From Isoetes taiwanensis (Eukaryota; Streptophyta; Lycopodiopsida; Isoetales; Isoetaceae), in the NCBI GenBank assembly GCA_021234155.1, contig JAJEKV010000036.1:10923426-10987425 (forward strand): a DNA stretch of 64,000 nt, given 5' to 3'. The position numbers and the translations under genes are program-made. Shown piece by piece: positions 1 through 64,000 of the stretch; the first letter of the stretch is position 1, and every line of letters begins with the position of its first letter. Below the pieces are notes generated by a model, which saw nothing but the letters and a program-made list of their open reading frames with translations, ran no database searches and was not told where the DNA came from.

Positions 1-328
1 TAACTTAAAGATAAACTTATATAATTAAAACTCATAAAAATTATAACAATTAAGAAGAATTAAATAATATATATATTCTTATAATGGAGTCCTTGAAGTG
101 CTATCTATTAAATCTGAATAAGTCTAAGTTTTGTTGAATATGTCATTCTTGCCCCTGATGCTGATATATGCCTTTAAGTTAGAGATGTTTCTCCCCTGTT
201 GTGTGTCTCCTTTTCTTCCTCGCCAGATCTGATTGCAGCCCTGTGTCTTCTGGAGTATTCATCCACCGGTACTGCTATAATTTCCCTGTAGTCGCTTGAA
301 CATAGAAGATGCTAAGTTGATGTTGCCC
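1..328. other. AT-rich non-coding stretch
   Basis: No gene, RNA or repeat structure is recognised. The first 130 bases are very AT-rich; the rest has mixed composition and leads into the minus-strand ORF that begins at 913. Confidence 0.5.
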
Positions 329-913
329 CTATCCTGTTCGGCTGGTGCTGCTGTCGAGGTGCTTGGTAGGAGCGCACTCATTGATTTCCCTCTGATTCCC
401 ATCCGCTCCTGGATCGCTAAGAACTCCTCCTCTGTGGGTAACTCCTACTAAGCCATCATCTGCCTGATGCCGGTGTAGGCTTCTATGTCCGTCGATGTCT
501 GGCCAGTGTACGTCTGGGCCTCCCTTATGCTGATGTGAAAGTCCTGTGTCTTCCCGGTTGATGAAGTCATCAAGGTCCGGTTGTTGACATAGGAGATGCA
601 GGAGCTCGTCTATCCTGTAGCCCCTATCCCTGTACTCTGGGAGGTTCTTGATGTCGTGGAGGCTTAGGTACGCCTCTCCTTGGATGATTACCGGGTTTAA
701 GCTTGTGATGCCTAGCCCAAGTGGTGGAGCTGTCCCCGTGGTTCTCAGCCCCTCTTCAAAGCTTTGAAGTTCCTGCTCCGCTTGCTGCCTTTCTTGTGTC
801 GGGTCGACGTCACTGATGTCCTCTATGTCCGACCCACGTCCTTCATCTTCCTCCTGCTCTTCCCTCTCGTACTCCAGAAGCATCTGCTCTTCTTGACCTG
901 CTGCCATGGCCAT
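329..913 (-). CDS. Unrecognised acidic ORF (194 codons)
   Basis: I do not recognise this protein. The first ~60 residues are strongly acidic (Glu/Asp/Gln-rich, with runs such as EREEQEEDEG and GSDIEDISDVD). A more ordinary segment follows around residues 65-120 (PPLGLGITSLNP, LHDIKNLPEYRDRGYRIDELL). After about residue 123 the composition turns odd (His/Gly/Asp-rich). A neighbouring frame there reads a more protein-like stretch ending IEAYTGIRQMMA before a stop, so a one-base frameshift near position 545 is likely. With the small ORF at 1070-1231 on the same strand it may be the remains of a mobile-element gene. No signal peptide or membrane segment is visible. It could also be a chance ORF. 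Confidence 0.3.
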   Translation of the reverse strand: MAMAAGQEEQMLLEYEREEQEEDEGRGSDIEDISDVDPTQERQQAEQELQSFEEGLRTTGTAPPLGLGITSLNPVIIQGEAYLSLHDIKNLPEYRDRGYRIDELLHLLCQQPDLDDFINREDTGLSHQHKGGPDVHWPDIDGHRSLHRHQADDGLVGVTHRGGVLSDPGADGNQREINECAPTKHLDSSTSRTG

Positions 914-1069
914 ACGCTCAATATTTAGGTGTTGGACAGATGGTTACCCTATCTGGGTCTGGGCTCTATGGGATAGGAAAATAGCTACAGCTGCGGTGTA
1001 TGAGAAGTATCTCCTCCTATTTATAGCTACGGACATATAATTGGGTAAGCGGCTGGCCTTATTTTCTAG

Positions 1070-1231
1070 TTATTTATCTATCTTGGGGATGTTCTGCAGA
1101 GCTGTACGAAGGGCCATGCTTGGAGCAAGGTATCCTATGCAAGGGGGAAGTTCTACTAGAGAAGGACCTATCTTTGCATGGAATTCACCCATGATGTCCT
1201 GGTAATAGGGAGTAGCATTGATGGTTGCCAT
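1070..1231 (-). CDS. Small hypothetical ORF (53 aa)
   Basis: The frame runs from an ATG at 1231 to a TAA at 1070, beginning MATINATPYYQDIMGEF and ending NIPKIDK. Its composition is protein-like and it lies directly upstream, on the same strand, of the acidic ORF at 329-913. No family is recognised. It may be an upstream exon or a fragment of the same degraded gene. Confidence 0.2.
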   Translation of the reverse strand: MATINATPYYQDIMGEFHAKIGPSLVELPPCIGYLAPSMALRTALQNIPKIDK

Positions 1232-4200
1232 GATGCTAGAGCTGCTGGGGATATCAAACAGATGAAGGAGCGCCTCTGGGAGCTGAAAAATTGCCTTGGA
1301 GTGAGGAGCAAAGGAGTAGGGTGAAAATGAGGGTTGTGGTCCTATTTATAGACAAAATCCTAATTTGGAAAAATTCTAGGGTTTGGGAATATCTATGATT
1401 TTAAGGTGCTGCTATGCAATTCATAGGCAAACTAGGTTAAAGAGTGCATTCCAAGGATCCTATTGCAACAAATTTCATCTAATTTGGAGAAAGTTGGGGC
1501 CAGTTGGGTCAATTTTGGTCTGACCACTCACACAGTGCGCGAGATGCTAATCCGAGAATGACGGATTTACACTCTGTGAGGGGTGGGGCCCTATTTGGGT
1601 CGAGGATGACTCAAATTATGCAAACTAAGGGTCAAATCCTACTTATCTCGACGAGTTAGGTCGAATTGTTTCAAAACTTATCTTCACAAACATTAGAGAT
1701 TAGGTTATGGTCCAATGCCATTAAATTCATCTAAATCAAAGATTTGAATTCACAAGATATGCTCCTTGGAGTGTTCGACATTCTTAAATTTCAAAGCACT
1801 ATACTTGCAGATTTTAAGTCCAATTTATATGATTTGATCATCATTAAAAAGTTCTTATGTCATCTTTAAACTTTGTGAAGGATGTTTTTTTTTAAGCAGT
1901 CAATAAAATTTATTGCAATTTTTTCTATTTAATTTTGGTTTTGTATAATGAAAAAGATAGTAATTTAGCATATGCAGAATACACAGTTCAACATACATGA
2001 TTAATCCAAATAAGAGACTTGATTCTAGTTCAAGTTTGCCAGTGTTAGTCCAACAATTTAAAACTTCTTTATGTGAGGTCTAGAGACGAATATATGGGAT
2101 TGGGACATCCTTAAAAAAATGCAGGAATAGCAATATTATATCTACCCCGTGTGTTAGAACTATATTACAAGAAATTTATCGCAGCGGCCTTTCTTTTGTT
2201 CAACTCATGGCAAAGTATTTTTGTATTAAGTCAAAAGGATCTCACCTATGGACTTGCAAAATTGAACTAAATGTGTCTAAGTTGGAGAACTCTAACCTTC
2301 AATCTTTTTTCTCAAAAAGCTCAAAAGCAATGCAAACGCATCTCAACTAGTCTATGCAATTGCATCCTTATCAACATTTTGCCAATGGACCTGCAGAAAA
2401 ATGCGGTGTTACACGCTTTTACATAATCCTGGCTAAAAATCTAGATATGATAGCTGCTTGCGCGAGAAAATATGAAAAACATTTAAGATAAATGAAGTGT
2501 TACATGCTTCTCCATAGTCCCAGGTAAAAAAACTAGATATGATAGTTGTTTGAGCGAGAAAACATGAAAACAATCCAAGATACAATATCTAGCTTTTGCA
2601 CATGCGGCATGACACTCTTGTTGTCAGTCCAATTCAAGTCTGCTTCTTCTCCTGGGAATCGCAACAAACTGTATCCAGATCGATTCGACTTGTTATTAAA
2701 ATCAATACAATATATAGCACTTTTGCAGTTTGTTGCAGCATGAACTGGGCCAAATTATTGTAGAAAGATCAGGTTGTATTTGAGCTCTTAAAGACGCAAG
2801 AACTATTTCCGATTAAAAGATCCATGTTTTTAATTAGCCAATGTCGTGTATGTTAACTAGCATTTTAATTAAAATGTTAAATACCAGAATGGGACCATTG
2901 AAATCATGGGTCCACTTGGCTAGACTGGGTTCCAAAACTAAGGGAGAGACCCCCTTCTGTGCATCGTGACAGAGGCAGGGAACCCGGATTGGGAACCCTT
3001 TATGTTGAGGGTCATGGCAAGGCCAATCGAGATGGTATCAGGCCGATTGAGCTGGAGGATGCTCCAATCAGGTAGAATCTGGGCATTCTGAGTTTGGCAA
3101 TCTTGTTACAACTCCAGGTGCTAGTAAATAGTGTTGGGTGTTGTGAGCAATCTCCAGGCGCAGGGAGTAGGAAGCGAACCAGTTGGGCACTTCTTGGGCG
3201 TTGTTTCTATTCCCTTAACAACATACAGTATCAAGGAAGCCCTCATCGATAAAGTATCAATGAAGTTCAACGAAGAAAGCATACAGTAAGTTATGAATCT
3301 CGCTTCTTTATCTGATGTTGAAGCAGCTTGCTGAACCCTTGCCCTTGGCAATCCTGGCATGAATGCGACGAGATATGGAAAGCTATGGTAGATGGCGACA
3401 GAAGGTGTAGTAGAAGTTGGATATAGCGAACCATTGGCAGCCGATTGTAGATGCAGAATCAACTGCAGACTAGGCGACTGCCCTGCCACAAGAATCAATC
3501 GCACCCTTTGGCGGTGCCCAGTTCCTGCCACAACTCAATAGAAAGCAACACTGAAACATGGAAATAGGCCAGCTCAATTGCTGCAATAGCGAAATGGTTC
3601 AGTCACGCACATTCTAGATTTAGACTTGCATTTGATAGGCCCAATTTGGCCGACAGGTGAAAATACCCAGTAGCATGGATACTGCAATGCTGCTTTTGCT
3701 GGATCTGTGAATGGGTTTCTTTTGCAATATCATTGTCAAATTAGGCTTGGGCTATTCGATTAGGAAAGAAGCACTCTTGCTACTATCAATTTTTTGTCAG
3801 CGAATCTGTCGGCATGTGTTGTTTCCTGTCCCCAATCCCAACTAGAGAAAATCCGAGTCGTGCACAATCTTGTGCAAAAACTTCGCAGAAAAATTCTATC
3901 CAAAACTTGTACCCAGGAAAAAGAAGCACAGGTGTCGCCAAAAAATCAAAGCACAAAGGAATCGAATCCTTGGTAAATCAATTATATATATGTGTAGATT
4001 AAAAAACTTATTTGTTGCAGCCTTCCTCTTTATCAACTCACTTTCTCAAACACGAAGGAAGTTGAGAAAGAAAAATGTTTGCGGCAGTGCCGCTGTAGGA
4101 CTAACTTTGGCTTGATGTGAGATCCAGAATAAGTAGTAAGTTGTTCATTGATCTCAATTTGCAAGAAGCCTTAGTTGATAGAAGATTGAAAAATAGTGTT

Positions 4201-4310
4201 TGGATCTCACATTTGCATTCATCTATGCATAAATTGACTAGACATCATCTTACATACCCCCCCATGAGCATGTAGAAAGTTAAGCTAATCCACGAGCAGC
4301 TTTTGGTGGA
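1232..4310. other. Non-coding stretch without recognised genes
   Basis: The stretch is AT-rich with many stops in all frames. Short ORFs such as 2546-2743 (+) and 3121-3531 (-) show no recognisable domain or splice context. I see no RNA gene and no clear transposon terminus. Confidence 0.5.
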
Positions 4311-4314
4311 AGGT

Positions 4315-4720
4315 TCTTACAACCACCCCAAACTATAAAATAGAATAGAATAGAATAAATTTTTTAGCGTCCACGAAGACCAAGAGGCCATGGGACCTAT
4401 ACAATGGCCTAATACAACCATTACTACTAGGATTAGAAAACCCCTGTCTCGAAATATTTTCAAGGGAAAAACCTTTGCAGTAATGATGATACTAAACAAG
4501 CAAGAATAAAATATAAGTAGACGATGATGACTGCTGATGGCTCAATAATTGAAGACGCTCATCTAGAACCTCAAGTATATATAATGCCAAGTCATGCACA
4601 GATGGGGCTCTGAGAAGTTGTGGAAGCGTGGACTGGAATGCTAAAGTCAAATAACGATTTCTGACCATCTCAAAAGAAGGACATCTTAGCAGAGTATGGC
4701 TTTTATCTTTAATAACCTAT
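4315..4720 (-). mobile_element. LINE 3'-end fragment with pentanucleotide tail
   Basis: The segment aligns by eye with the 3' end of the larger LINE at 16.4 kb. Both share the pattern 'tag/tat-cgtccacg-gagacca', a 'ggcc-tatggg' block, a 'cccc-gtctcgaa...tttt-caaggg-aaaaacc' block and a downstream 'agtcatgca' block. On the minus strand the copy ends in a TTCTA-type pentanucleotide repeat (the tagaa run at 4337-4358), whereas the 16.4-kb element ends in CCTT repeats. Such simple-repeat tails are usual for LINE 3' termini. No coding capacity remains. Confidence 0.6.
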
Positions 4721-4829
4721 AACTGGCAACATGCATATAATCTCGCTTCTCGTGGATATTGCTTTGTAAAAAGTTTCAAGTCAATAGAGCTTTATCTTCT
4801 TATCTTCAAGAAAAGAAAGGCAAAATACT

Positions 4830-5215
4830 ACTGAGGTTCGAGCTACTGAGGTTCGTCTAGATGTCTATGCAATTTGTCCTCTCTACACGCAGAGGGATGA
4901 GACAATTGAGCACAACCTTTTCTTGTGTCGGCATGTTCGGCCTGCTTGGCAGTGCCCTTTGTCATTATGGTTTGAATCAGCAGGCCTATTGTCAGCCTAT
5001 CTCTGTTCTTGGGACAGGTTGAAAAAGAGGGCTTTCTATTTGGCATCCACTTGAATCATCATCTGGTCCATCTGGAAGAGACGGAATCTCTTCATCTTCA
5101 AGGGACAAGTCTTTCCAGGTACTCAAGTGCTTAATGATGCTCGTATTCATATTGTGAAAGCTTATAAGTACTCTTCCTTAAAAAATGAAGTCAAGCGCTA
5201 CTACGTGTAAATAGA
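4830..5215 (+). pseudogene. LINE reverse-transcriptase C-terminal (zf-RVT) fragment
   Basis: Plus-strand translation gives CPLYTQRDETIEHNLFLC followed by RHVRPAWQ, the CxxC...H..C pattern of the zinc-binding zf-RVT domain at the C terminus of plant non-LTR reverse transcriptases. The usual trailing block follows (FYLAST, stop, IIIWSIWKRRN, LFIFKGQVF). In-frame stops show that it is dead. No polymerase or endonuclease domain remains nearby. The strand is opposite to the adjacent fragment at 4.3-4.7 kb, so the two are independent insertions. Confidence 0.6.
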
Positions 5216-6469
5216 GGATTAGTCACCATCTTATATGGAGGCTATATAAGGGCGCAGAAGCCAAGCGCCTTGTTTGAACCACCATATATCCATGGCATAT
5301 TCATATCATATCTACAATTATATCTAGTTTTGTGTTCGAACCATAAAAAAATACATGGCATTTTTTGGGAACTTATTGTTTTGTTTCAGTTTTAGCATGG
5401 TTCAATCAGAACGGTGGCCAATATTTAGTGGTATCGCCCAGACGCCCTTTACTTTATGGACATGATTATAGAAGTTTAGGCACCTCTTTTGGACCACAGC
5501 ACCAAAAATCTATGGCTTGGCTGAGACAATGTTGAATCACACTGGTCAGCAAATGGATTCACATGCAAATCAAAATCATCAAGAAAAATCAAAACCCTCA
5601 CACCTGCAGCAGCAGAGAAAATTTCTGGTCAGCGAGTTTGCCATATAAATGGTGGCCGAGAAGAACTGTACCGCGCAGGAAAGCTGCCGTTCATCTCTTA
5701 GTTTATGAACAAAACAATAGGAGCTTCCAAAAATGTAGAGTAAGGACGATACAACTATACATTTCCAAAATAATCCTGATTATTTGTTGTTTTCTGAAAT
5801 TAAAAATGCTCAAATCCATTCTAGTGTTGGCATGAGGTCTCTTGTGAAAGACCGAGTAGTACAATGGTCAGCCTGAAAAAGCTCCAGATGTTGGTTTATT
5901 GCAGAGAGAAGCTAAGCCTAATGAAGAAATATGCAGAAGTGCATAGCGCAGATTAATGAAGATGAAATCAGGAAACCCCTGCAAAGAAATTGCTTATCCT
6001 TCTAATATAAAAAATCCATTTTATCTGTTTAAACGGGGTCCTTTATAAGACATTTCTTATACCATACCATACAGCTACCTTGCAGCTATAAGATATAACC
6101 AGATTATATGCTAATAAAAAAAGTCTGAGTGGGAAAAGCGAGGAGCTTTAAGCAAGCTAATAAGAAACGAACATATAAGCTAAAGCTGTAAAGTAACAGG
6201 CCAAAAAATACACTTATGATGGAAGTTTGATGATCCTTACTGCATTGAGAACAGTGGAACCCATTATTTGCCCCGGCCACCATTATTAGAGACAATGGAT
6301 ATCACAAATGTATCAAAGTTCATTGGAAGACTCAATCAACCAAGGAATATAGAGTTCAGTCCAGAGCAATGACTCTGCATTGTGGGTATTATATTCTGTT
6401 TAAATTACACCAAAACAGACACATTCGTGCACCTTAATGAGCTGAGGTGTTGATCCATTTAAATCATTG
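5216..6469. other. Spacer downstream of the complex I gene
   Basis: No gene is recognised. The ORFs at 5563-5835 (+) and 6104-6295 (-) have biased composition and no recognisable domain. The last few hundred bases, read on the minus strand, are expected to hold the 3'UTR of the complex I gene. Confidence 0.45.
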
Positions 6470-7960
6470 TCAAGCCGCTGCTGCCACAGGAAGTTCCTTC
6501 TCTCGCTTTGCACGTTCAAGTATTCTTCGTTCAAGCTCAGGTCGAAAGTGACGGATAAGACCTTGAACAGGCCATGCAGCAGCATCACCTAAAGCACAAA
6601 TAGTATGCCCCTCTATCTGCTTTGTGACCTCCTGCAACATATCAATTTCCTCTAAAAGTGCATTGCCAACTTTTAATCTTTCCATTATTGTCCATAGCCA
6701 AGGAGTTCCTTCTCTGCATGGAGTACACTGACCACAGCTTTCATGCTTATAGAAGTATGATAATCTAGCAATAGCATCAACAACATCGGTGGATTTATCC
6801 ATCACAATAACGGCTGCTGTTCCAAGGCCAGATGTCACAGCTTTCAGTGCATCAAAGTCCATAAGCACATCATCACAAATGTTTTTTGGAAGAAGCGGAA
6901 CCGATGATCCACCTGGGATTATTGCTAAGAGGTTATCCCAACCACCTCTTACTCCACCTGCATGTCGTTCGATCAGCTCTTTCAAGGGAATGCTCATCTC
7001 TTCCTCCACAGTACAAGGTTTATTCACATGTCCAGAGATGCAAAAAAGTTTTGTGCCTGCATTATTTTTACGACCAAAGCTCGCAAACCACTCTGGTCCC
7101 CTTCGCAAGATGGTCGGAGATACAGCTACTGTTTCTACATTTGTCACTGTAGTTGGGCATCCATACAAACCTGCATTAGCAGGAAACGGAGGCTTCAAAC
7201 GTGGCTTTCCTTGCTTGCCCTCTAAACTTTCTAATAGGGCAGTTTCTTCCCCGCAGATATAGGCACCTGCCCCAAAATGAATATGAATGTCAAAGTCATA
7301 ACCAGATCCACATGCATTTTTTCCAATATATCCAGCATCATAGGCCTCTTTTAGTGCTCTCTGTAAATTTAACCTCTCATTCACATACTCTCCACGAATA
7401 TAAATGTATGCAGCTCGTGCCCGCATTCCTACACCAGCAATAAGGCACCCCTCAATAAGCTTATGGGGATCATGCCTCATAATCTCCTTGTCTTTGCAGG
7501 TTCCAGGCTCACTCTCATCTGCATTTACCACTAGATAAGAAGGGCGCCCATCTGAAACTTTAGGCATAAATGACCACTTCAAACCAGACGGAAATCCGGC
7601 ACCTCCACGGCCTCTAAGCCCAGACTTTTTCATCTCATTCACAATCCAATCAGAACCCTTCACCACAAGGTCCTTAGTGCGGTACCAGTCCCCTCTCTTA
7701 AGGGCCCCCTTTAGAAAGGGATCATGGATACCGTATAAGTTAGTGAAAATCCGGTCTTCATCCTTAAGACCTCCAAAATGGGTCTTTTCAGCAGGAGGAG
7801 AAGGAGGAGGAGGAGGAGGAGGAGGAGGCGGTGGCGGTGTGGTAGAAGTTGTAGCAGCCTGTGTGCTAAGACTACATAATCCTGGTTTGAGGATAAAGCC
7901 CTGCCGGAGGGCCATAATCGACCTTCTGGCCTCCCTAGCTTGTCTTCCCACATTCCACAT
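6470..7960 (-). CDS. NDUFV1: NADH dehydrogenase (ubiquinone) flavoprotein 1, mitochondrial (complex I 51-kDa subunit)
   Basis: This is the 496-residue NADH- and FMN-binding subunit of complex I in the matrix arm. It takes electrons from NADH and carries iron-sulfur cluster N3. The N terminus (residues 1-40; basic, rich in Arg/Ser/Ala, no acidic residues) is a mitochondrial presequence. An unusual run of 12 prolines (42-53) separates it from the mature protein. The nucleotide-binding signature [13 protein letters not shown] sits at 117-129. The 4Fe-4S ligands are C409, C412 and C415 in [12 protein letters not shown], with the fourth at C455 in TICALGD. Length and C terminus (FRPELERRI) are typical of the plant and animal families. 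The coding region is one uninterrupted frame. The start is the ATG at 7960, two bases inside a good splice acceptor, implying a 5'UTR intron. No damage is seen and the gene looks functional. Confidence 0.96.
7794..7836 (+). repeat. GGA/GGC trinucleotide run encoding polyproline
   Basis: A purine-rich GGA/GGC triplet repeat reads CCx on the minus strand. It encodes the polyproline run between the presequence and mature body of the complex I 51-kDa subunit. Such triplet runs vary in length between alleles. Confidence 0.85.
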
Positions 7961-7962
7961 GT

Positions 7963-8077
7963 CTGAATTAAAGAAAACTCGGAGTGTTCAGACCTAGATA
8001 ATCCTTACCTCCGGTCCGACCACGAAAACTAATTTTCTATTCGACAATCTATGAACGAAAGCATCAACAAATCTCAC
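7963..8077 (-). other. Probable 5'UTR intron of NDUFV1
   Basis: On the minus strand a consensus donor (AAG|GTGAGA, intron starting at 8077) is followed 115 bp later by a pyrimidine-rich acceptor (TTTTCTTTAATTCAG, ending at 7963). The acceptor lies two bases before the start codon. A second possible donor (GAGGTAAGG) lies within it near 8006. The upstream exon, past 8078, would be the 5' leader. Confidence 0.5.
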
Positions 8078-8160
8078 CTTCAACGCTGAGTGGATTCCCT
8101 GGCCTGTATGATCCGGTATGAACCCTAGTTTGGGCTCAGCGCCTCTGCGCCTGGGCTTCA

Positions 8161-8649
8161 GCTCCAAGATCTAGCTTAAGTGTGAATTGGGATATTTCGA
8201 AACAGGTCAAAGGATACTTTATGCTTGTAACAGGTCAAAAGGTAACTTTACTAACAATCGGAAATTTTCTCTACGGGAAAAAGGTTGCCCATGGGTTCAT
8301 GCTACAGCTGCAAAGAGGGGGCCTGTTTTACTCTGTGTTAATTGAGGATACCGTGTGACGGTCCTCGTAAAATAGCAAGACACATATCAAGCTGAAGGTG
8401 TTATGTTGGCAAATGCTTTTTACAAAAATTTGGGTTGATAAGCTTCTAATTATTTCGTTTGGTATTTGGGACTGTATTTCATGCATGATTTTGCCTAGAT
8501 TTCGAGGGTGTACGTATCTGAAATAGTATGTCCAGGGTATTTTTGGAACGGGTTTGAGCTGCATGTTGGCGAAAAAAAAAACAGGAATGCAGTAGTTGTT
8601 CCTTATTATTTCATTATTTTTCATTCCTTATTGATGCAGTAGCTGTTCA
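8161..8649. other. Non-coding stretch with a diverged dispersed repeat
   Basis: No gene is seen. The segment at about 8440-8570 resembles 48905-49035: both contain 'attatttcgtttggtatttggg', then 'gcctagattt', 'gggtatttttg' and 'tttgagctgc'. This marks a diverged dispersed repeat of unknown type. Confidence 0.45.
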
Positions 8650-9130
8650 TTTTTTTTTAATATAACAATCAACACACAACTACCATTAATATTATTAACA
8701 CAGACCATTGCATCCAACGCATTTAAATTAAAATCCCCCTGAAACCCCCTTTGGTTTAGGTGCATATTCACACGGGGGGTTACTTCGGGCATCGAGAGCT
8801 ATCGGATTGGCATATTTGCCCTTTATTCCTTGATCTGGACCGTACATAGCAATCCTCGTTTGTGGGGTATGCCTGTACAAGTTTTTGTATACTGTATGTT
8901 GAGATTTGCAAAATACTATAAGGTTTGAGAGAATGTACTTAATGGTGTTAATTTTGTACATGTATTGTAAATTTTTAGGGGCTCTCGCTGCCCTACGTAA
9001 CCCCCCGTGTGAATATGCACCTAAACCAAAGGGGGTTTCAGGGGGATTTTAATTTAAATGCGTTGGATGCAATGGTCTGTGTTAATAATATTAATGGTAG
9101 TTGTGTGTTGATTGTTATATTAAAAAAAAA
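8650..9130. mobile_element. Foldback/MITE-like element with ~130-bp terminal inverted repeats
   Basis: The left arm, from 8650 to about 8780, is repeated as a perfect reverse complement at about 9000-9130. The match begins with nine T's followed by aatataac and ends in cggggggttac. Beyond that the arms continue with scattered mismatches for about 20 more bases. The central ~190 bp is AT-rich and has no coding capacity. I could not find a convincing target duplication. The long arms, short centre and lack of genes fit a foldback-type or MITE non-autonomous DNA transposon. The small ORF inside (8728-8961) is an accident of the arm sequence. Confidence 0.8.
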
Positions 9131-9311
9131 TTTGGGCCCTTCGGGCCCTAAATAAAGCAAACATAGGTAAACTTTCTGGCCCTAAATATTAATTACTAAG
9201 AAGCACAATAATATTAAAGACAAACAAATTATTTCCATTGCAAACAACTATGAGTATATTTTGTGTAATCATTAGGACAACACGTTCTTGGAATTGAACA
9301 CGTCAAAAATC

Positions 9312-9417
9312 TAGCAACAACAATATCCATGATAATTTTCTAAGTCAGTGCTCCCATGGTTTGTTAGCAACAACAATATCGATGATAATTTTCTAAGTCA
9401 GTGCTCCCATGGTTTGT
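9312..9417. repeat. 53-bp tandem duplication
   Basis: Two adjacent copies (9312-9364 and 9365-9417) of a 53-bp unit, starting tagcaacaacaatat, differ at one base (c/g). Confidence 0.9.
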
Positions 9418-12146
9418 TTGGTGCACGTGGAGCTTGCTACGCTTAATCAAGATTAATACATACTTTGCAATTGAACGAGCTTCTAAAGCTTCTAATGTTG
9501 CATAGTGGTCCACACGCGGAATACTCTCATTTCCTTGGCCAGTCTTAAGTTACAATATGATTTACCAAACAGTTTCCCAAAAACGTTGTTTTGAATCTTT
9601 TTCTGCTCCATTTGCTGGGACACATGTCTCCTTGGTATCATGCTTTTGGCTCCACAGACTCATACATTAATTGTTCATCTTTGCGTGTGAAAGTAAATGT
9701 ATAGTCCTCGATCGATTATGTTTGGATCATGCCGGTGAATACATGGCTTCAAATTAATTTTTGAGCATACTAAACTACTAAAGTACAAATGCATAACAAA
9801 CTAGTCAACATGGTCAATTGCTAAAATGAGTTTGAAGTTGAAATTACCACCGGACATGACTTTGCATCAAAGCTCACGTGCAAATTTAACAAGTGGCTCG
9901 GATGATCGATAGACATTCCTCATCGGCTTACTATCGGCTTGGTCTTGTTAAGCGTTTAAAGTAACGCCCTGCTTGAGACATAGATCGTAACACCGCAACC
10001 ATGGCGGTCTTTACGAACCCATCCCTTTTCACCATCCAACCCATCCCTTCGGGCATCTACGAGAAAAAATTAATGATTTTTTAGCTCCCCATGCCCGCCA
10101 TATGTATAAACGTGGGCATCTCGAGAAATCAAATCATGGTTGGGCAATTCCCTAAAGCTCATTGCATTGAGGAGAAATCCCTGTTTGGCATATCCTCCAA
10201 GAATCACATTCCATGATACACTTCTCGACCATTCCCCGCAAGAATCACATTCAATGATACCAAATGTAGCTTAGGAGAAACCATCTATTAGAAGCTACAT
10301 ATTCGCCTTCAACATTCCCGCATGAGAATATATAATGGTTCCACCGATCAGAGCACTTGCTTAACAACAAGTAAAGCGGTCTGTTTGACCACTAAGAATT
10401 TGTACATGAGAAAAAAGTGAGCTCTCAATTGCAAACAAGTATGAGTTAAAACAGAATTTTCTCTCATTTCTGTACATGGATACAAGTCCAGACGCAGCCA
10501 AGGTTGTGGCAGATGCTATAGTAGAAACCAAGAAAATTATTTTTGAAGCTGAAGGCATTTGTTCTTTGCTTAATTACAAAGCCACATCAAGATCTTGTAC
10601 GTTCTTACTCAGGACAACAAGCTCTTTTGTTTGCTTCTGTTTTCTTAATTGACACAGGTCATTCCAAGAAGTGAATGTAAGAAACAAGGATTTGCAGCAT
10701 ACTGAAAAAACCAGATGATATACCTGAATCTCCTTAGAGAATCCTGCTGCTTTGCATAAGATGCCAAAGATTCTCACTTCGTTTTGAACAAACTTGTGCT
10801 TCAAGCATACCGTATCAAAGAGAAGAGGTGCCATGCTGGTAAAATTTGACTTCTAAAATCTGTAGCTCCAAGGTAGCAAAATGCTCCAAACGCTTGGTGC
10901 CATATCCTACTTGGATGGAAGCTAGTTCTGGCCATGCCAAGTCGCACCCTAAACCGCATCCCTTAGGTTTAATAAGCATGCTTTGTACTTAAGCAAATTC
11001 CAGATTTCAAAGATTTGGCCATGGCGGGCAACATTGCTACAAAATCCCTCCTCCAGAGAGCAAGAACAGAGAATTTTCTTCTCCGGAAGCAAATCTGGCT
11101 GGCAACCCTAAAGCAAACCCTTTCCTAAAGAACCCTAAAATAAGGGAGCTCGATGCTTGCATGTCTGTTTTGGGAACTTAAAAATAATTGATTTTTCAAG
11201 GAAAAATATGCAAATGCTAAACCATTGCAAAATCATAGATAATATGTCATTTAAATATGAGAATACAGTGCGCACTCTAGATATACTAAATAGTAGGTCT
11301 CGCGCAATACGCCCATCAAATCATATGAAAACCATAGAAAAAAACGTACAAAAATACAAAAGAAACCCCCTGTTATTATGCTACATATTCGCATGGTGGG
11401 AATTTAGAAGGAGATGGTTGTGAAGGAAAGGACTCGATCTGTTAGGCCATGGATAAGATAGCATGATGTTTTCTAATTTTGGCCTTCTGAGGTAGGCCTG
11501 AGGAGAAGCGAGTCTTTCTTTTTGCAGGGGAGTTTGGGTGTGTTTCCAGGTCGGTTGTGTTCTTGGAGAAGGTGGGCGTGAAAGCAGATAGTCGAAGCGG
11601 AGCTTCTAGCGATGGGCGTTTTGATCTGCTACCATCTGATCTGCTATGACTTCTTGCTGCGCCCTTTGCTGTTGCCATTTGCCACTGTGATGACTTAAGA
11701 ATCCATGCTTTGGGCGCTCCTCATTTGTGCTCACTGCCTATGGGCGTTGCATTGGAAATCATCGAACACAGATAGGGCCATCTGGAGCGAGACACAGGCT
11801 GCCTGGGGACTTGCAACCATATATGGATGTTTAGGGCAAGGATTGAAGGCGGATATCAAAAGGTCGGAGTAGACTCAGAACGCCAGAGTAGAATGCCCAC
11901 ACACCTTTGCTTTTTTTGCTCGGTTTCTTGCTGTTTTTGTTTGCTCGGTTTGGACCATTGGAAGTGGCAGACAAATTGTTGATGAAAATTTGGGTTGAAA
12001 AAAAGGTTTTAATCAAAAATGATTTTAGGGCTGGGTTTTTAAGGCTAAAGGAAAAAAGGCTTGTGATTTAAATAGAATTTTATGGCTAAGATCAACTTGG
12101 ACAAGGTTGATGGGAGGACCAGAATCCAAAGCCCTGTTTGTTGAAA
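9418..12146. other. Non-coding stretch without recognised genes
   Basis: No domain, RNA or transposon terminus is recognised. Small ORFs here (for example 10574-10834, 11157-11423 and 11442-11678) lack family signatures. A 35-codon ORF starts at 11021 (MAGNIATKSLLQRAR) with a basic amphipathic start, but nothing nearby supports a gene. The segment near 11925-11995 resembles 49620-49690, another diverged dispersed repeat. Confidence 0.45.
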
Positions 12147-12226
12147 ACCTGGTGAGCCCAATCAGTGTTGAATAGATGAGGAGCGACCTGGTGAGCCGAA
12201 TCAGTGTTGAATAGATGAGGAGCGAC
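12147..12226. repeat. 39-bp tandem duplication
   Basis: Two adjacent copies of a 39-bp unit start 'acctggtgagcc' at 12147 and 12186. They differ at one position and are followed by the first bases of a third copy. Confidence 0.85.
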
Positions 12227-12794
12227 CTAATGATGCCGAATCCTGAAGACTCTGCCAATTCCAGCCAATGTTCTTCTGATACAATCCTTTACTGTTTGGT
12301 TTGTGACCTGGATAACAGATTCAATTTATCCTTAGTGGACTGGCATCATTTTTTTGCTGCTACTGGCCTCAGATGCAAGCTTTTAAGAGCCAGGCTCATA
12401 ATGCTCTTATCATGAATGAAAAAATCATCTACTAATATGGTAAGCCCATCTATGCATTTCCAAAACCGACTGCTGCTTTAGAATTTGGATGCCTTAGGGT
12501 TTATGCCCATAGCTGCAGATTGATGACAACAAAAACCAGGTGGTAGAAAACCATTTAGAGAGTCGTCAGATGAAGCTGGCGAAGATGTGGCAGATGGTCA
12601 TTTAGAGGAGTTATCGTGTTCTAGAGATCCTATTCTTCAAAGGCATGTTAGAAAGTCAAGTAAATGCTTTAATTCAAGATTCACCTATGTTACTGTAAAC
12701 CACTGGTTTGTAGAAATTCCTCGAATATTCCATGTTTCTTTACTTTAGGTATTTTTAGGTTTATGCGGTTCTGGTGGCGCCGCTTATAGCACCG

Positions 12795-13012
12795 CCATAG
12801 CAGAGTAATCTTGCGCTTGACTTTACAGCCGGCAGAGTAATCTTGCGCTTGTGTTTGCAATGGGGGAATGATTTGACAGATTCGGAATCATCGCTTGCAA
12901 ATCTGGCAGAGCGAAATAAGGAAGATCAAGTAGCCAAACAAGGAAGATCCGACAGAAACAAGGAAGTTCCGGCAGAGCGAAACAAGGAAGTTCAAGTAGC
13001 GAAACAATGGTA
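12795..13012. repeat. Cluster of short imperfect direct repeats
   Basis: Two copies of 'gcagagtaatcttgcgcttg' (near 12800 and 12830) are followed by several copies of a 'aacaaggaag-t/a-tc' motif interspersed with 'ggcagagcgaaa' and 'caagtagc'. No coding function is seen. Confidence 0.7.
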
Positions 13013-13576
13013 GTTTTTCAGACCCTGTTCTTCAGATCCCATTTTTGAGATCCTATTCTTTAGATTCGAGAAGCATCAAGGGCGGTAGAAACATAGTCAG
13101 AGCAAGAAGCTGAGACCCAACCGTAGAACTATGGGTTTTGGTGCAGTTCACATGTCGTGGTTTTCTATCAGCTCGGACTTGCAACTGAGCCAGTGCGGGA
13201 TCTAGGCCTCAGTGCGGACTGTCCATCTTGCGTTGCAAAATTTTAGACAAAATTCTTCAACAGGAATTCAGCTCATGAAATCTCCCTTGGTTTCTTGAGC
13301 TATTTATATGTGAATCTGTTGCTGAAAAAAAAGGGCCAGCCCTGACTCAGCCCGGCGGAATCAGCCTCCATTGTCGTCATGTGAACCCTACATCAAATGG
13401 AGATCCAATAGTAGAAATATGGACTTAAAGGGAGAAGAGTTTCTGATCAGCAAGAAGTTTGATATGTTTCTTGCTCATCAGTCGGCAGATTTGGAACAAA
13501 TCGGCAATTGCAAATATGTCAGAAACAAGCCCAGAATTTCTACAAACCGTTGGCTTACGTATGGCAGCCAGCCGGA

Positions 13577-13680
13577 TTTTGGGGTTTCCCGTCGGTAAAC
13601 CGGCAGGCGGCGGCACTGCTCGCGGTTAATGCCACTCACGGCGGCGCCGCCTGCCGGTTTACCCGCTGAAAACCCCTCAA
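13577..13680. mobile_element. Palindromic mini-element (~104 bp)
   Basis: Two GC-rich arms are reverse complements around a ~30-bp centre. The perfect core GGTAAACCGGCAGGCGGCG at 13594-13612 returns in reverse at 13643-13661. The outer arms are imperfect (ggggttt versus aaacccc). Its GC content contrasts sharply with the flanks. This suits a very short MITE or a structured non-autonomous insertion; no target duplication is obvious. Confidence 0.6.
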
Positions 13681-14984
13681 TTCGATCGGTTACTAGCACA
13701 AAGAACATGGGCCATGTCTTTGTCAATGTTAAGGGCATTATACATTGTAGTAGTCTGGAATACGTAGCGGCTGCAAATTAAGCATGCCATAAAATTTATT
13801 ACGTTAGTATGATAACGGCATTGTTTTCTGAACGGGGCTTTGTTGTGCTTTTTCATACAGCTAATTGGAGTACTCAGAAAACGTTATTCATGTATACTGT
13901 TGAAGAGTTGCCTTGCTAGCCATTTTTATATTAAGTGTTGCCTTGCTGGCCATCTTATACTAAGTATATTCAGCAAAAAAATTGTCTATAATAATCTGTA
14001 AAAATTGTGGAGCCTGATATTTCATGTACTTAGGAAGAATTTAAATATGATTTTGAAATTCGAAATTCTAACTTAAGTATTGCAATGAACAGTATTTCAA
14101 TCGATCACATTTCTTCAGTACTTCAGTCATTGTAGCAATTTCAATGGTTATTTTATGTTGACATTTTAAACATACAAGCTAGATAGAAATACAAGTGTGC
14201 TTGATAGTGGTTAACTCTGTACAATACTTGTTTGTCTGACAAATCTAGCTAGTTAATTTCAAGGATTGCCGTGGCTATGGCTACAATCTATAGCCGTGGT
14301 TGTGGCTATGGCTTCCTGATGTTTTGACTATGGTTGTACTAAGGAAAAAAAAAAAATGAACGAAACATTGATAAAAAATAAATAAATAAAAGTAAAAATA
14401 AAAATCTTTGTTTTGGTGTGTTATGGGGGATTTATACTTAAAGGTTTCTATGTTATTCATGAACTTATACCAATTCTTTTTTATTTTTATCTTTTTTTTC
14501 CACGAAAAAAACATCATCTCTCATAACAAACTAAAACAAAGATTTTTAAATTTTTATTAGCATCCAAAATTGTAAATATAAATTTACATGTACCAATGTA
14601 AAGGTAAATGTAAATGTAAAATTTATATTTCGTGGGCTAACTGTAAATTTTACAATAGCATGTATCAATCTTACATTTTTTAAGTAATTTTGTTATTACA
14701 AAACTCATGTGTAGTACTATGTAAAATATTTGCATAAATTAGATATTTCCATGATGTGTACATATATTTACATCTTCTAACAAAATCATCATCAGACAAC
14801 TATAGTTACATCAGATAACCCTAAAATTACATCAAATAAAGTAAGCAAGCTCGAAGATACATGGAGGGTAGAGATGGAAATCGAAAGATCAAAGGTACCT
14901 CAATAACATGATGTAAAACATCAAATGTTAAGTATAAGTATCAAAAAAATATTAAATATAAGTATTTCAATTCTAATAATACAT
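13681..14984. other. AT-rich spacer without recognised genes
   Basis: Low-complexity AT-rich DNA. It includes a short imperfect tandem repeat near 13904-13965 ('gttgccttgct-a/g-gccat') and a 'gtaaatgtaaa'-type run near 14570-14640. No gene or RNA is recognised. Confidence 0.5.
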
Positions 14985-15395
14985 CTGATGTTACAAGACT
15001 TTATTTTCACATCAATGAAGTGAAGGATTAATGAACCCAAACGACTATTACATTCCCAAGATATTTAATGTAAACTATCAATAAATTAAACATTACCTGA
15101 GCTGGGGATTATGAAATTGCGCCTTATATCTTCTAGCCAGATGCAGTTCTTCACATATTGGTTACCAATATTGAATCTGTAGCTAAAAGATAGGATGTAG
15201 TATAGGTGCTTGCATAGTGATATAACTACTACAGATATATCAAGCCCTTCATCACAGTTTGTGCAGCATTGTTCACATGAATCCTCTCCATCCCTAACTT
15301 CTACTGGTGCTGCCCTGCATAAACATAAGCAGTTCCCTCACATTCTTTTCATACGACATCTCCATCTGCCCTCCTGATAAAGTCTCTATTTCCAG
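14985..15395. repeat. Dispersed repeat, copy 1 (pairs with 59906-60329)
   Basis: About 410 bp, starting 'taatacatctgatgttacaa', is repeated in the same orientation at 59906-60329 with roughly 90% identity by eye. The right part overlaps the minus-strand coiled-coil relic (tctgccctcctgataaag). The copies are therefore probably parts of one transposon family that carries that gene. Confidence 0.8.
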
Positions 15396-16330
15396 ATTGA
15401 TGTCTCCAATCTGCTTCTCGCTCTCAATCATCGAGTCTTCCAAGTCTGACAATTACCTTTTAATTTCTGCAATTTCATTCTTGGAGAAGAAAGCTATGGT
15501 CTCCACAACAGATGGATCCATATGCTTGATGTCTTTTATAAGCTTCCTGGTGCTCCTTTCCTTCTTTCCTTCATTTTGAGGCTTGTCTTCAAACTTTTGA
15601 CTTTTCCCTGCAATTTATAAAATTTCTACTGCAGAGTTTTCCTATCATCCTCTAAAATCTGCAGCTTACTGGTTAAAGGCTTTTTCCCTTCTGACCTCTC
15701 CTCCAGTAGCCGCTCCACAAGAGCAGTTTGTTCTATTGAATACCTAAGAGCAGCATGAGGCCTCTGGTTAAGCCTCATCAAATTTGAAGATTTGACAGTG
15801 TTCAGCCTCTATGAATTAGCCCCATTGTTGATATCATCAGCTTTTGATGTCTTATTGTGCATTGTAGCATTATTTGAGAGTTCATCCCAAGATACACTGA
15901 TTTTCGACTTGTCCAAGGCAAAAGACCTTGCAAAGTACATGGGTATGTGATGATTTGCTCCATCTTTCTTACCCAAAATCTCCTCATGTTTTGCATAAAA
16001 ATCCTCTCTCCACTCATCCAATGTTCTTTCTTTTCTATATCCTCTCTGGGCTAGACCCTCTTTTCCCCACACCCTTTCCACAATCTTGTGCATTCTAGAT
16101 GGGCACTATGAAATTTATTGCCCCTGAGAGTTTTCCAGGTCGCTAGATCCTCTTCCAAATCTTCTTTCAGAAATCTTTTGACTGTTGAATTGACTGTTGA
16201 AGATGTGGGATCCAATGTCTTTTTCATTATTGCTTGTATTTGGGCTTGGAGGTCTTCTTGGATTTGATAGGCTTGCTCGGCGTCTTCATTCTGTAGAGCC
16301 GATTCAAGAAAATTGTCAAAAAACTTTTAA
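15305..16330 (-). pseudogene. Relic of a coiled-coil, transposon-associated protein
   Basis: Read on the minus strand, the relic contains an N-terminal block (MKTPSKPIKSKK in one frame; QNEDAEQAYQIQEDLQ in another). The longest open piece (15809-16093) holds TLDEWREDFYAKHEEILG and NHHIPMYFARSFALDKSK. After a stop it continues as a long heptad-like Glu/Lys/Leu-rich coiled coil with further in-frame stops (RLLEERSEGKKPLTSKLQ, ETIAFFSKNEIAEIK). The YFARSFAL block matches YFARAFALHLKGESVDWDD in the protein carried by the 9.7-kb transposon (41.8-40.7 kb). The two are homologues. This copy is broken by stops and frameshifts. Its function is unknown; a DNA-binding or assembly partner of a transposase is a guess. 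Confidence 0.6.
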
Positions 16331-16649
16331 CAAAGTGAAAGAAATCAAGAACATGCAAAATCACAACTAATTCAAACTGATACCTTCACGTTTACTGAAA
16401 TTGGTTGAAAAAAAGCTCAAGGAAGGAAGGAAGGAAGGTACTTTTATCGTCCACGGAGACCAATCGGTCTATGGGGCCCAATACAAAAACGCAGCAAGCG
16501 GATTGCTGCCCGGATTAAAAAACCCCCGCCCCGAAGGGTTTTCGAGGGAAAAACCGTGGCAGCAATCAGCCTGCTGACAAACTGTGCTAATCATATAAAA
16601 TGCAGAAACATCCCAATATATACAGTCATGCACCACCCCCGTAGTGCCT

Positions 16650-19600
16650 AGTCAGCGGACAGCCAGGCGGAGGCAAAGGTGACCTCGCAGGTCCAGTACC
16701 TCCTGGATGTATGACCCCAGGGCACGTACTGACGGTGTGTTCATCAGCAAATGCAAGGGCACGTCCGGCCGTACTAAGGGAGCGTGATCGGCCCGGATCC
16801 GACCAACGCTGGGCAACTCGAAAGTGTGAGACTCATCCTCAATGGCACCCGTTTGACGGCAGACCGACAGAGCCTGTCCCGGTGGGGCTCCCAATCCACC
16901 CTCCGCCCTCGATGCGAAGATGGTGGGCACCTGTGCGAATGGAGGCAATGAGTCTGCGCTTTTTCAGGGGCAGCTGGGAACGCAGGTAGAGCTGTGGGCC
17001 CCGGGCTAACACGGGGTTGATGTGCTCCTTGTAATGGGCCATTTTGACCTGCTCTAGAGCAATGGGGTCCCAGAGCTTGCCAAGGAAACAAGCATCTAGG
17101 TACTCCCCCAGTCGCCACGATCGGCCACACTGCGCCAATTTGTGATCCGGTGGCTCCTCGCGACGTTCCATCTGGCGAACCACCGATCTTTCTTACCCCT
17201 CCAACAAAGCCCTAAGCCATTGCGGACTCATGGCCACAAGTAAGCCCGCCGGTGCGGGGCCGAGCATCACCCATAGTAACCACTTTCTCGAAAATAGACG
17301 ATGTGTCTATCAAGGGCTGCCACCCGGCGCGCAAGAATCGATTTCAGCAGCGAATCGATAGGGGACTGAAGGTTTCACCCCAAGTGCCCGTGCCAAAATG
17401 CCTTACGCGACTGCTCCAAGTCATTCCAGTCGCCAAAGAGATCGAAGGGCCCCAAACTCTCGACCGTCTGAAGGGCAGTTTCGACCGGTGGTCCTGAATG
17501 GATGTGGACCGATGGCCCCAATCATATAGCTCACGCACGGTATTTGTTGTTCTCGCGATGGCATAAAGCGCTTTCCAGGCTGCGTCATCGCATAGCGGAT
17601 AGACGCCCCTCCAGAGCGAGGAGGGGAACTCCACCCCTAGGTACTTGTAGGTGGGCGTGGCGTCCACAGTCATCCCCCGATATGTGAGTGCAGGAGGCAT
17701 GGGGTGACGTGAAGAGGATATGAGAACCACCCCGTCTTGGCGGATTGACGCCGCATGTCCGTAGCGACAAAATGTGTCTAGGGCATCCAGGTGAGACCGC
17801 ATAGCTAGGGGTGTGGGCCGCCAGGCCAACATCGTCCGAGATAGATGAGCCGGATGACACGGTGCAAAAGTCGTATGCCATCCCCCCATGCTCTCGATAA
17901 GCCGTGGCTCCTAACCGATCAATGTAGAGGCCAAAAGTGTTGGCGAGAGGGGGCAACCCTGGCCGGACCCGATACTACCGGTGAATGCTTGGCCCGTCGG
18001 TGCATCCCCGCCAAAACAACTCTCATACAACCTTGTATATGGCATTACGCCGCAGGCGGGGAGCCCCATTGACGCAGTTCAGCCTACGCCTTTTCCGGGG
18101 ACCAGATCAAAAGCCTTTGCGAAGTCCACAAAGCAAAGAATACAAGTCCAACCGATGATTCCGGGCTGTCTTCAATCGCCCGCAGCGTAAAGATATGGTC
18201 AATCGTTGAGTGGCGGGTCGAAAAGCCCGCCTGTGTGAGGGCTCGCACATCCGTACATCCGCCGCCCGGTTCAACTGCCGCCGAGAATGCCGATAACAGT
18301 TTGGCAAATCTTGAATCGACCATGATCGTCCCAGAATTGGTCGACGGTGTGGGTCGCCTTTGTGAATGGGAACAACCCCGCTGGTCCATTGTCGGGGAAA
18401 CCCCCCCCGCAATGCTCTGCTGAATGTGATAGTGAGGACCGGCACAAGCGCTGCCCCGCCCACTTGAGTAACTTCGGCCGCATACCATCGAGGTCACCGC
18501 CTTCCCATTAGCTAGCCGTTCGCGAGCCCTCCTCAACATCCTCGCCCACGAAACCAATGGGGGCCATCCCGGGGGGTATGGGCGCATGCTGCCCCCGGGC
18601 GGGTCATAGAGCTGCCGCAAGTAGCATCCCCCAATGCCGGGTGTGATGTCCCCCGTAGGGTCGGCTGGCCTTCAAGCACTTCTGCGCCAAAAGGTTCGAG
18701 GATGAGTGTCCAAAGAGGGCGAACATCTCCCCGATGCTTGGCAAGGTACCGCGCCTTTGTGTCCTTCCGGATGGGCGCTGATCGTGGTGGTGGCCCGCAA
18801 GCTGTACACGGATCCGTAATGTGGCCGGAGCTGCCGCTTGCGTTCTTTACATCCGCATCAAACCATCGGTTACGAGGGAATGTTGCTGACCCCGAAGGCG
18901 GCGACGGGGGTTCGCCAAAGCACTGTCCCGCCGCATCCCGTAATAGCGAAGTCACCGGTCCGTGCATCTGCCGCTTCTAGTGTGGAGGTCCGCGGAAATT
19001 ACCGGAGGGCGCCCATGAGCATCTTCGGCGTAGTCCCTCGCCTGCTCATAATCGAAGTCTCAACCGAGGGACGGCGAGGGGCTGGTATAGTGGGGGTTTC
19101 GCGGCTCGCCAAACCAGTCCAAATAAAGTGGGAGGTGATCTCGAGTCGACCTCCTCATCCCCGATCGCCTCGTGCCCACCCCGGAAACGACCGATGAGAT
19201 GCATATCTTTGCGCAACTACAAGCACATAGTCCACCACACTAGACCCTCCCCCGATTGTCCCGCATGCGCATGTGCACTTGGCGGTGAATCGCCACCGTG
19301 GAAAGGCCATTGCAAATTATCAAGTCAAAAATGCCACATAGCAGAGCAACCGCCGCCAAAGCGAGTGACCTGACCGTCATCCGACCAGCGTGGCCGCTAC
19401 TTCTGCAGGCGTAAAGCCAGGACATCGCCGGCCCGAGGGGTCAAGTCGCATGGGCTGCTCTACTACCCGGGTCCGGCATTGAAATCTCCAAGAAGGACGA
19501 CCCTACCCAACCGGCTGATGCTTTGTGATGTCATCATATAGATCGACATACGGGTCCATCCTATCCGCATCGGGGGGGCTGCGATAGAAGGTGCTTTCTG

Positions 19601-20000
19601 CATGAGGGAAATAACAGCGCCGTAAAAAGAGGGTTGCCACCGGTATTATGCACACGAACCCGTGGCACCGCCAGTGTCCGTCTCTTCTCGGAGGGTAAAC
19701 CGAATGTGCCAAGGTTGTCCGTGTAGCAAGCCACTCCACCATGACCCCGTCCTCTGTCAATGTGTATTGAAGACCGAGAAATGTTGGTAACCCGAAATCA
19801 GTAGCCTCAGGCCCAAAGATGCTCCCATGTTCCATGAGGAAGATGAGATCCATACCGCCGCCACGGAGTTCGACCGCCCCCTTCGCCAAGGGAAGCCTCG
19901 ACAATTCCATGAGACCACCCGAGGCACAATTCCTATTTGTCGCCAGGATGGTGGCGCGCACTCGAAGTCGCTGGGGAGGACGGAAGCGAGGCCGAAAGTG
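16650..20000 (-). pseudogene. LINE ORF2 (endonuclease and reverse transcriptase), multiply frameshifted
   Basis: The endonuclease starts around 19.93 kb (VVSWNCRGFP) and, after frame changes, continues with a block near 19.75 kb (FGLPTFLGLQYTLTEDGVMV). Reverse-transcriptase blocks appear in changing frames: QAGFSTRHSTIDHIF, QGCPLSPTLFGLYIDRLG, a damaged active site that reads ISDDVGLAA where YADDVGLAA is expected, and YLGVEF. The C-terminal part is NPVLARGPQLYLRSQLP then GAHHLRIEGGGW. It is the same protein family as the plus-strand element at 24.4-27.6 kb, which gives the reference frame. Many indels lie at or next to CAG/CTG triplets, so part of the damage may not be genuine mutation. Confidence 0.8.
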
Positions 20001-20359
20001 AGAAGTAGATGGAGCCGAGGCAAAGATGTGGTCGAGAGGGCGGGCCGCGAGGGAGCAGGAGTAGGAGCGTGAGAAGGGGGGCCGGGCGTAGAAGCGTGGG
20101 CGTGGCCGCGGTACCGGGGTTGGGGTCGGGGTCGCAGCAAAGAGTGTGTCAGTTTGAAAATGTGCATCCCGCCCAACCAACTCGCTGCACCCCCTCGCTG
20201 GCTAATGCCTCGACCGACAAGCTCCGCCTCCCGCTCTCCCGCCGCAGACGGGTGTGAGGTCCCGGCCCACGCATGTGGATGTCCCCTTCAACATCCGGCC
20301 CCGGGCGCAATATGGCATCACGCACCTGTGCATCCGCAACCGTGAATATGACAATGCGG

Positions 20360-21567
20360 TCACGGCCCGGGCGCTGAGCCCCATGCCGGGCTGCTCGAGA
20401 AATGTGAACTGGCCCCGGGAATGTCATCCGATCGAGAATGTGTGTTCGGATGTTGTGGTGACTCTCCCCTGCTGTTCGGCATGCCTCGAACTACCAGTTG
20501 TGGCCTCTCCGCTGCGCCACGAGTTCCGCGGCTGCGGGTCCAAGGTGGGCTAAGGCCGGGTCCCCTTGGCCGGGGTGGTGGTGGTGGCCGGGATGGCGGG
20601 AGGACCGGAGTGTGGCCGGGATGGCGTGGAGTGGCCGGAGAGCCGGGCAGCGGGCGGGGCGTGGCTGCCGGCGTGGAGGCTGTGGCGGGATAGCGGTCTG
20701 AGCCGCGTTCTCGTCCCTGTGAAGTCGGGAGCACAGCTCTTGCGAGCCTCGCCGCCGCTTGGCCATCTCCCCGCCTGCAATGCTGCGGTGACTATGAACC
20801 TCGGTAGGGAGACCACGGCTCATGCGTGGATGGTTGCCCGCAACCCCCGGAGCTCCGGACTCACGGTGGCGAGGCGTGCTCGAGCCCCAAAGACACCACC
20901 TGCGTCGAGGGCGGGCTTGCTGTTCGATCTTACTCTGAAGATCCACGAAGGCGTATGCGAGTACATGCGCAAGAGCGACTGTGCTCCCGATGCCATGGTG
21001 GTGGCTGCCTCTACCTCGGCCGGGGCCAGACAAGCGTGACCATCGTCTCTGCATTGCGGCGCTCCCTCTCTGTGTCATGGTGTCGAGTGATGAACCGCAG
21101 AGTCTGGCGGCCCGCATGTCGGCGACCTCTGCACGGCTTCTTTGCCGCCGGAAGTGTGCAAGGCCAAGGCCATCTTCCACATGCGTGTCGGGTCTCCAAG
21201 CACGTGATACGGTTCTTCGACCCGATTTGCCTTTTGAGCACATGGGATGCCGAGGACTCCATCTCCACTGCCATGCCAGCCCCCGGTGAATCTTTGTTAG
21301 CCTCAATACGAGCACTGTTAGCCTCCATTCCCGCTTTGGCGTGTCTCCAATTCTCTGCCGAGGCGGGGAGTTCCTATGTGGTTCCGAGCAATTAATCCCT
21401 TCCGCCGGGCTGGCCTCGGGCCGAGGGGCCTTAGCCTTAGCCCGAGCCTCCTTCTTCATGGAGGATGACTCTCCCCTCGCCCATGATGGCTGATCGGGAC
21501 CGTTTGTCGGCGGGGCCCTCGCCTTTGGTTTCCCAGCCGGCCCATCTTCTGTGGCCATGACTCCCAA
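20360..21567 (-). pseudogene. LINE ORF1-like region
   Basis: The longest open piece (20491-21567, 358 codons) starts MGVMATEDGPAGKPKARAP. It is rich in Pro, Arg, Ala and Ser, with basic clusters (KKEARAKAKAPRP), and lies between the LINE leader and ORF2, where an RNA-binding ORF1 protein would be encoded. No RRM or zinc knuckle is clear. Several other frames stay open only because the DNA is GC-rich, so the exact protein is uncertain. Confidence 0.45.
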
Positions 21568-22010
21568 AGTTTGAGGGGTCTCTGGCTGCGGAAAGGGTGC
21601 CTAGAATTGAATTTGGGGACTCAAGAACGCGGGCAGAGCACCTTTTGGGCTAGTCAACGGAAACCCTAAGTGGTGGGCAGGGGGTGTCGGTGCGTTTCTA
21701 GCGAGCCCAGCAACACCCGGGTAGGGGGTGCCCACCACCTTTGACTTTGACTTTGACCTACTGCCACTGCTTCTCATAGGTCTTTCCAAAGCTTTGTACA
21801 ACACGACACCATTTAACATGCCACTGCTCTAATCTACTGCCACTGCTTCTCATAGATTAGAATAGAACATCACTCACAATTATTGCATGCCAACTACCGC
21901 AGGTGTGGGGGTTTTGAGGGCTCCAAAGTCTGAGGGGTCTCTGGCTGCCTCAAGGGTGCTTAGAATCCAGTTTGGGGGCTCGGAAAGGCGGGTGGAGCGC
22001 CTTTTGGGGG
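21562..22010. repeat. Direct repeats in the LINE leader
   Basis: A ~90-bp segment starting 'tgaggggtctctggctgc' occurs at about 21571 and again at about 21931, with 'ccttttggg' near the end of both. A shorter repeat, 'ctactgccactgcttctcat', occurs near 21760 and 21837. Repeated leader units are common in L1 promoters; the role here is inferred from position. Confidence 0.6.
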
Positions 22011-22300
22011 TTTGGGGGTTTTGGGTCTAGAGAGAGATTGTAAACCCTAGAGAGAGAAAGCCAGAAAGGGGCAAATCAAGGGGGTCTATGCAAGGGGAGT
22101 GAGGGCGCTAGAGAGAGGGAGCTGGGCGCTGTGAGGGGCAACCAAACGTCAGGGAAAAAGGCCAGATGATTGTCTTGGTTAAGGAGGATCGATTCAAAAT
22201 TTGGGAAGAATTACCCTTGACTTTCTTGCTTCTACCCCTAATTAGCGAGTTCCACCTTGAATTTGCTGGATTGCGCTGTGGACAAGCCAAATCAACACGG

Positions 22301-22729
22301 GAATTTCGCGGAGTTGCTTAGCAATAAGATGTTATCCTCTAGTCATAGGACAAATTGATGGGAGGTTTAGTAAGGGAGTGGCATCATTGGCTTTCCTTCT
22401 TGATCTATAAAAGCTGAGCAATACTTCTTTTAAGCATTTTCAACTTTGGTGCTCACATCAAAAAGATCGTAACTCTTAAGTTTTTAGATTAGATTTTTCA
22501 TTCTTCATTATGGCTGATCAATTTTTTTTTTCCTTTGAATACCAATAGTTACGGATCATCTAGAAATTGTCCTTCCACCAAAACATTTCTTCCCTCCTCT
22601 GCCTTCACACTCACCAGCGAAAAGGCCAAGAGAAAGTTCCTCAACCTTTACAAATTCCATTGTTCCTGTGCCCGAGTCCTCCACTACTTTCAATAATGTT
22701 CTTCTATATCAGAAGAGATAGAGCTACTA
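22301..22729. other. Spacer between LINEs
   Basis: AT-rich DNA with no recognised gene, RNA or terminus. Confidence 0.5.
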
Positions 22730-23190
22730 GTTCAACTCCGAACTTTACTTAATTGGCATTGCTCTGATGAGCTGCAACATGTGTGAGAGGATCACCAAAT
22801 GCACTATCAATTCAGGATTGAAGACAGTGGGAGTGTTATATTGAAGAAGAAAGACTAGCTCAGCTGCACCTTTTTTTTCTACACAGTCATTTGCCAGCAG
22901 CATTGGAGTTAGGCAAGGTTGTCCTCTCTCACCCACACTCTTTGGACTTTATATTGACCAGTTGGAAGTCTGACTTGCTGCCAATGGGGGGGACGGTATA
23001 CAGCTCTTGCACCAGGTCATCCGGCAGCTCATCTATGCAGATCCGTCATGAGTTGCCGGTATGCTATAATGCAAGTGGCTTTTTAGAAGCGCCACGTGTT
23101 GCATCAGTCTGTCTGACAACCAACAGAATTAAATACATATGGTGCTATGAATGTGCGATCCCCCTTATTCTGGGAGAATATTCCAAGTAA
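22730..23190 (+). pseudogene. LINE reverse-transcriptase fragment
   Basis: Plus-strand translation gives SSIGVRQGCPLSPTLFGLYI around 22893-22955, then LIYADPS (a damaged YADD box) near 23030 and a short downstream part. It is related to the RT domains of the LINEs on either side. Stops and truncation at both ends show a relic. It gives a useful reference for the damaged motif of the GC-rich element, because it retains 'cggcagctcatctatgcaga'. Confidence 0.7.
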
Positions 23191-23600
23191 ATCTGTAATG
23201 ATGAGAGTTTGGTATCCTAGGTGGCATGGGAAAAAAGGAGCGGAAATATGACGTGGAATGACTGATATGAGGCCATTTTGAGACTCCAAATCCGCTCTAA
23301 TGTAAGGATGAAGATGACGGAGATAAAGATGATAGCTAAGGAGATAAAGATGACGGAGACGAACTCGCAGCGGAACAAATAATGGAGAATCTTGGATTGA
23401 GGTGAGTTTACTTTTCTTTCCGAGAGTTTCCAAGTCTGAACGTTTTTCCTTTCTCGACTTGTGAGTCGAGAACCTCCTTTCATCACTTATGGCCTTCATC
23501 ATTCCAAGGACATCGAGCGCAATCAATCTGGATCATTGTCACGATCACAGGGATCTGCTCGAAGTGGTTCTTGAAAGTAGCTTCATTTACAATTTGGGGC
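23191..23600. other. Spacer or leader of the next LINE
   Basis: Contains 'gatgacggagataaagatgat'-type short repeats at about 23305-23360. It may include the 5' leader of the LINE that follows; no gene is recognised. Confidence 0.4.
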
Positions 23601-23839
23601 GCTGACCTAACCGGAATAGGAAAAGCGGTGGCCTAATCCTGTCCACCATAGAAAAAGTTTGAAAGCAACATAACGAAGTGGAAGCGAAGTATGCAGGGGA
23701 CTTCTAAAGGTCTGGTCCCTATAGGTGGACGATACAGCAAAACACCAATTGCTCATACGCCACTGCAAGCACGAACACCAGGAGGGACCAAGTTTTCTTT
23801 TGGCAAGACTGAGGAACCGGATCTGATTCAAATTCTGTT

Positions 23840-24316
23840 ATAAGAGCTACAGGAAACAAAAGAGAGAATTGCTATTTTAGAAGAGCAAAATCGTATGTTA
23901 CTTGAAATGCAAGCAGAGCAGGGAAAAGGTCTGAAAATAATTTTGGAAGCAGTGGCACCACAGGAGAAGACATCAACAGAAGATGTTGTACAAGATTTTC
24001 TTTCTGAAACAGAAGCACGTCAACGCAAGGAATGCAATTTGAAAGTAACTGGTTTGACAGAAGAAGAGAATGAAGATGTTAAGGAAGTGGTAAATGATTT
24101 CTTCAAAAATAAGATGTTCCTTCATGAGCCAGAAGTGCACAAGCATTCAGAGTTGGCAAATACAGGGATAGAGATCGCCCAATAATTGTAAAATTTGCTT
24201 CTGTATCAGCCAAACAAAGAGTGCTCCAACATCGAGGACAGCTTAAGGGACACAAAGATATATGGATTGATCAAGATCTCACAGTAAGACAATTGGAGGC
24301 AAGAAGAAAAGAATAA
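23840..24316 (+). pseudogene. L1-like ORF1 (coiled coil plus RRM-like domain), frameshifted
   Basis: Translation from about 23840 gives a heptad-rich coiled coil (ELQETKERIAILEEQNRMLLEM). The open piece at 23895-24185 follows, with RKECNLKVTGLTEEENEDV and a conserved run to TGIEIAQ. After a one-base frame change it continues RPIIVKFASVSAKQRVLQ, then GHKDIWIDQDLTVRQLEARRKE and a stop. This order (coiled coil, 'NL.V.GL.E', 'RPI.VKF', 'DLT..Q...R') is that of L1 ORF1 RNA-binding chaperones, which trimerise and coat the LINE RNA. Confidence 0.65.
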
Positions 24317-24409
24317 AGAACATCGGGAACAAGGCTTGTGGGCCTTTCTGAGAGGAGATGTGGCTATCCTTACAAATCGGAAGTTCAATCCAAGAACAAA
24401 GTAGGAAAA

Positions 24410-27400
24410 TGCCACCCTACGGGTCTGTATATGGAATTTAGGTGGTTTCACAGACATAAAGTCCATTTCAGGAGACATTGTTTTTAAAGAAGTAGATTTG
24501 CTCTTAGTAGTAGAAACTTGGGCACATGAGGCAAATATCTTGCCAATCCCAAGGGGTTTTGAGCAGATATTTGCTACGTGCAAGACCAGGTCGTCAGGTA
24601 AAGGAAGAGGTGAAGGTGGAATTGCTGGATATGCAAAGAAGGATATTGCTTCGCAACTGAAGGTAATTAAAATTTGTGAATATCTTCAATATGCATGGCT
24701 CTTAATAGAAGCAAACAGACAAAATATATACCTCGCAGCATGCTACTTTGCGCCTTTACAAGCAAAAGTCTATAAGCAGGAAGGGCTATCTAAGCAAGAC
24801 CCATTCACACATCTTAGTTCGGATATTGCTTACTTCTCCCAAAAGGGAAATGTGATTCTGGCCGGAGATTTTAATGCTCGGACAAGTAGTTTACAAGCTT
24901 CGTGGTTCTACCAAGATAAGGATGATCCACTATGGATGAAGGATGAAGAAGCTTGGCACATTTTAGGCTCAGAATGGAAACGTGTATCTTCAGATGAGGT
25001 AGTAAGCACCATGGGTAAACATTTGCTTTCCTTGTGCAGCTCTTGTGACTTGCTCATTCTTAACGGATGCAAAAGATTTCCAGCATCTTCCTATTATACC
25101 AACCAAACTGCTCTAGGTAAAAGTCTGGTGGTTTATCTATTAGCTGATGCTCATGCCGCAGAAAATTTGGAGGCAATTTCCGAGTTGAGGACATCCAACC
25201 AGAAGCAGAACATTGTCCACTCATTTTTTATCTGAAAATTCAAGGGCTTTTTAGGCAGCGACAAAAGCGGTATGGCAACAAACCTAAACTGATTTTTGAT
25301 TATGACAAGCGTGAAAAGTATGCTGAAATTCTAGATGGTTATTTTGCTAATTGGAATCGACCTATTGATGCATTTCAAAGGTGCCATGCATTCAAAAGTA
25401 AAGTGTTAGAGGCAGCTAAAACTGTTTTTTCAGCACCAAGATGTAGTAAAAAGGATAAGCTTTGGTTTGATCCTGAATGTCAGTCTGCCCGAGCTCATCT
25501 TAAGCATATTCATGGTGTGGATAGAAAGGCACATTTACGTTCATATCGCAAACTGCTTAAGTGCAAAAAGCTGAAATACTTAGTAGCTAAGCAAAAGGAA
25601 CTTTGCTTTCAATTGTCGCATAAGCCAAAAGAATTTTGGAAGCACATGAAAGCTCGACCAGCACAGAATGTGGAGATAGATGGTGAACAGATGTTTGCAT
25701 ATACTCAAAGCCTATATTACAAAGAAGGCGAGCCACATATTGAAGTCCCAGTCATCCCAACGGAACCTCTGTTTACTGTAGAAGATGTTCAGCAGGGTAT
25801 TCATAAGCTAGCAAATGGCAAAGCAGAAGATATTATTGGTCTTAAGGCCGAGATGCTTAAATGGGCCAAGGATTCAATAGCGGTGGAAGTTGCTGATTTA
25901 TTTAACTCCATTATGCATACAGGTTTTCCTCCTCAATGGCAGCTCAGTAGAATCATATTCATAAAAGTGGTTGTAAGAAGCTTGTTAACAATTATCGCAC
26001 GATAATGATAAGCAGCTTGATGGCAAAGCTTTTTGGCTCAGTGCTTGAAATGAAATTATCCAGATGGGCAGAAAATCAGAATGTACGAGCAATTGGACAG
26101 GCTGGCTTTAGACCAGGGCATTCAACGATAGACCATTTGGTCACAATGCGAGTTTTTTTTGAACAATCCAAGGGGAAGAAACCGGCCTTATATGGATGTT
26201 TTGTAGATCTCAGCAAAGCATTTGACACTGTTCCACGTACTCAACTTCTCCAAAGGTTAGTAAATCTTCATGTGCCTCTTGAATTATATACTGCGGTGGC
26301 TAGATTATATGAGCAGGTTCTTGCACAGTTAAGTTTCCCATTAGTGGAAAGTTGTAATAAGATATTGCAGAGTAATATTGGTGTTAAGCAAGGGTGTCCA
26401 GCGTTACCAACTCTATTTGGCCTCTATATCGATGAATTGGAAGATTGGCTTAAGGGCAGCGTAGAAGGAGCAATGCTGCACGGATACTTGGTGCAATTAC
26501 TCCTTTACGCCGATGATATTGTGCTTTTGTCACGCACTGCTGAGGGTTTGCAAAAACATCTTGATGCATTAGAAAATTTTTGCGCTCACGCGGGACTGGT
26601 GGTAAACCTGGAGAAAACTAAAATCATGATATTTGACACTAGAAAAGAGGGCAGTTTCAATTTCAAAAATCAGCATATTGAACAAGTACATTGTTATAAG
26701 TATTTAGGTCTGGAAGTAACAGATAATTATAAGTGGAATGCTGCAGTGGATAAGCGTGTCATTGCAGGGCGGAAGGCCTTATTTTCAATGCAAGCACTTG
26801 CCGAAGAATACAGTTATGGGATTGGTAATTACGGATTCACATGTATCGCACATTGGTCCAACTGGTCATTCTTTATGGATGTCAGGTTTGGGGACCTGGA
26901 TTAGCAAGAAAGAAATGGAAATCTATTGAATCAATCCAAAAGCGCTTCCTGTGCGATGAACTTGGTATCAAACTACAGACACCATATCCCATTATGTTAG
27001 CAGAGACGGGAATGCTGCCATTAGAAGGAGAAGCCATATGCCAGTTCATTACATACATTGTTAGAACTCGATTATTAGATATAGACAGGCTCCCTGTCAA
27101 AGCCATGAAAGATAGCCGTGAAGCAGGATGGTATCATGAAGGGGGTAAATGGCTAAGTCGTTGGAATATCTCCATTGAGAACTTACCAACTGAAGCAGTA
27201 GGCATCCGTGAATTTGTAAGGGAACAAATGTTGGCTCGCTTATGGGCAAATCCAAAAGACAAGATGGCATTCTATCGAGATGAAATAAATCCTATGGTGA
27301 CTTATATACCTCAGCAATACCTTATGGATGCTTTGCCAAAGGCCTCTAGACACTGCATCTGTCGGATGAGGGTTAGCTCCCATCACCTACAGATTGAGTG

Positions 27401-27626
27401 TGGGCGTTGGAACCGGGTTCCTCGTGCGCAAAGATTGTGCGAGGTTTGTGAATTGAACGAGGTTGAGACTGAACACCACTTCCTTATTACCTGTCCAGCG
27501 TACGAGATAGTTCGACGGAAATACAATATGACAGAAAGTAACACATACTCAGTGCTACAATGGCCTTCGCAGAAACTTGCAAGATTTCTACAAGAGTTGT
27601 TGCAGGTTCGAGAAGGCATATCTTAA
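24410..27626 (+). pseudogene. L1-like ORF2: endonuclease, reverse transcriptase, zinc-binding C terminus
   Basis: The protein starts with an APE-type endonuclease (VCIWNLGGF near 24.43 kb; catalytic GDFNAR near 24.86 kb). The reverse transcriptase follows: NYRTIMISSL, QAGFRPGHSTIDHL, FVDLSKAFDTVPR, GVKQGCPALPTLFGLYIDEL, an intact LLYADDIVLLS active site near 26.51 kb, and YKYLGLEV. The C terminus carries HHLQIECGRWNRV and a CxxC..H..C zinc motif (LCEVCELNEVETEHHF, then LITCPAY). The frame changes near 25.23 kb, near 25.97 kb (a clean one-base loss just before NYRTIMI) and near 26.85 kb. Catalytic residues are conserved, so the insertion is fairly young. Confidence 0.85.
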
Positions 27627-27755
27627 TCACCCAAACCAAACATTTACTTCGCTTTACTATCATTTTTATTACGTATTTGTGAGTTTTTCCATTCCGTTGT
27701 ACTTTAGTTGTCTCCTAGACCGTAGGGTCTCTACGAGATGTGAATAAAATGCGAG

Positions 27756-28500
27756 AGGAGGGTGGAGAAATAGGTTGGACAGGCCAGCGGGTGGTTCACG
27801 AGGCATCTCCTTGTGAGGTATTTCACGTTCTTCAGGTTGCCCTCAAAGCTTATAGACGGCAAGAAGAAGCCCCGCACGTTCTTCTTGTAAGGTGGACCGC
27901 CTACCATGATGATGTAACTGTAGTGATAACAAGATCGCCATAGTCTCTGCATCCGATGTAAAATACGTTGTAACTGTTTAATTTATGAATAAAAATTCTT
28001 TTTCAGCTACAACTTTGTTTTTGGTGTGCATTGAACTTCCTTCATTTGAATTGTATTCTTGGTGTTCTCGACTCGCGATCCGAGAAAACAAGGGGAAAGA
28101 TATAGGATGCGTGGACCTAACCTAACGCAGAAATACTCAAGTTTTGGATAGTTAGAGGTCAAAAACTTTTCCCTCGTCCTTTTCGTGTAAAATAACAGGG
28201 TTCCAAAAAAAAGGGAAAATGACATGTGACCCACTTTAATTAAATACGACTTTGAAGCTATTACTGAGCACCTTGCCACATTATTCTTGTTGGCATTGTA
28301 AAGATTGTTACATGTAATGGTGACTTGTGACTGCATTTAAATAAAGGAGTTCGTGTTTTACTCATGCTCTTATTTCTTTATAACTTGTAGCCTAATGTTA
28401 AACTTAAGCAGCATTTGTGTAATTAATTGAAAATGCAGACATACTGCAAATTGATACAAAATTCAAATTGCAAATCCAAACAAAATGTAAATAGATGAAC
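27756..28500. other. Spacer without recognised genes
   Basis: AT-rich DNA; a polyadenylation-like 'gaataaaaatt' lies near 27990. No gene or RNA is recognised. Confidence 0.45.
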
Positions 28501-28519
28501 CACCTGAAAAATTTGGCGA

Positions 28520-28734
28520 AAATTGTTACGACGTTTTTTCTGATGTTTTTTTGACACGTTTTTTTCTGACGACTTTCTTGACGCTTAATCGTCAGAAAAT
28601 TGACGACTTTTCTGACGCCGAATCTTCAAATAATAAATGTCAGGTAAAACGTCAACCAGTAGGGTCTAGAGTCCGTTTTGTGAAGACCATCTAACAATTT
28701 TCTTGACACAAAGCCCTCATTCTCTTGTAGTGTC
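28520..28734. mobile_element. One terminus of a CACTA (En/Spm) DNA transposon
   Basis: The segment ends at 28734 with 'cattctcttgtagtg', the reverse complement of CACTACAAGAGAATG. That is the canonical end of plant CACTA elements. Inside it lies a cluster of short 'tctgacg', 'ttgacg' and 'cgtcag' motifs in both orientations (28530-28650), like the subterminal transposase-binding arrays of En/Spm elements. I found no matching opposite end or TNP gene in the window, so this is a truncated or solo end. Confidence 0.7.
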
Positions 28735-28784
28735 ACGAGAAGCCGAAACTTATGGGACATGCACACACGATGGGATCTGCACCC

Positions 28785-28802
28785 ATCCCCCCCCCCCCCC
28801 CA
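28785..28802. repeat. Poly-C run
   Basis: A homopolymer of about 15-16 C's. The length is likely unreliable in sequencing. Confidence 0.9.
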
Positions 28803-31559
28803 CTATATATGTTGAAGTGGGTCCTTCCCCCACTAACTTTACGGTGATCATGGCCACTTTCACAACGGCAGGAGATGTTGAACACGTGCCTTTGGCATGG
28901 TAGTTTAGGGTCTTATCACAACGAAAGCGTTGAGCTAAAAATACAAACTGCACCTCCTCTTGGCAAATTCGTCAATCCCTTGAAGCTCTGCTAAAAGAAA
29001 ACTCAAAATACGCTATCCAAAAATACTTATACACATAATAAAATACATCATACTGTAGGCTAAACCATAGGAAAGAACAAACGGAAATAATAAGAAAAAT
29101 ATTGCATGCTCTAGAAATGCTAAAGCATATGGCATGCTAAATACACCTCATATGAATAGGTTAGCAATAAGGTTGCCAAATTATTTCCGGAGTAAGATTT
29201 GGCTAATGGTTTGGCGAGAAAAGGGGGATGGGCTTTAATATTGTATAATTTTTCCTTTGTGTGAGAACTATTGAATTAGAACATTTCGCTTCTGTGCAAG
29301 GACGACTGAGCATGGTGGGGCGGTCAGATCTGACTTCAAGCTTGCTTTTCTGGTATGCTAAAGATGCTGGTTGCTAATCGGGGCAAGATCTGCGGATTTA
29401 GATGGAATGGTTTGGCTGCGCAGAGCGGATTTGGATGAGAATCTTTTGAACGGTTTGGCTGTGCAGGGAAGGATCTATACCGGTGCCATGCAGGCTATGG
29501 CGCCTCATGCAAATATGTTTTAATCTTTTGAATGGTTTGGTTGTGCAGGGAAGGATCTATACCGGTGCCATGTAGGCCATGGCGTCTCATGCGAATATGT
29601 TTTATCTCTTGTTTATTGTTGCCTTTCCGCTTTATTTATGTACACGTCTTCTTTCTAAGGCTTCTTGTTGAGGCTTCTTTGTAAAGCTACTCTATAAATC
29701 CAGAAGTTTGAAGTTTGCACTTTCATGTGGAAGTAAGCTCATTCTCGTTTCTCTCATGCACTTATATTTACCGGCCCCATGTTATAAACCATCCAATTGG
29801 CAGTTCATTCTTTGCAATGTCAAAGCTTTAAAAGCTCTGTTTCAAATTTGCTCAGCCGAATTGGGTGGTTGGGAGGTTCCGGAGAGGTCCAGAAGCAGAC
29901 ACCAACTTCTTTGCGAAAATATTTTTTTTGCTTTGCGATGGTTGGTGGCTCTATATTTGCCATTTCTATACGTGTTTTCATATGTATATACATACGCAGG
30001 GGAGCGCTTCAGTATACGTAGGTGTGAGGTGTATATTTGTGGACCCTAGATCTGGCACATTTCTAAGAATATGCCCAGATCCAATGAACAAAAAAAAACA
30101 ATAAGGAGTGACATAAGCTGTGTATATATAGCAATTAAAAAACACGAGATTTTTATCAATCTTGTTAATTTGGGATTTTCAGGTTTGGCTAAAAACATTT
30201 TTGGAATTTTTTTTTTTAAGTGAGTTCCTATGATTTTGAGGTATTTTGGCCGCCGGAAAAACTTACCGATTTACAAAAATCGTAGAGAGATTCTATTATC
30301 ATTTTTTCTTCTTCGATTTCCACTCCTGTCTGGTCAAAAGGCCAACACAGAGAAACCTGCATGCATCCGCGCGGCATTGATGTGGATATCTTCAGTGGGA
30401 TTTCTAATTTGTGATGGAGTGATGAAGAGCTTCTGCTTCTTCCAATCCTAATTGAGCTGCATGTCGATATTTGCTGCTTATAACCAATTTGTTTTATGGG
30501 CTGATTTTGGTGAGTAGGGTTTCGCCTTTTGGTCTATGCAATGGCCATGGATGCAGAAATGTTCATTCATGATTTGGTTTGGAGCAGATTTATGGTAAGG
30601 GCTCAACAAAATCTATGATTTTTGAAGATTTTTGGTTTAGATCGATATATGTTTAGGTTTTTCTCTTTCATTCACTGTTGGTAGTTTTCCATTACTCATT
30701 GCTAAGCTGAATCCTCACGATTGGTTCTATCTTCATTTTTCTATCGAATATTGCTGCAAGCCCATGTTATTGAGGGAGAGACCAAGATTTGATACTCATA
30801 ATGCAGTTCAAATCAAGAGCAGGTTCTTGCATTTTAGAGGTAAGCTCATTGATATCAAGAAATAAACATTGGTTTTCTAGGCACTGGCTTTTATCAGGTG
30901 CATTACCATTTGACTTTGTTGTTGTTATCTCTAATATTAAAAACTATTAAATCTATGGCCAGGTCTGAGCATACATTATCCAAGTGACGTATTGCTGCTG
31001 AGCATACATGATCTAAGCCTGCATATTTGGGTGGTCTGGTATAAACACTTAAGTGCATCATTCCTTATCCCTGAATTTTAGATTTGAGAGCTCATACAAT
31101 GGACCTAATCTTTGAGTTTCCATTTGAATCTGAAGCTATAGTTTGATAGCATTGCTTGGTGCCCAAGTTGATGCAACTAATGCAAGGTATCAGCGAGTCA
31201 TTGAACTTAGAAAATGCAGCTAAACATTTTCATCAGTATGTCTGCATAAAGTATTAAATGGCATAATTTAAAGGAGTTGTTGACCAGAACTAAAAGACGC
31301 GGCTTTGAAAAATGGACCCACATAGAATCAGAATGAGCCAATAGACTCATCGCCCATGCTATCAAGATTAAAAGATCTGATAATGTTTCTGCAGCCTTCA
31401 AGGACTCCAAATCCTCAAGCTGTTTGAAAGAGCTCCTGTTGGAGCCTCATCAGCTTTCTGGAGGTTATAGTTCTACCTATTTTCAAAATTTCTCTAAATG
31501 AGCCATAGTGGTCAGATGTTACTACAATGTTTTCTACAGTAAAATCTGATTTGAGATTG
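28803..31559. other. Spacer without recognised genes
   Basis: Apart from the tandem duplication at 29440-29603, I see no gene, RNA or transposon end. Open pieces at 29708-30104 overlap in three frames and look accidental. Confidence 0.45.
29440..29603. repeat. 82-bp tandem duplication
   Basis: Two adjacent 82-bp units (29440-29521 and 29522-29603) start 'aatcttttgaa' and share 'gggaaggatctataccggtg'. They differ at about six positions. Confidence 0.9.
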
Positions 31560-31643
31560 TTACTTCGTCAATTCAGATTGTTTTAGTTTCTCTCTATTTG
31601 GGAGCCGAGGTCCCTTAGTAATTCATGGCTGCCGGAGCCTGCA

Positions 31644-32177
31644 TTGTTGCTGGCACATCTTCACCGTGGGCTGGCTTTCATGTTCCCTGAGGCCCCTCTC
31701 TTTGCTCAATATCGTAAGTCTTTCCAGCAGGCTCCTCCAGCTGCCTCTGCTACCAATCCTACTCCTAGCTTTGCTCCTTCTTCAATGGATGTCTCTCGTC
31801 CTCTTGTGACTTCCTCTACATCTACTCCAGCCGCTGGTCCCACGCCTCTGCGGCTGGATCAACAGAGGCAAAGTTTGGAAGAGATTCAGAGGTCGCAAGA
31901 GCAAGTTGAAGCGGCTTGTGGGCAGTACATGAAACATCCACCTGCTCTTCATCAACCCCGAAAGTCAGCTAAGGGTTCCAATACCTCTGCATCTCAACTC
32001 TCCTCAGCACTTACTATACGTGATTCTACTCCTTCTGTTGCATGTGGTCGCTTCGCTCCACTTCAGTGGTCTGATTTGGCTGAAGACAATACTGTCTTGT
32101 CGAAGGCCCAAGTTACATCTCCTGAGATTCCAGTAGTCACATCGGATTTGACGTCGTTACAGGTTCAATGCGGCTAG
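31644..32177 (+). pseudogene. LINE ORF1 C-terminal region
   Basis: The 177-codon frame opens further upstream (SNSWLPEPALLLAHLHRGLA). It has a Pro/Ala/Ser/Thr-rich low-complexity linker (residues ~25-75) and a Gln/Glu helix (QQRQSLEEIQRSQEQVEA). It ends WSDLAEDNTV... to a stop at 32177, followed by the LINE 3' part. The position and composition fit the gag-like ORF1 of a plant LINE. No zinc knuckle remains. It appears 5'-truncated. Confidence 0.5.
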
Positions 32178-32523
32178 ACTCTTAAGAGAGCCTTCTCCTT
32201 TTATCTAGTATGGAGTAAGCACATGGTGTCGCAGGCTCGTGTTCCAACAGCACCCTCTTGTGCTTACACAACTAGATGAGGGATATTCATTTTGTACTTA
32301 CTCTTCCTGATGAATAAACTTTTTGTTCGTCTTTCAGGGGATTCAGCAGCATGCAGCCCCTCTGATTCCTAGACTCAGGTACAAGCTATTTCAAAGCTTT
32401 CTGGTGTTCCTGGGATTGGTAGAGCGGAAGTTTGCCATTTGGCGGGACTTCTTGGGTGTTGTAGATGGTGATGGTCGGTTTGTACAGCAGTAGAGTTGCA
32501 GTTTTTCTGTGAGTGTGTTGTGG

Positions 32524-32527
32524 AGTG
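32524..32527. repeat. Target-site duplication (AGTG), left
   Basis: AGTG directly precedes the left transposon end and is repeated at 42236-42239. The minus-strand LINE at 44.65 kb has a single AGTG at the matching place (gtggAGTGtcgagg), giving the pre-insertion sequence. Confidence 0.85.
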
Positions 32528-32811
32528 GGGTAAAAGCACGTTAGGGTGTCATACATTAGGGGGCAATTCATGTAAACTTTTGAACGGGTTGCTGAATTTT
32601 AAATGTACTTATTTCATGTATAAATTTTGTCTTATATATTTAAAAAGGGGCAAAATTCTCGTTTGTTTGTAATTATGACGAGTAGAGGCCGGCGGTTGAT
32701 GCGAAACTCCTGGAGGAAATTCCTCCCTCCAATTTCCTCCAGGAAAATTCCCTCCAGAAAAATTTCCTTCCAAGAAAATTCCCAGATCGAACCAAGAAAA
32801 TAGAACACAAT

Positions 32812-33417
32812 TTGAATTTTTTTCCAGGATCAGGATCAGGAAACATGCAATCTGGTGATTTTGAAACTGAATGTGGCGATCAGGAAAACATACAATCTGG
32901 TGATTTTGAAACTGAATGTGGCGATCAGAAGAACATGCAATCTGGTGATTTTGAAACCGAATGTGGCAAACATCAGATGGCATCTGGTGAATTCAAAATT
33001 GTGAAGAGTAAACAACAGTGGCATGCAATGAATTTCGAAAGTGGGAGAGATGAGAAAGGGAAAAAGAAGATGGCGAGCATGATAGCGAAATTGAAAAGGG
33101 TAGTACATCCTCAAGGTATGTTACCAAAAAAAATAAGGACCAAGTGTGCAAAATGTCAGCATCAAGTTATGAGAAAAGAAGTCAATCTCCTCGACTCTAA
33201 TCAAAGGTACTTATTTGCTTCTAGATTCTTGCAAGATCACATGCTATTGGAGCTTTTTGAACCTGTGATTGGGTTGCCTTCACAAGCAGTGGTCAAGCAT
33301 GCAATTTTAGAAAACCTTAAAGATGGATTGGAAGAGGTAAAATGCTCTAATAGTGGTGATAAATTGGCTGCCAAGCACTCGGTTTATCAATGGTTGTGGG
33401 GAAAAATGGTGATTTGA
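32812..33417 (+). CDS. N-terminal exon of the transposon's plus-strand gene, with 15-aa repeats
   Basis: This 201-codon frame lies just inside the left transposon end. Residues ~9-55 are three copies of a 15-residue unit (NMQSGDFETECGDQ and variants; 45-bp DNA period from 32842). A basic region (GKKKMASMIAKLKR) and a CxxC pair (CAKCQ) follow. The frame then reads to a stop at 33417. A neighbouring frame continues protein-like for another 45 codons (CKMLKCHPRNLSYAASRRKR) and, after one stop, another ~40 (DEETKLKVIQFRLNNTKVSP). A frameshift or splice near 33405 therefore joins them. Presumed to be the N-terminal, DNA-binding part of the transposase gene; the link to the catalytic exon at 34.6 kb is inferred from strand and order. 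Confidence 0.45.
   Translation: MNFFPGSGSGNMQSGDFETECGDQENIQSGDFETECGDQKNMQSGDFETECGKHQMASGEFKIVKSKQQWHAMNFESGRDEKGKKKMASMIAKLKRVVHPQGMLPKKIRTKCAKCQHQVMRKEVNLLDSNQRYLFASRFLQDHMLLELFEPVIGLPSQAVVKHAILENLKDGLEEVKCSNSGDKLAAKHSVYQWLWGKMVI
32842..32976. repeat. 45-bp tandem repeat (three units) inside coding sequence
   Basis: Three adjacent in-frame 45-bp units begin at 32842, 32887 and 32932, each starting 'aacatacaatctggtgattt' with small changes. They encode acidic repeats with one Cys each. Confidence 0.9.
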
Positions 33418-33749
33418 AGCAAAAGGGAATTGCTTGCAAGATGCTCAAATGCCATCCCCGAAATCTTTCATATGCTGCTAGCAGAAGAAAGAGAATGGCA
33501 ATTGCTGGTTCAAACATTTGGGCATTAGCGAAAAGGTGAAGGCTAGATCTGATCGCTTTGGATGAAGAAACCAAGCTAAAAGTCATCCAGTTTCGGCTTA
33601 ACAACACCAAGGTTTCACCAAAGTACAGGGGATGTGAGGAAAAAAAGAAGCGAGGCAATCCAAAGATTGACATTCCTCGTATTAAAGCTTTTGTCAAAGA
33701 AACTATTACATTTCAGTTTCTTTTGTTGTTTTCATGTACATTTTCATGC

Positions 33750-34126
33750 ACATATGTGAACTCCTCTACTAATCTTAGTTTACTTGCTTTGATGTAGCCT
33801 TTTCGATTCTTTTTTGCTTCTTCAGTATTATACATGTAAATGAGGTTTATGGGGTCATCTACTTGCTCTTGGAAGTATTTCATGTATATTATGTGATATA
33901 TATGTACATAGTGTAAGGATGTAAGATTAAATGTGCCGTAAGTGAACTCCTTTGCCAATCTTAGTTTACTTGCTTTGATGTAGCCTTTTCTTTTACTGTT
34001 TTTACTTAATGTATTATACATGTAAATGAGGTTTATGGGGTCATCTACTTGCTCTTGGAAGTATTTCATGTATAATATGTGATATATATGTACATAGTGT
34101 AAGGATGTAGGATTAAATGTGCTATA
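33750..34126. repeat. ~185-bp tandem duplication in the transposase gene's putative intron
   Basis: Two long units (about 33755-33938 and 33943-34126) share 'tcttagtttacttgctttga' and 'ggaagtatttcatgtat', then 'ggatgt-a/g-g-attaaatgtgc'. They lie between the coding blocks at 33.7 and 34.3 kb and differ in a few bases and a short indel. Confidence 0.85.
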
Positions 34127-34289
34127 AATTGATACTATACATAATCTCATCGTACATATGTCTTGAATATGTACGATTCAATCAAATCTTTTACATGTAC
34201 AACCGATATGTACCGGTATACATAGTATTTCTTACTTATGTAATTGGATATGTAAGGTATTCAATGCACGTCTTCTCCAACTTACATAT

Positions 34290-34540
34290 TTTCTTTTGCA
34301 ATGTGCGGTGCCGAAATTTGTATGAGCAGTTTGTGGAGGAGAATCCAGATGCGATGTTGGTATTAGAATGTTCAATACCAAAACCAAGTTGCATAAGGAA
34401 ATTGAAGGAGAGAAACACTTGCTGTTGTGTCAAGCATGAACAAGCGAGAGAATTTCGTAAAAGCTTTCAACTCTATGAGGCGAAGTTTCACATAAATTGC
34501 GGTTGCAATTGTGATGTATGTCTTTGTTGGTACACATGAT
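34290..34540 (+). CDS. Cys-rich internal exon of the transposase gene
   Basis: One frame of 34117-34539 becomes protein-like from about 34310: LYEQFVEENPDAMLVLEC, a Cys cluster (RNTCCCVKHEQAREFRKS) and CGCNCDVCLC. The rest of the ORF, upstream, is AT-rich intron-like sequence. The Cys pattern (CCC..H, then C.C.C..C) suggests a zinc-binding segment before the catalytic domain, as in related DDE-type transposases of animals and plants. A further piece in another frame at 34.55-34.66 kb (KLTFCNVSTLWREMVCQKEE, then EWHNLKC) looks like the true continuation. The upstream end of the next ORF is therefore probably in the wrong frame. Confidence 0.45.
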
Positions 34541-34587
34541 GGGGTTTGTCGGGCACAAAAGCTTACATTTTGTAATGTTAGCACTCT

Positions 34588-35997
34588 TTGGAGAGAAATG
34601 GTTTGCCAAAAAGAGGAAAGGGAAGAGTGGCACAATCTGAAGTGCATAAGGGGATTGTGAAAAATGTGGTAAGCAAAAGATTCCCTTATGTCCAAAAAGA
34701 GACCGATCGTAATAATGAAGATGATGTTAAATGGCGAAGCTCTTGTTATATGGACGAGAAGTCAAGGAAGGGCACTTCTAGAAGACTAAGATTGGTGGAG
34801 AAGCAAACAGATGCTCCTTTCATGCTATCCGCCATGTTTGATCACATTAAAAAGTTTGTGCATCACAACTTTGCGACTCATTGGCGAGCAAGGAATTTAG
34901 GAGAAGCATTCGTGAGTCTAAGAGATGATTACGTGATATCGGTAGTAGACTTTGCAGAAAATTACACATTGCAGCCCTTCAAAGAAGTGCAGTCTGAACA
35001 TTGGAATGCAGACCAGATCACTATTTTGGTACACATCACTCTCTTCAAGGTAAATGGTAAGTTGCAGAAGACTGTTCACTTATATGTTTCTGATGATAGA
35101 AGTCATGACACACATTTTGTACAACATGCATTTCAACTTCATCTTCAGTGGTTGAAAGAGAATGGAGGATCTCACATGCGGTATCATCTCGTGTGGTCAG
35201 ATGGTTGTGCTGCTCAGTTCAAATCCAGAAGATCATTCTACTTCATATGCAGGTACCATTGTCAGCATGGCATTCGTGTACAATGGAATTTTTTTTCGTC
35301 AGGGCATGGGAAGGGGGAACATGATGGAGAGGCTGCCAAGGCCAAGCAACTCTTGGCCAGTGAGCAAAGAAGAGAGCATGGGATTGAAATAAAGGGTGTT
35401 CATGATGCCTGTGTTGTTTTGAGAAACAATAAATCTCAAGTTCGTAGAGTGTATTGGGAAGTGAAGGAGGCTGAGATTGACAGGTCAAAGCCATTTGATG
35501 TGCAACCCCTTCCTAGTGTCCAAAGCTGGCACTGTGTATCTTCCATAAGTCCGGAGGACCCAACCTTACTGATGGTTAGACCACTATCTTGTTTTTGCAG
35601 TGCCTGCATAAACTTTGAATGGCAGGCATGTGAGTCTATTCAACACTGTGGAAAGTGGACATTGAAGAAGCTAGTCCCATGTGCACATGCTGAAGGTACA
35701 GAATTGGAATCAGAAACTGCAATGTTTGCAAATGAGGTAGAGGAGTTACATGATGTGATACAGTTTGGTGATAATTTTGCTTCTTTTGCTCTTCCTGGTA
35801 ATGAGGAAGATGTGCCATACTATGTTCTTGCTTGCACTAGAGAAAAGCATGTATTGGATCAAACAGTCATTGATGATTACAAGAATGAGCATCATGCAGG
35901 TGACGCAAATCATATCAGCTTTACTATTATCGAAAATTGCCAAGTTGCCATAACAAATATAACTTTGTTGGATGATAGAGAAGTATTGGTGCCGTGA
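34588..35997 (+). CDS. DDE-like transposase, catalytic region
   Basis: This 469-codon frame is the main protein of the transposon. Candidate acidic catalytic residues sit in well-spaced motifs: D121 in VVDFAENY, D205 in WSDGCAAQFK, and E244/D246 in SSGHGKGEHDG. These resemble the beta1, beta4 and alpha4 positions of an RNase-H-fold (DDE/D) transposase. The order 'DFAENY ... VSDD ... WSDG.A.QFK ... FF.S.HGK...DG' is one I associate with uncharacterised transposase-like proteins in many eukaryotes, but I cannot name the superfamily with certainty. A Cys-rich segment (CFCSACINFEWQACE) follows at about residues 335-350. The first ~25 residues may be out of frame (see the exon upstream). The stop at 35995-35997 is the natural end. 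It would cut and integrate the element at its inverted repeats. Confidence 0.65.
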   Translation: MERNGLPKRGKGRVAQSEVHKGIVKNVVSKRFPYVQKETDRNNEDDVKWRSSCYMDEKSRKGTSRRLRLVEKQTDAPFMLSAMFDHIKKFVHHNFATHWRARNLGEAFVSLRDDYVISVVDFAENYTLQPFKEVQSEHWNADQITILVHITLFKVNGKLQKTVHLYVSDDRSHDTHFVQHAFQLHLQWLKENGGSHMRYHLVWSDGCAAQFKSRRSFYFICRYHCQHGIRVQWNFFSSGHGKGEHDGEAAKAKQLLASEQRREHGIEIKGVHDACVVLRNNKSQVRRVYWEVKEAEIDRSKPFDVQPLPSVQSWHCVSSISPEDPTLLMVRPLSCFCSACINFEWQACESIQHCGKWTLKKLVPCAHAEGTELESETAMFANEVEELHDVIQFGDNFASFALPGNEEDVPYYVLACTREKHVLDQTVIDDYKNEHHAGDANHISFTIIENCQVAITNITLLDDREVLVP

Positions 35998-36322
35998 GAG
36001 TCATTATTGGAGCTAAATTTCCCATGAAGAAGATAAATCACAGGGGTTAAAGGTGCTAGTGCGACTTTTGCATTGTCGATGATGTGCATGAGATGTTGCT
36101 AGGAAGTCTTCCCAAAATGGTGGATGCCTTGGATTAGGTGAAGGCTTTGAATTTGCGAAGCTTTTGTATTGTGTTACTTTTTGAATTGAATTGAATTTGC
36201 AAAGTGGTTTGTACCGTGTGTGAACTACCCGTTTGTAAAATATAGCATGGAACATGTTGAAGTTCAAATTATAGACAAGTGCAAAAGGTACACATAATTA
36301 TATTTCGGAGCAAATAGTACAA

Positions 36323-36736
36323 TTGTACACACTTAATAACTTAAGAAGCAGGCCTAATCACTATGTCATTTGGAACACAATATCTCAAGACTATTGCATC
36401 ATGCACGCCTTTCTTCCAACGGTTTTCGATTTACATGTGCCGCAGCCCGTAGCACTTGCCGCTTGGCATTCTCGGCTATTGGAAGGCGGTCCACCCTATT
36501 GGCTGATCAACTACTTACGCAAAGGATGGTCTCCCCAAGGATTATGTAGTAAACCTTGGGCTGCAAGTAGATTTAGCAAATTGCTTCGGTATCTGAATCA
36601 TCGATTCTCTCAACCATTTCCCAAAGCTCGGAAGAATGGTATTCGACCTTGGATTAGTCCCCCTACCAAAGATATTGGGAACTTAGATTTGTTTCTTCTA
36701 TATCGGTTGGTTGAAGATCTACTTCAGGCGGGTTGA
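36323..36736 (+). CDS. Unrecognised ORF inside the transposon (137 codons)
   Basis: The frame stays open with protein-like composition from about 36370 (DYCIMHAFLPTVFDLHVPQP, WHSRLLEGGPPYWLINYLRK) to a stop at 36736 (LFLLYRLVEDLLQAG). It is rich in Trp, Pro and Tyr. It lies between the convergent transposase and the phosphatase-like gene. I do not recognise a family. It could be an extra exon of the transposase gene or an independent gene. Confidence 0.3.
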   Translation: MYTLNNLRSRPNHYVIWNTISQDYCIMHAFLPTVFDLHVPQPVALAAWHSRLLEGGPPYWLINYLRKGWSPQGLCSKPWAASRFSKLLRYLNHRFSQPFPKARKNGIRPWISPPTKDIGNLDLFLLYRLVEDLLQAG

Positions 36737-36897
36737 AGAATTTGACACTTGTTTTGTAGATCATTCCTTACACCTACAATGCATACAAAATTATTAGTAT
36801 ATCATGTGAAAGCTTAACTATATTACCTAAGTTATGTACATACAGCCTGTATTGCAAAAGCTCTACAACATACAACATCTAAGGATAATTGTATTAC

Positions 36898-37733
36898 CTA
36901 AGTTAGATACATACACGAAGATGTGCCCGTGTCCTCGACTTGTTTGCTATCGATGTACCAAAGACACTCATCTTGTACCCCACCTTCATCATCTTCACTA
37001 GATTCTTCTATTATTGTGAATCTCTTCACTGTGATGCTAGGCTTCTTAATTAGCAAGCAACCTCTATTGCAAAAGCTCCATAAACTATCAATGTCTTCAC
37101 CATATTGAGATTTTATGCATTTCACTACTGTGTCATTGTATGCACGAGAAGTATCAAATTGATGCTCTTGGACATAAGTGGTAAAGTCATTTGCATTCTT
37201 CAAGCCTACAAACCAGGTCAAATAGCCAACACAAATCTTTGTCTTCACCGGTTAGCACTCGATGCCATCTTGGTATGCGGCAAAGAGCAACCCTCATTGA
37301 AGATACATTTGAAAGGAAGGTCGATAATCATAACACATCTATTTCCGTATTCTGGATACTTGAGGAGTGGAATATCCAAAGGGAAAAGAGATATGTCTGT
37401 CCCATCATTGGCCTCTAAGAAGAGGGTCCAACATCTATTGCCACCATAAATGAATTTAAATCTTGGTATGCCTTGCTCATACAACTTGTCTACAATGGTC
37501 GTCAGAACATCCAAGGGAAGATCTGACCAAACAGCCAAATCCCAATGGTTGGAACACCAGTACAACAATGATTTCGACAATGGACGACAAAAGAAGACTC
37601 CATCAGGTAATTGGATTGGCACTTGAGTGCCATTATAGTCACTGGGTGCTGATTTACAATAGTAACCCAAAATGCCTTGGAGATCAAATATAATAAGCCC
37701 TGTAAGTAATCCAGGCGCAGTTAGGTTAGCCAT
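36898..37733 (-). pseudogene. FCP1/NIF-like (HAD-type) phosphatase homologue carried by the transposon
   Basis: Two minus-strand frames (37245-37733, then 36898-37248) join across a frame change near 37247. The first has the HAD/NIF layout: GLIIFDLQGILG at residues ~11-22 (motif I, with the second Asp replaced by Gln), then YWCSNHWDLAVWSDLPLDVL (motif II-like). It continues with FKFIYGGNRCW and MIIDLPFKCIFNEG, the latter matching the family's 'LLDDSPYKALLNP' block with its Asp pair reduced. The second frame gives the usual tail (NANDFTTYVQEHQF) and an acidic end. In hosts such proteins are FCP1-domain phosphatases. Here both the motif I change and the frameshift argue against catalysis. Why a transposon carries it is unknown. 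An unrecognised short intron instead of a frameshift is possible. Confidence 0.6.
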
Positions 37734-37893
37734 ACATCTAACCCCACCAAGCCTAAGGATAAGACAGAAAGTCTAAACTAATTCTAGTTTTTAACCCTTG
37801 ATAGAAATTAAAGCGTTGCAAACAATTTCTTATTCAAATAAATTTCAAAGTACAATAGTCAATTAGCTTTAAATTTCATAAGTTGGAATGAGT

Positions 37894-38462
37894 TTAACTA
37901 CCACTCTTCTGCCCAGGCCCAGTGACAACTTGTTTTGTCTCATCTCTTCTTCTCAAACCATATTCAATCATGGATTTTATTAATACATTTCTTCTGCCAA
38001 GTGCAAAATCCTTGTCAAACCATGTTGATGAAAACTGCAACAAACACAAGAATTAAGATCCGCTATAATAAAACATCCCAAAAGATTTATGTGAAATATA
38101 AGAACAACTCACCATGCTTTTAGAATTCACTTGGGCATCCACAAAAGCTTGCATAAAGGCCATCATATAAAGACCGTAGCTTACATTATCTGGTTGTTGT
38201 GGAACCTCTGGAATAGTTTCCTTCTTCACTGCATTCTTCACATATAATTCAACTCTACGTGAGCTAGAGTTGGTTAGATATGTGATGACATCCTTATGAA
38301 GCCTGCACACACAAATGAGAACATGCAACTAAGATTTAAGCAAGCAAAAAAGGGTACATATCTTGAAAAGAAAATGCTTACATATTTAGGAGTTTGTTGT
38401 CCACTGTTATACCAGTCATGGAGTTCAACACAATAATTGCAGGAGAAGCCATTGAGGTGGTA
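37894..38462 (-). CDS. Ulp1-like (C48) cysteine-protease homologue, C-terminal exons, catalytic Cys lost
   Basis: Three minus-strand exons with GT..AG borders and matching phases are 38382-38462, 38113-38302 and 37894-38034; introns are 38303-38381 and 38035-38112. The joined frame reads SPAIIVLNSMTGITVDNKLL, then LHKDVITYLTNSSS, then VPQQPDNVSYGLYMMAFMQ, and ends GPGQKSGS, stop. This matches the C-terminal half of plant Ulp1-type proteases ('I.VLDSM ... VPQQ.N..DCGLYML.FM'), often captured by transposons. The catalytic Asp position reads Asn (VLNSM) and DCG reads SYG, so the active Cys is missing. The His-containing upstream exon was not identified; a minus-strand ORF at 38494-38712 is a candidate. 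The clean splicing with lost catalytic residues suggests a non-catalytic SUMO-binding or structural role, or simple decay. Confidence 0.6.
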
Positions 38463-38712
38463 CTGCAATTTTTTGGCAACTCTAAAACAAAAATCACCAA
38501 AACATGATGGGCGGGGTCCTCAACTTGAACTGAACCATAATATACCGGCATTTACTAACAACAATGCCTTGTAGCCCTTTCTCAACCGCACTTCCGCTTT
38601 GACCGTCCCATACTATTAGCATCCGGGCTAATCTTTTAAATGCTGCCCGATAAGTCAAAAAGTTTTTACTCAAGGGAAGAAAAAGAAGACATCTACGCCA
38701 TTTGGATGTCAA

Positions 38713-40640
38713 TGTGTTTGCTCACATACCTTCCGAATATGTCTAAATGTCTCGTTAGACATGTGCCTATCTTTAAACAATGTCTCCACACAATATTTCG
38801 TGACCTTAATCGAGAGGTTCACTTTTGGAACGGATAGAATGGAACCATTGTCTGCGAAGGTTATCCATGTCACTTTGCAAACCAAGCATCAATGGTAACT
38901 AGCATAAAACACATATTTACTAATCCAATTACACTTACAGTTGCTCAACCGATGTCCGCTTCTAGTTCTCTTAGCTGGCGCGACACCTTTGTATCTTTTC
39001 TTTTTCTTGACTCTTTCTTGTTCGCACCACTATCGTATCTGTTCTATCCTCGATTCCTCCTTCTCTTGCTTCACCACAACCACCGCTTTCATATCAGTAG
39101 CCACATTCTCCACTAAAATTTCTTCAATACCAGGTTGTATATGTTCCCGCCTTACATGATTCTTCAATCTTTTTCGATTGTAGTTCCAACTAAGGCCATA
39201 GATCCACTAGTTTCCTCTCTTTTTTCGCGAATAATAAAATGTATGAACATGCAATAACTAAATGCAATAAGTAGTTTTTGACTTACCACTTGAAAACAAC
39301 ATTTCAAGTTCGGTTACGATGATGTGGCATTGGCTTTAGAATTGGTACCTTCTCACATTGTCTCATGATTGTTTTCTTTTGGAGTGTCGAAAACCTCTAC
39401 AATAATATCTTTTTTTTTTTAGAGTGTCGAGACGGCTTCATTGTTCTCCTCGCTCATTTGGTTCGAAGACTACAAGATAAGTCATTGTCAACAACAAAGA
39501 TAAAACATTAAGAAAATGTAGAAATTAAACTAATATGGACACACTGTGTTGCCACATTCAAATGGCTTTGCTTGAGCTCAATTTGTTGTGCATATGAAGC
39601 TACAATTGTAGCTTTGCTTGTGATAGCTGTATCTGTTATTAAAAAAATGAGCTCAATTTGCTTCCTTATAAAATCCAGCAAATTCATTTAAAACTAATTA
39701 CTTACTTGATGTTCCTTTTCCTCCTCTCTCATGCTCTGCTACAAATGTGTTGAATGTGTTCGAGGTGACCTGGATGTGGACCGGGGTTGACTTATCATGC
39801 TTCCCTCCATAATAATCATCTACACAACTTAAAAAATCAAGTGTCTTTGCAGGAGGATCTACTCTGTTCTTGCCGGCATCTGCATACGAGGTGAAATTGA
39901 AATACATATGAAAATACCATAACCACATATCACATACCTTTCTCTGGCTTCTTTATACTACTCATGTCACCTGCAAGAATGAAAGCATTACCAATAATAA
40001 CTAGATGACTGAAAAGAAATGTACAATCCGGAAAAGCAATGTACAATCCAATTCCAAATGTATTCCATGTATCCAGATTGCGGAACTATGTACAGTTTAT
40101 GTACCCACATCCAAATGTAGAAAGCTTCCTAGAAAAAAGAATTCATAAATGCATTCCATGTAGTCTGTACTAGATATATTAGATATATGTATTTGGAGCC
40201 AATCAGAAAAAGCTTCTTGGAAAATTGTAATTGCATTAAAATGTATGATAGAGTACGAAGATGTATCAAAATGTCCCCAAAGAGAAGACCACATGTTATA
40301 CAAATGTACGTACATGTGCAGTTACCTACTTATCCTATTTTCTTAGTACATAAAAGTAACTCCTCAATATTATCTGGCAACACTGTACATCATGCACATT
40401 AATAATATGCATGTACTAACATGATGTTTACACCAGCCTAGAAAAGCAAAACGATCCAACCCTACAAATCTTCACTTCAACCTACATTTTAAAACCCAAA
40501 TGTAATTAATATACTACTGAAACAATTAATGCACAACCAATGCACAACTTCTAACTAATATCCATCTACCAATCTTACACCTGAACTAATAAAGAAAGAC
40601 ATGAAAGAAATCGATTATGCATGCTTACCTTTTCCAATCA
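38713..40640. other. Central right part of the transposon, no gene resolved
   Basis: AT-rich DNA between the Ulp1-like exons and the coiled-coil gene. Short minus-strand ORFs such as 39698-39928 (FTSYADAGKNRVDPPAKTLD) may be further exons of the Ulp1-like gene. I cannot connect them by splice sites with confidence. Confidence 0.4.
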
Positions 40641-40649
40641 GCCCCAATG

Positions 40650-41830
40650 CACGAGGTAGATTCACATCCCATGTGCAGCCTGGTACCGCGCAGTTGTTCC
40701 TTGTGCTAGCAAGATAGGAGATACATAATAGGCAGTAAGGATGTCTGCAAGATGCCAATACCACTGGGGAGGAACCAAAACACTTTTCCGCAATTTGTGC
40801 GGGATCAAAATCAGCATTTGGTCGCTCTTCCTGAAAACCAAAGAAAGAGGAGGAGGCTGCAAGCTAAGGACCGAGGAGTGATCTAAGAACTCCCTCAACT
40901 CCAAAATCTTTGTGTCCCCCTCCTCAATTGCTCTCTTTTTTGAAGACCTTAAATTGAGTTCAGAATCTAGCTGCCTCAACTCAGATGCTTTTGCTTCCAC
41001 TTCCTTGCTAAGCTCAGCTAGATCCCGCCCCCGCTTGCTCTTCTGCGCAATTGCATCCTCCACCTTCCATTTTATGTGCTCAAACTTCATAGCACTACCG
41101 TCACTTCCATCCATCTGCTGTTGAAATGCCTCCAACTCTGACATCAGATTCAAGTAATAAGTCTCGGCCTCATGGACTAGCTTAGAATATACTGCCCTTT
41201 CCCCTTCCCTATGCTTCAAAGTCTCGTATAGCTGCAGTCTCGTCTCCTGTAAATTCTGCATCTCCTTACATATGCTTTCCTTCAAAGAGGATCTGCTCTC
41301 AAGAAATACATTGTCCAGATCCTCTTTTTTGTAGAAAGTATCATAGGACTTGTGGCCCTTGGCATTGCTGGACTTGACTGTTACAACTTCAGTCAAAACC
41401 TCGGATTCTTTGACCTTGCTTTTAGTCGTGGCTGTTTTTTAACATCATCCCAATCAACTGATTCACCTTTTAAGTGTAAGGCAAATGCTCTAGCAAAATA
41501 CTGGGGGAACATAGTGATTACGTACATCTTTCCTACCAATGCAAACTCATACCACTTAAAAAAATTCTGCCTGGTCTTCCAACTTCACCGGCTCATCCTT
41601 GTACCCCGTTCGTAGGTTCCTTAGATCCCCAAACTTACATCACTACTGAGTTGTACTCTGCAAATTTTTCCTTGAATTTCATATTCGCCGGATCCCTTCG
41701 CGAGAAAATATCATGTCCTCCTTTGTCGCAGCCCGGGACTTCCGGACTTCAAATGTGTCCCCTGCTTTGGAAGCCCCGGGAGATTTTCGACCGATGCAGG
41801 CAACACTCTTCTTTGGTGTCTTTGCCATTG
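40650..41830 (-). CDS. Coiled-coil protein carried by the transposon (frames interrupted)
   Basis: On the minus strand a start at 41827 gives MAKTPKKSVACIGRKSPGAS and a basic region. After a frame change near 41695 it reads SRRDPANMKFKEKFAEYNSV. Further along are LEDQAEFF, KWYEFALVGKMYV and FPQYFARAFALHLKG (41600-41470). The long frame at 40662-41396 is a heptad coiled coil (SLKESICKEMQNLQETRLQL ... ELSKEVEAKASELRQLDSEL), ending with VPPQWYWHLADILTAYYVSP. The YFARAFAL block and the coiled coil match the relic at 15.3-16.3 kb, which defines a conserved protein family tied to this transposon lineage. Introns or frameshifts separate the pieces. Its function is unknown; a second transposition factor is my inference. 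Confidence 0.55.
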
Positions 41831-42235
41831 TCTGTACGCAATGCAACAAGAAATATCTTTTAATTGTCCTAAAGGTGCAACAATCTGAGCTTGCACATGT
41901 AAACAAAACCCTAAAGTAATAAATTAAAAGCGAAAAAAAAAAAAACTAGGGAAGAAGACGATTGTACCTTTGATTTGTTGAGAATGGCCAAAGCGACTTT
42001 CTAAGAGCGTCTTTTAGTCGCTTGCAAGAGATCGAGGTGCCGGATCGCAGGGTAAAAGCAGAGAGATCAAATGACAAAGAAACAAGAACGGGGAAGAAAG
42101 AATTGGAGGGAATTTTCGATATGCCTATTTTCGGTCGAAAAAAAAAACAAAATTCACGGTAATTATTATACATTTCTAAAAATGTATATATATTAAAATG
42201 ACCCAATATTTTATCACCCTAACGTGCTTTTACCC

Positions 42236-42239
42236 AGTG
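42236..42239. repeat. Target-site duplication (AGTG), right
   Basis: AGTG follows the right transposon end directly and matches 32524-32527. The interrupted LINE 3'UTR continues after it (tcgaggtatcgctg). Confidence 0.85.
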
Positions 42240-42358
42240 TCGAGGTATCGCTGTCTCTTTGGGGCAGTTCTCCTGCCTCCTCACTTGCTTTGTAACATTA
42301 CCATTCTTTTAATATATTGACGACACAGTTCTTAAAAAAAAAAAAAAAAAAAAAAAAA
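42236..42358 (+). mobile_element. LINE 3'UTR and poly-A tail (continuation of 31560-32527)
   Basis: The stretch 'tgtcgaggtatcgctgtctc ... gctttgtaacattaccattc ... atatattgacgacacagttctt' matches the reverse complement of 44570-44660, the 3'UTR of the minus-strand LINE. It ends in a 25-A tail at 42334-42358. Confidence 0.9.
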
Positions 42359-44555
42359 ATCTCTACATTATTTGAGACAAAAAACAGGGGGCATCTGGCA
42401 TCTAAAGAATTAATATTATACTACTTTGGAGTTATTAAAGCAAGTTTTTTTGTTGAACTGAGTTTGTTCACTCATACATTTTTCAGTTCTTTTTCAATAT
42501 ACACTCAGTTCCTTTTCACTTATACACTCCCAAGTCTTTCATATTCTTCATTCTTTAATGCAAGCATCAATTGCCATCAAATATATACCAGAATATCAGG
42601 TCTAAGAATGTGAATATGCAGGATTTTGTCGCCTCCCTTGCAAAGAACAATATTTTCTACTCAATTCTTTAAGATCCCGTGCACACTGTACTGAACCAGT
42701 GTAGGGTGGCATAGAGGCGACACTCCTTAGATGTTCTCTTCTACTCTATAATGGATAATAGATAATGTCGTGATAAATAAAATGTCAATAATTATTATGC
42801 AAGATAACACAGACTAGGATAAAATTGCAAAATAGACTACGATGAAATTGCAAAAGTATAAATGTGTGTATACTGTATACATAACATTCAGGTTGCAAAT
42901 AGTTTATTGGAGAAGTGCCACATGCTCCAATATACATATGATGAACATTAGGCTATATTCACATGTCATGAACATCTAGAAACCTATAGAGCTGCGACAT
43001 GTGTTTGTTCATAATAGATGCATGTTTTTTGTGATTAACATGCATTTGTTGCATTCGTTCATGATACATGCACATGTTCTTTAATCACCCCTCACAATAT
43101 TTTGAGATAACTCTTTTAGATTTGACAATCAAGCCACAACTTAATGAATAGCGATTTGACAACCAAGCCACAACTTAATGAATAGCCCCAAATAAACTAT
43201 TGGTACTAAGGCTTAGATTTCTAGATACAATTCCTTTAGATTTGGAAAGCTAGCCACAACTTCATGAGTATTTCAAGTAGACTATTGGCGCCAGGGCTTA
43301 ATATGGTAATAAGAAAAATGGGCAATTAAACGAATAGACAAAACAAATTCCTTTTTTAACATCCAAAGATTTCAAAGATTTCGGGTTGATTAAGAATAGA
43401 AATAAAATACATGTAGAGCCAAATGTGTAATCCTACATGCACATCACAAAATAGAAAAATCACAACAATATCAACATGGCAGAGATTTACCATACTGCAA
43501 ATCCAGTACCAAATGCAAGTATTTTAGTGCACAGATATGCATAGGCTTCCTTCCCTTGGGTTGCTTTATTAAAACGGAAGAACCTAAAATAGACTAGATA
43601 TTTTTCAGGGTAGACATGACGTCTAAGTTACATGACATCTAAATTACATATTCTTTGTTAGACATTATTCATCGTTTTGTGAACCAATAAAAACTACACA
43701 ACATTCTAGACCAATATGCTTTGTAATTGGTATTGTTAGAGGCCTATGCCAGTTAAAAATGACACAAATGATTGTCATATGCGGCAACTCAACGCAGCTG
43801 ACACCAATATTTTTGCCATGTACATTGGATGTACATCTACAACCTCATAATTCCTTGCAATGAAACCGTACTTATGCACGACAACCTTATCATTCCTTGC
43901 AACAAAATCATACCTCCAGACCAGACATGCGCAACTCCTTATGATTCATATTGTTGCACAGACCTTTCAATAGTTGTAAATCTAACATCCAAAACTTGGA
44001 CAATAACTTAAAAGGAGCACCATTGACAACCCTACATATATTCCTAAAGCCAACATCTTATTCATATAATTCTACAATAAATTTGTAGTTACGGCCGGCA
44101 ACGCCGGGCACCATAACTAGTATTCTTTGATTTTCTAGTAGCGTCATTACTACAAGGGTTTTTTGGAAACATCTCAGACAAGGGTTTCAATCCTAGCTAG
44201 TAGTAATGCCATTCCATTCTATTCTATTCCATTCCATTCTTATGTGTAGGGTTTTCATGCTTTCTTTACTATGATGATGGTGATTATGGAGGTTAGAATT
44301 GTGTTTTCCATGTTATTTTTACCTAGTTGGGATTTAGATTGAGTTGGATTAGGTAAGGTTATCGGTCTGGCCGAGGCTGATAACCAAAAATGCTTTACCG
44401 AGGCTGTACATCCGAGGCCACGCATTTTTGGTTATCAATCGAGACAAAGATCGATAACCACCTTATCGGACTTATATGGGTGGAATAGTACTGATAATTA
44501 GTTATCAATACTCCTCTAGTACTGATTTATCAGTATTCCTGCAATAGTGATAATT
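42359..44555. other. AT-rich spacer with tandem and inverted repeats
   Basis: No gene is recognised. A ~31-bp unit ('gatttgacaa-t/c-caagccac', then 'aacttaatgaatagc') is tandemly duplicated at 43122-43184, with a weaker third copy near 43230. At 44380-44460 'ctgataaccaaaaatgc' and 'gcatttttggttatcaat' form an inverted repeat. A ctattccattc-type simple repeat lies near 44215-44240. Confidence 0.5.
44539..44555. repeat. LINE target-site duplication, left (17 bp)
   Basis: CTGCAATAGTGATAATT precedes the T-run (minus-strand poly-A tail) and is repeated exactly at 48295-48311. Confidence 0.9.
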
Positions 44556-47500
44556 TTTTTGAAGAACTGTGTCAGCAATATATTAAAAGAATGGTAATGT
44601 TACAAAGCAAGTGAGGAGGAAGGAGAACTGCCCCAAAGAGACAGTGATACCTCGACACTCCACAACAACTGCAACTCTACTGCTGTACAAACTGACCATC
44701 ACCATCTACCACACCCAAGAAGTCCCGCCAAATGGAAAACTTCCGCTCTACTAATCCCGGGAACACCAAAAAGCTTTGAAATAGCTTGTACCGAAGTCGA
44801 GGAATCGAGAGGCCGCAGTCAGTCAATCCCCCGAAGATCCACAACCGCCGCCGCTTCCAAATCAACCACACCAACCAAGCCACGCGACGGATGCAAGGCT
44901 TGCTGCCGCACTGGCGGCCAAGCACCGGATATACATGAAGCAAAGAATTGTTGGCTATTCAATCTCACCTGAAACAGAGCCCCGACCCAATCCCGTGCAA
45001 CCCGCAAGTGAGGGCATAAAACCGCACAATGCTCCACGGTCTCACGATGAAGGCCACAACAAGGGCAAAGAGGGCTCACACCCGCCTAAACCGACTCACA
45101 AGGACATTCACCCCGATACAATGGTGCACCACCGCCACATAAGCACCCGAACCTTCGGGTGGGGAAGTGAGCTCCATGTCCACGCCCAAACCGAAAGCCC
45201 ATCGAGAACCCGAAGCGAGACCACTTGCCCGGCAAGGGGCGAGTGTCATGAATAGCCAACACCCGGTAACAAGACCGCACAAAACAAGAAGATACAACAT
45301 CCGGATGAACCTTCCAAACCTGCACCACCACATCACCCCGAGGGACTATAGGTATGTGTAGCGGAATACTCCCGCCACTTGTTCCCGTGATAGCCCTGGT
45401 CACCGTCCTTCGACGAAAAGCGAGCTCGAAAGAACTCCCACGGCTAGTAGACCATCCCAATACCAATCCTCCAAGGTGAGCACAAAGAGCTCGCCTCCAA
45501 CGGGCTCAAGTCCGAGCATGCACAATGGGCAGCCCAAGGGCAAGTAATGCCAGGAGGTAGAGGAACCCACAAGAAAGGAGAAGAGTGGTGATAAACCGAG
45601 GCATAATCTAGCCGGAAGAGCACACGCACGTGATCCCAAGCCCGCAACACCCCCGTGGAGAAAAGGGGAGGCATGTGGGAAAGGCCGGAGACCATACAAC
45701 AAAGGCCCCGGGCAACTCTACATGCATCGCAGCATCGACTTTCCAAATGCCACACAATGGCGAAGAGATTGCCACAATAGTGCCGCACTGGAGAAGATGC
45801 TCCATCCCGAGAATGCTCCAAATAAACTTAGAGACCAACACCTTACTATGCAGTGCCAAATCCGAAATGGCCAAGCCCCCATCCTCCCTGGGGGAGACAC
45901 TTCCACCAAGCCACTTTAACAACCGCCCCATCATCCCCGCCCCACACAAAAAATGAACAATCTTATCCAAAGCATGTATCTTACCCCGGGGAGCTAACAT
46001 CGCGGATCTTTGTATACACATGAGTGCTACAAAGTAATGCGACTTGGCAATAGTGATCCTACCCGCCATGGACAACTTGCTACCCTTCCACCAATTGAGG
46101 TGTTTCGCAACCCCCAAAATCTCATCCCACACCCTCCCCATGGAAACATCCCTCCAAAGGGAATACCCAACAGCTTTAGTACACACATTACCTACGGAAG
46201 CACCTTCCAAGGGAATAGAGCCAAACAAGGGGGAGGCGGAGTCAATCGGGCCCATAATGCGAGCATTTACCCCAATTCAGAAGAATGCCCGAGGCCAAGG
46301 AGAAAGTATCCAAAGAAACCCTTCACATTCCAAAAATTCCTCTCTTCGCCACCAAGAAGAGAAAAGTGTCATCGGGCGAACCGGTTAATAATCTGGCGAC
46401 TACCATCCCCGCATCCAAGCCCATCCACCACCCCCTCCCTCCACCGCAGCCCAAAAACAATCGAGACAATGCCTCCGCCACAATCGTAAACAAAAATGGT
46501 GCCAAAGGGCACCCCCGACGCACCCTCCCTCCTAAGGAGAAAAGGCGAGGGTTCACCCCCGCACACCACCGTGAGTCCGTGGCCGACCTATGCAGCTTTC
46601 ATGATCGTTTCAGTAAAGCGTGGACCACGCAGCCCAACGCTAACATCATGGCGACAAGAACTCCCAAATCGGACACTATCATAAGCTTTGGCAAAGTCAA
46701 GCTTAAGATAGGCAATGCCTTGACTGTTCTCTCCTGCCCAATAAAGGCCCTCATAAGCCTGCGGCAACATTAGTCAAAATGTTCCTCCCGGAACAAACCC
46801 GGTGCACCTTACTAATGGAAGAAGTCAACACCGCTTCAACTTCTCGGCCGGGGCTTTCGCAATAATCTTGTACACGAGAGGACAACAAGGATATAGGCCT
46901 CCAATCATTAATAGTAGAAGGCTGCTTAACCTTAGGAATCAAGGAAATGCATGCGGTATTCAAGATCCTATCCATGTGAGAAGACTGCGGAACTCAAGAT
47001 ACACCGGTACAATGCACTCACCATCCCACTCCCAATAAGTCGAAAGAACTCCACAGGGGATGCCATCCAGCCCAGGACATTTATCCTTGGCCATGCACAT
47101 ACATGCCTCTGCTAAATCCTCTCCGAGAGCTCCCGCTCCAAGCTCTCACGTTGATGAGGCAAAATAGATGGTTTAACAGCCCCAAAACAAGCTCCCCGCA
47201 TCTCCTGCTCATAGGGAAGAGTCGCGGCTTTGCGCAAAAAACCCCGAGAAATGAGCATGCACATACCTCTGCAACTCAGGGGGATCCTCCAAAGTCCGCC
47301 ATCGCAAAAGCAAGGGGCGCCATAGATGCTTTGCATATCGCCACCGCCTAGTAGCTCACAAGAACACCGAACTTGTATCCCCTCCTTCAACCAGGTAAGG
47401 GCTGCCTTCACACGCCTCATGCACTTTAACCTGCTCCAAAGCAACAATACGCCGCAACACCGCATTCTCCCTAATGCCATCGGCAGGTCGTGCCCGAATC

Positions 47501-48294
47501 TTCTCAACTCCCCGATAAAGACTATGCAACTCCTGCCGCTCCTGCTGCACACGCCTACCAAAGACCTTAGCAAAACGCTTCACCCTGGCCAACGCAGTCA
47601 CCATACCAGACATACCCTTCAGAGATGAAAAGGTATCAAGCCACAACTCCTGGCACTGGGCCGAGAAATCCGCATCAGCCAGAAGCCGGGTGTTCAAACG
47701 GAACACCGTCCGAGAAGGCCGAGAGGCAACCGCAGCACTCCTGACCGGACAAAACTTGAGGGTAATGATCAAAATGGAGGTAGACGTAATGTTACTCCGG
47801 CACAAAGAGGGCACACCATCCAATGCGCATGGGGAAGCATAGCACCGGTCATGCCTAGCATACGCCCGGCCCGCACCAATCTGCCTATTACAATAGGTGA
47901 AAGACAAGTCCCCAGGGACCTCAACCAAGGCCAAATCCTGCAACAAACGAGACCACTGGTCCCTCTCAAATCCCTGCACAAGCTGGGTGCCAGAACCAGA
48001 GCGATCTTCTACTCGCTCTACCATATTGAAATCCCCTAACAACAACCAAGCAACCTGCAACCCACCAAGGGCTCGCAACTTATTCCGGACTGTGGCCCAC
48101 AAAGCACCCCGCTGAGAAGGCTGATTAGGGGCATAAACATTAACAATCCCCCACTCTTGCCCGCCCTCCAACCACTTAATTATTGCCCACCGACCAAACC
48201 TGTCTGCTGCAGAGTATGTGACCTGCACATCCATCTTCCAAGCAATAAGAGTACCCCCACTAGTCCGCCCAGAAGAAGAAGCAATAAAGCCGAA
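44556..48294 (-). mobile_element. 5'-truncated LINE with 17-bp target duplication
   Basis: A minus-strand plant-type LINE of 3739 bp is flanked by exact 17-bp direct repeats. Its short poly-A tail appears as T's at 44556-44560. The 5' end is truncated inside the endonuclease domain, so ORF1 is missing. Order on the minus strand: endonuclease (48.29-47.8 kb), linker, reverse transcriptase (46.98-46.3 kb), connection domain (46.25-45.6 kb), zf-RVT (45.08-44.97 kb) and C terminus ending FVQQ at 44677. It belongs to the same family as the copy at 31.56-32.5 and 42.2 kb. The frames are broken several times, often at CAG/CTG sites. Confidence 0.92.
44677..48294 (-). pseudogene. LINE ORF2 (endonuclease, reverse transcriptase, zf-RVT), 5'-truncated and frameshifted
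   Basis: The frame 47356-48294 enters the endonuclease at FGFIASSSGRTSGGTLIAWK and contains GIVNVYAPN, the catalytic WLLLGDFNMVE and ITSTSILIITLKF (damaged SDH-type box). Reverse-transcriptase blocks follow in changing frames: ISLIPKVKQPSTINDWRPIS, LKLDFAKAYDSV, RRGCPLAPFLFTIVAEAL and a damaged active site (FARPDDT-like, where FADDT is expected). Further on come GSKLSMAGRITIAKSHYF, a zinc-binding CPCCGLHRETVEHCAVLC block, and WLIWKRRRLWIFGG to LRYKLFQSFLVFPGLVERKF. The first 15 codons of the open frame, upstream of 48294, are flanking DNA. Dead as sequenced. Confidence 0.88.
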
Positions 48295-48311
48295 CTGCAA
48301 TAGTGATAATT
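48295..48311. repeat. LINE target-site duplication, right (17 bp)
   Basis: Exact repeat of 44539-44555 at the 5' (right-hand) side of the minus-strand LINE. Confidence 0.9.
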
Positions 48312-50213
48312 GAAAAACAAAGACTCTCACTTTACACAAGAGAGTCCGATAAGAGTTGTACCCCCTTTGTCAACAAGGCTAAGGTTAGGGTGCATCCCCA
48401 TTGTACAAAAACTGGGTTTGCCATGTTATCAAAACTGGGTTCCTACAATCTATTATGCACATACCATTCCCATTACTGTGGGTGAACTTTTGGTTCCTTG
48501 GCGAGCTACATAACAAATCGGAACTCAGGTACAAGACAAACATAACTGCTAGAGGACAAATGAGCTTGCTAGAAGACAAATCCAAGGCTGAATTGGGCAA
48601 TTCCGAAGTCCTTGAGAACTTCTGAAGAAAGAGAAGGTGCGTTGGACTCGTCAGCAGAACTTCGATGCCTTGAAGGTAATGGGAATGCTTTTTTCTTGGC
48701 TGGATTTGCCATATTGCAAAGTCAGGCTTGGATAACGGCCTAATGGGGATGAGCCCTTAGGCTATCTCTATTTTTATGTTTTTGGCTTAAGCCCAACAAT
48801 GCTAGGTGATTGCATAGATATGCCATGGAATTGCAAATGGTAGAGAAAAACACAAAAAGCTTTAAGAAAGTCTCTCTTCCAAACAAAATCAACGTGACAT
48901 CTAGTATGTTCTATTATTTCGTTTGGTATTTGGGGAGGGTATCTCTGGCATGGTTGGGCCTAGATTTGGCGGCTGTATTGTATTGCAAATCGTATTTTGA
49001 GGGTATTTTTGCAGCGGTTTGAGCTGCTTATTGGCGTATATGCCAAAGAAATTTCATGGTGTGATGGTGTGAATTTAGAAAGAAATTTTGGCTTCTGGCT
49101 TTGGAGATCGGGTGGAGAGGTCAGGGACTGATGTCGCTGGAGAGGTCCGGGCTTGAGGCGCAGAGGAGGATGAGAAGGGGTGGGATGAGAAAGGGCGCAG
49201 AGGAGGAGACGGCTTGCTGGTTTAGGCCGATTCTGCTTGAGGTCGATTCATTTGTGTTTTGTTAGGAGAATCCGGTGTTGAAGAGGCGGCATAGAGAATC
49301 CGCTCTGCTTGGGCATGGAGAATGCGGATCTGCTTGGGCAGTGCATAGAGAATCCGGTCTGCTTGGGGTGTGCGGGAGTAGGCGGATTGGGGCAGAGACT
49401 GGATGCCTTCACGTTCTTGTTTTTTTTTCCTTCTTCTTCTAACTATGTGCAGCCGGATATGGATTTGCTGTGGGCGTGGAGCCGGAGCATGGTGAAGGCC
49501 TGCAATTTCTTCGCTGAATCTCATGGCTCCGGCTCCGGATGCGTTGCCATCTGCAATGCATGCCAGCAGGGGCATGGTTGACCTTGTTTTTTTTTTTTAA
49601 ATCTTCTATGTGCAGCATTTGCACCATTGGAAGTGGCGGGCGTTTTGCTGGCCAAAAATTTAATGGCCCTTGATTTGGCACAGAGGAGAGAATATTCCAA
49701 ACATCAAAGGTAAAAAATCAGAGATGAGGAAAAACCCGATAAAGAATGGAAAATAATGAAGCACATTTTGTTGGCATTAATTTTGTAACCTTTTCAACCC
49801 ATATCACACTTTCATGAGAAATATAAGTAATTAGCGTAGATATTGATACCGGTTTTATACTCATGTTGGAAAATACAATACAAGTATACTATATTTCTAG
49901 TAATATGTTCTTCGTATTACAAACTATTATGTTTATTGGACCAAAATATTGATGAATACTTTTACCTTGGCTAACATAGGCACACATTAGTCTTTTAAAA
50001 CGCAAGGGTACAAAAAGAAAACGACAATTATGTTATTTTGTCATTCCATAAAATTTAGGTACATGTTCTTCCAAGACCATACACACGTCATTAAATATAC
50101 ACACTTCCTACATGACAATTTATTCCATTATTCAAAAGCAAGAAATAATGCACTTGGAAAGGATTTAAAGGGCAGACCAAGTTGATTTCATTAGGATAGG
50201 TATCGAGTAAAAG
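48312..50213. other. Spacer upstream of the pectinesterase gene
   Basis: No gene is recognised. At 48905-49035 and 49590-49690 the DNA resembles 8440-8570 and 11925-11995 respectively (diverged dispersed repeats). Near 49285-49390 a 'gcatagagaatccg-c/g-tctgc' unit recurs. The last few hundred bases should contain the pectinesterase promoter and leader, but no TATA box can be assigned with confidence. Confidence 0.45.
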
Positions 50214-52111
50214 ATGGTGGCAACAAGAGCACTACAAATAAGTTTACTGATGCTTACATTCTCAACAATTGCATGCAATAATCTGAGTCTGTTATGCCAA
50301 GAAACACAATTTCCAACTCACTGCCTCAGTTTTATGAGCAAGCAAGCAAAGGATGTGATCACTGCACCAGATTCCAGAGGCTTGGCAGCAGCCATGGTGA
50401 AGGATCTTGTGAACAACACAAGATCTTCTATGGATCTGTCAAAGTGGATCTTATCTAATACCAGCACTGCACATTCATATTCTGAGGATCTTAATGCAGT
50501 GCTGTCGAGCTGTGGCGAAATGTTGGAAGATTCCTTATATAGAATCAAAATGAGTCAACATTTGGATTTTCAAAATTCCTCTTCACTGGAAGATGCACAA
50601 CATTTCCTTAGTGCAGCACTCACATACCACACTGACTGCATTGATGATCTGTCCCAACTTTCCGCTCCGCTGCTGCAAACTGCACAAACTTTAGCAGATA
50701 AACTGCAGCAAGAGGCTGTGCCACTGCTGAGCAACACCCTCTACTTTTTGGGCAGAACTTGGAGGTCCACATACAAGTACAGCAGTGGTAATAATACCAA
50801 GATGATCGAGGGCATCAGTATGCCGTATTTAGAAAGACCAAACTGGATGACTGAACGTGATCTTTACCTTGCCAATGCTCCAGTAGAGGATCTGAGACCA
50901 TCAGCAATAGTCTCAAAAAGTTCAGTGAGGTTTCAGAATTCCAGAGTTTCAGTATTTTATACCATTCAAGATGCAGTTGACAGTGCCCCTCTTAATGGCA
51001 GGGCCAGATACATTATCTACATCCCTGAAGGTGTTTATGAAGAAGAGGTACATCCATGCTTTTAGCTGTTTTCTCTCAAGGAACAAAGGCACACAAAATC
51101 TAACAGCTTTGGTGACAAGTGCAGGTAAATGTTCATAGAGACCTAACCATGTTGATGTTTGTCGGAGATGGCGCAAATCGAACAATTCTAAAACATAACA
51201 AGAGTGTGGCTTCTCAAGTTTCGACATACTATACTGCTACACTTGGTTTGGTTCTTCTCTTTAAACCCTACCTAACACCATCCATACATGCTTCTTGAAC
51301 CATATAGTAACAATGATGGGCAAAAAGAGAGGTGCGGGATGCATGGAAGCATGGTGGTGATGGTGATAAGCCTATATAATAATATAAAGCTTCATTTTGT
51401 TTTCTTTTGCTTGTCGATGCAGGAATAAATGGGGATCATTTTCTGGCTAGGGATATTGGAGTAGAAAACACTGCAGAGCAAGATAAAGGGCAGGCAGTGG
51501 CAGCCAGAGTTAGGGCAGATAAGTCTGCATTTTACAGGTGTTCATTCAGAGGGCATCAAGACACACTGTATGCACATTCACTAAGACAGTTCTACAGAGA
51601 CAGCAGCATACAGGGAACCATAGATTTCATATTTGGAAACTCTGCAGCAATATTCCAACACTGTGATATAAGAGTAATACCTGGCAGATCGGACTCCGGA
51701 ACGAGCACGTTGACCGCTCAGGGGCGTTCTGATTCCAACCAGGCGACCGGCTTGGTGTTCCAGGGGTGCAGCGTTTCTGCAGACGGGGAGTTTTTGGAAG
51801 GGTACGAAGCAGATCCGGCCAGACACAGGGTGTTCTTGGGCCGGCCCTGGAAACCCTTTGCTAGGGTTGTGTTTGCTGATACTTATATGGCCCAAATTGT
51901 GGATAAAAGAGGATGGTCAAGTTGGGACGCCTCTGAGAACGATACTAACGTTTTTTTTGCAGAGTATAATAGCTATGGCCCTGGAGCTGCCCAAATCAAG
52001 GATCGGATTTCTTGGTCTGTTCAGCTCAATTATACCCAGGTTGCTGCTTTCTCTGTTCCCAATTTCATTGATGGGTGCCAGTGGCTCATGGTGGTTTGCT
52101 TGCCCTTTTAG
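50214..52111 (+). CDS. Pectinesterase/pectinesterase inhibitor (three exons)
   Basis: Exons 50214-51047, 51125-51245 and 51423-52111 join in frame to 547 residues; introns are 51048-51124 and 51246-51422 (both GT..AG). A hydrophobic signal peptide (~1-21, ALQISLLMLTFSTIA) leads into a PMEI-like pro-domain with the expected cysteines (LCQETQFPTHC, LSSCGEM, HTDCID), then the catalytic domain from about residue 225. Catalytic blocks are FVGDGANRT, KGQAVAARV (Q342), GHQDTLYAHSLRQFY (Q364/D365), GTIDFIFGN (D386) and LGRPWKPFARVVF (R459/W461). All residues of the known active site are present. The enzyme removes methyl esters from wall pectin after secretion; the pro-domain is normally cleaved. The C terminus (GCQWLMVVCLPF) departs from the usual WLP.TGVPF ending. 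The third exon and downstream region are duplicated at 61.7-64 kb. Confidence 0.93.
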
Positions 52112-53443
52112 AAGACTCGGTGATTAAATGAACCAATATATCTCCTTATAACTCAGTTTGGATATTCACAGTCCGTTGTTACATAAGGACTGGAAAATCA
52201 ATGCCTGTTACTCTCTTAGTTTCTATAGACAAAATCAAACTTGCGTTTGGTATAGATATAAGAATCACTTGCTTCATGCATGAATGCTCACGCAATTCTC
52301 TATCTTCACCGTTGCATGTTATATTATGAAGAGATTAGCTCTCATCTTCTTATCTGAATCCGAACTTGAATCTACGAGTAGACCTACATATGCCATAGAA
52401 AAGACCAATGCCCGGATGGAAATTTGGCGTTGAAAATCAGTAACCTCCGAATACAGTTAATTGAAGGCAATAGAAGCCTTTCGAAGCACAAGGATATGCT
52501 AAACCAAGTATTTAGTACAAGTATTCGATACTAGCAATATTCCGTGTTCCATAGAAAACCAGTAATAATCTCCAATGGCAATCTTTGCAAAAACATAAGG
52601 CAATTGTCCATGGAAAAGAAACCTAGCTATACAAACGTATGTGTGAGCCTAAAATTGCACTATATGGGAGCAAGGAAATGGGGATCCTATTTACAACAAA
52701 AGAGCCGTGCGACTGATGGCAGTTGGAAGCAGGTTTTCCATTTGTCGACAAAACATGAGAACCATTTAGTTACTCCCATACTATAGTAATTGGGGTTCCA
52801 TTGTCGACAATTGGGGAGGAAGTGACTGGTTGCATAAAAAGAGATAAAGGTAGAGAGAGCACTATTTTTATGTAATTAGCACTAGTGACCATTTTGATGA
52901 TGGTCACTTCATCTTTTGGTGAGATTTAAGGCAAGTAGTGGAGGGGCTCAAATAGTGTCCTTTGTACGTTTATGTAAGGAAATGCATGAGCTCATTGTTT
53001 CGCAACAAATAGTTGGCTCGTCACTGGTAGGTTTTTCACATGAGGATCCAAAAGAGCAGCAACCAAGGAGGTGGGGGTGACCAGCTGTGCAGCACTGATG
53101 ATTTACCCTCCAGCTGCAACAGTTTCGCTGATGGGTCCTACTCAGTCTGTCGCGCTCTATGGGAGCATGTTTTTTTTTATGATGTGCATGTGAATCCCGC
53201 ACAATGTGGCTCACCAGTTTGTTTTGCCATGAAAAAATTTGCTTATGTCCGTTTTCTATTAACATAAACCACGGGTACCCTATGATTTCCGTTTTTTTGC
53301 TGTATTATTATTTCTTGGTAATAAAAGCTAAAAAACTCACAAGTTTATTCTGTTCATTGCAGCAACTAGTGTTGTCCCGTTCGGCTCGTCGATATTTATA
53401 AAATCAGCACGAAGACAAATATGTTTGGATTTGACATGTTTGT
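51337..53443. repeat. Segmental duplication, copy A (pairs with 61720-64000)
   Basis: From 'ggatgcatgg' in intron 2, through exon 3 and at least 1.3 kb of downstream DNA, this region is repeated in the same orientation about 10.4 kb away. Downstream of the gene the copies are nearly identical. The duplication includes intron sequence, so it arose at the DNA level. The right end lies beyond the window in copy B. Confidence 0.95.
52112..53443. other. Region downstream of pectinesterase, no gene
   Basis: It holds the 3'UTR and AT-rich spacer. The ORF at 52544-52786 is retained in copy B (63102-63344) only because the copies are recent; it has no recognisable domain. Confidence 0.5.
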
Positions 53444-56400
53444 ATATACCGTTGATTTCTAGTGTTGTGTCTAATTTTTTTTAACTCTTGGAAGATGTAA
53501 ATTTTTTGGCGAATATGTATAAAATGAGAATAGCAACTGTGGCGAAAGTGCAGGAAATCTCGAAGGATTTTATAATTTATGAAGCGAATCTTAATCAAAG
53601 GCTTGTATTCATATCAAATGATAATGCAATGCTTGCAAATGCTTAGTCGTAGAGGCAAATGTTTGAAAGCTTCAGTGACTGTACTTACATTACAATTGAC
53701 TTATGCATGTAGAATGCATTCAAATGCTAAGCCCTAATTAAAAAGGTTATTAATAACAGCATATGTTCCATTCTATTTTATTCTATTATTTCTTTTGAAA
53801 GAGTACGCACCATCGTCATTTCGTGGAGGAACATCGATGGCTAGGAATGAGGAATTCCCTCGGTGGAAGATTTTGCTTGGTAAGGAGCGGTATTTGAGAG
53901 ACTTTATTCCATCCAAACGTTATGATTAACAATCAAGATAGGGTTTGCACTATCACATATGTTTAAACATGAATTCCAAATTTGTTTATGAAGCAAAAAT
54001 TAGTAAAATTAACAACATTCTAGTTGGTAGCAAAACATTATTTTCTAGTTTCACAAGGTCTTTACACTATAATTGACATTGCTTCCCTTATAAAAGCCAG
54101 TAATAACAATGGCACAAACATTAGCTAGTACACAACTTTTTTCACTGCTATAAATTATTTGCGATCCTTATCCAGATGACATGCATTAAAGGCCTATGAA
54201 AAAAAAATTGCTATTGTATTGGTCAACGGTCAACGAAACCTTAACCTGCATTACAAGCCCACAAAAAATGTTAGTTGTATGAAGAAAAATTGGCATTGTA
54301 CTGGTCAACGGTCAACAAAATCTGAAATGGCGTTGAAATGAATTATAGAGTGAGATGTTAATGGCTTTATTTAGTGATGTTAATGGTTTTGTTGGGAAGT
54401 ATGATTTGCTTTTGACCATAAAATCTTTTGCATTTTGGGTTCATATTTATTAATGGCCAAGCTTAAGCGCCAGGGAACAAGAAAAAAAGGAAGGTTGTGT
54501 ACTAATGTCTAGCAAATCACTCATTTTTTTTCCATGCTTGAATGATAGTTATAGAATGACAATAGTTTTTGACTAAATATGTTTATCATGATTCCTAGTT
54601 TGCATGTGCTTGAAGATGTTCCATATTCAAATAAGTCATTCCTTCATGGTCAACATACAAGGAGCCCCCATTTGAAAGAATATCTCACATTTATCAACAT
54701 TCAAAAGACTGGCCTTGTCCTAGAACAGTCAAGTATCATCTTCGTAAGCGGCAAATGCTTGTAAGCGGTTAAATTGATAATGTATTATATGCACACATGA
54801 AGATGATTACCTGTACCTTTCTAGTCGTATAGGAATTCATTCAAAGGAAAGGTCTGCAATGAGGCCGGCAAAAGAAGTCGCCTCCCCAATTGAATAGTTG
54901 GGAGCAAAGGCGAGAGAAATTGCGCAGAGCCATATTAATTTCATGGAATAATTCAAAGGATAGTTTGAGGTGAACTTGCAGTGAAGGGAACAAAGTTGTT
55001 TGATGATATTTACAAGAATGAACAGTAAAAATATAAAGGGAATGTGAATATATTTGATAACAAGCCTTATCGAACCTATTGTAAATTGCAAGTTTTTATC
55101 ATCTTGTATAACTCCATGTCTCTTACTTTGTAAATTGAAGTTATAAACTTCAAAAACTTCCGATCCATTGTAATGTGATGTGACACCAAATTGAACAACC
55201 TGGTTGTTTGAAACATTAAGGAAGTACAGATAAGGAATTGTTTGCAGAGGTATTGTCTGCAGAGGTCTGAGTAGACTCACATTTGATAAACAGCTATAAT
55301 TTATGTCCAGTTATTTATGTCCAGACATAAAAGCAAGTGCATTACCTCCAAATTTATTTCAGAATATTACAAATTTCAGGTATCCTACTTCAAAGGTTTG
55401 AGGCTGCTTAAAAAATGAGTATACCTTCTAGTGATCTCAATTTGTTCAAGCTCAAAGCTAGCGCACCCACAACTATCTATCCATATATATCAACTTTGAA
55501 AAGGGACATGGTGCTAAGACGAAGGCATCCAGAGGCTAAAAACTCCATTCCTTCCATGTGTTTTGTATCTGTCAATGGGGCCTCAGGTTCTTGTTGGTAG
55601 ATGTCAACTAAGAATGAGCAGATATATTGAAGTAAGAAATATACTTAAGCTAGATGCTGGGAAAGTATGAGATATGCTTAAGCTTGTGCAACACTTTGTT
55701 TAAGTTGAAAAATTTCTATTCATGGAGGAAAAATGGTAATGCAGTTGGTTTGCAGTTCAGAGAAGTGTGCACCTGATCCAGGAAAACTACAGTTCGCTCA
55801 TCTCACTATAATGGCCCTTATGTGACGGGTATCTCATCATGACAATCAGCACTCCAACCATGTATATAACAATCTTGCCGGGGTAAGGTTAGCCCACTTA
55901 CTGTCATCCTGCAGCTCCAGAAGACTTCTGCATGTTTCACTCTCATCTTGCAGAATCCTTTTCTGCCACGTTTTTGTCCACTTCAAGTTTCCCACTAAGA
56001 TAGTCAACATCAGAAGCATGTTCATCAACATCATAATCTTGATTTGACCATGAAACCTCTTCCAAAGAGACATTCTCAATATTTCTCAAAGGATTATATC
56101 CATGCAATAATTTTGACTCGAATGTTGCATGCACAGTACAGGTGCAAGTCCAATTTTAATAGTCCAAATTTTGGAACTATTACTGTGTCCTCTAACTGAT
56201 TTCTATTACATTGTATTGGAGCCGAACTTATATTCAATGGTACGATTGTACAGTCGACTCCCATGACGGGTTCACTAAAGCAAATAATTATAGGAACTTC
56301 GTCCACATGCAGAACCTGCCCTCTTCCAGCACTTATACTTAATGGAGCTCCTGTGTTCATCTTCAAAGGTGATAAAACCAACCACTCTTGTCATCTGGCT

Positions 56401-56645
56401 CAGAAAGAATGCTTGCCTGACAAGCTCAAATTCATTTTTTGAAATGCTACTCATGGTCATTCTCAAAAGCCTTTGGTAATAACGCACCGACAGAAGCAGC
56501 ACACAAATTCTTTTATAAAACTGCACATTCTTTTATAAAGCTAGCAATAGTCTACAAGATCCATTCACGAACTCCAGTATAGCGCAAGTGCAAAAGGCGA
56601 AGACGAATAGCTGCTATCCCTCAGATGGAAGACGGCTGCAAGCTA
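53444..56645. other. Spacer with unassigned open pieces on the minus strand
   Basis: No gene is assigned. Minus-strand open pieces at 56094-56526 (NEFELVRQAFFLSQMTRVVG; VLHVDEVPIIICFSEP) and 55846-56134 (NIENVSLEEVSWSNQDYDVD) look protein-like and lie downstream of the candidate gene at 56.6-57.5 kb. They may be further exons of it, but I could not join them by phase. An ORF at 54837-55280 (-) is hydrophobic and unsupported. Confidence 0.4.
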
Positions 56646-57491
56646 TTAGAGATGGTCAATGCTTAGAATCAGCCCAAAAGCCGAAAGAGGAAAACACGAT
56701 AACAGAGATATCACAACAAAAGCTTCGCCGAATACAGACTCAAGAAAAATCCAAATGAGAAGTGCATGAGGATAAACATAGCTAAAATATGAAGGACGAC
56801 GAAGGCCCTTGGGATAAACATAGCTAAAATATGAAGGAAGACGAAGGCAAGGGCAAGGGTACTCAGCAAAACAAAAACATCTTTTGTCTACTGAAGAAGC
56901 AGCAATGCAACAGGACCAGTCTGCCAGACAAAAAATATTATATTGGCAAAACTAGAGAGTACCACCACAGAAATGACAAAAACATTAAGGCCATGGATCT
57001 CCAATACATCCACTATTCAGTAAATCATTACAAATTAATCTAGGAGATAAGCAAGTAGTGCAACGTACCTGGTTGGAAGTCCAGTCCATTTTCTTGTACA
57101 TCGTACATAGATTGCATCTAAGATTGATTATGAGGCATCATAATAGAAGACAAGTACAACTCGATTGGACATTCTTATCATGTTACAACTAATTAGAATA
57201 GAGACATAGATATTTGCACAAAAGTATTCTTCGCACAAGCTTTGCCGCAACGTGCACCTTCTTGGAGTACATACGAATGTCTTTTTTAAATATCAACCAG
57301 TTAAATACCTGGAAATCATTAGAGCATGATATTTTTCCAGAACAACCAGTGTTGAAGCTGTGATGAGGCACTACAAGTTCTGGAAGTTCTCGAACACCAA
57401 GGTTTGAAGCATAAAGTCAATCTTAATGAAGAAAAAAAACTAGAAAACTTCGACCTACCGAGCTCATGCTTGATGGTAATGGCGAATCCAT
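56646..57491 (-). CDS. Candidate four-exon gene of unknown function (143 aa)
   Basis: Four minus-strand exons join in frame with GT..AG introns: 57455-57491, 57309-57379, 57069-57117 and 56646-56920. The product begins MDSPLPSSMSSVELVVPHHS, continues MQSMYDVQENGLDFQP, and ends with a Cys-rich then hydrophobic segment (DWSCCIAASSVDKRCFCFAE; LIWIFLESVFGEAFVV). That segment contains an internal repeat (PSYFSYVYP twice). The sequence upstream of the ATG looks like a pyrimidine-rich plant leader. The first donor (GTAG|GTCGAA) is weak and the last exon may be an intron-retention read, so only the first three exons are moderately supported. I recognise no family. Confidence 0.3.
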
Positions 57492-57707
57492 ATTTTCTAG
57501 CTCTCCATTGTGTCGAAACCTGGCGAAAATCCCTCAAACTGCTTTCTTAGGGTAGGCGAAGATCGGCTCCGGCAGGAAGAAGGGGAAAAAAAGTTGGGCG
57601 ACTTTTTTTCTTTTCCCTCTTTACAAACCCTACCTCACTTTCGTGCACCATTTTTTGAATTTTAAGAATATTCGCTTTTTGGCGAATATTCGCCACTATA
57701 CACAACA

Positions 57708-58438
57708 CTAGTTGATTTCAGACATCCATGCCTCAATTTGATGGTTGCCATCCCAGCAAAGAAACATTCTACCACGCAAATCTGACCAATCCTTGTTATT
57801 TACCAATGACTCTTCAAATGCCTTATTCACTTCTTGCCAATACGGGTCCCAACCATCAACGTCTTCATCAGTCACTGGAATAACATCACCTTTTGCTGTA
57901 GCCATAGATAAAATGAAGTTCCCCTTGGATTTCACATAGCCATCTTGTCTGAAGGTATCTCTTAGTATTTGCGCTCTTGAACCCACTTTGCGGACCTCCT
58001 CATTTATCCTAATCCGACATAATGGAATCATGGGTGGTTCTGTATCCCTCTTTAATGCTAGCGCATCCAAGGTTTTTGAAATCACTTCCACAGTAAAAAA
58101 CGCAGATAAGTCACCAAGAACACATCATCAGATCCTGAACTTTGCCCTCTTTTCTGTCCTTTTTCTTTTCTGTTTGCTTTAGTATTATCTGTAGCATTGT
58201 TATCTTTCTCATTCTCTCTCTTCTTCTTCCATAACAATTGTACTGTCATCCAACTGCATAGCAATACTTCCTGCCTCTTTGTCGTATCTGCATGCCCTTC
58301 TATTGTCTCTAGTGGATCTGCAATAGATTCAAATGACATTGCCAAACCTCGATGTGTCTGACGACCTCTTGGCTTTCTTTTAGGAGTGACGAGTCTAGTA
58401 GGCTGCAAATCTGGTTGACTGTTTCTTGTTTCTACCAT
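57708..58438 (-). pseudogene. ORF with ParB/sulfiredoxin-like DGNH motif, frameshifted
   Basis: A minus-strand start at 58438 (MVETRNSQPDLQPTRLVTPK) leads through a Lys/Arg/Asn-rich linker. After a one-base frame change near 58125 it continues VLGDLSAFFTVEVISKTLDA, then PLCRIRINEEVRKVGSRAQI, and ends FLCWDGNHQIEAWMSEI, stop at 57708. The combination 'I....I..NE..RKVG ... DG.YV' and a terminal 'WDGNHQ..AW' recalls the ParB/Srx-like fold, in which a 'DGNHR' box contacts nucleotide. That assignment is tentative. No neighbour suggests a pathway. It could be a transposon gene or a member of a plant family of unknown role. Confidence 0.4.
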
Positions 58439-58582
58439 AACAGAGGCCACACTGCAAGAAATACAACATAAGATAAGAAAACACAATTCATTTGATTAGT
58501 GACAAGGGACAAAATTTCTGTTTAACATTCTGTGTTCTAGATTAGAATAGGACAAAATTTATTTAAAATGTTATGAAATCTA

Positions 58583-59126
58583 TCGCAACGGTGCCGTCCC
58601 CTTGGAATGAAATACATATCAGATCTTCCACTGAGACCAAAAATAAGGCAACGGTGCCGTCCTCTATTAATGTCAGCATATTTGAACAGTATTTGAACAG
58701 TCAATGACCTATGCCAGAAGCTCCATGACCAATGCCAGAAGCTCCGAAAATGAACATTCAATGTGTTCTGGATTCAGTCTAATGTTCTGCAACAGTGTCG
58801 TCCCCTTGCATTGGCTGGCATTATCGTGATTTGAAATGTGATAAAGTCTAGAATCAAATGTGCTAGAATAAGACAATCTGTTCTAGAAGAAGACAAAAGT
58901 TAAGCAACGGCTGTCATTTCCGGATTTCAAATCAGATAAATTATAAGGCAACGGTGTCGTCCCCTTGCATTGGCTGGCATTTCAGTGATTTGAAATGTGA
59001 TAAAATCTATAATCAAATGTGCTAGAATAAGACAATATGTTCTAGAAGAAGACAAAACTAAAGCAACGGCTGTCATTTCCGGATTTAAAATCTGATAAAA
59101 TATATGGCAATGATGTCGTCCCCTTG
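58583..59126. repeat. 159-bp tandem repeat with a recurring GGCAACGG core
   Basis: Two long units (58789-58947 and 58948-59106) are about 93% identical by eye, and a third begins at 59104. A core close to 'gcaacggtgtcgtccccttg' appears five times (near 58584, 58649, 58789, 58948 and 59105). A second element, 'agcaacggctgtcatttccg', recurs within each unit. No coding function is seen. Confidence 0.85.
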
Positions 59127-59905
59127 GAATCAATCACATTTTAAGTCTTCCAGCAGGGCCTGATCAGCCTGGGTGGCCGTAGGAACTGGAGTTGCACTGC
59201 ATACTTATGGATACCTCATGGATATTTCATGTTTGTCATGGTTTTATGGTTATCTCATGATTATTGCAGGGTTATGGTATATGCATTTAAAACGTAACTG
59301 TATTGTTTGATGATGTTCGGATATTTCTCATAATGTGGTTTCTTATTATCATTGTCATATTATGTGCTAATATTGCATTGTTGGGTAGCATAGAGGGATT
59401 CTCATGTGAGGTATCTAAGCCTAAGAGTGATTTTGGTGATTGTTATACCACATATATGTCTTGTTGATTAAGCCAGCATTATGTAAATGCCTCAAACCCC
59501 CACTTATCTTTATGACTAACCCCACATGTGTTCATGGTGTAAGCATATTGATAGAAGGCTTGAAGAATCATTGTGCAGCTGAGAGCCGAACGAAGTTGAA
59601 GTTCTAAGACCCGTGTGTGGTGCTAGCAAGGCCTCATAGTTACTTTATTAAGCTTGGCACAGTGGAATCTTGTGTGGGAAGTGTTTCATTGCATGTATAA
59701 CATGAAATTAGACTCTTTGAGAGTTGTGATCATAGGTATTTATGCGATTCAGTAGAGATTAAAGATTCAATTCTTTACCTTGAGTTTGTATTAAGAATGC
59801 TTTTGCATTGCATATCTCAAATCATGCATACAAACTTGTCCGTGTTATGCAAGTCTTATTGGGATCTCGGGTTACCCGGAGGGTTAACTTGACAGGCCCG
59901 TTACA
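59127..59905. other. Spacer, possibly an LTR remnant
   Basis: No gene is seen. The segment starts near 'tgatcagcctgggtggccgt' and ends 'acccggagggttaacttgacaggcccgttaca', directly joined to the repeat at 59906. The TG...CA ends and composition recall a plant LTR. Without a second copy or a target duplication this is weak. Confidence 0.3.
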
Positions 59906-60329
59906 TAATACATCTGATGTTACAAGACTTTACTTCCACATCAATGAAGTAAAGGATTAATAAACCCAAATGACTATTACATCTCCAGGATATTTAATGT
60001 AAACTATCAACTAATTAAACATTACTTGAGGTGGGGATTATGAAATTACATCTTACATCTTCTAGCCAGATGCACTTCTTCACATATTTACCAATAGTGA
60101 ATCTGTAGCTGAAAGACATGATGTAATATGGGTGCTTGCATAGTGATGTAAGTACTATAGATCTATCGAGCCCTTCATCATAGTTTGTGCAGCATTGTTC
60201 ACATGAATTCTCTCCATCCCTAACTTCTACTGGAGCTGCCCTTCAATCTGCATAAACATAAGCAGCTCCCTCACATTCTTTTCATATGGCATCTCCATCT
60301 GCCCTCCTGATAAAGCCCCTATTTCTAGA
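59906..60329. repeat. Dispersed repeat, copy 2 (pairs with 14985-15395)
   Basis: Same orientation as copy 1, with small indels. It starts 'taatacatctgatgttacaa' and ends 'ctgataaagcccctatttct'. It includes the end of the coiled-coil relic's coding strand, so it is a truncated relative of the element at 15-16 kb. Confidence 0.8.
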
Positions 60330-60783
60330 TATCATTCTCGCACTTGCAGAAATTGCTGGTTGTAGACTGAACGAGATTGGTGTTGTTCGTACAAGTCTAC
60401 AAGATACACTAATGATTGTGCACAGAGTTGCTACTGCCAAACCAGATAAGTATATGAAGGAATTATCTCCCAGTGAGTTAAAAGCACAGAGGACAAGGGA
60501 AATGATTGGGTCAAACGAGCCTTGGTATTGGTATCCTCTCACAAGATTGGACTATGCAAAGATATTATATAATGTAAGTTTAATATTGTTTCTGATGTTA
60601 TATTACTTTTGGTGTTTAAGATTCAATAAACTAATTACTAAGAATCCACGATGCAGGCTTCAATGGTTAAGGACATTGAGGATTACATAAAATCAAATCA
60701 TGAAAACATTTCAGAAGTTGATATCTTGAAGGCAAATGCTAAAAGGGAAGTGAGAAATTCGCAAAACTCTAAACAGGGGTGCT
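60325..60783 (+). pseudogene. Fragment of an unrecognised spliced protein gene
   Basis: From about 60328 the plus strand reads DIILALAEIAGCRLNEIGVV, then TAKPDKYMKELSPSELKAQR and WYWYPLTRLDYAKILYN. A good donor (AAT|GTAAGTTT at 60571) and an acceptor (GATGCAG near 60657) join it to ASMVKDIEDYIKSNHENISE and KANAKREVRNSQNSKQGC, stop. The composition and splice sites look genuine. The 5' side is cut by the repeat ending at 60329, so only two internal or terminal exons remain. The family is unknown to me. Confidence 0.4.
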
Positions 60784-61307
60784 GACGTGGAGGATGTGAC
60801 ACATGTCCGGTAATCATAGGGTATACGTGGCTTACGTTTTGAAGTCCCTAGAAATGGTGCCCGATAAATGCAGAAATAAAAATGCTTCGTGGGTCTAACA
60901 TAACATTGACCAATATTTACGACCCATCAGCAACAGAATTGTAAAAGAAAAAGAAGAAGCAGGATTGAGTGTCGCGTTGATAGCATCACGTAAAAATTGG
61001 GTGGGGCATTTTCTGCCCCATCCGCCAATCTCTATGTGCCACGTGGAAGACATTCTTTCCAGGAATTTCTCATTCTGAAGAGCTTATTCAAAGAATGTTA
61101 GATTCTACAGTTCTTTAACTTCAAATTTCAGTTTGTATCTGCATTCTTGTTCATTTCCATAGTGAGAAAACATGCATTACTCTATTCACAGAAAACATTA
61201 CAAAAGTTTTACAAGAGTTTGATTCAAAAAAATCTGATATCACTTCAAAGATCTGATACAAAATCCAGAACATCTGCACTGAGGTGAATGACTACATGCA
61301 AACATTG
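60784..61307. other. Spacer without recognised genes
   Basis: No gene, RNA or transposon end is recognised. Confidence 0.45.
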
Positions 61308-61452
61308 GTAAACCGAAGCTAACTCTGTAAACCGAAGCAACAGAGGTAAATGAACAATAAACCGAGGCTAACTCTGTAAATCGAAGCAGCAGAGGTAAAC
61401 CGAAGCTGCAAACTCTGTAAACCGAAGCAGCAGAGGTAGAAGCTGCAAGAAA
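61308..61452. repeat. Minisatellite-like cluster of 'ctctgtaaaccgaagc' units
   Basis: Irregular repeats of 'aaccgaagc' and 'ctctgtaaa-c/t-cgaagc', with 'agcagaggtaaa' between them; the units are about 30-45 bp. The ORF on the opposite strand (61319-61558) is a by-product. Confidence 0.75.
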
Positions 61453-61807
61453 CCAGAGCTTGACGTAAATGAAAAGAGGGCATCAAATAGCTTGAGAAGT
61501 CCAGTGCCAAGAAACCACCGATACTGATGCATGCCTTATACAACTGCAGAACATACAAGAAATCAGAAAAACATGCATCTGCAAGTAAAATGATCGCGAA
61601 AAACTACCGAAAAATTGCAATAAGAGGCGCTCCACTTGAAAAAACTACAAGAATCTCCGGAAGAACACAAGGAACTAAAAATCCTCCAAAAACTTCAAAA
61701 GACTCTGGCCGCTCGCCAAGGATGCATGGAAGCATGGTGGTGATGGTGATAAGCCTATATAATAATATAAAGCTTCATTTTTTTTTTCTTTTGCTTGTCG
61801 ATGCAGG

Positions 61808-62633
61808 AATAGGGGATCATTTTCTGGCTAGGGATATTGGAGTAGAAAACACTGCGCGAGCAAGATAAAGGGCGGTGGCAAAGGCGGCCAGAGTTAGGGC
61901 AGATAAGTCCGCATTTTACGTGTGTTCATTCGGAGGGCATCAAGACACACCGTATGCACATTCACTAAAACAGTTCTCTGAGAGACAATAAAGATACTGG
62001 GGAACCATAGATTTCATATTTGGAAACTTCTGCGGCAATCTTCCAAAGATCGTGATATAAGAGTAATACCCGGCGGATCGACTCGAACGCGAGCACGTTG
62101 ACCGCTTCGGGGCGTTACGATTCCAACCAGGCGGCCGGCTTGGTGTTCCGGGGGTGCAGCGCGTTTACAGACGGGAGTTTTTGGAAGGGCACGGCGGATC
62201 CGGCCGAACCACGTGGTGTTCTTGGGCGGCCACAGAAACCCCTTTGCTAGGGTTGTGTTTGCCGATACTTATATGGCCCAAATTGTGGATAAAAGAGGAT
62301 GGTCAAGTTGGGACCCCTCCGAGAACGATACTAATGTTTTTTTTTTTTGCGAGTATAATAGCTATGGGCTCTGGCGGCGGCTTCGGGATAATCTTACCAC
62401 GGATTGAGGGATCTGGGGGTGTGATCCCCGAGGGCGTCCCCGTCCCTCCGGGATCACACCTCCGGATCCCTCAATCCAGGTAAGATTATCCCGAAGCCTA
62501 ACATGGCGCCCCCAAATTAAGGATCGGATTTCTTGGTCCGCTCAAATCAATTATACCCGTGTTGTTTGCTTTCTCGTTCCCAATTTCATTGATGGGTGCC
62601 GTGGCTCATGGTGGTTTGCTTGCCCTTTTAGAA
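61808..62633 (+). pseudogene. Truncated pectinesterase pseudogene (exon 3 copy)
   Basis: It begins after the same intron 2 acceptor (cgatgcag) as the intact gene. The translation keeps recognisable blocks (HFLARDIGVENTA, IWPKLWIKEDGQV in a shifted frame) but is broken by many one- and two-base indels and by a hairpin insertion at 62379-62498. Exons 1 and 2 are missing, so there is no signal peptide, pro-domain or start. No function is expected. Most changes lie on CAG/CTG triplets (see findings), so some of the damage may be a consensus artefact; the 5' truncation is real. Confidence 0.85.
62379..62498. mobile_element. 120-bp hairpin mini-element inserted in the pseudogene
   Basis: The insertion is an almost perfect palindrome. 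Arms start GGCTTCGGGATAATCTTACC and end in the reverse complement, with about 55 paired bases and a short loop near 62440. It is absent from the intact copy (insertion point near 51985). GC-rich, no coding capacity. This suits a foldback mini-transposon. Confidence 0.75.
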
Positions 62634-64000
62634 GACTCCGGTGATTAAATGAACCAATATATCTCCTTATAACTTTCGGTTTGGATATTCACAAAATCGT
62701 TGTTACATAAGGACCGGAAAATCAATACCCATTACTCTCTTAGTTTCTATAGACAAAATGAAACTTGCGTTTGGTATAGATATAAGAATCACTTGCTTCA
62801 TGCATGAATGCTCACGCAATTCTCTATCTTCACCGTTGCATGTTATATTATGAAGAGATTAGCTCTCATCTTCTTATCTGAATCCGAACTTGAATCTACG
62901 AGTAGACCAAATGCGTGTACTGAAGTTAGCTGCACATTACATATGCCATAGAAAAGACCAATGCCCGGATGGAAATTTGGCGTTGAAAATCAGTAGGCTA
63001 ACCTTCGAATAAAGTTAATTGAAGGCAATAGAAGCCTTTCGAAGCACAAGGATATGCTAAACCAAGTATTTAGTACAAGTATTCGATACTAGCAATATTC
63101 CGTGTTCCATAGAAAACCAGTAATAATCTCCAATGGCAATCTTTGCAAAAACATAAGGCAATTGTCCATGGAAAAGAAACCTAGCTATACAAACGTATGT
63201 GTGAGCCTAAAATTGCACTATATGGGAGCAAGGAAATGGGGATCCTATTTACAACAAAAGAGCCTTGCGACTGATGGCAGTTGGAAGCAGGTTTTCTATC
63301 TGTCGACAAAACATGAGAACCATTTAGTTACTCCCATACTATAGTAATTGGGGTTCCATTGTCGACAATTGGGGAGGAAGTGACTGGTTGCATAAAAAGA
63401 GATAAAGGTAGAGAGAGCACTATTTTTATGTAATTAGCACTAGTGACCATTTTGATGATGGTCACTTCATCTTTTGGTGAGATTTAAGGCAAGTAGTGGA
63501 GGGGCTCAAATAGTGTCCTTTGTACGTTTATGTAAGGAAATGCATGAGCTCATTGTTTCGCAACAAATAGTTGGCTCGTCACTGGTAGGTTTTTCACATG
63601 AGGATCCAAAAGAGCAGCAACCAAGGAGGTGGGGGTGACCAGCTGTGCAGCACTGATGATTTACCCTCCAGCTGCAACAGTTTCGCTGATGGGTCCTACT
63701 CAGTCTGTCGCGCTCTATTGGAGCATGTTTTTTTATGATGTGCATGTGAATCCCGCACAACGTGACTCACCAGTTTGTTTTTCCATGAAAAAATTTGCTT
63801 ATGTCCGTTTTCTATTAACATAAACCACGGGTACCCTATGATTTCCGTTTTTTTCGCTGTATTATTATTTCTTGGTAATAAAAGCTAAAAAACTCACAAG
63901 TTTATTCTGTTCATTGCAGCAACTAGTGTTGTCTCGTTCGGCTCGTTGATATTTATAAAATCAGCACGAACACAAATATGTTTGGATTTGACATGTTTGT

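Follow-up and report, generated by a model that had tools for sequence, protein, structure and literature searches.

DNA transposons of the Sola type (Sola1, Sola2 and Sola3) make 4-bp target site duplications, encode a DDD transposase, measure 2–9 kb and sometimes more than 15 kb, carry variable inverted ends and occur in moss, according to the available part of PMC10741241; for the dictyostelid Sola2, the available part of PMC3627910 gives a transposase of 888 amino acids and inverted ends of 12–21 bp. Ginger1 elements also make 4-bp duplications, at CCGG or CCGT targets, and have TGTNR ends and a transposase of the Gypsy-integrase kind, and in some of them an Ulp1 domain lies within the transposase itself; Ulp1 and OTU domains have been proposed to act in transposition (all from the accessible sections of PMC2836005). 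In plants, a peptidase C48 gene is carried by the Kaonashi/VANC elements of the MULE (Vandal) type (PMC6117577 and PMC13317346, each as far as its text is available), and Ulp1-bearing VANC genes have been linked to hypomethylation of related elements in the portion of PMC13317346 at hand.

The window considered here, by which we mean the whole analysed stretch of 64,000 nucleotides of the Isoetes taiwanensis genome, holds an element of about 9.7 kb at 32528-42235. We consider it very likely that this is a terminal-inverted-repeat, cut-and-paste DNA transposon of a 1.66-Gb lycophyte genome that carries putative helper genes beside its transposase. The features on which the argument is built are as follows.

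32524..32527, no strand: AGTG target site duplication, left (flank comparison)
32528..32548, plus strand: left terminal inverted repeat, 21 bp (arm match and genome-wide count of the 21-mer)
33127..33728, plus strand: remnant of predicted transposase exon 1, helix-turn-helix-like by eye, frameshifted (tblastn with exon 1 of the relative L052)
34429..36134, plus strand: predicted transposase exon 2, with Cys/His-rich region, putative catalytic core and C-terminal part (alignment, tblastn)
36344..36801, minus strand: remnant, with stops, of a small gene, G4, convergent with the transposase (tblastn; relatives)
36901..37715, minus strand: NIF/FCP1-like (HAD phosphatase-type) domain (PF03031, 17.3 bits against a cut-off of 21.8)
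38056..38328, minus strand: C-terminal part of an Ulp1-type peptidase C48 (sequence comparison with relatives)
40618..41608, minus strand: coiled-coil and RING-like gene, frame partly broken (sequence comparison with relatives)
42215..42235, minus strand: right terminal inverted repeat, 21 bp (arm complementarity)
42236..42239, no strand: AGTG target site duplication, right (flank comparison)
44400..44900, minus strand: second LINE copy with the empty, uninterrupted site (alignment to the rejoined flanks)

Ends, empty site and copies in the genome

The two inverted arms are 21 nt long and 100% complementary, a match expected by chance about 1e-5 times per 10 kb of uniform sequence, and AGTG stands at both flanks. 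Rejoined around a single AGTG, the flanks can be aligned to 44400-44900 read in reverse complement; besides substitutions, the alignment contains two 1-bp gaps and, directly upstream of the insertion site, a 13-bp insertion. The perfect ends, the 4-bp duplication and the unsplit LINE near 44.65 kb that an earlier note on this DNA had reported are thus confirmed as real; its description of a complete 9.7-kb transposon holds for the ends only, the genes in the window copy having decayed. The right flank of the element ends in a poly-A tract at 42334-42359, an open reading frame with a reverse transcriptase domain (RVT_1, 25951-26901, 4.8e-32) lies upstream of the element, and the second LINE region has an endonuclease match, below cut-off, at 47359-48369; the reverse transcriptase domain, the endonuclease match and the tail are together compatible with non-LTR elements. 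Within the transposon there are tandem repeats of 45 bp (three units, 32834-32967) and 186 bp (two units, 33756-34122), and the window contains no second pair of end repeats.

The genome searched comprises 1,658,258,908 bases in 1,110 contigs. With up to two mismatches, the 21-mer end occurs at 3,344 places (1682 forward and 1662 reverse), and the reversed 21-mer, sought in the same genome at the same tolerance as a control, has 0 matches. Among the first 100 end positions listed there were 23 apparent end pairs, of which 20 were compared (the three left out are on C767, C985 and C1028), and 17 of these 20 are flanked by an exact 4-bp duplication; the others have a 5-bp duplication, a duplication with a single-base difference and no duplication, respectively. 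Five further copies gave exact 4-bp duplications in three cases (C1077, C908 and L051) and none at C1054, where the end pair itself is doubtful, or in a short copy nested in L047, bringing the overall count, window included, to 21 of 26 copies. The copies collected at the suggestion of the earlier note therefore have the same ends and mostly the same duplication length. No sequence is fixed among the duplications, which are 64% A+T (20 of the 21 tallied) and include CCCA, CCAC and AGCA. Six full copies (L045-L049 and L051) align end to end with the window copy, with internal indels and with pieces that are 89-94% identical.

The short copy in L047 (L047:1327-1668) is 342 bp long and has similar ends. 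At C996:16771934-16840469 (L037, L038), perfect ends with a matching GTCT duplication are 68.5 kb apart, which may reflect one very large element or insertions that lie one within another. No account of this element was seen in the titles and abstract openings listed, a coverage outside which subscription journals and Repbase Reports fall. As a reference for lycophytes, the family offers exact ends, target duplications and an empty site; its thousands of related ends can be used to classify unlabelled repeats in the Isoetes taiwanensis genome.

Inverted ends, a 4-bp duplication and an empty site fit cut-and-paste movement by a DDE/D enzyme. In the mechanism that we propose, a two-exon DDE/D-type transposase of about 850 amino acids would bind the 21-bp ends and excise the element, which would then be inserted at cuts staggered by 4 bp with little sequence preference, and repair of these staggered cuts would produce the 4-bp duplication.

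The transposase and its superfamily

The motifs DFAENY, WSDGCAAQFK and HGKGEHDG, which the earlier note had assigned to the transposase, all lie in the open frame 34582-35997. This frame does contain the conserved core, so that the reading of the 34.6–36.0 kb protein as the transposase stands, but it represents only part of the enzyme, a first exon and an intron having been overlooked. The open frame sits within exon 2, and in the window copy the frame is disrupted at both ends of that exon. In relatives the second exon encodes about 608 amino acids and is preceded by a predicted intron, whose GT-AG borders are found at the same position in five of the six sequences probed, the window being the one without a motif match; the first exon in relatives has many basic residues. 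Summed over the two exons, and provided that they are spliced as the borders suggest, the predicted transposase would have roughly 850 amino acids. Without help in trans, the window copy probably cannot move.

Compared with the genome, the protein of the open frame matches at least 96 places (90 of 10,708 candidates scored). In an alignment of 14 loci, D214 (in DFAENY), D298 (in SDGCA) and D339 (in HGKGxHDG) are invariant, among other invariant acidic and further residues; HGKG(E/T)HDG is common to the relatives, and a Cys/His-rich region precedes the three Asp motifs. The three aspartates are plausible candidates for the catalytic residues. A dN/dS of about 0.16 was obtained for the transposases of L053 and L050.

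The earlier note could name no superfamily with confidence. In a Pfam scan at E<=1 the window frame matches 0 families, and the 14 relatives match seven weak and scattered ones, with two members at most per family, a best E of 0.0038 for an unrelated domain and no transposase family among them, which also leaves the protein without a match to a cellular gene family. A PDB profile search returned no relative, none was confirmed when viral and prokaryote contigs were scanned by pattern, a search of papers for the motif strings gave no lead, and a single-sequence fold model was unusable (pLDDT 36.6). The transposases of hAT, MULE, CACTA, PIF and Tc1 are represented in Pfam, and none of these is among the seven families matched by the relatives. 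The piggyBac and Kolobok target is TTAA; its absence from the 21 exact duplications excludes the groups that target it.

Sola, which the earlier note had mentioned, is in our judgement the best guess, and a rather probable one, when the element is set against the published description of that superfamily. The likeness lies in the 4-bp duplication, exact at most of the copies compared, in the inverted ends and in the size, since 9.7 kb with 21-bp ends falls within the published Sola range; the three invariant aspartates, which stand among other invariant acidic residues, may correspond to a DDD transposase. The differences are that the AT-rich AWWT target of dictyostelid Sola2 is not seen among the duplications tallied, so that the element has no comparable AT-rich target preference, and that RING, C48 and NIF genes go unmentioned for Sola in the available parts of PMC10741241 and PMC3627910.

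Could the transposase instead be the founder of a superfamily of its own, distinct from every named one, its 4-bp duplication having arisen by convergence? The absence of a transposase family in the Pfam matches of the 14 relatives, of a PDB relative and of any confirmed relative in the viral and prokaryote scans would be expected in that case, as would duplications unlike AWWT. We nonetheless regard a separate superfamily as unlikely: the anatomy agrees with the published description of Sola, a Sola model may simply be absent from Pfam, and the layout of the transposase motifs resembles, as a lead only, that of large animal protein families.

Academ and Chapaev elements make 4-bp target duplications as well. 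The element could belong to another named superfamily with this feature (Academ, Chapaev-type CMC or Ginger), and Ulp1 domains, like the one described below, also occur in Ginger1 and in Mutator-type elements (PMC2836005, accessible sections). Yet the CCGG or CCGT targets, the TGTNR ends and the Gypsy-type integrase of Ginger1 are not seen here: neither target occurs among the exact duplications, and the Pfam matches of the 14 relatives include no integrase family. Target and domain evidence together exclude Ginger1, and the missing integrase speaks against Ginger2 as well. We consider placement in one of these superfamilies quite unlikely, and continue to prefer Sola.

Genes of the right half

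The right half of the element, which the earlier note had passed over, carries on the strand opposite to the transposase, read inward from the right terminal repeat, the coiled-coil/RING-like gene, the C48 region, the NIF-like domain and G4. In the window family the NIF-like domain has DLQGI at the position expected for DxDx, and in the window C48 a Tyr (VSYGLY) replaces the Cys present in C908 and in the five full copies whose frame was compared. Among relatives, C48 exceeds the PF02902 cut-off of 20.7 in two subfamilies (L048, 32.7 bits, 8.7e-08; L067, 25.6 bits), and NIF exceeds the PF03031 cut-off in one (L068:781-1476, 46.8 bits, 3.4e-12), remaining below it in L048 (15.7 bits) and L052 (21.4 bits) as it does in the window. 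The Pfam scan of L067 gave neither a NIF nor a RING match, and the best RING score in L051 is 15.2 bits, below the cut-off of 27.9; a RING-type spacing of Cys and His can be recognised by eye in both.

The association of these genes with the transposase was assessed by counting neighbours. Among the matches listed, in a list biased by the queries, 35 of the 90 transposase loci have a NIF place no more than 15 kb away, where about 0.2 would be expected, and 55 of the 90 have none; all 35 NIF partners are downstream of the transposase and on the opposite strand. The count covered 90 of 96 transposase matches and 120 of at least 163 NIF matches; where a copy was matched in more than one piece, the additional pieces were omitted. 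G4 accompanies 19 of the 90 transposase loci, a figure taken from 21 of 154 matches that were mostly chosen near a transposase, and because of this selection only the NIF co-occurrence is a fair count.

Four divergent relatives (C908, C1077, C1048 and C1054) were extended to 14 kb. In C908, whose transposase is 52% identical, NIF, C48 and coiled-coil/RING occur in the order and strand of the window and inside matching ends of their own; the right-half proteins are 27-43% identical to those of the window family and L052 (NIF 27-35%), and the NIF domain keeps D-I-D (LVFDIDRG). In C1077 (transposase 56%), C48 and coiled-coil/RING lie inside the ends in the window order and strand, there is no NIF inside the ends, and the sole NIF match is outside and on the other strand. 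C1048 (51%) has NIF and G4, with C48 far from NIF and with neither the right end nor RING found in its 14 kb, and C1054 (50%) has a NIF fragment only. The order of coiled-coil/RING and C48 is thus kept beside transposases of 52-56% identity, with NIF added in C908, so that these genes look like long-standing parts of the element, and this family seems to have carried protein-modifying helper genes beside its transposase for a long time.

One might instead see in the right-half genes fragments of host sequence that were captured passively and have no role. Plant elements often capture genes (PMC13317346, in the portion at hand), the window C48 has lost its Cys, several window frames are broken and C1077 lacks NIF inside its ends, all of which such capture would accommodate. 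What makes passive capture improbable, in addition to the order and strand shared by C908 and C1077, is that NIF frames remain open among relatives at 41-45% identity and that dN/dS, computable for four right-half comparisons (two for NIF and one each for RING and G4), is 0.32-0.61, with values near saturation; three other comparisons, C48 among them, were saturated.

If the right-half genes are instead helpers, as we prefer, the RING-like, C48 and NIF-like products may help the element to persist, and they would most likely strip or redirect SUMO or ubiquitin marks on proteins of transposition or silencing. The nearest precedents for such helpers would be the Ulp1-bearing VANC genes and the proposed action of Ulp1 and OTU domains in transposition. 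The likeness to VANC is a C48 gene on a plant DNA transposon; the difference is that Kaonashi/VANC elements are MULEs, whereas no MULE domain was matched here, and that RING and NIF partners are unmentioned in the available text of PMC6117577 and PMC13317346. A more far-reaching possibility, to which we give only tentative credence, is a plant transposon lineage, possibly its own superfamily, in which RING-like, Ulp1-type and NIF-FCP1-like genes have co-evolved as a kit that rewrites SUMO, ubiquitin or phosphorylation marks on proteins of the host or of transposition and by which the element escapes silencing in the manner reported for VANC elements. Should the helpers be functional, a plant DNA transposon family would have long carried a multi-gene SUMO/ubiquitin/phosphatase-like module, and whether such elements encode their own anti-silencing defence would become testable.

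Elsewhere in the window, at 15092-16087 on the minus strand, a divergent relative has left what remains of its coiled-coil/RING gene, at about 32-34% identity; positions 1-32520 gave no transposase match with the queries used.

A histone-H3-like reading frame and other neighbours

An open reading frame of about 380 amino acids, with MARTKQTARK at its start and a histone-H3-type core at its end (PF00125; 3.5e-28 in L050 and 2.5e-29 in L063), was found at the following loci.

L063:513-8989, minus strand: region of the H3-like open reading frame and the retroelement frames beside it
L050:7050-8186: H3-like open reading frame locus
L053:7159-7794: H3-like open reading frame locus

The frame is absent from the window (tblastn at 1e-3) and has at least 108 matches in the genome (108 of 25,369 candidates scored). 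It lies downstream of the transposase in L050 and L053 and was considered as transposon cargo, but of the at least 108 places only the query's own is, by eye, near a listed transposase place, and in L063 the frame is upstream of a second open reading frame, a gag frame and a Ty3/Gypsy-type pol frame with reverse transcriptase, integrase zinc-binding and chromo domains; cargo of the transposon was rejected on both grounds. Similar frames, in the order seen in L063, run across L053/L065. The H3-like frame and the chromodomain Gypsy-type frames presumably belong to one element, its LTRs not located, in which case a chromodomain retroelement may encode its own H3-like protein. As fits a plant, the window itself has, at 50.2-52.1 kb, a PMEI/pectinesterase gene.
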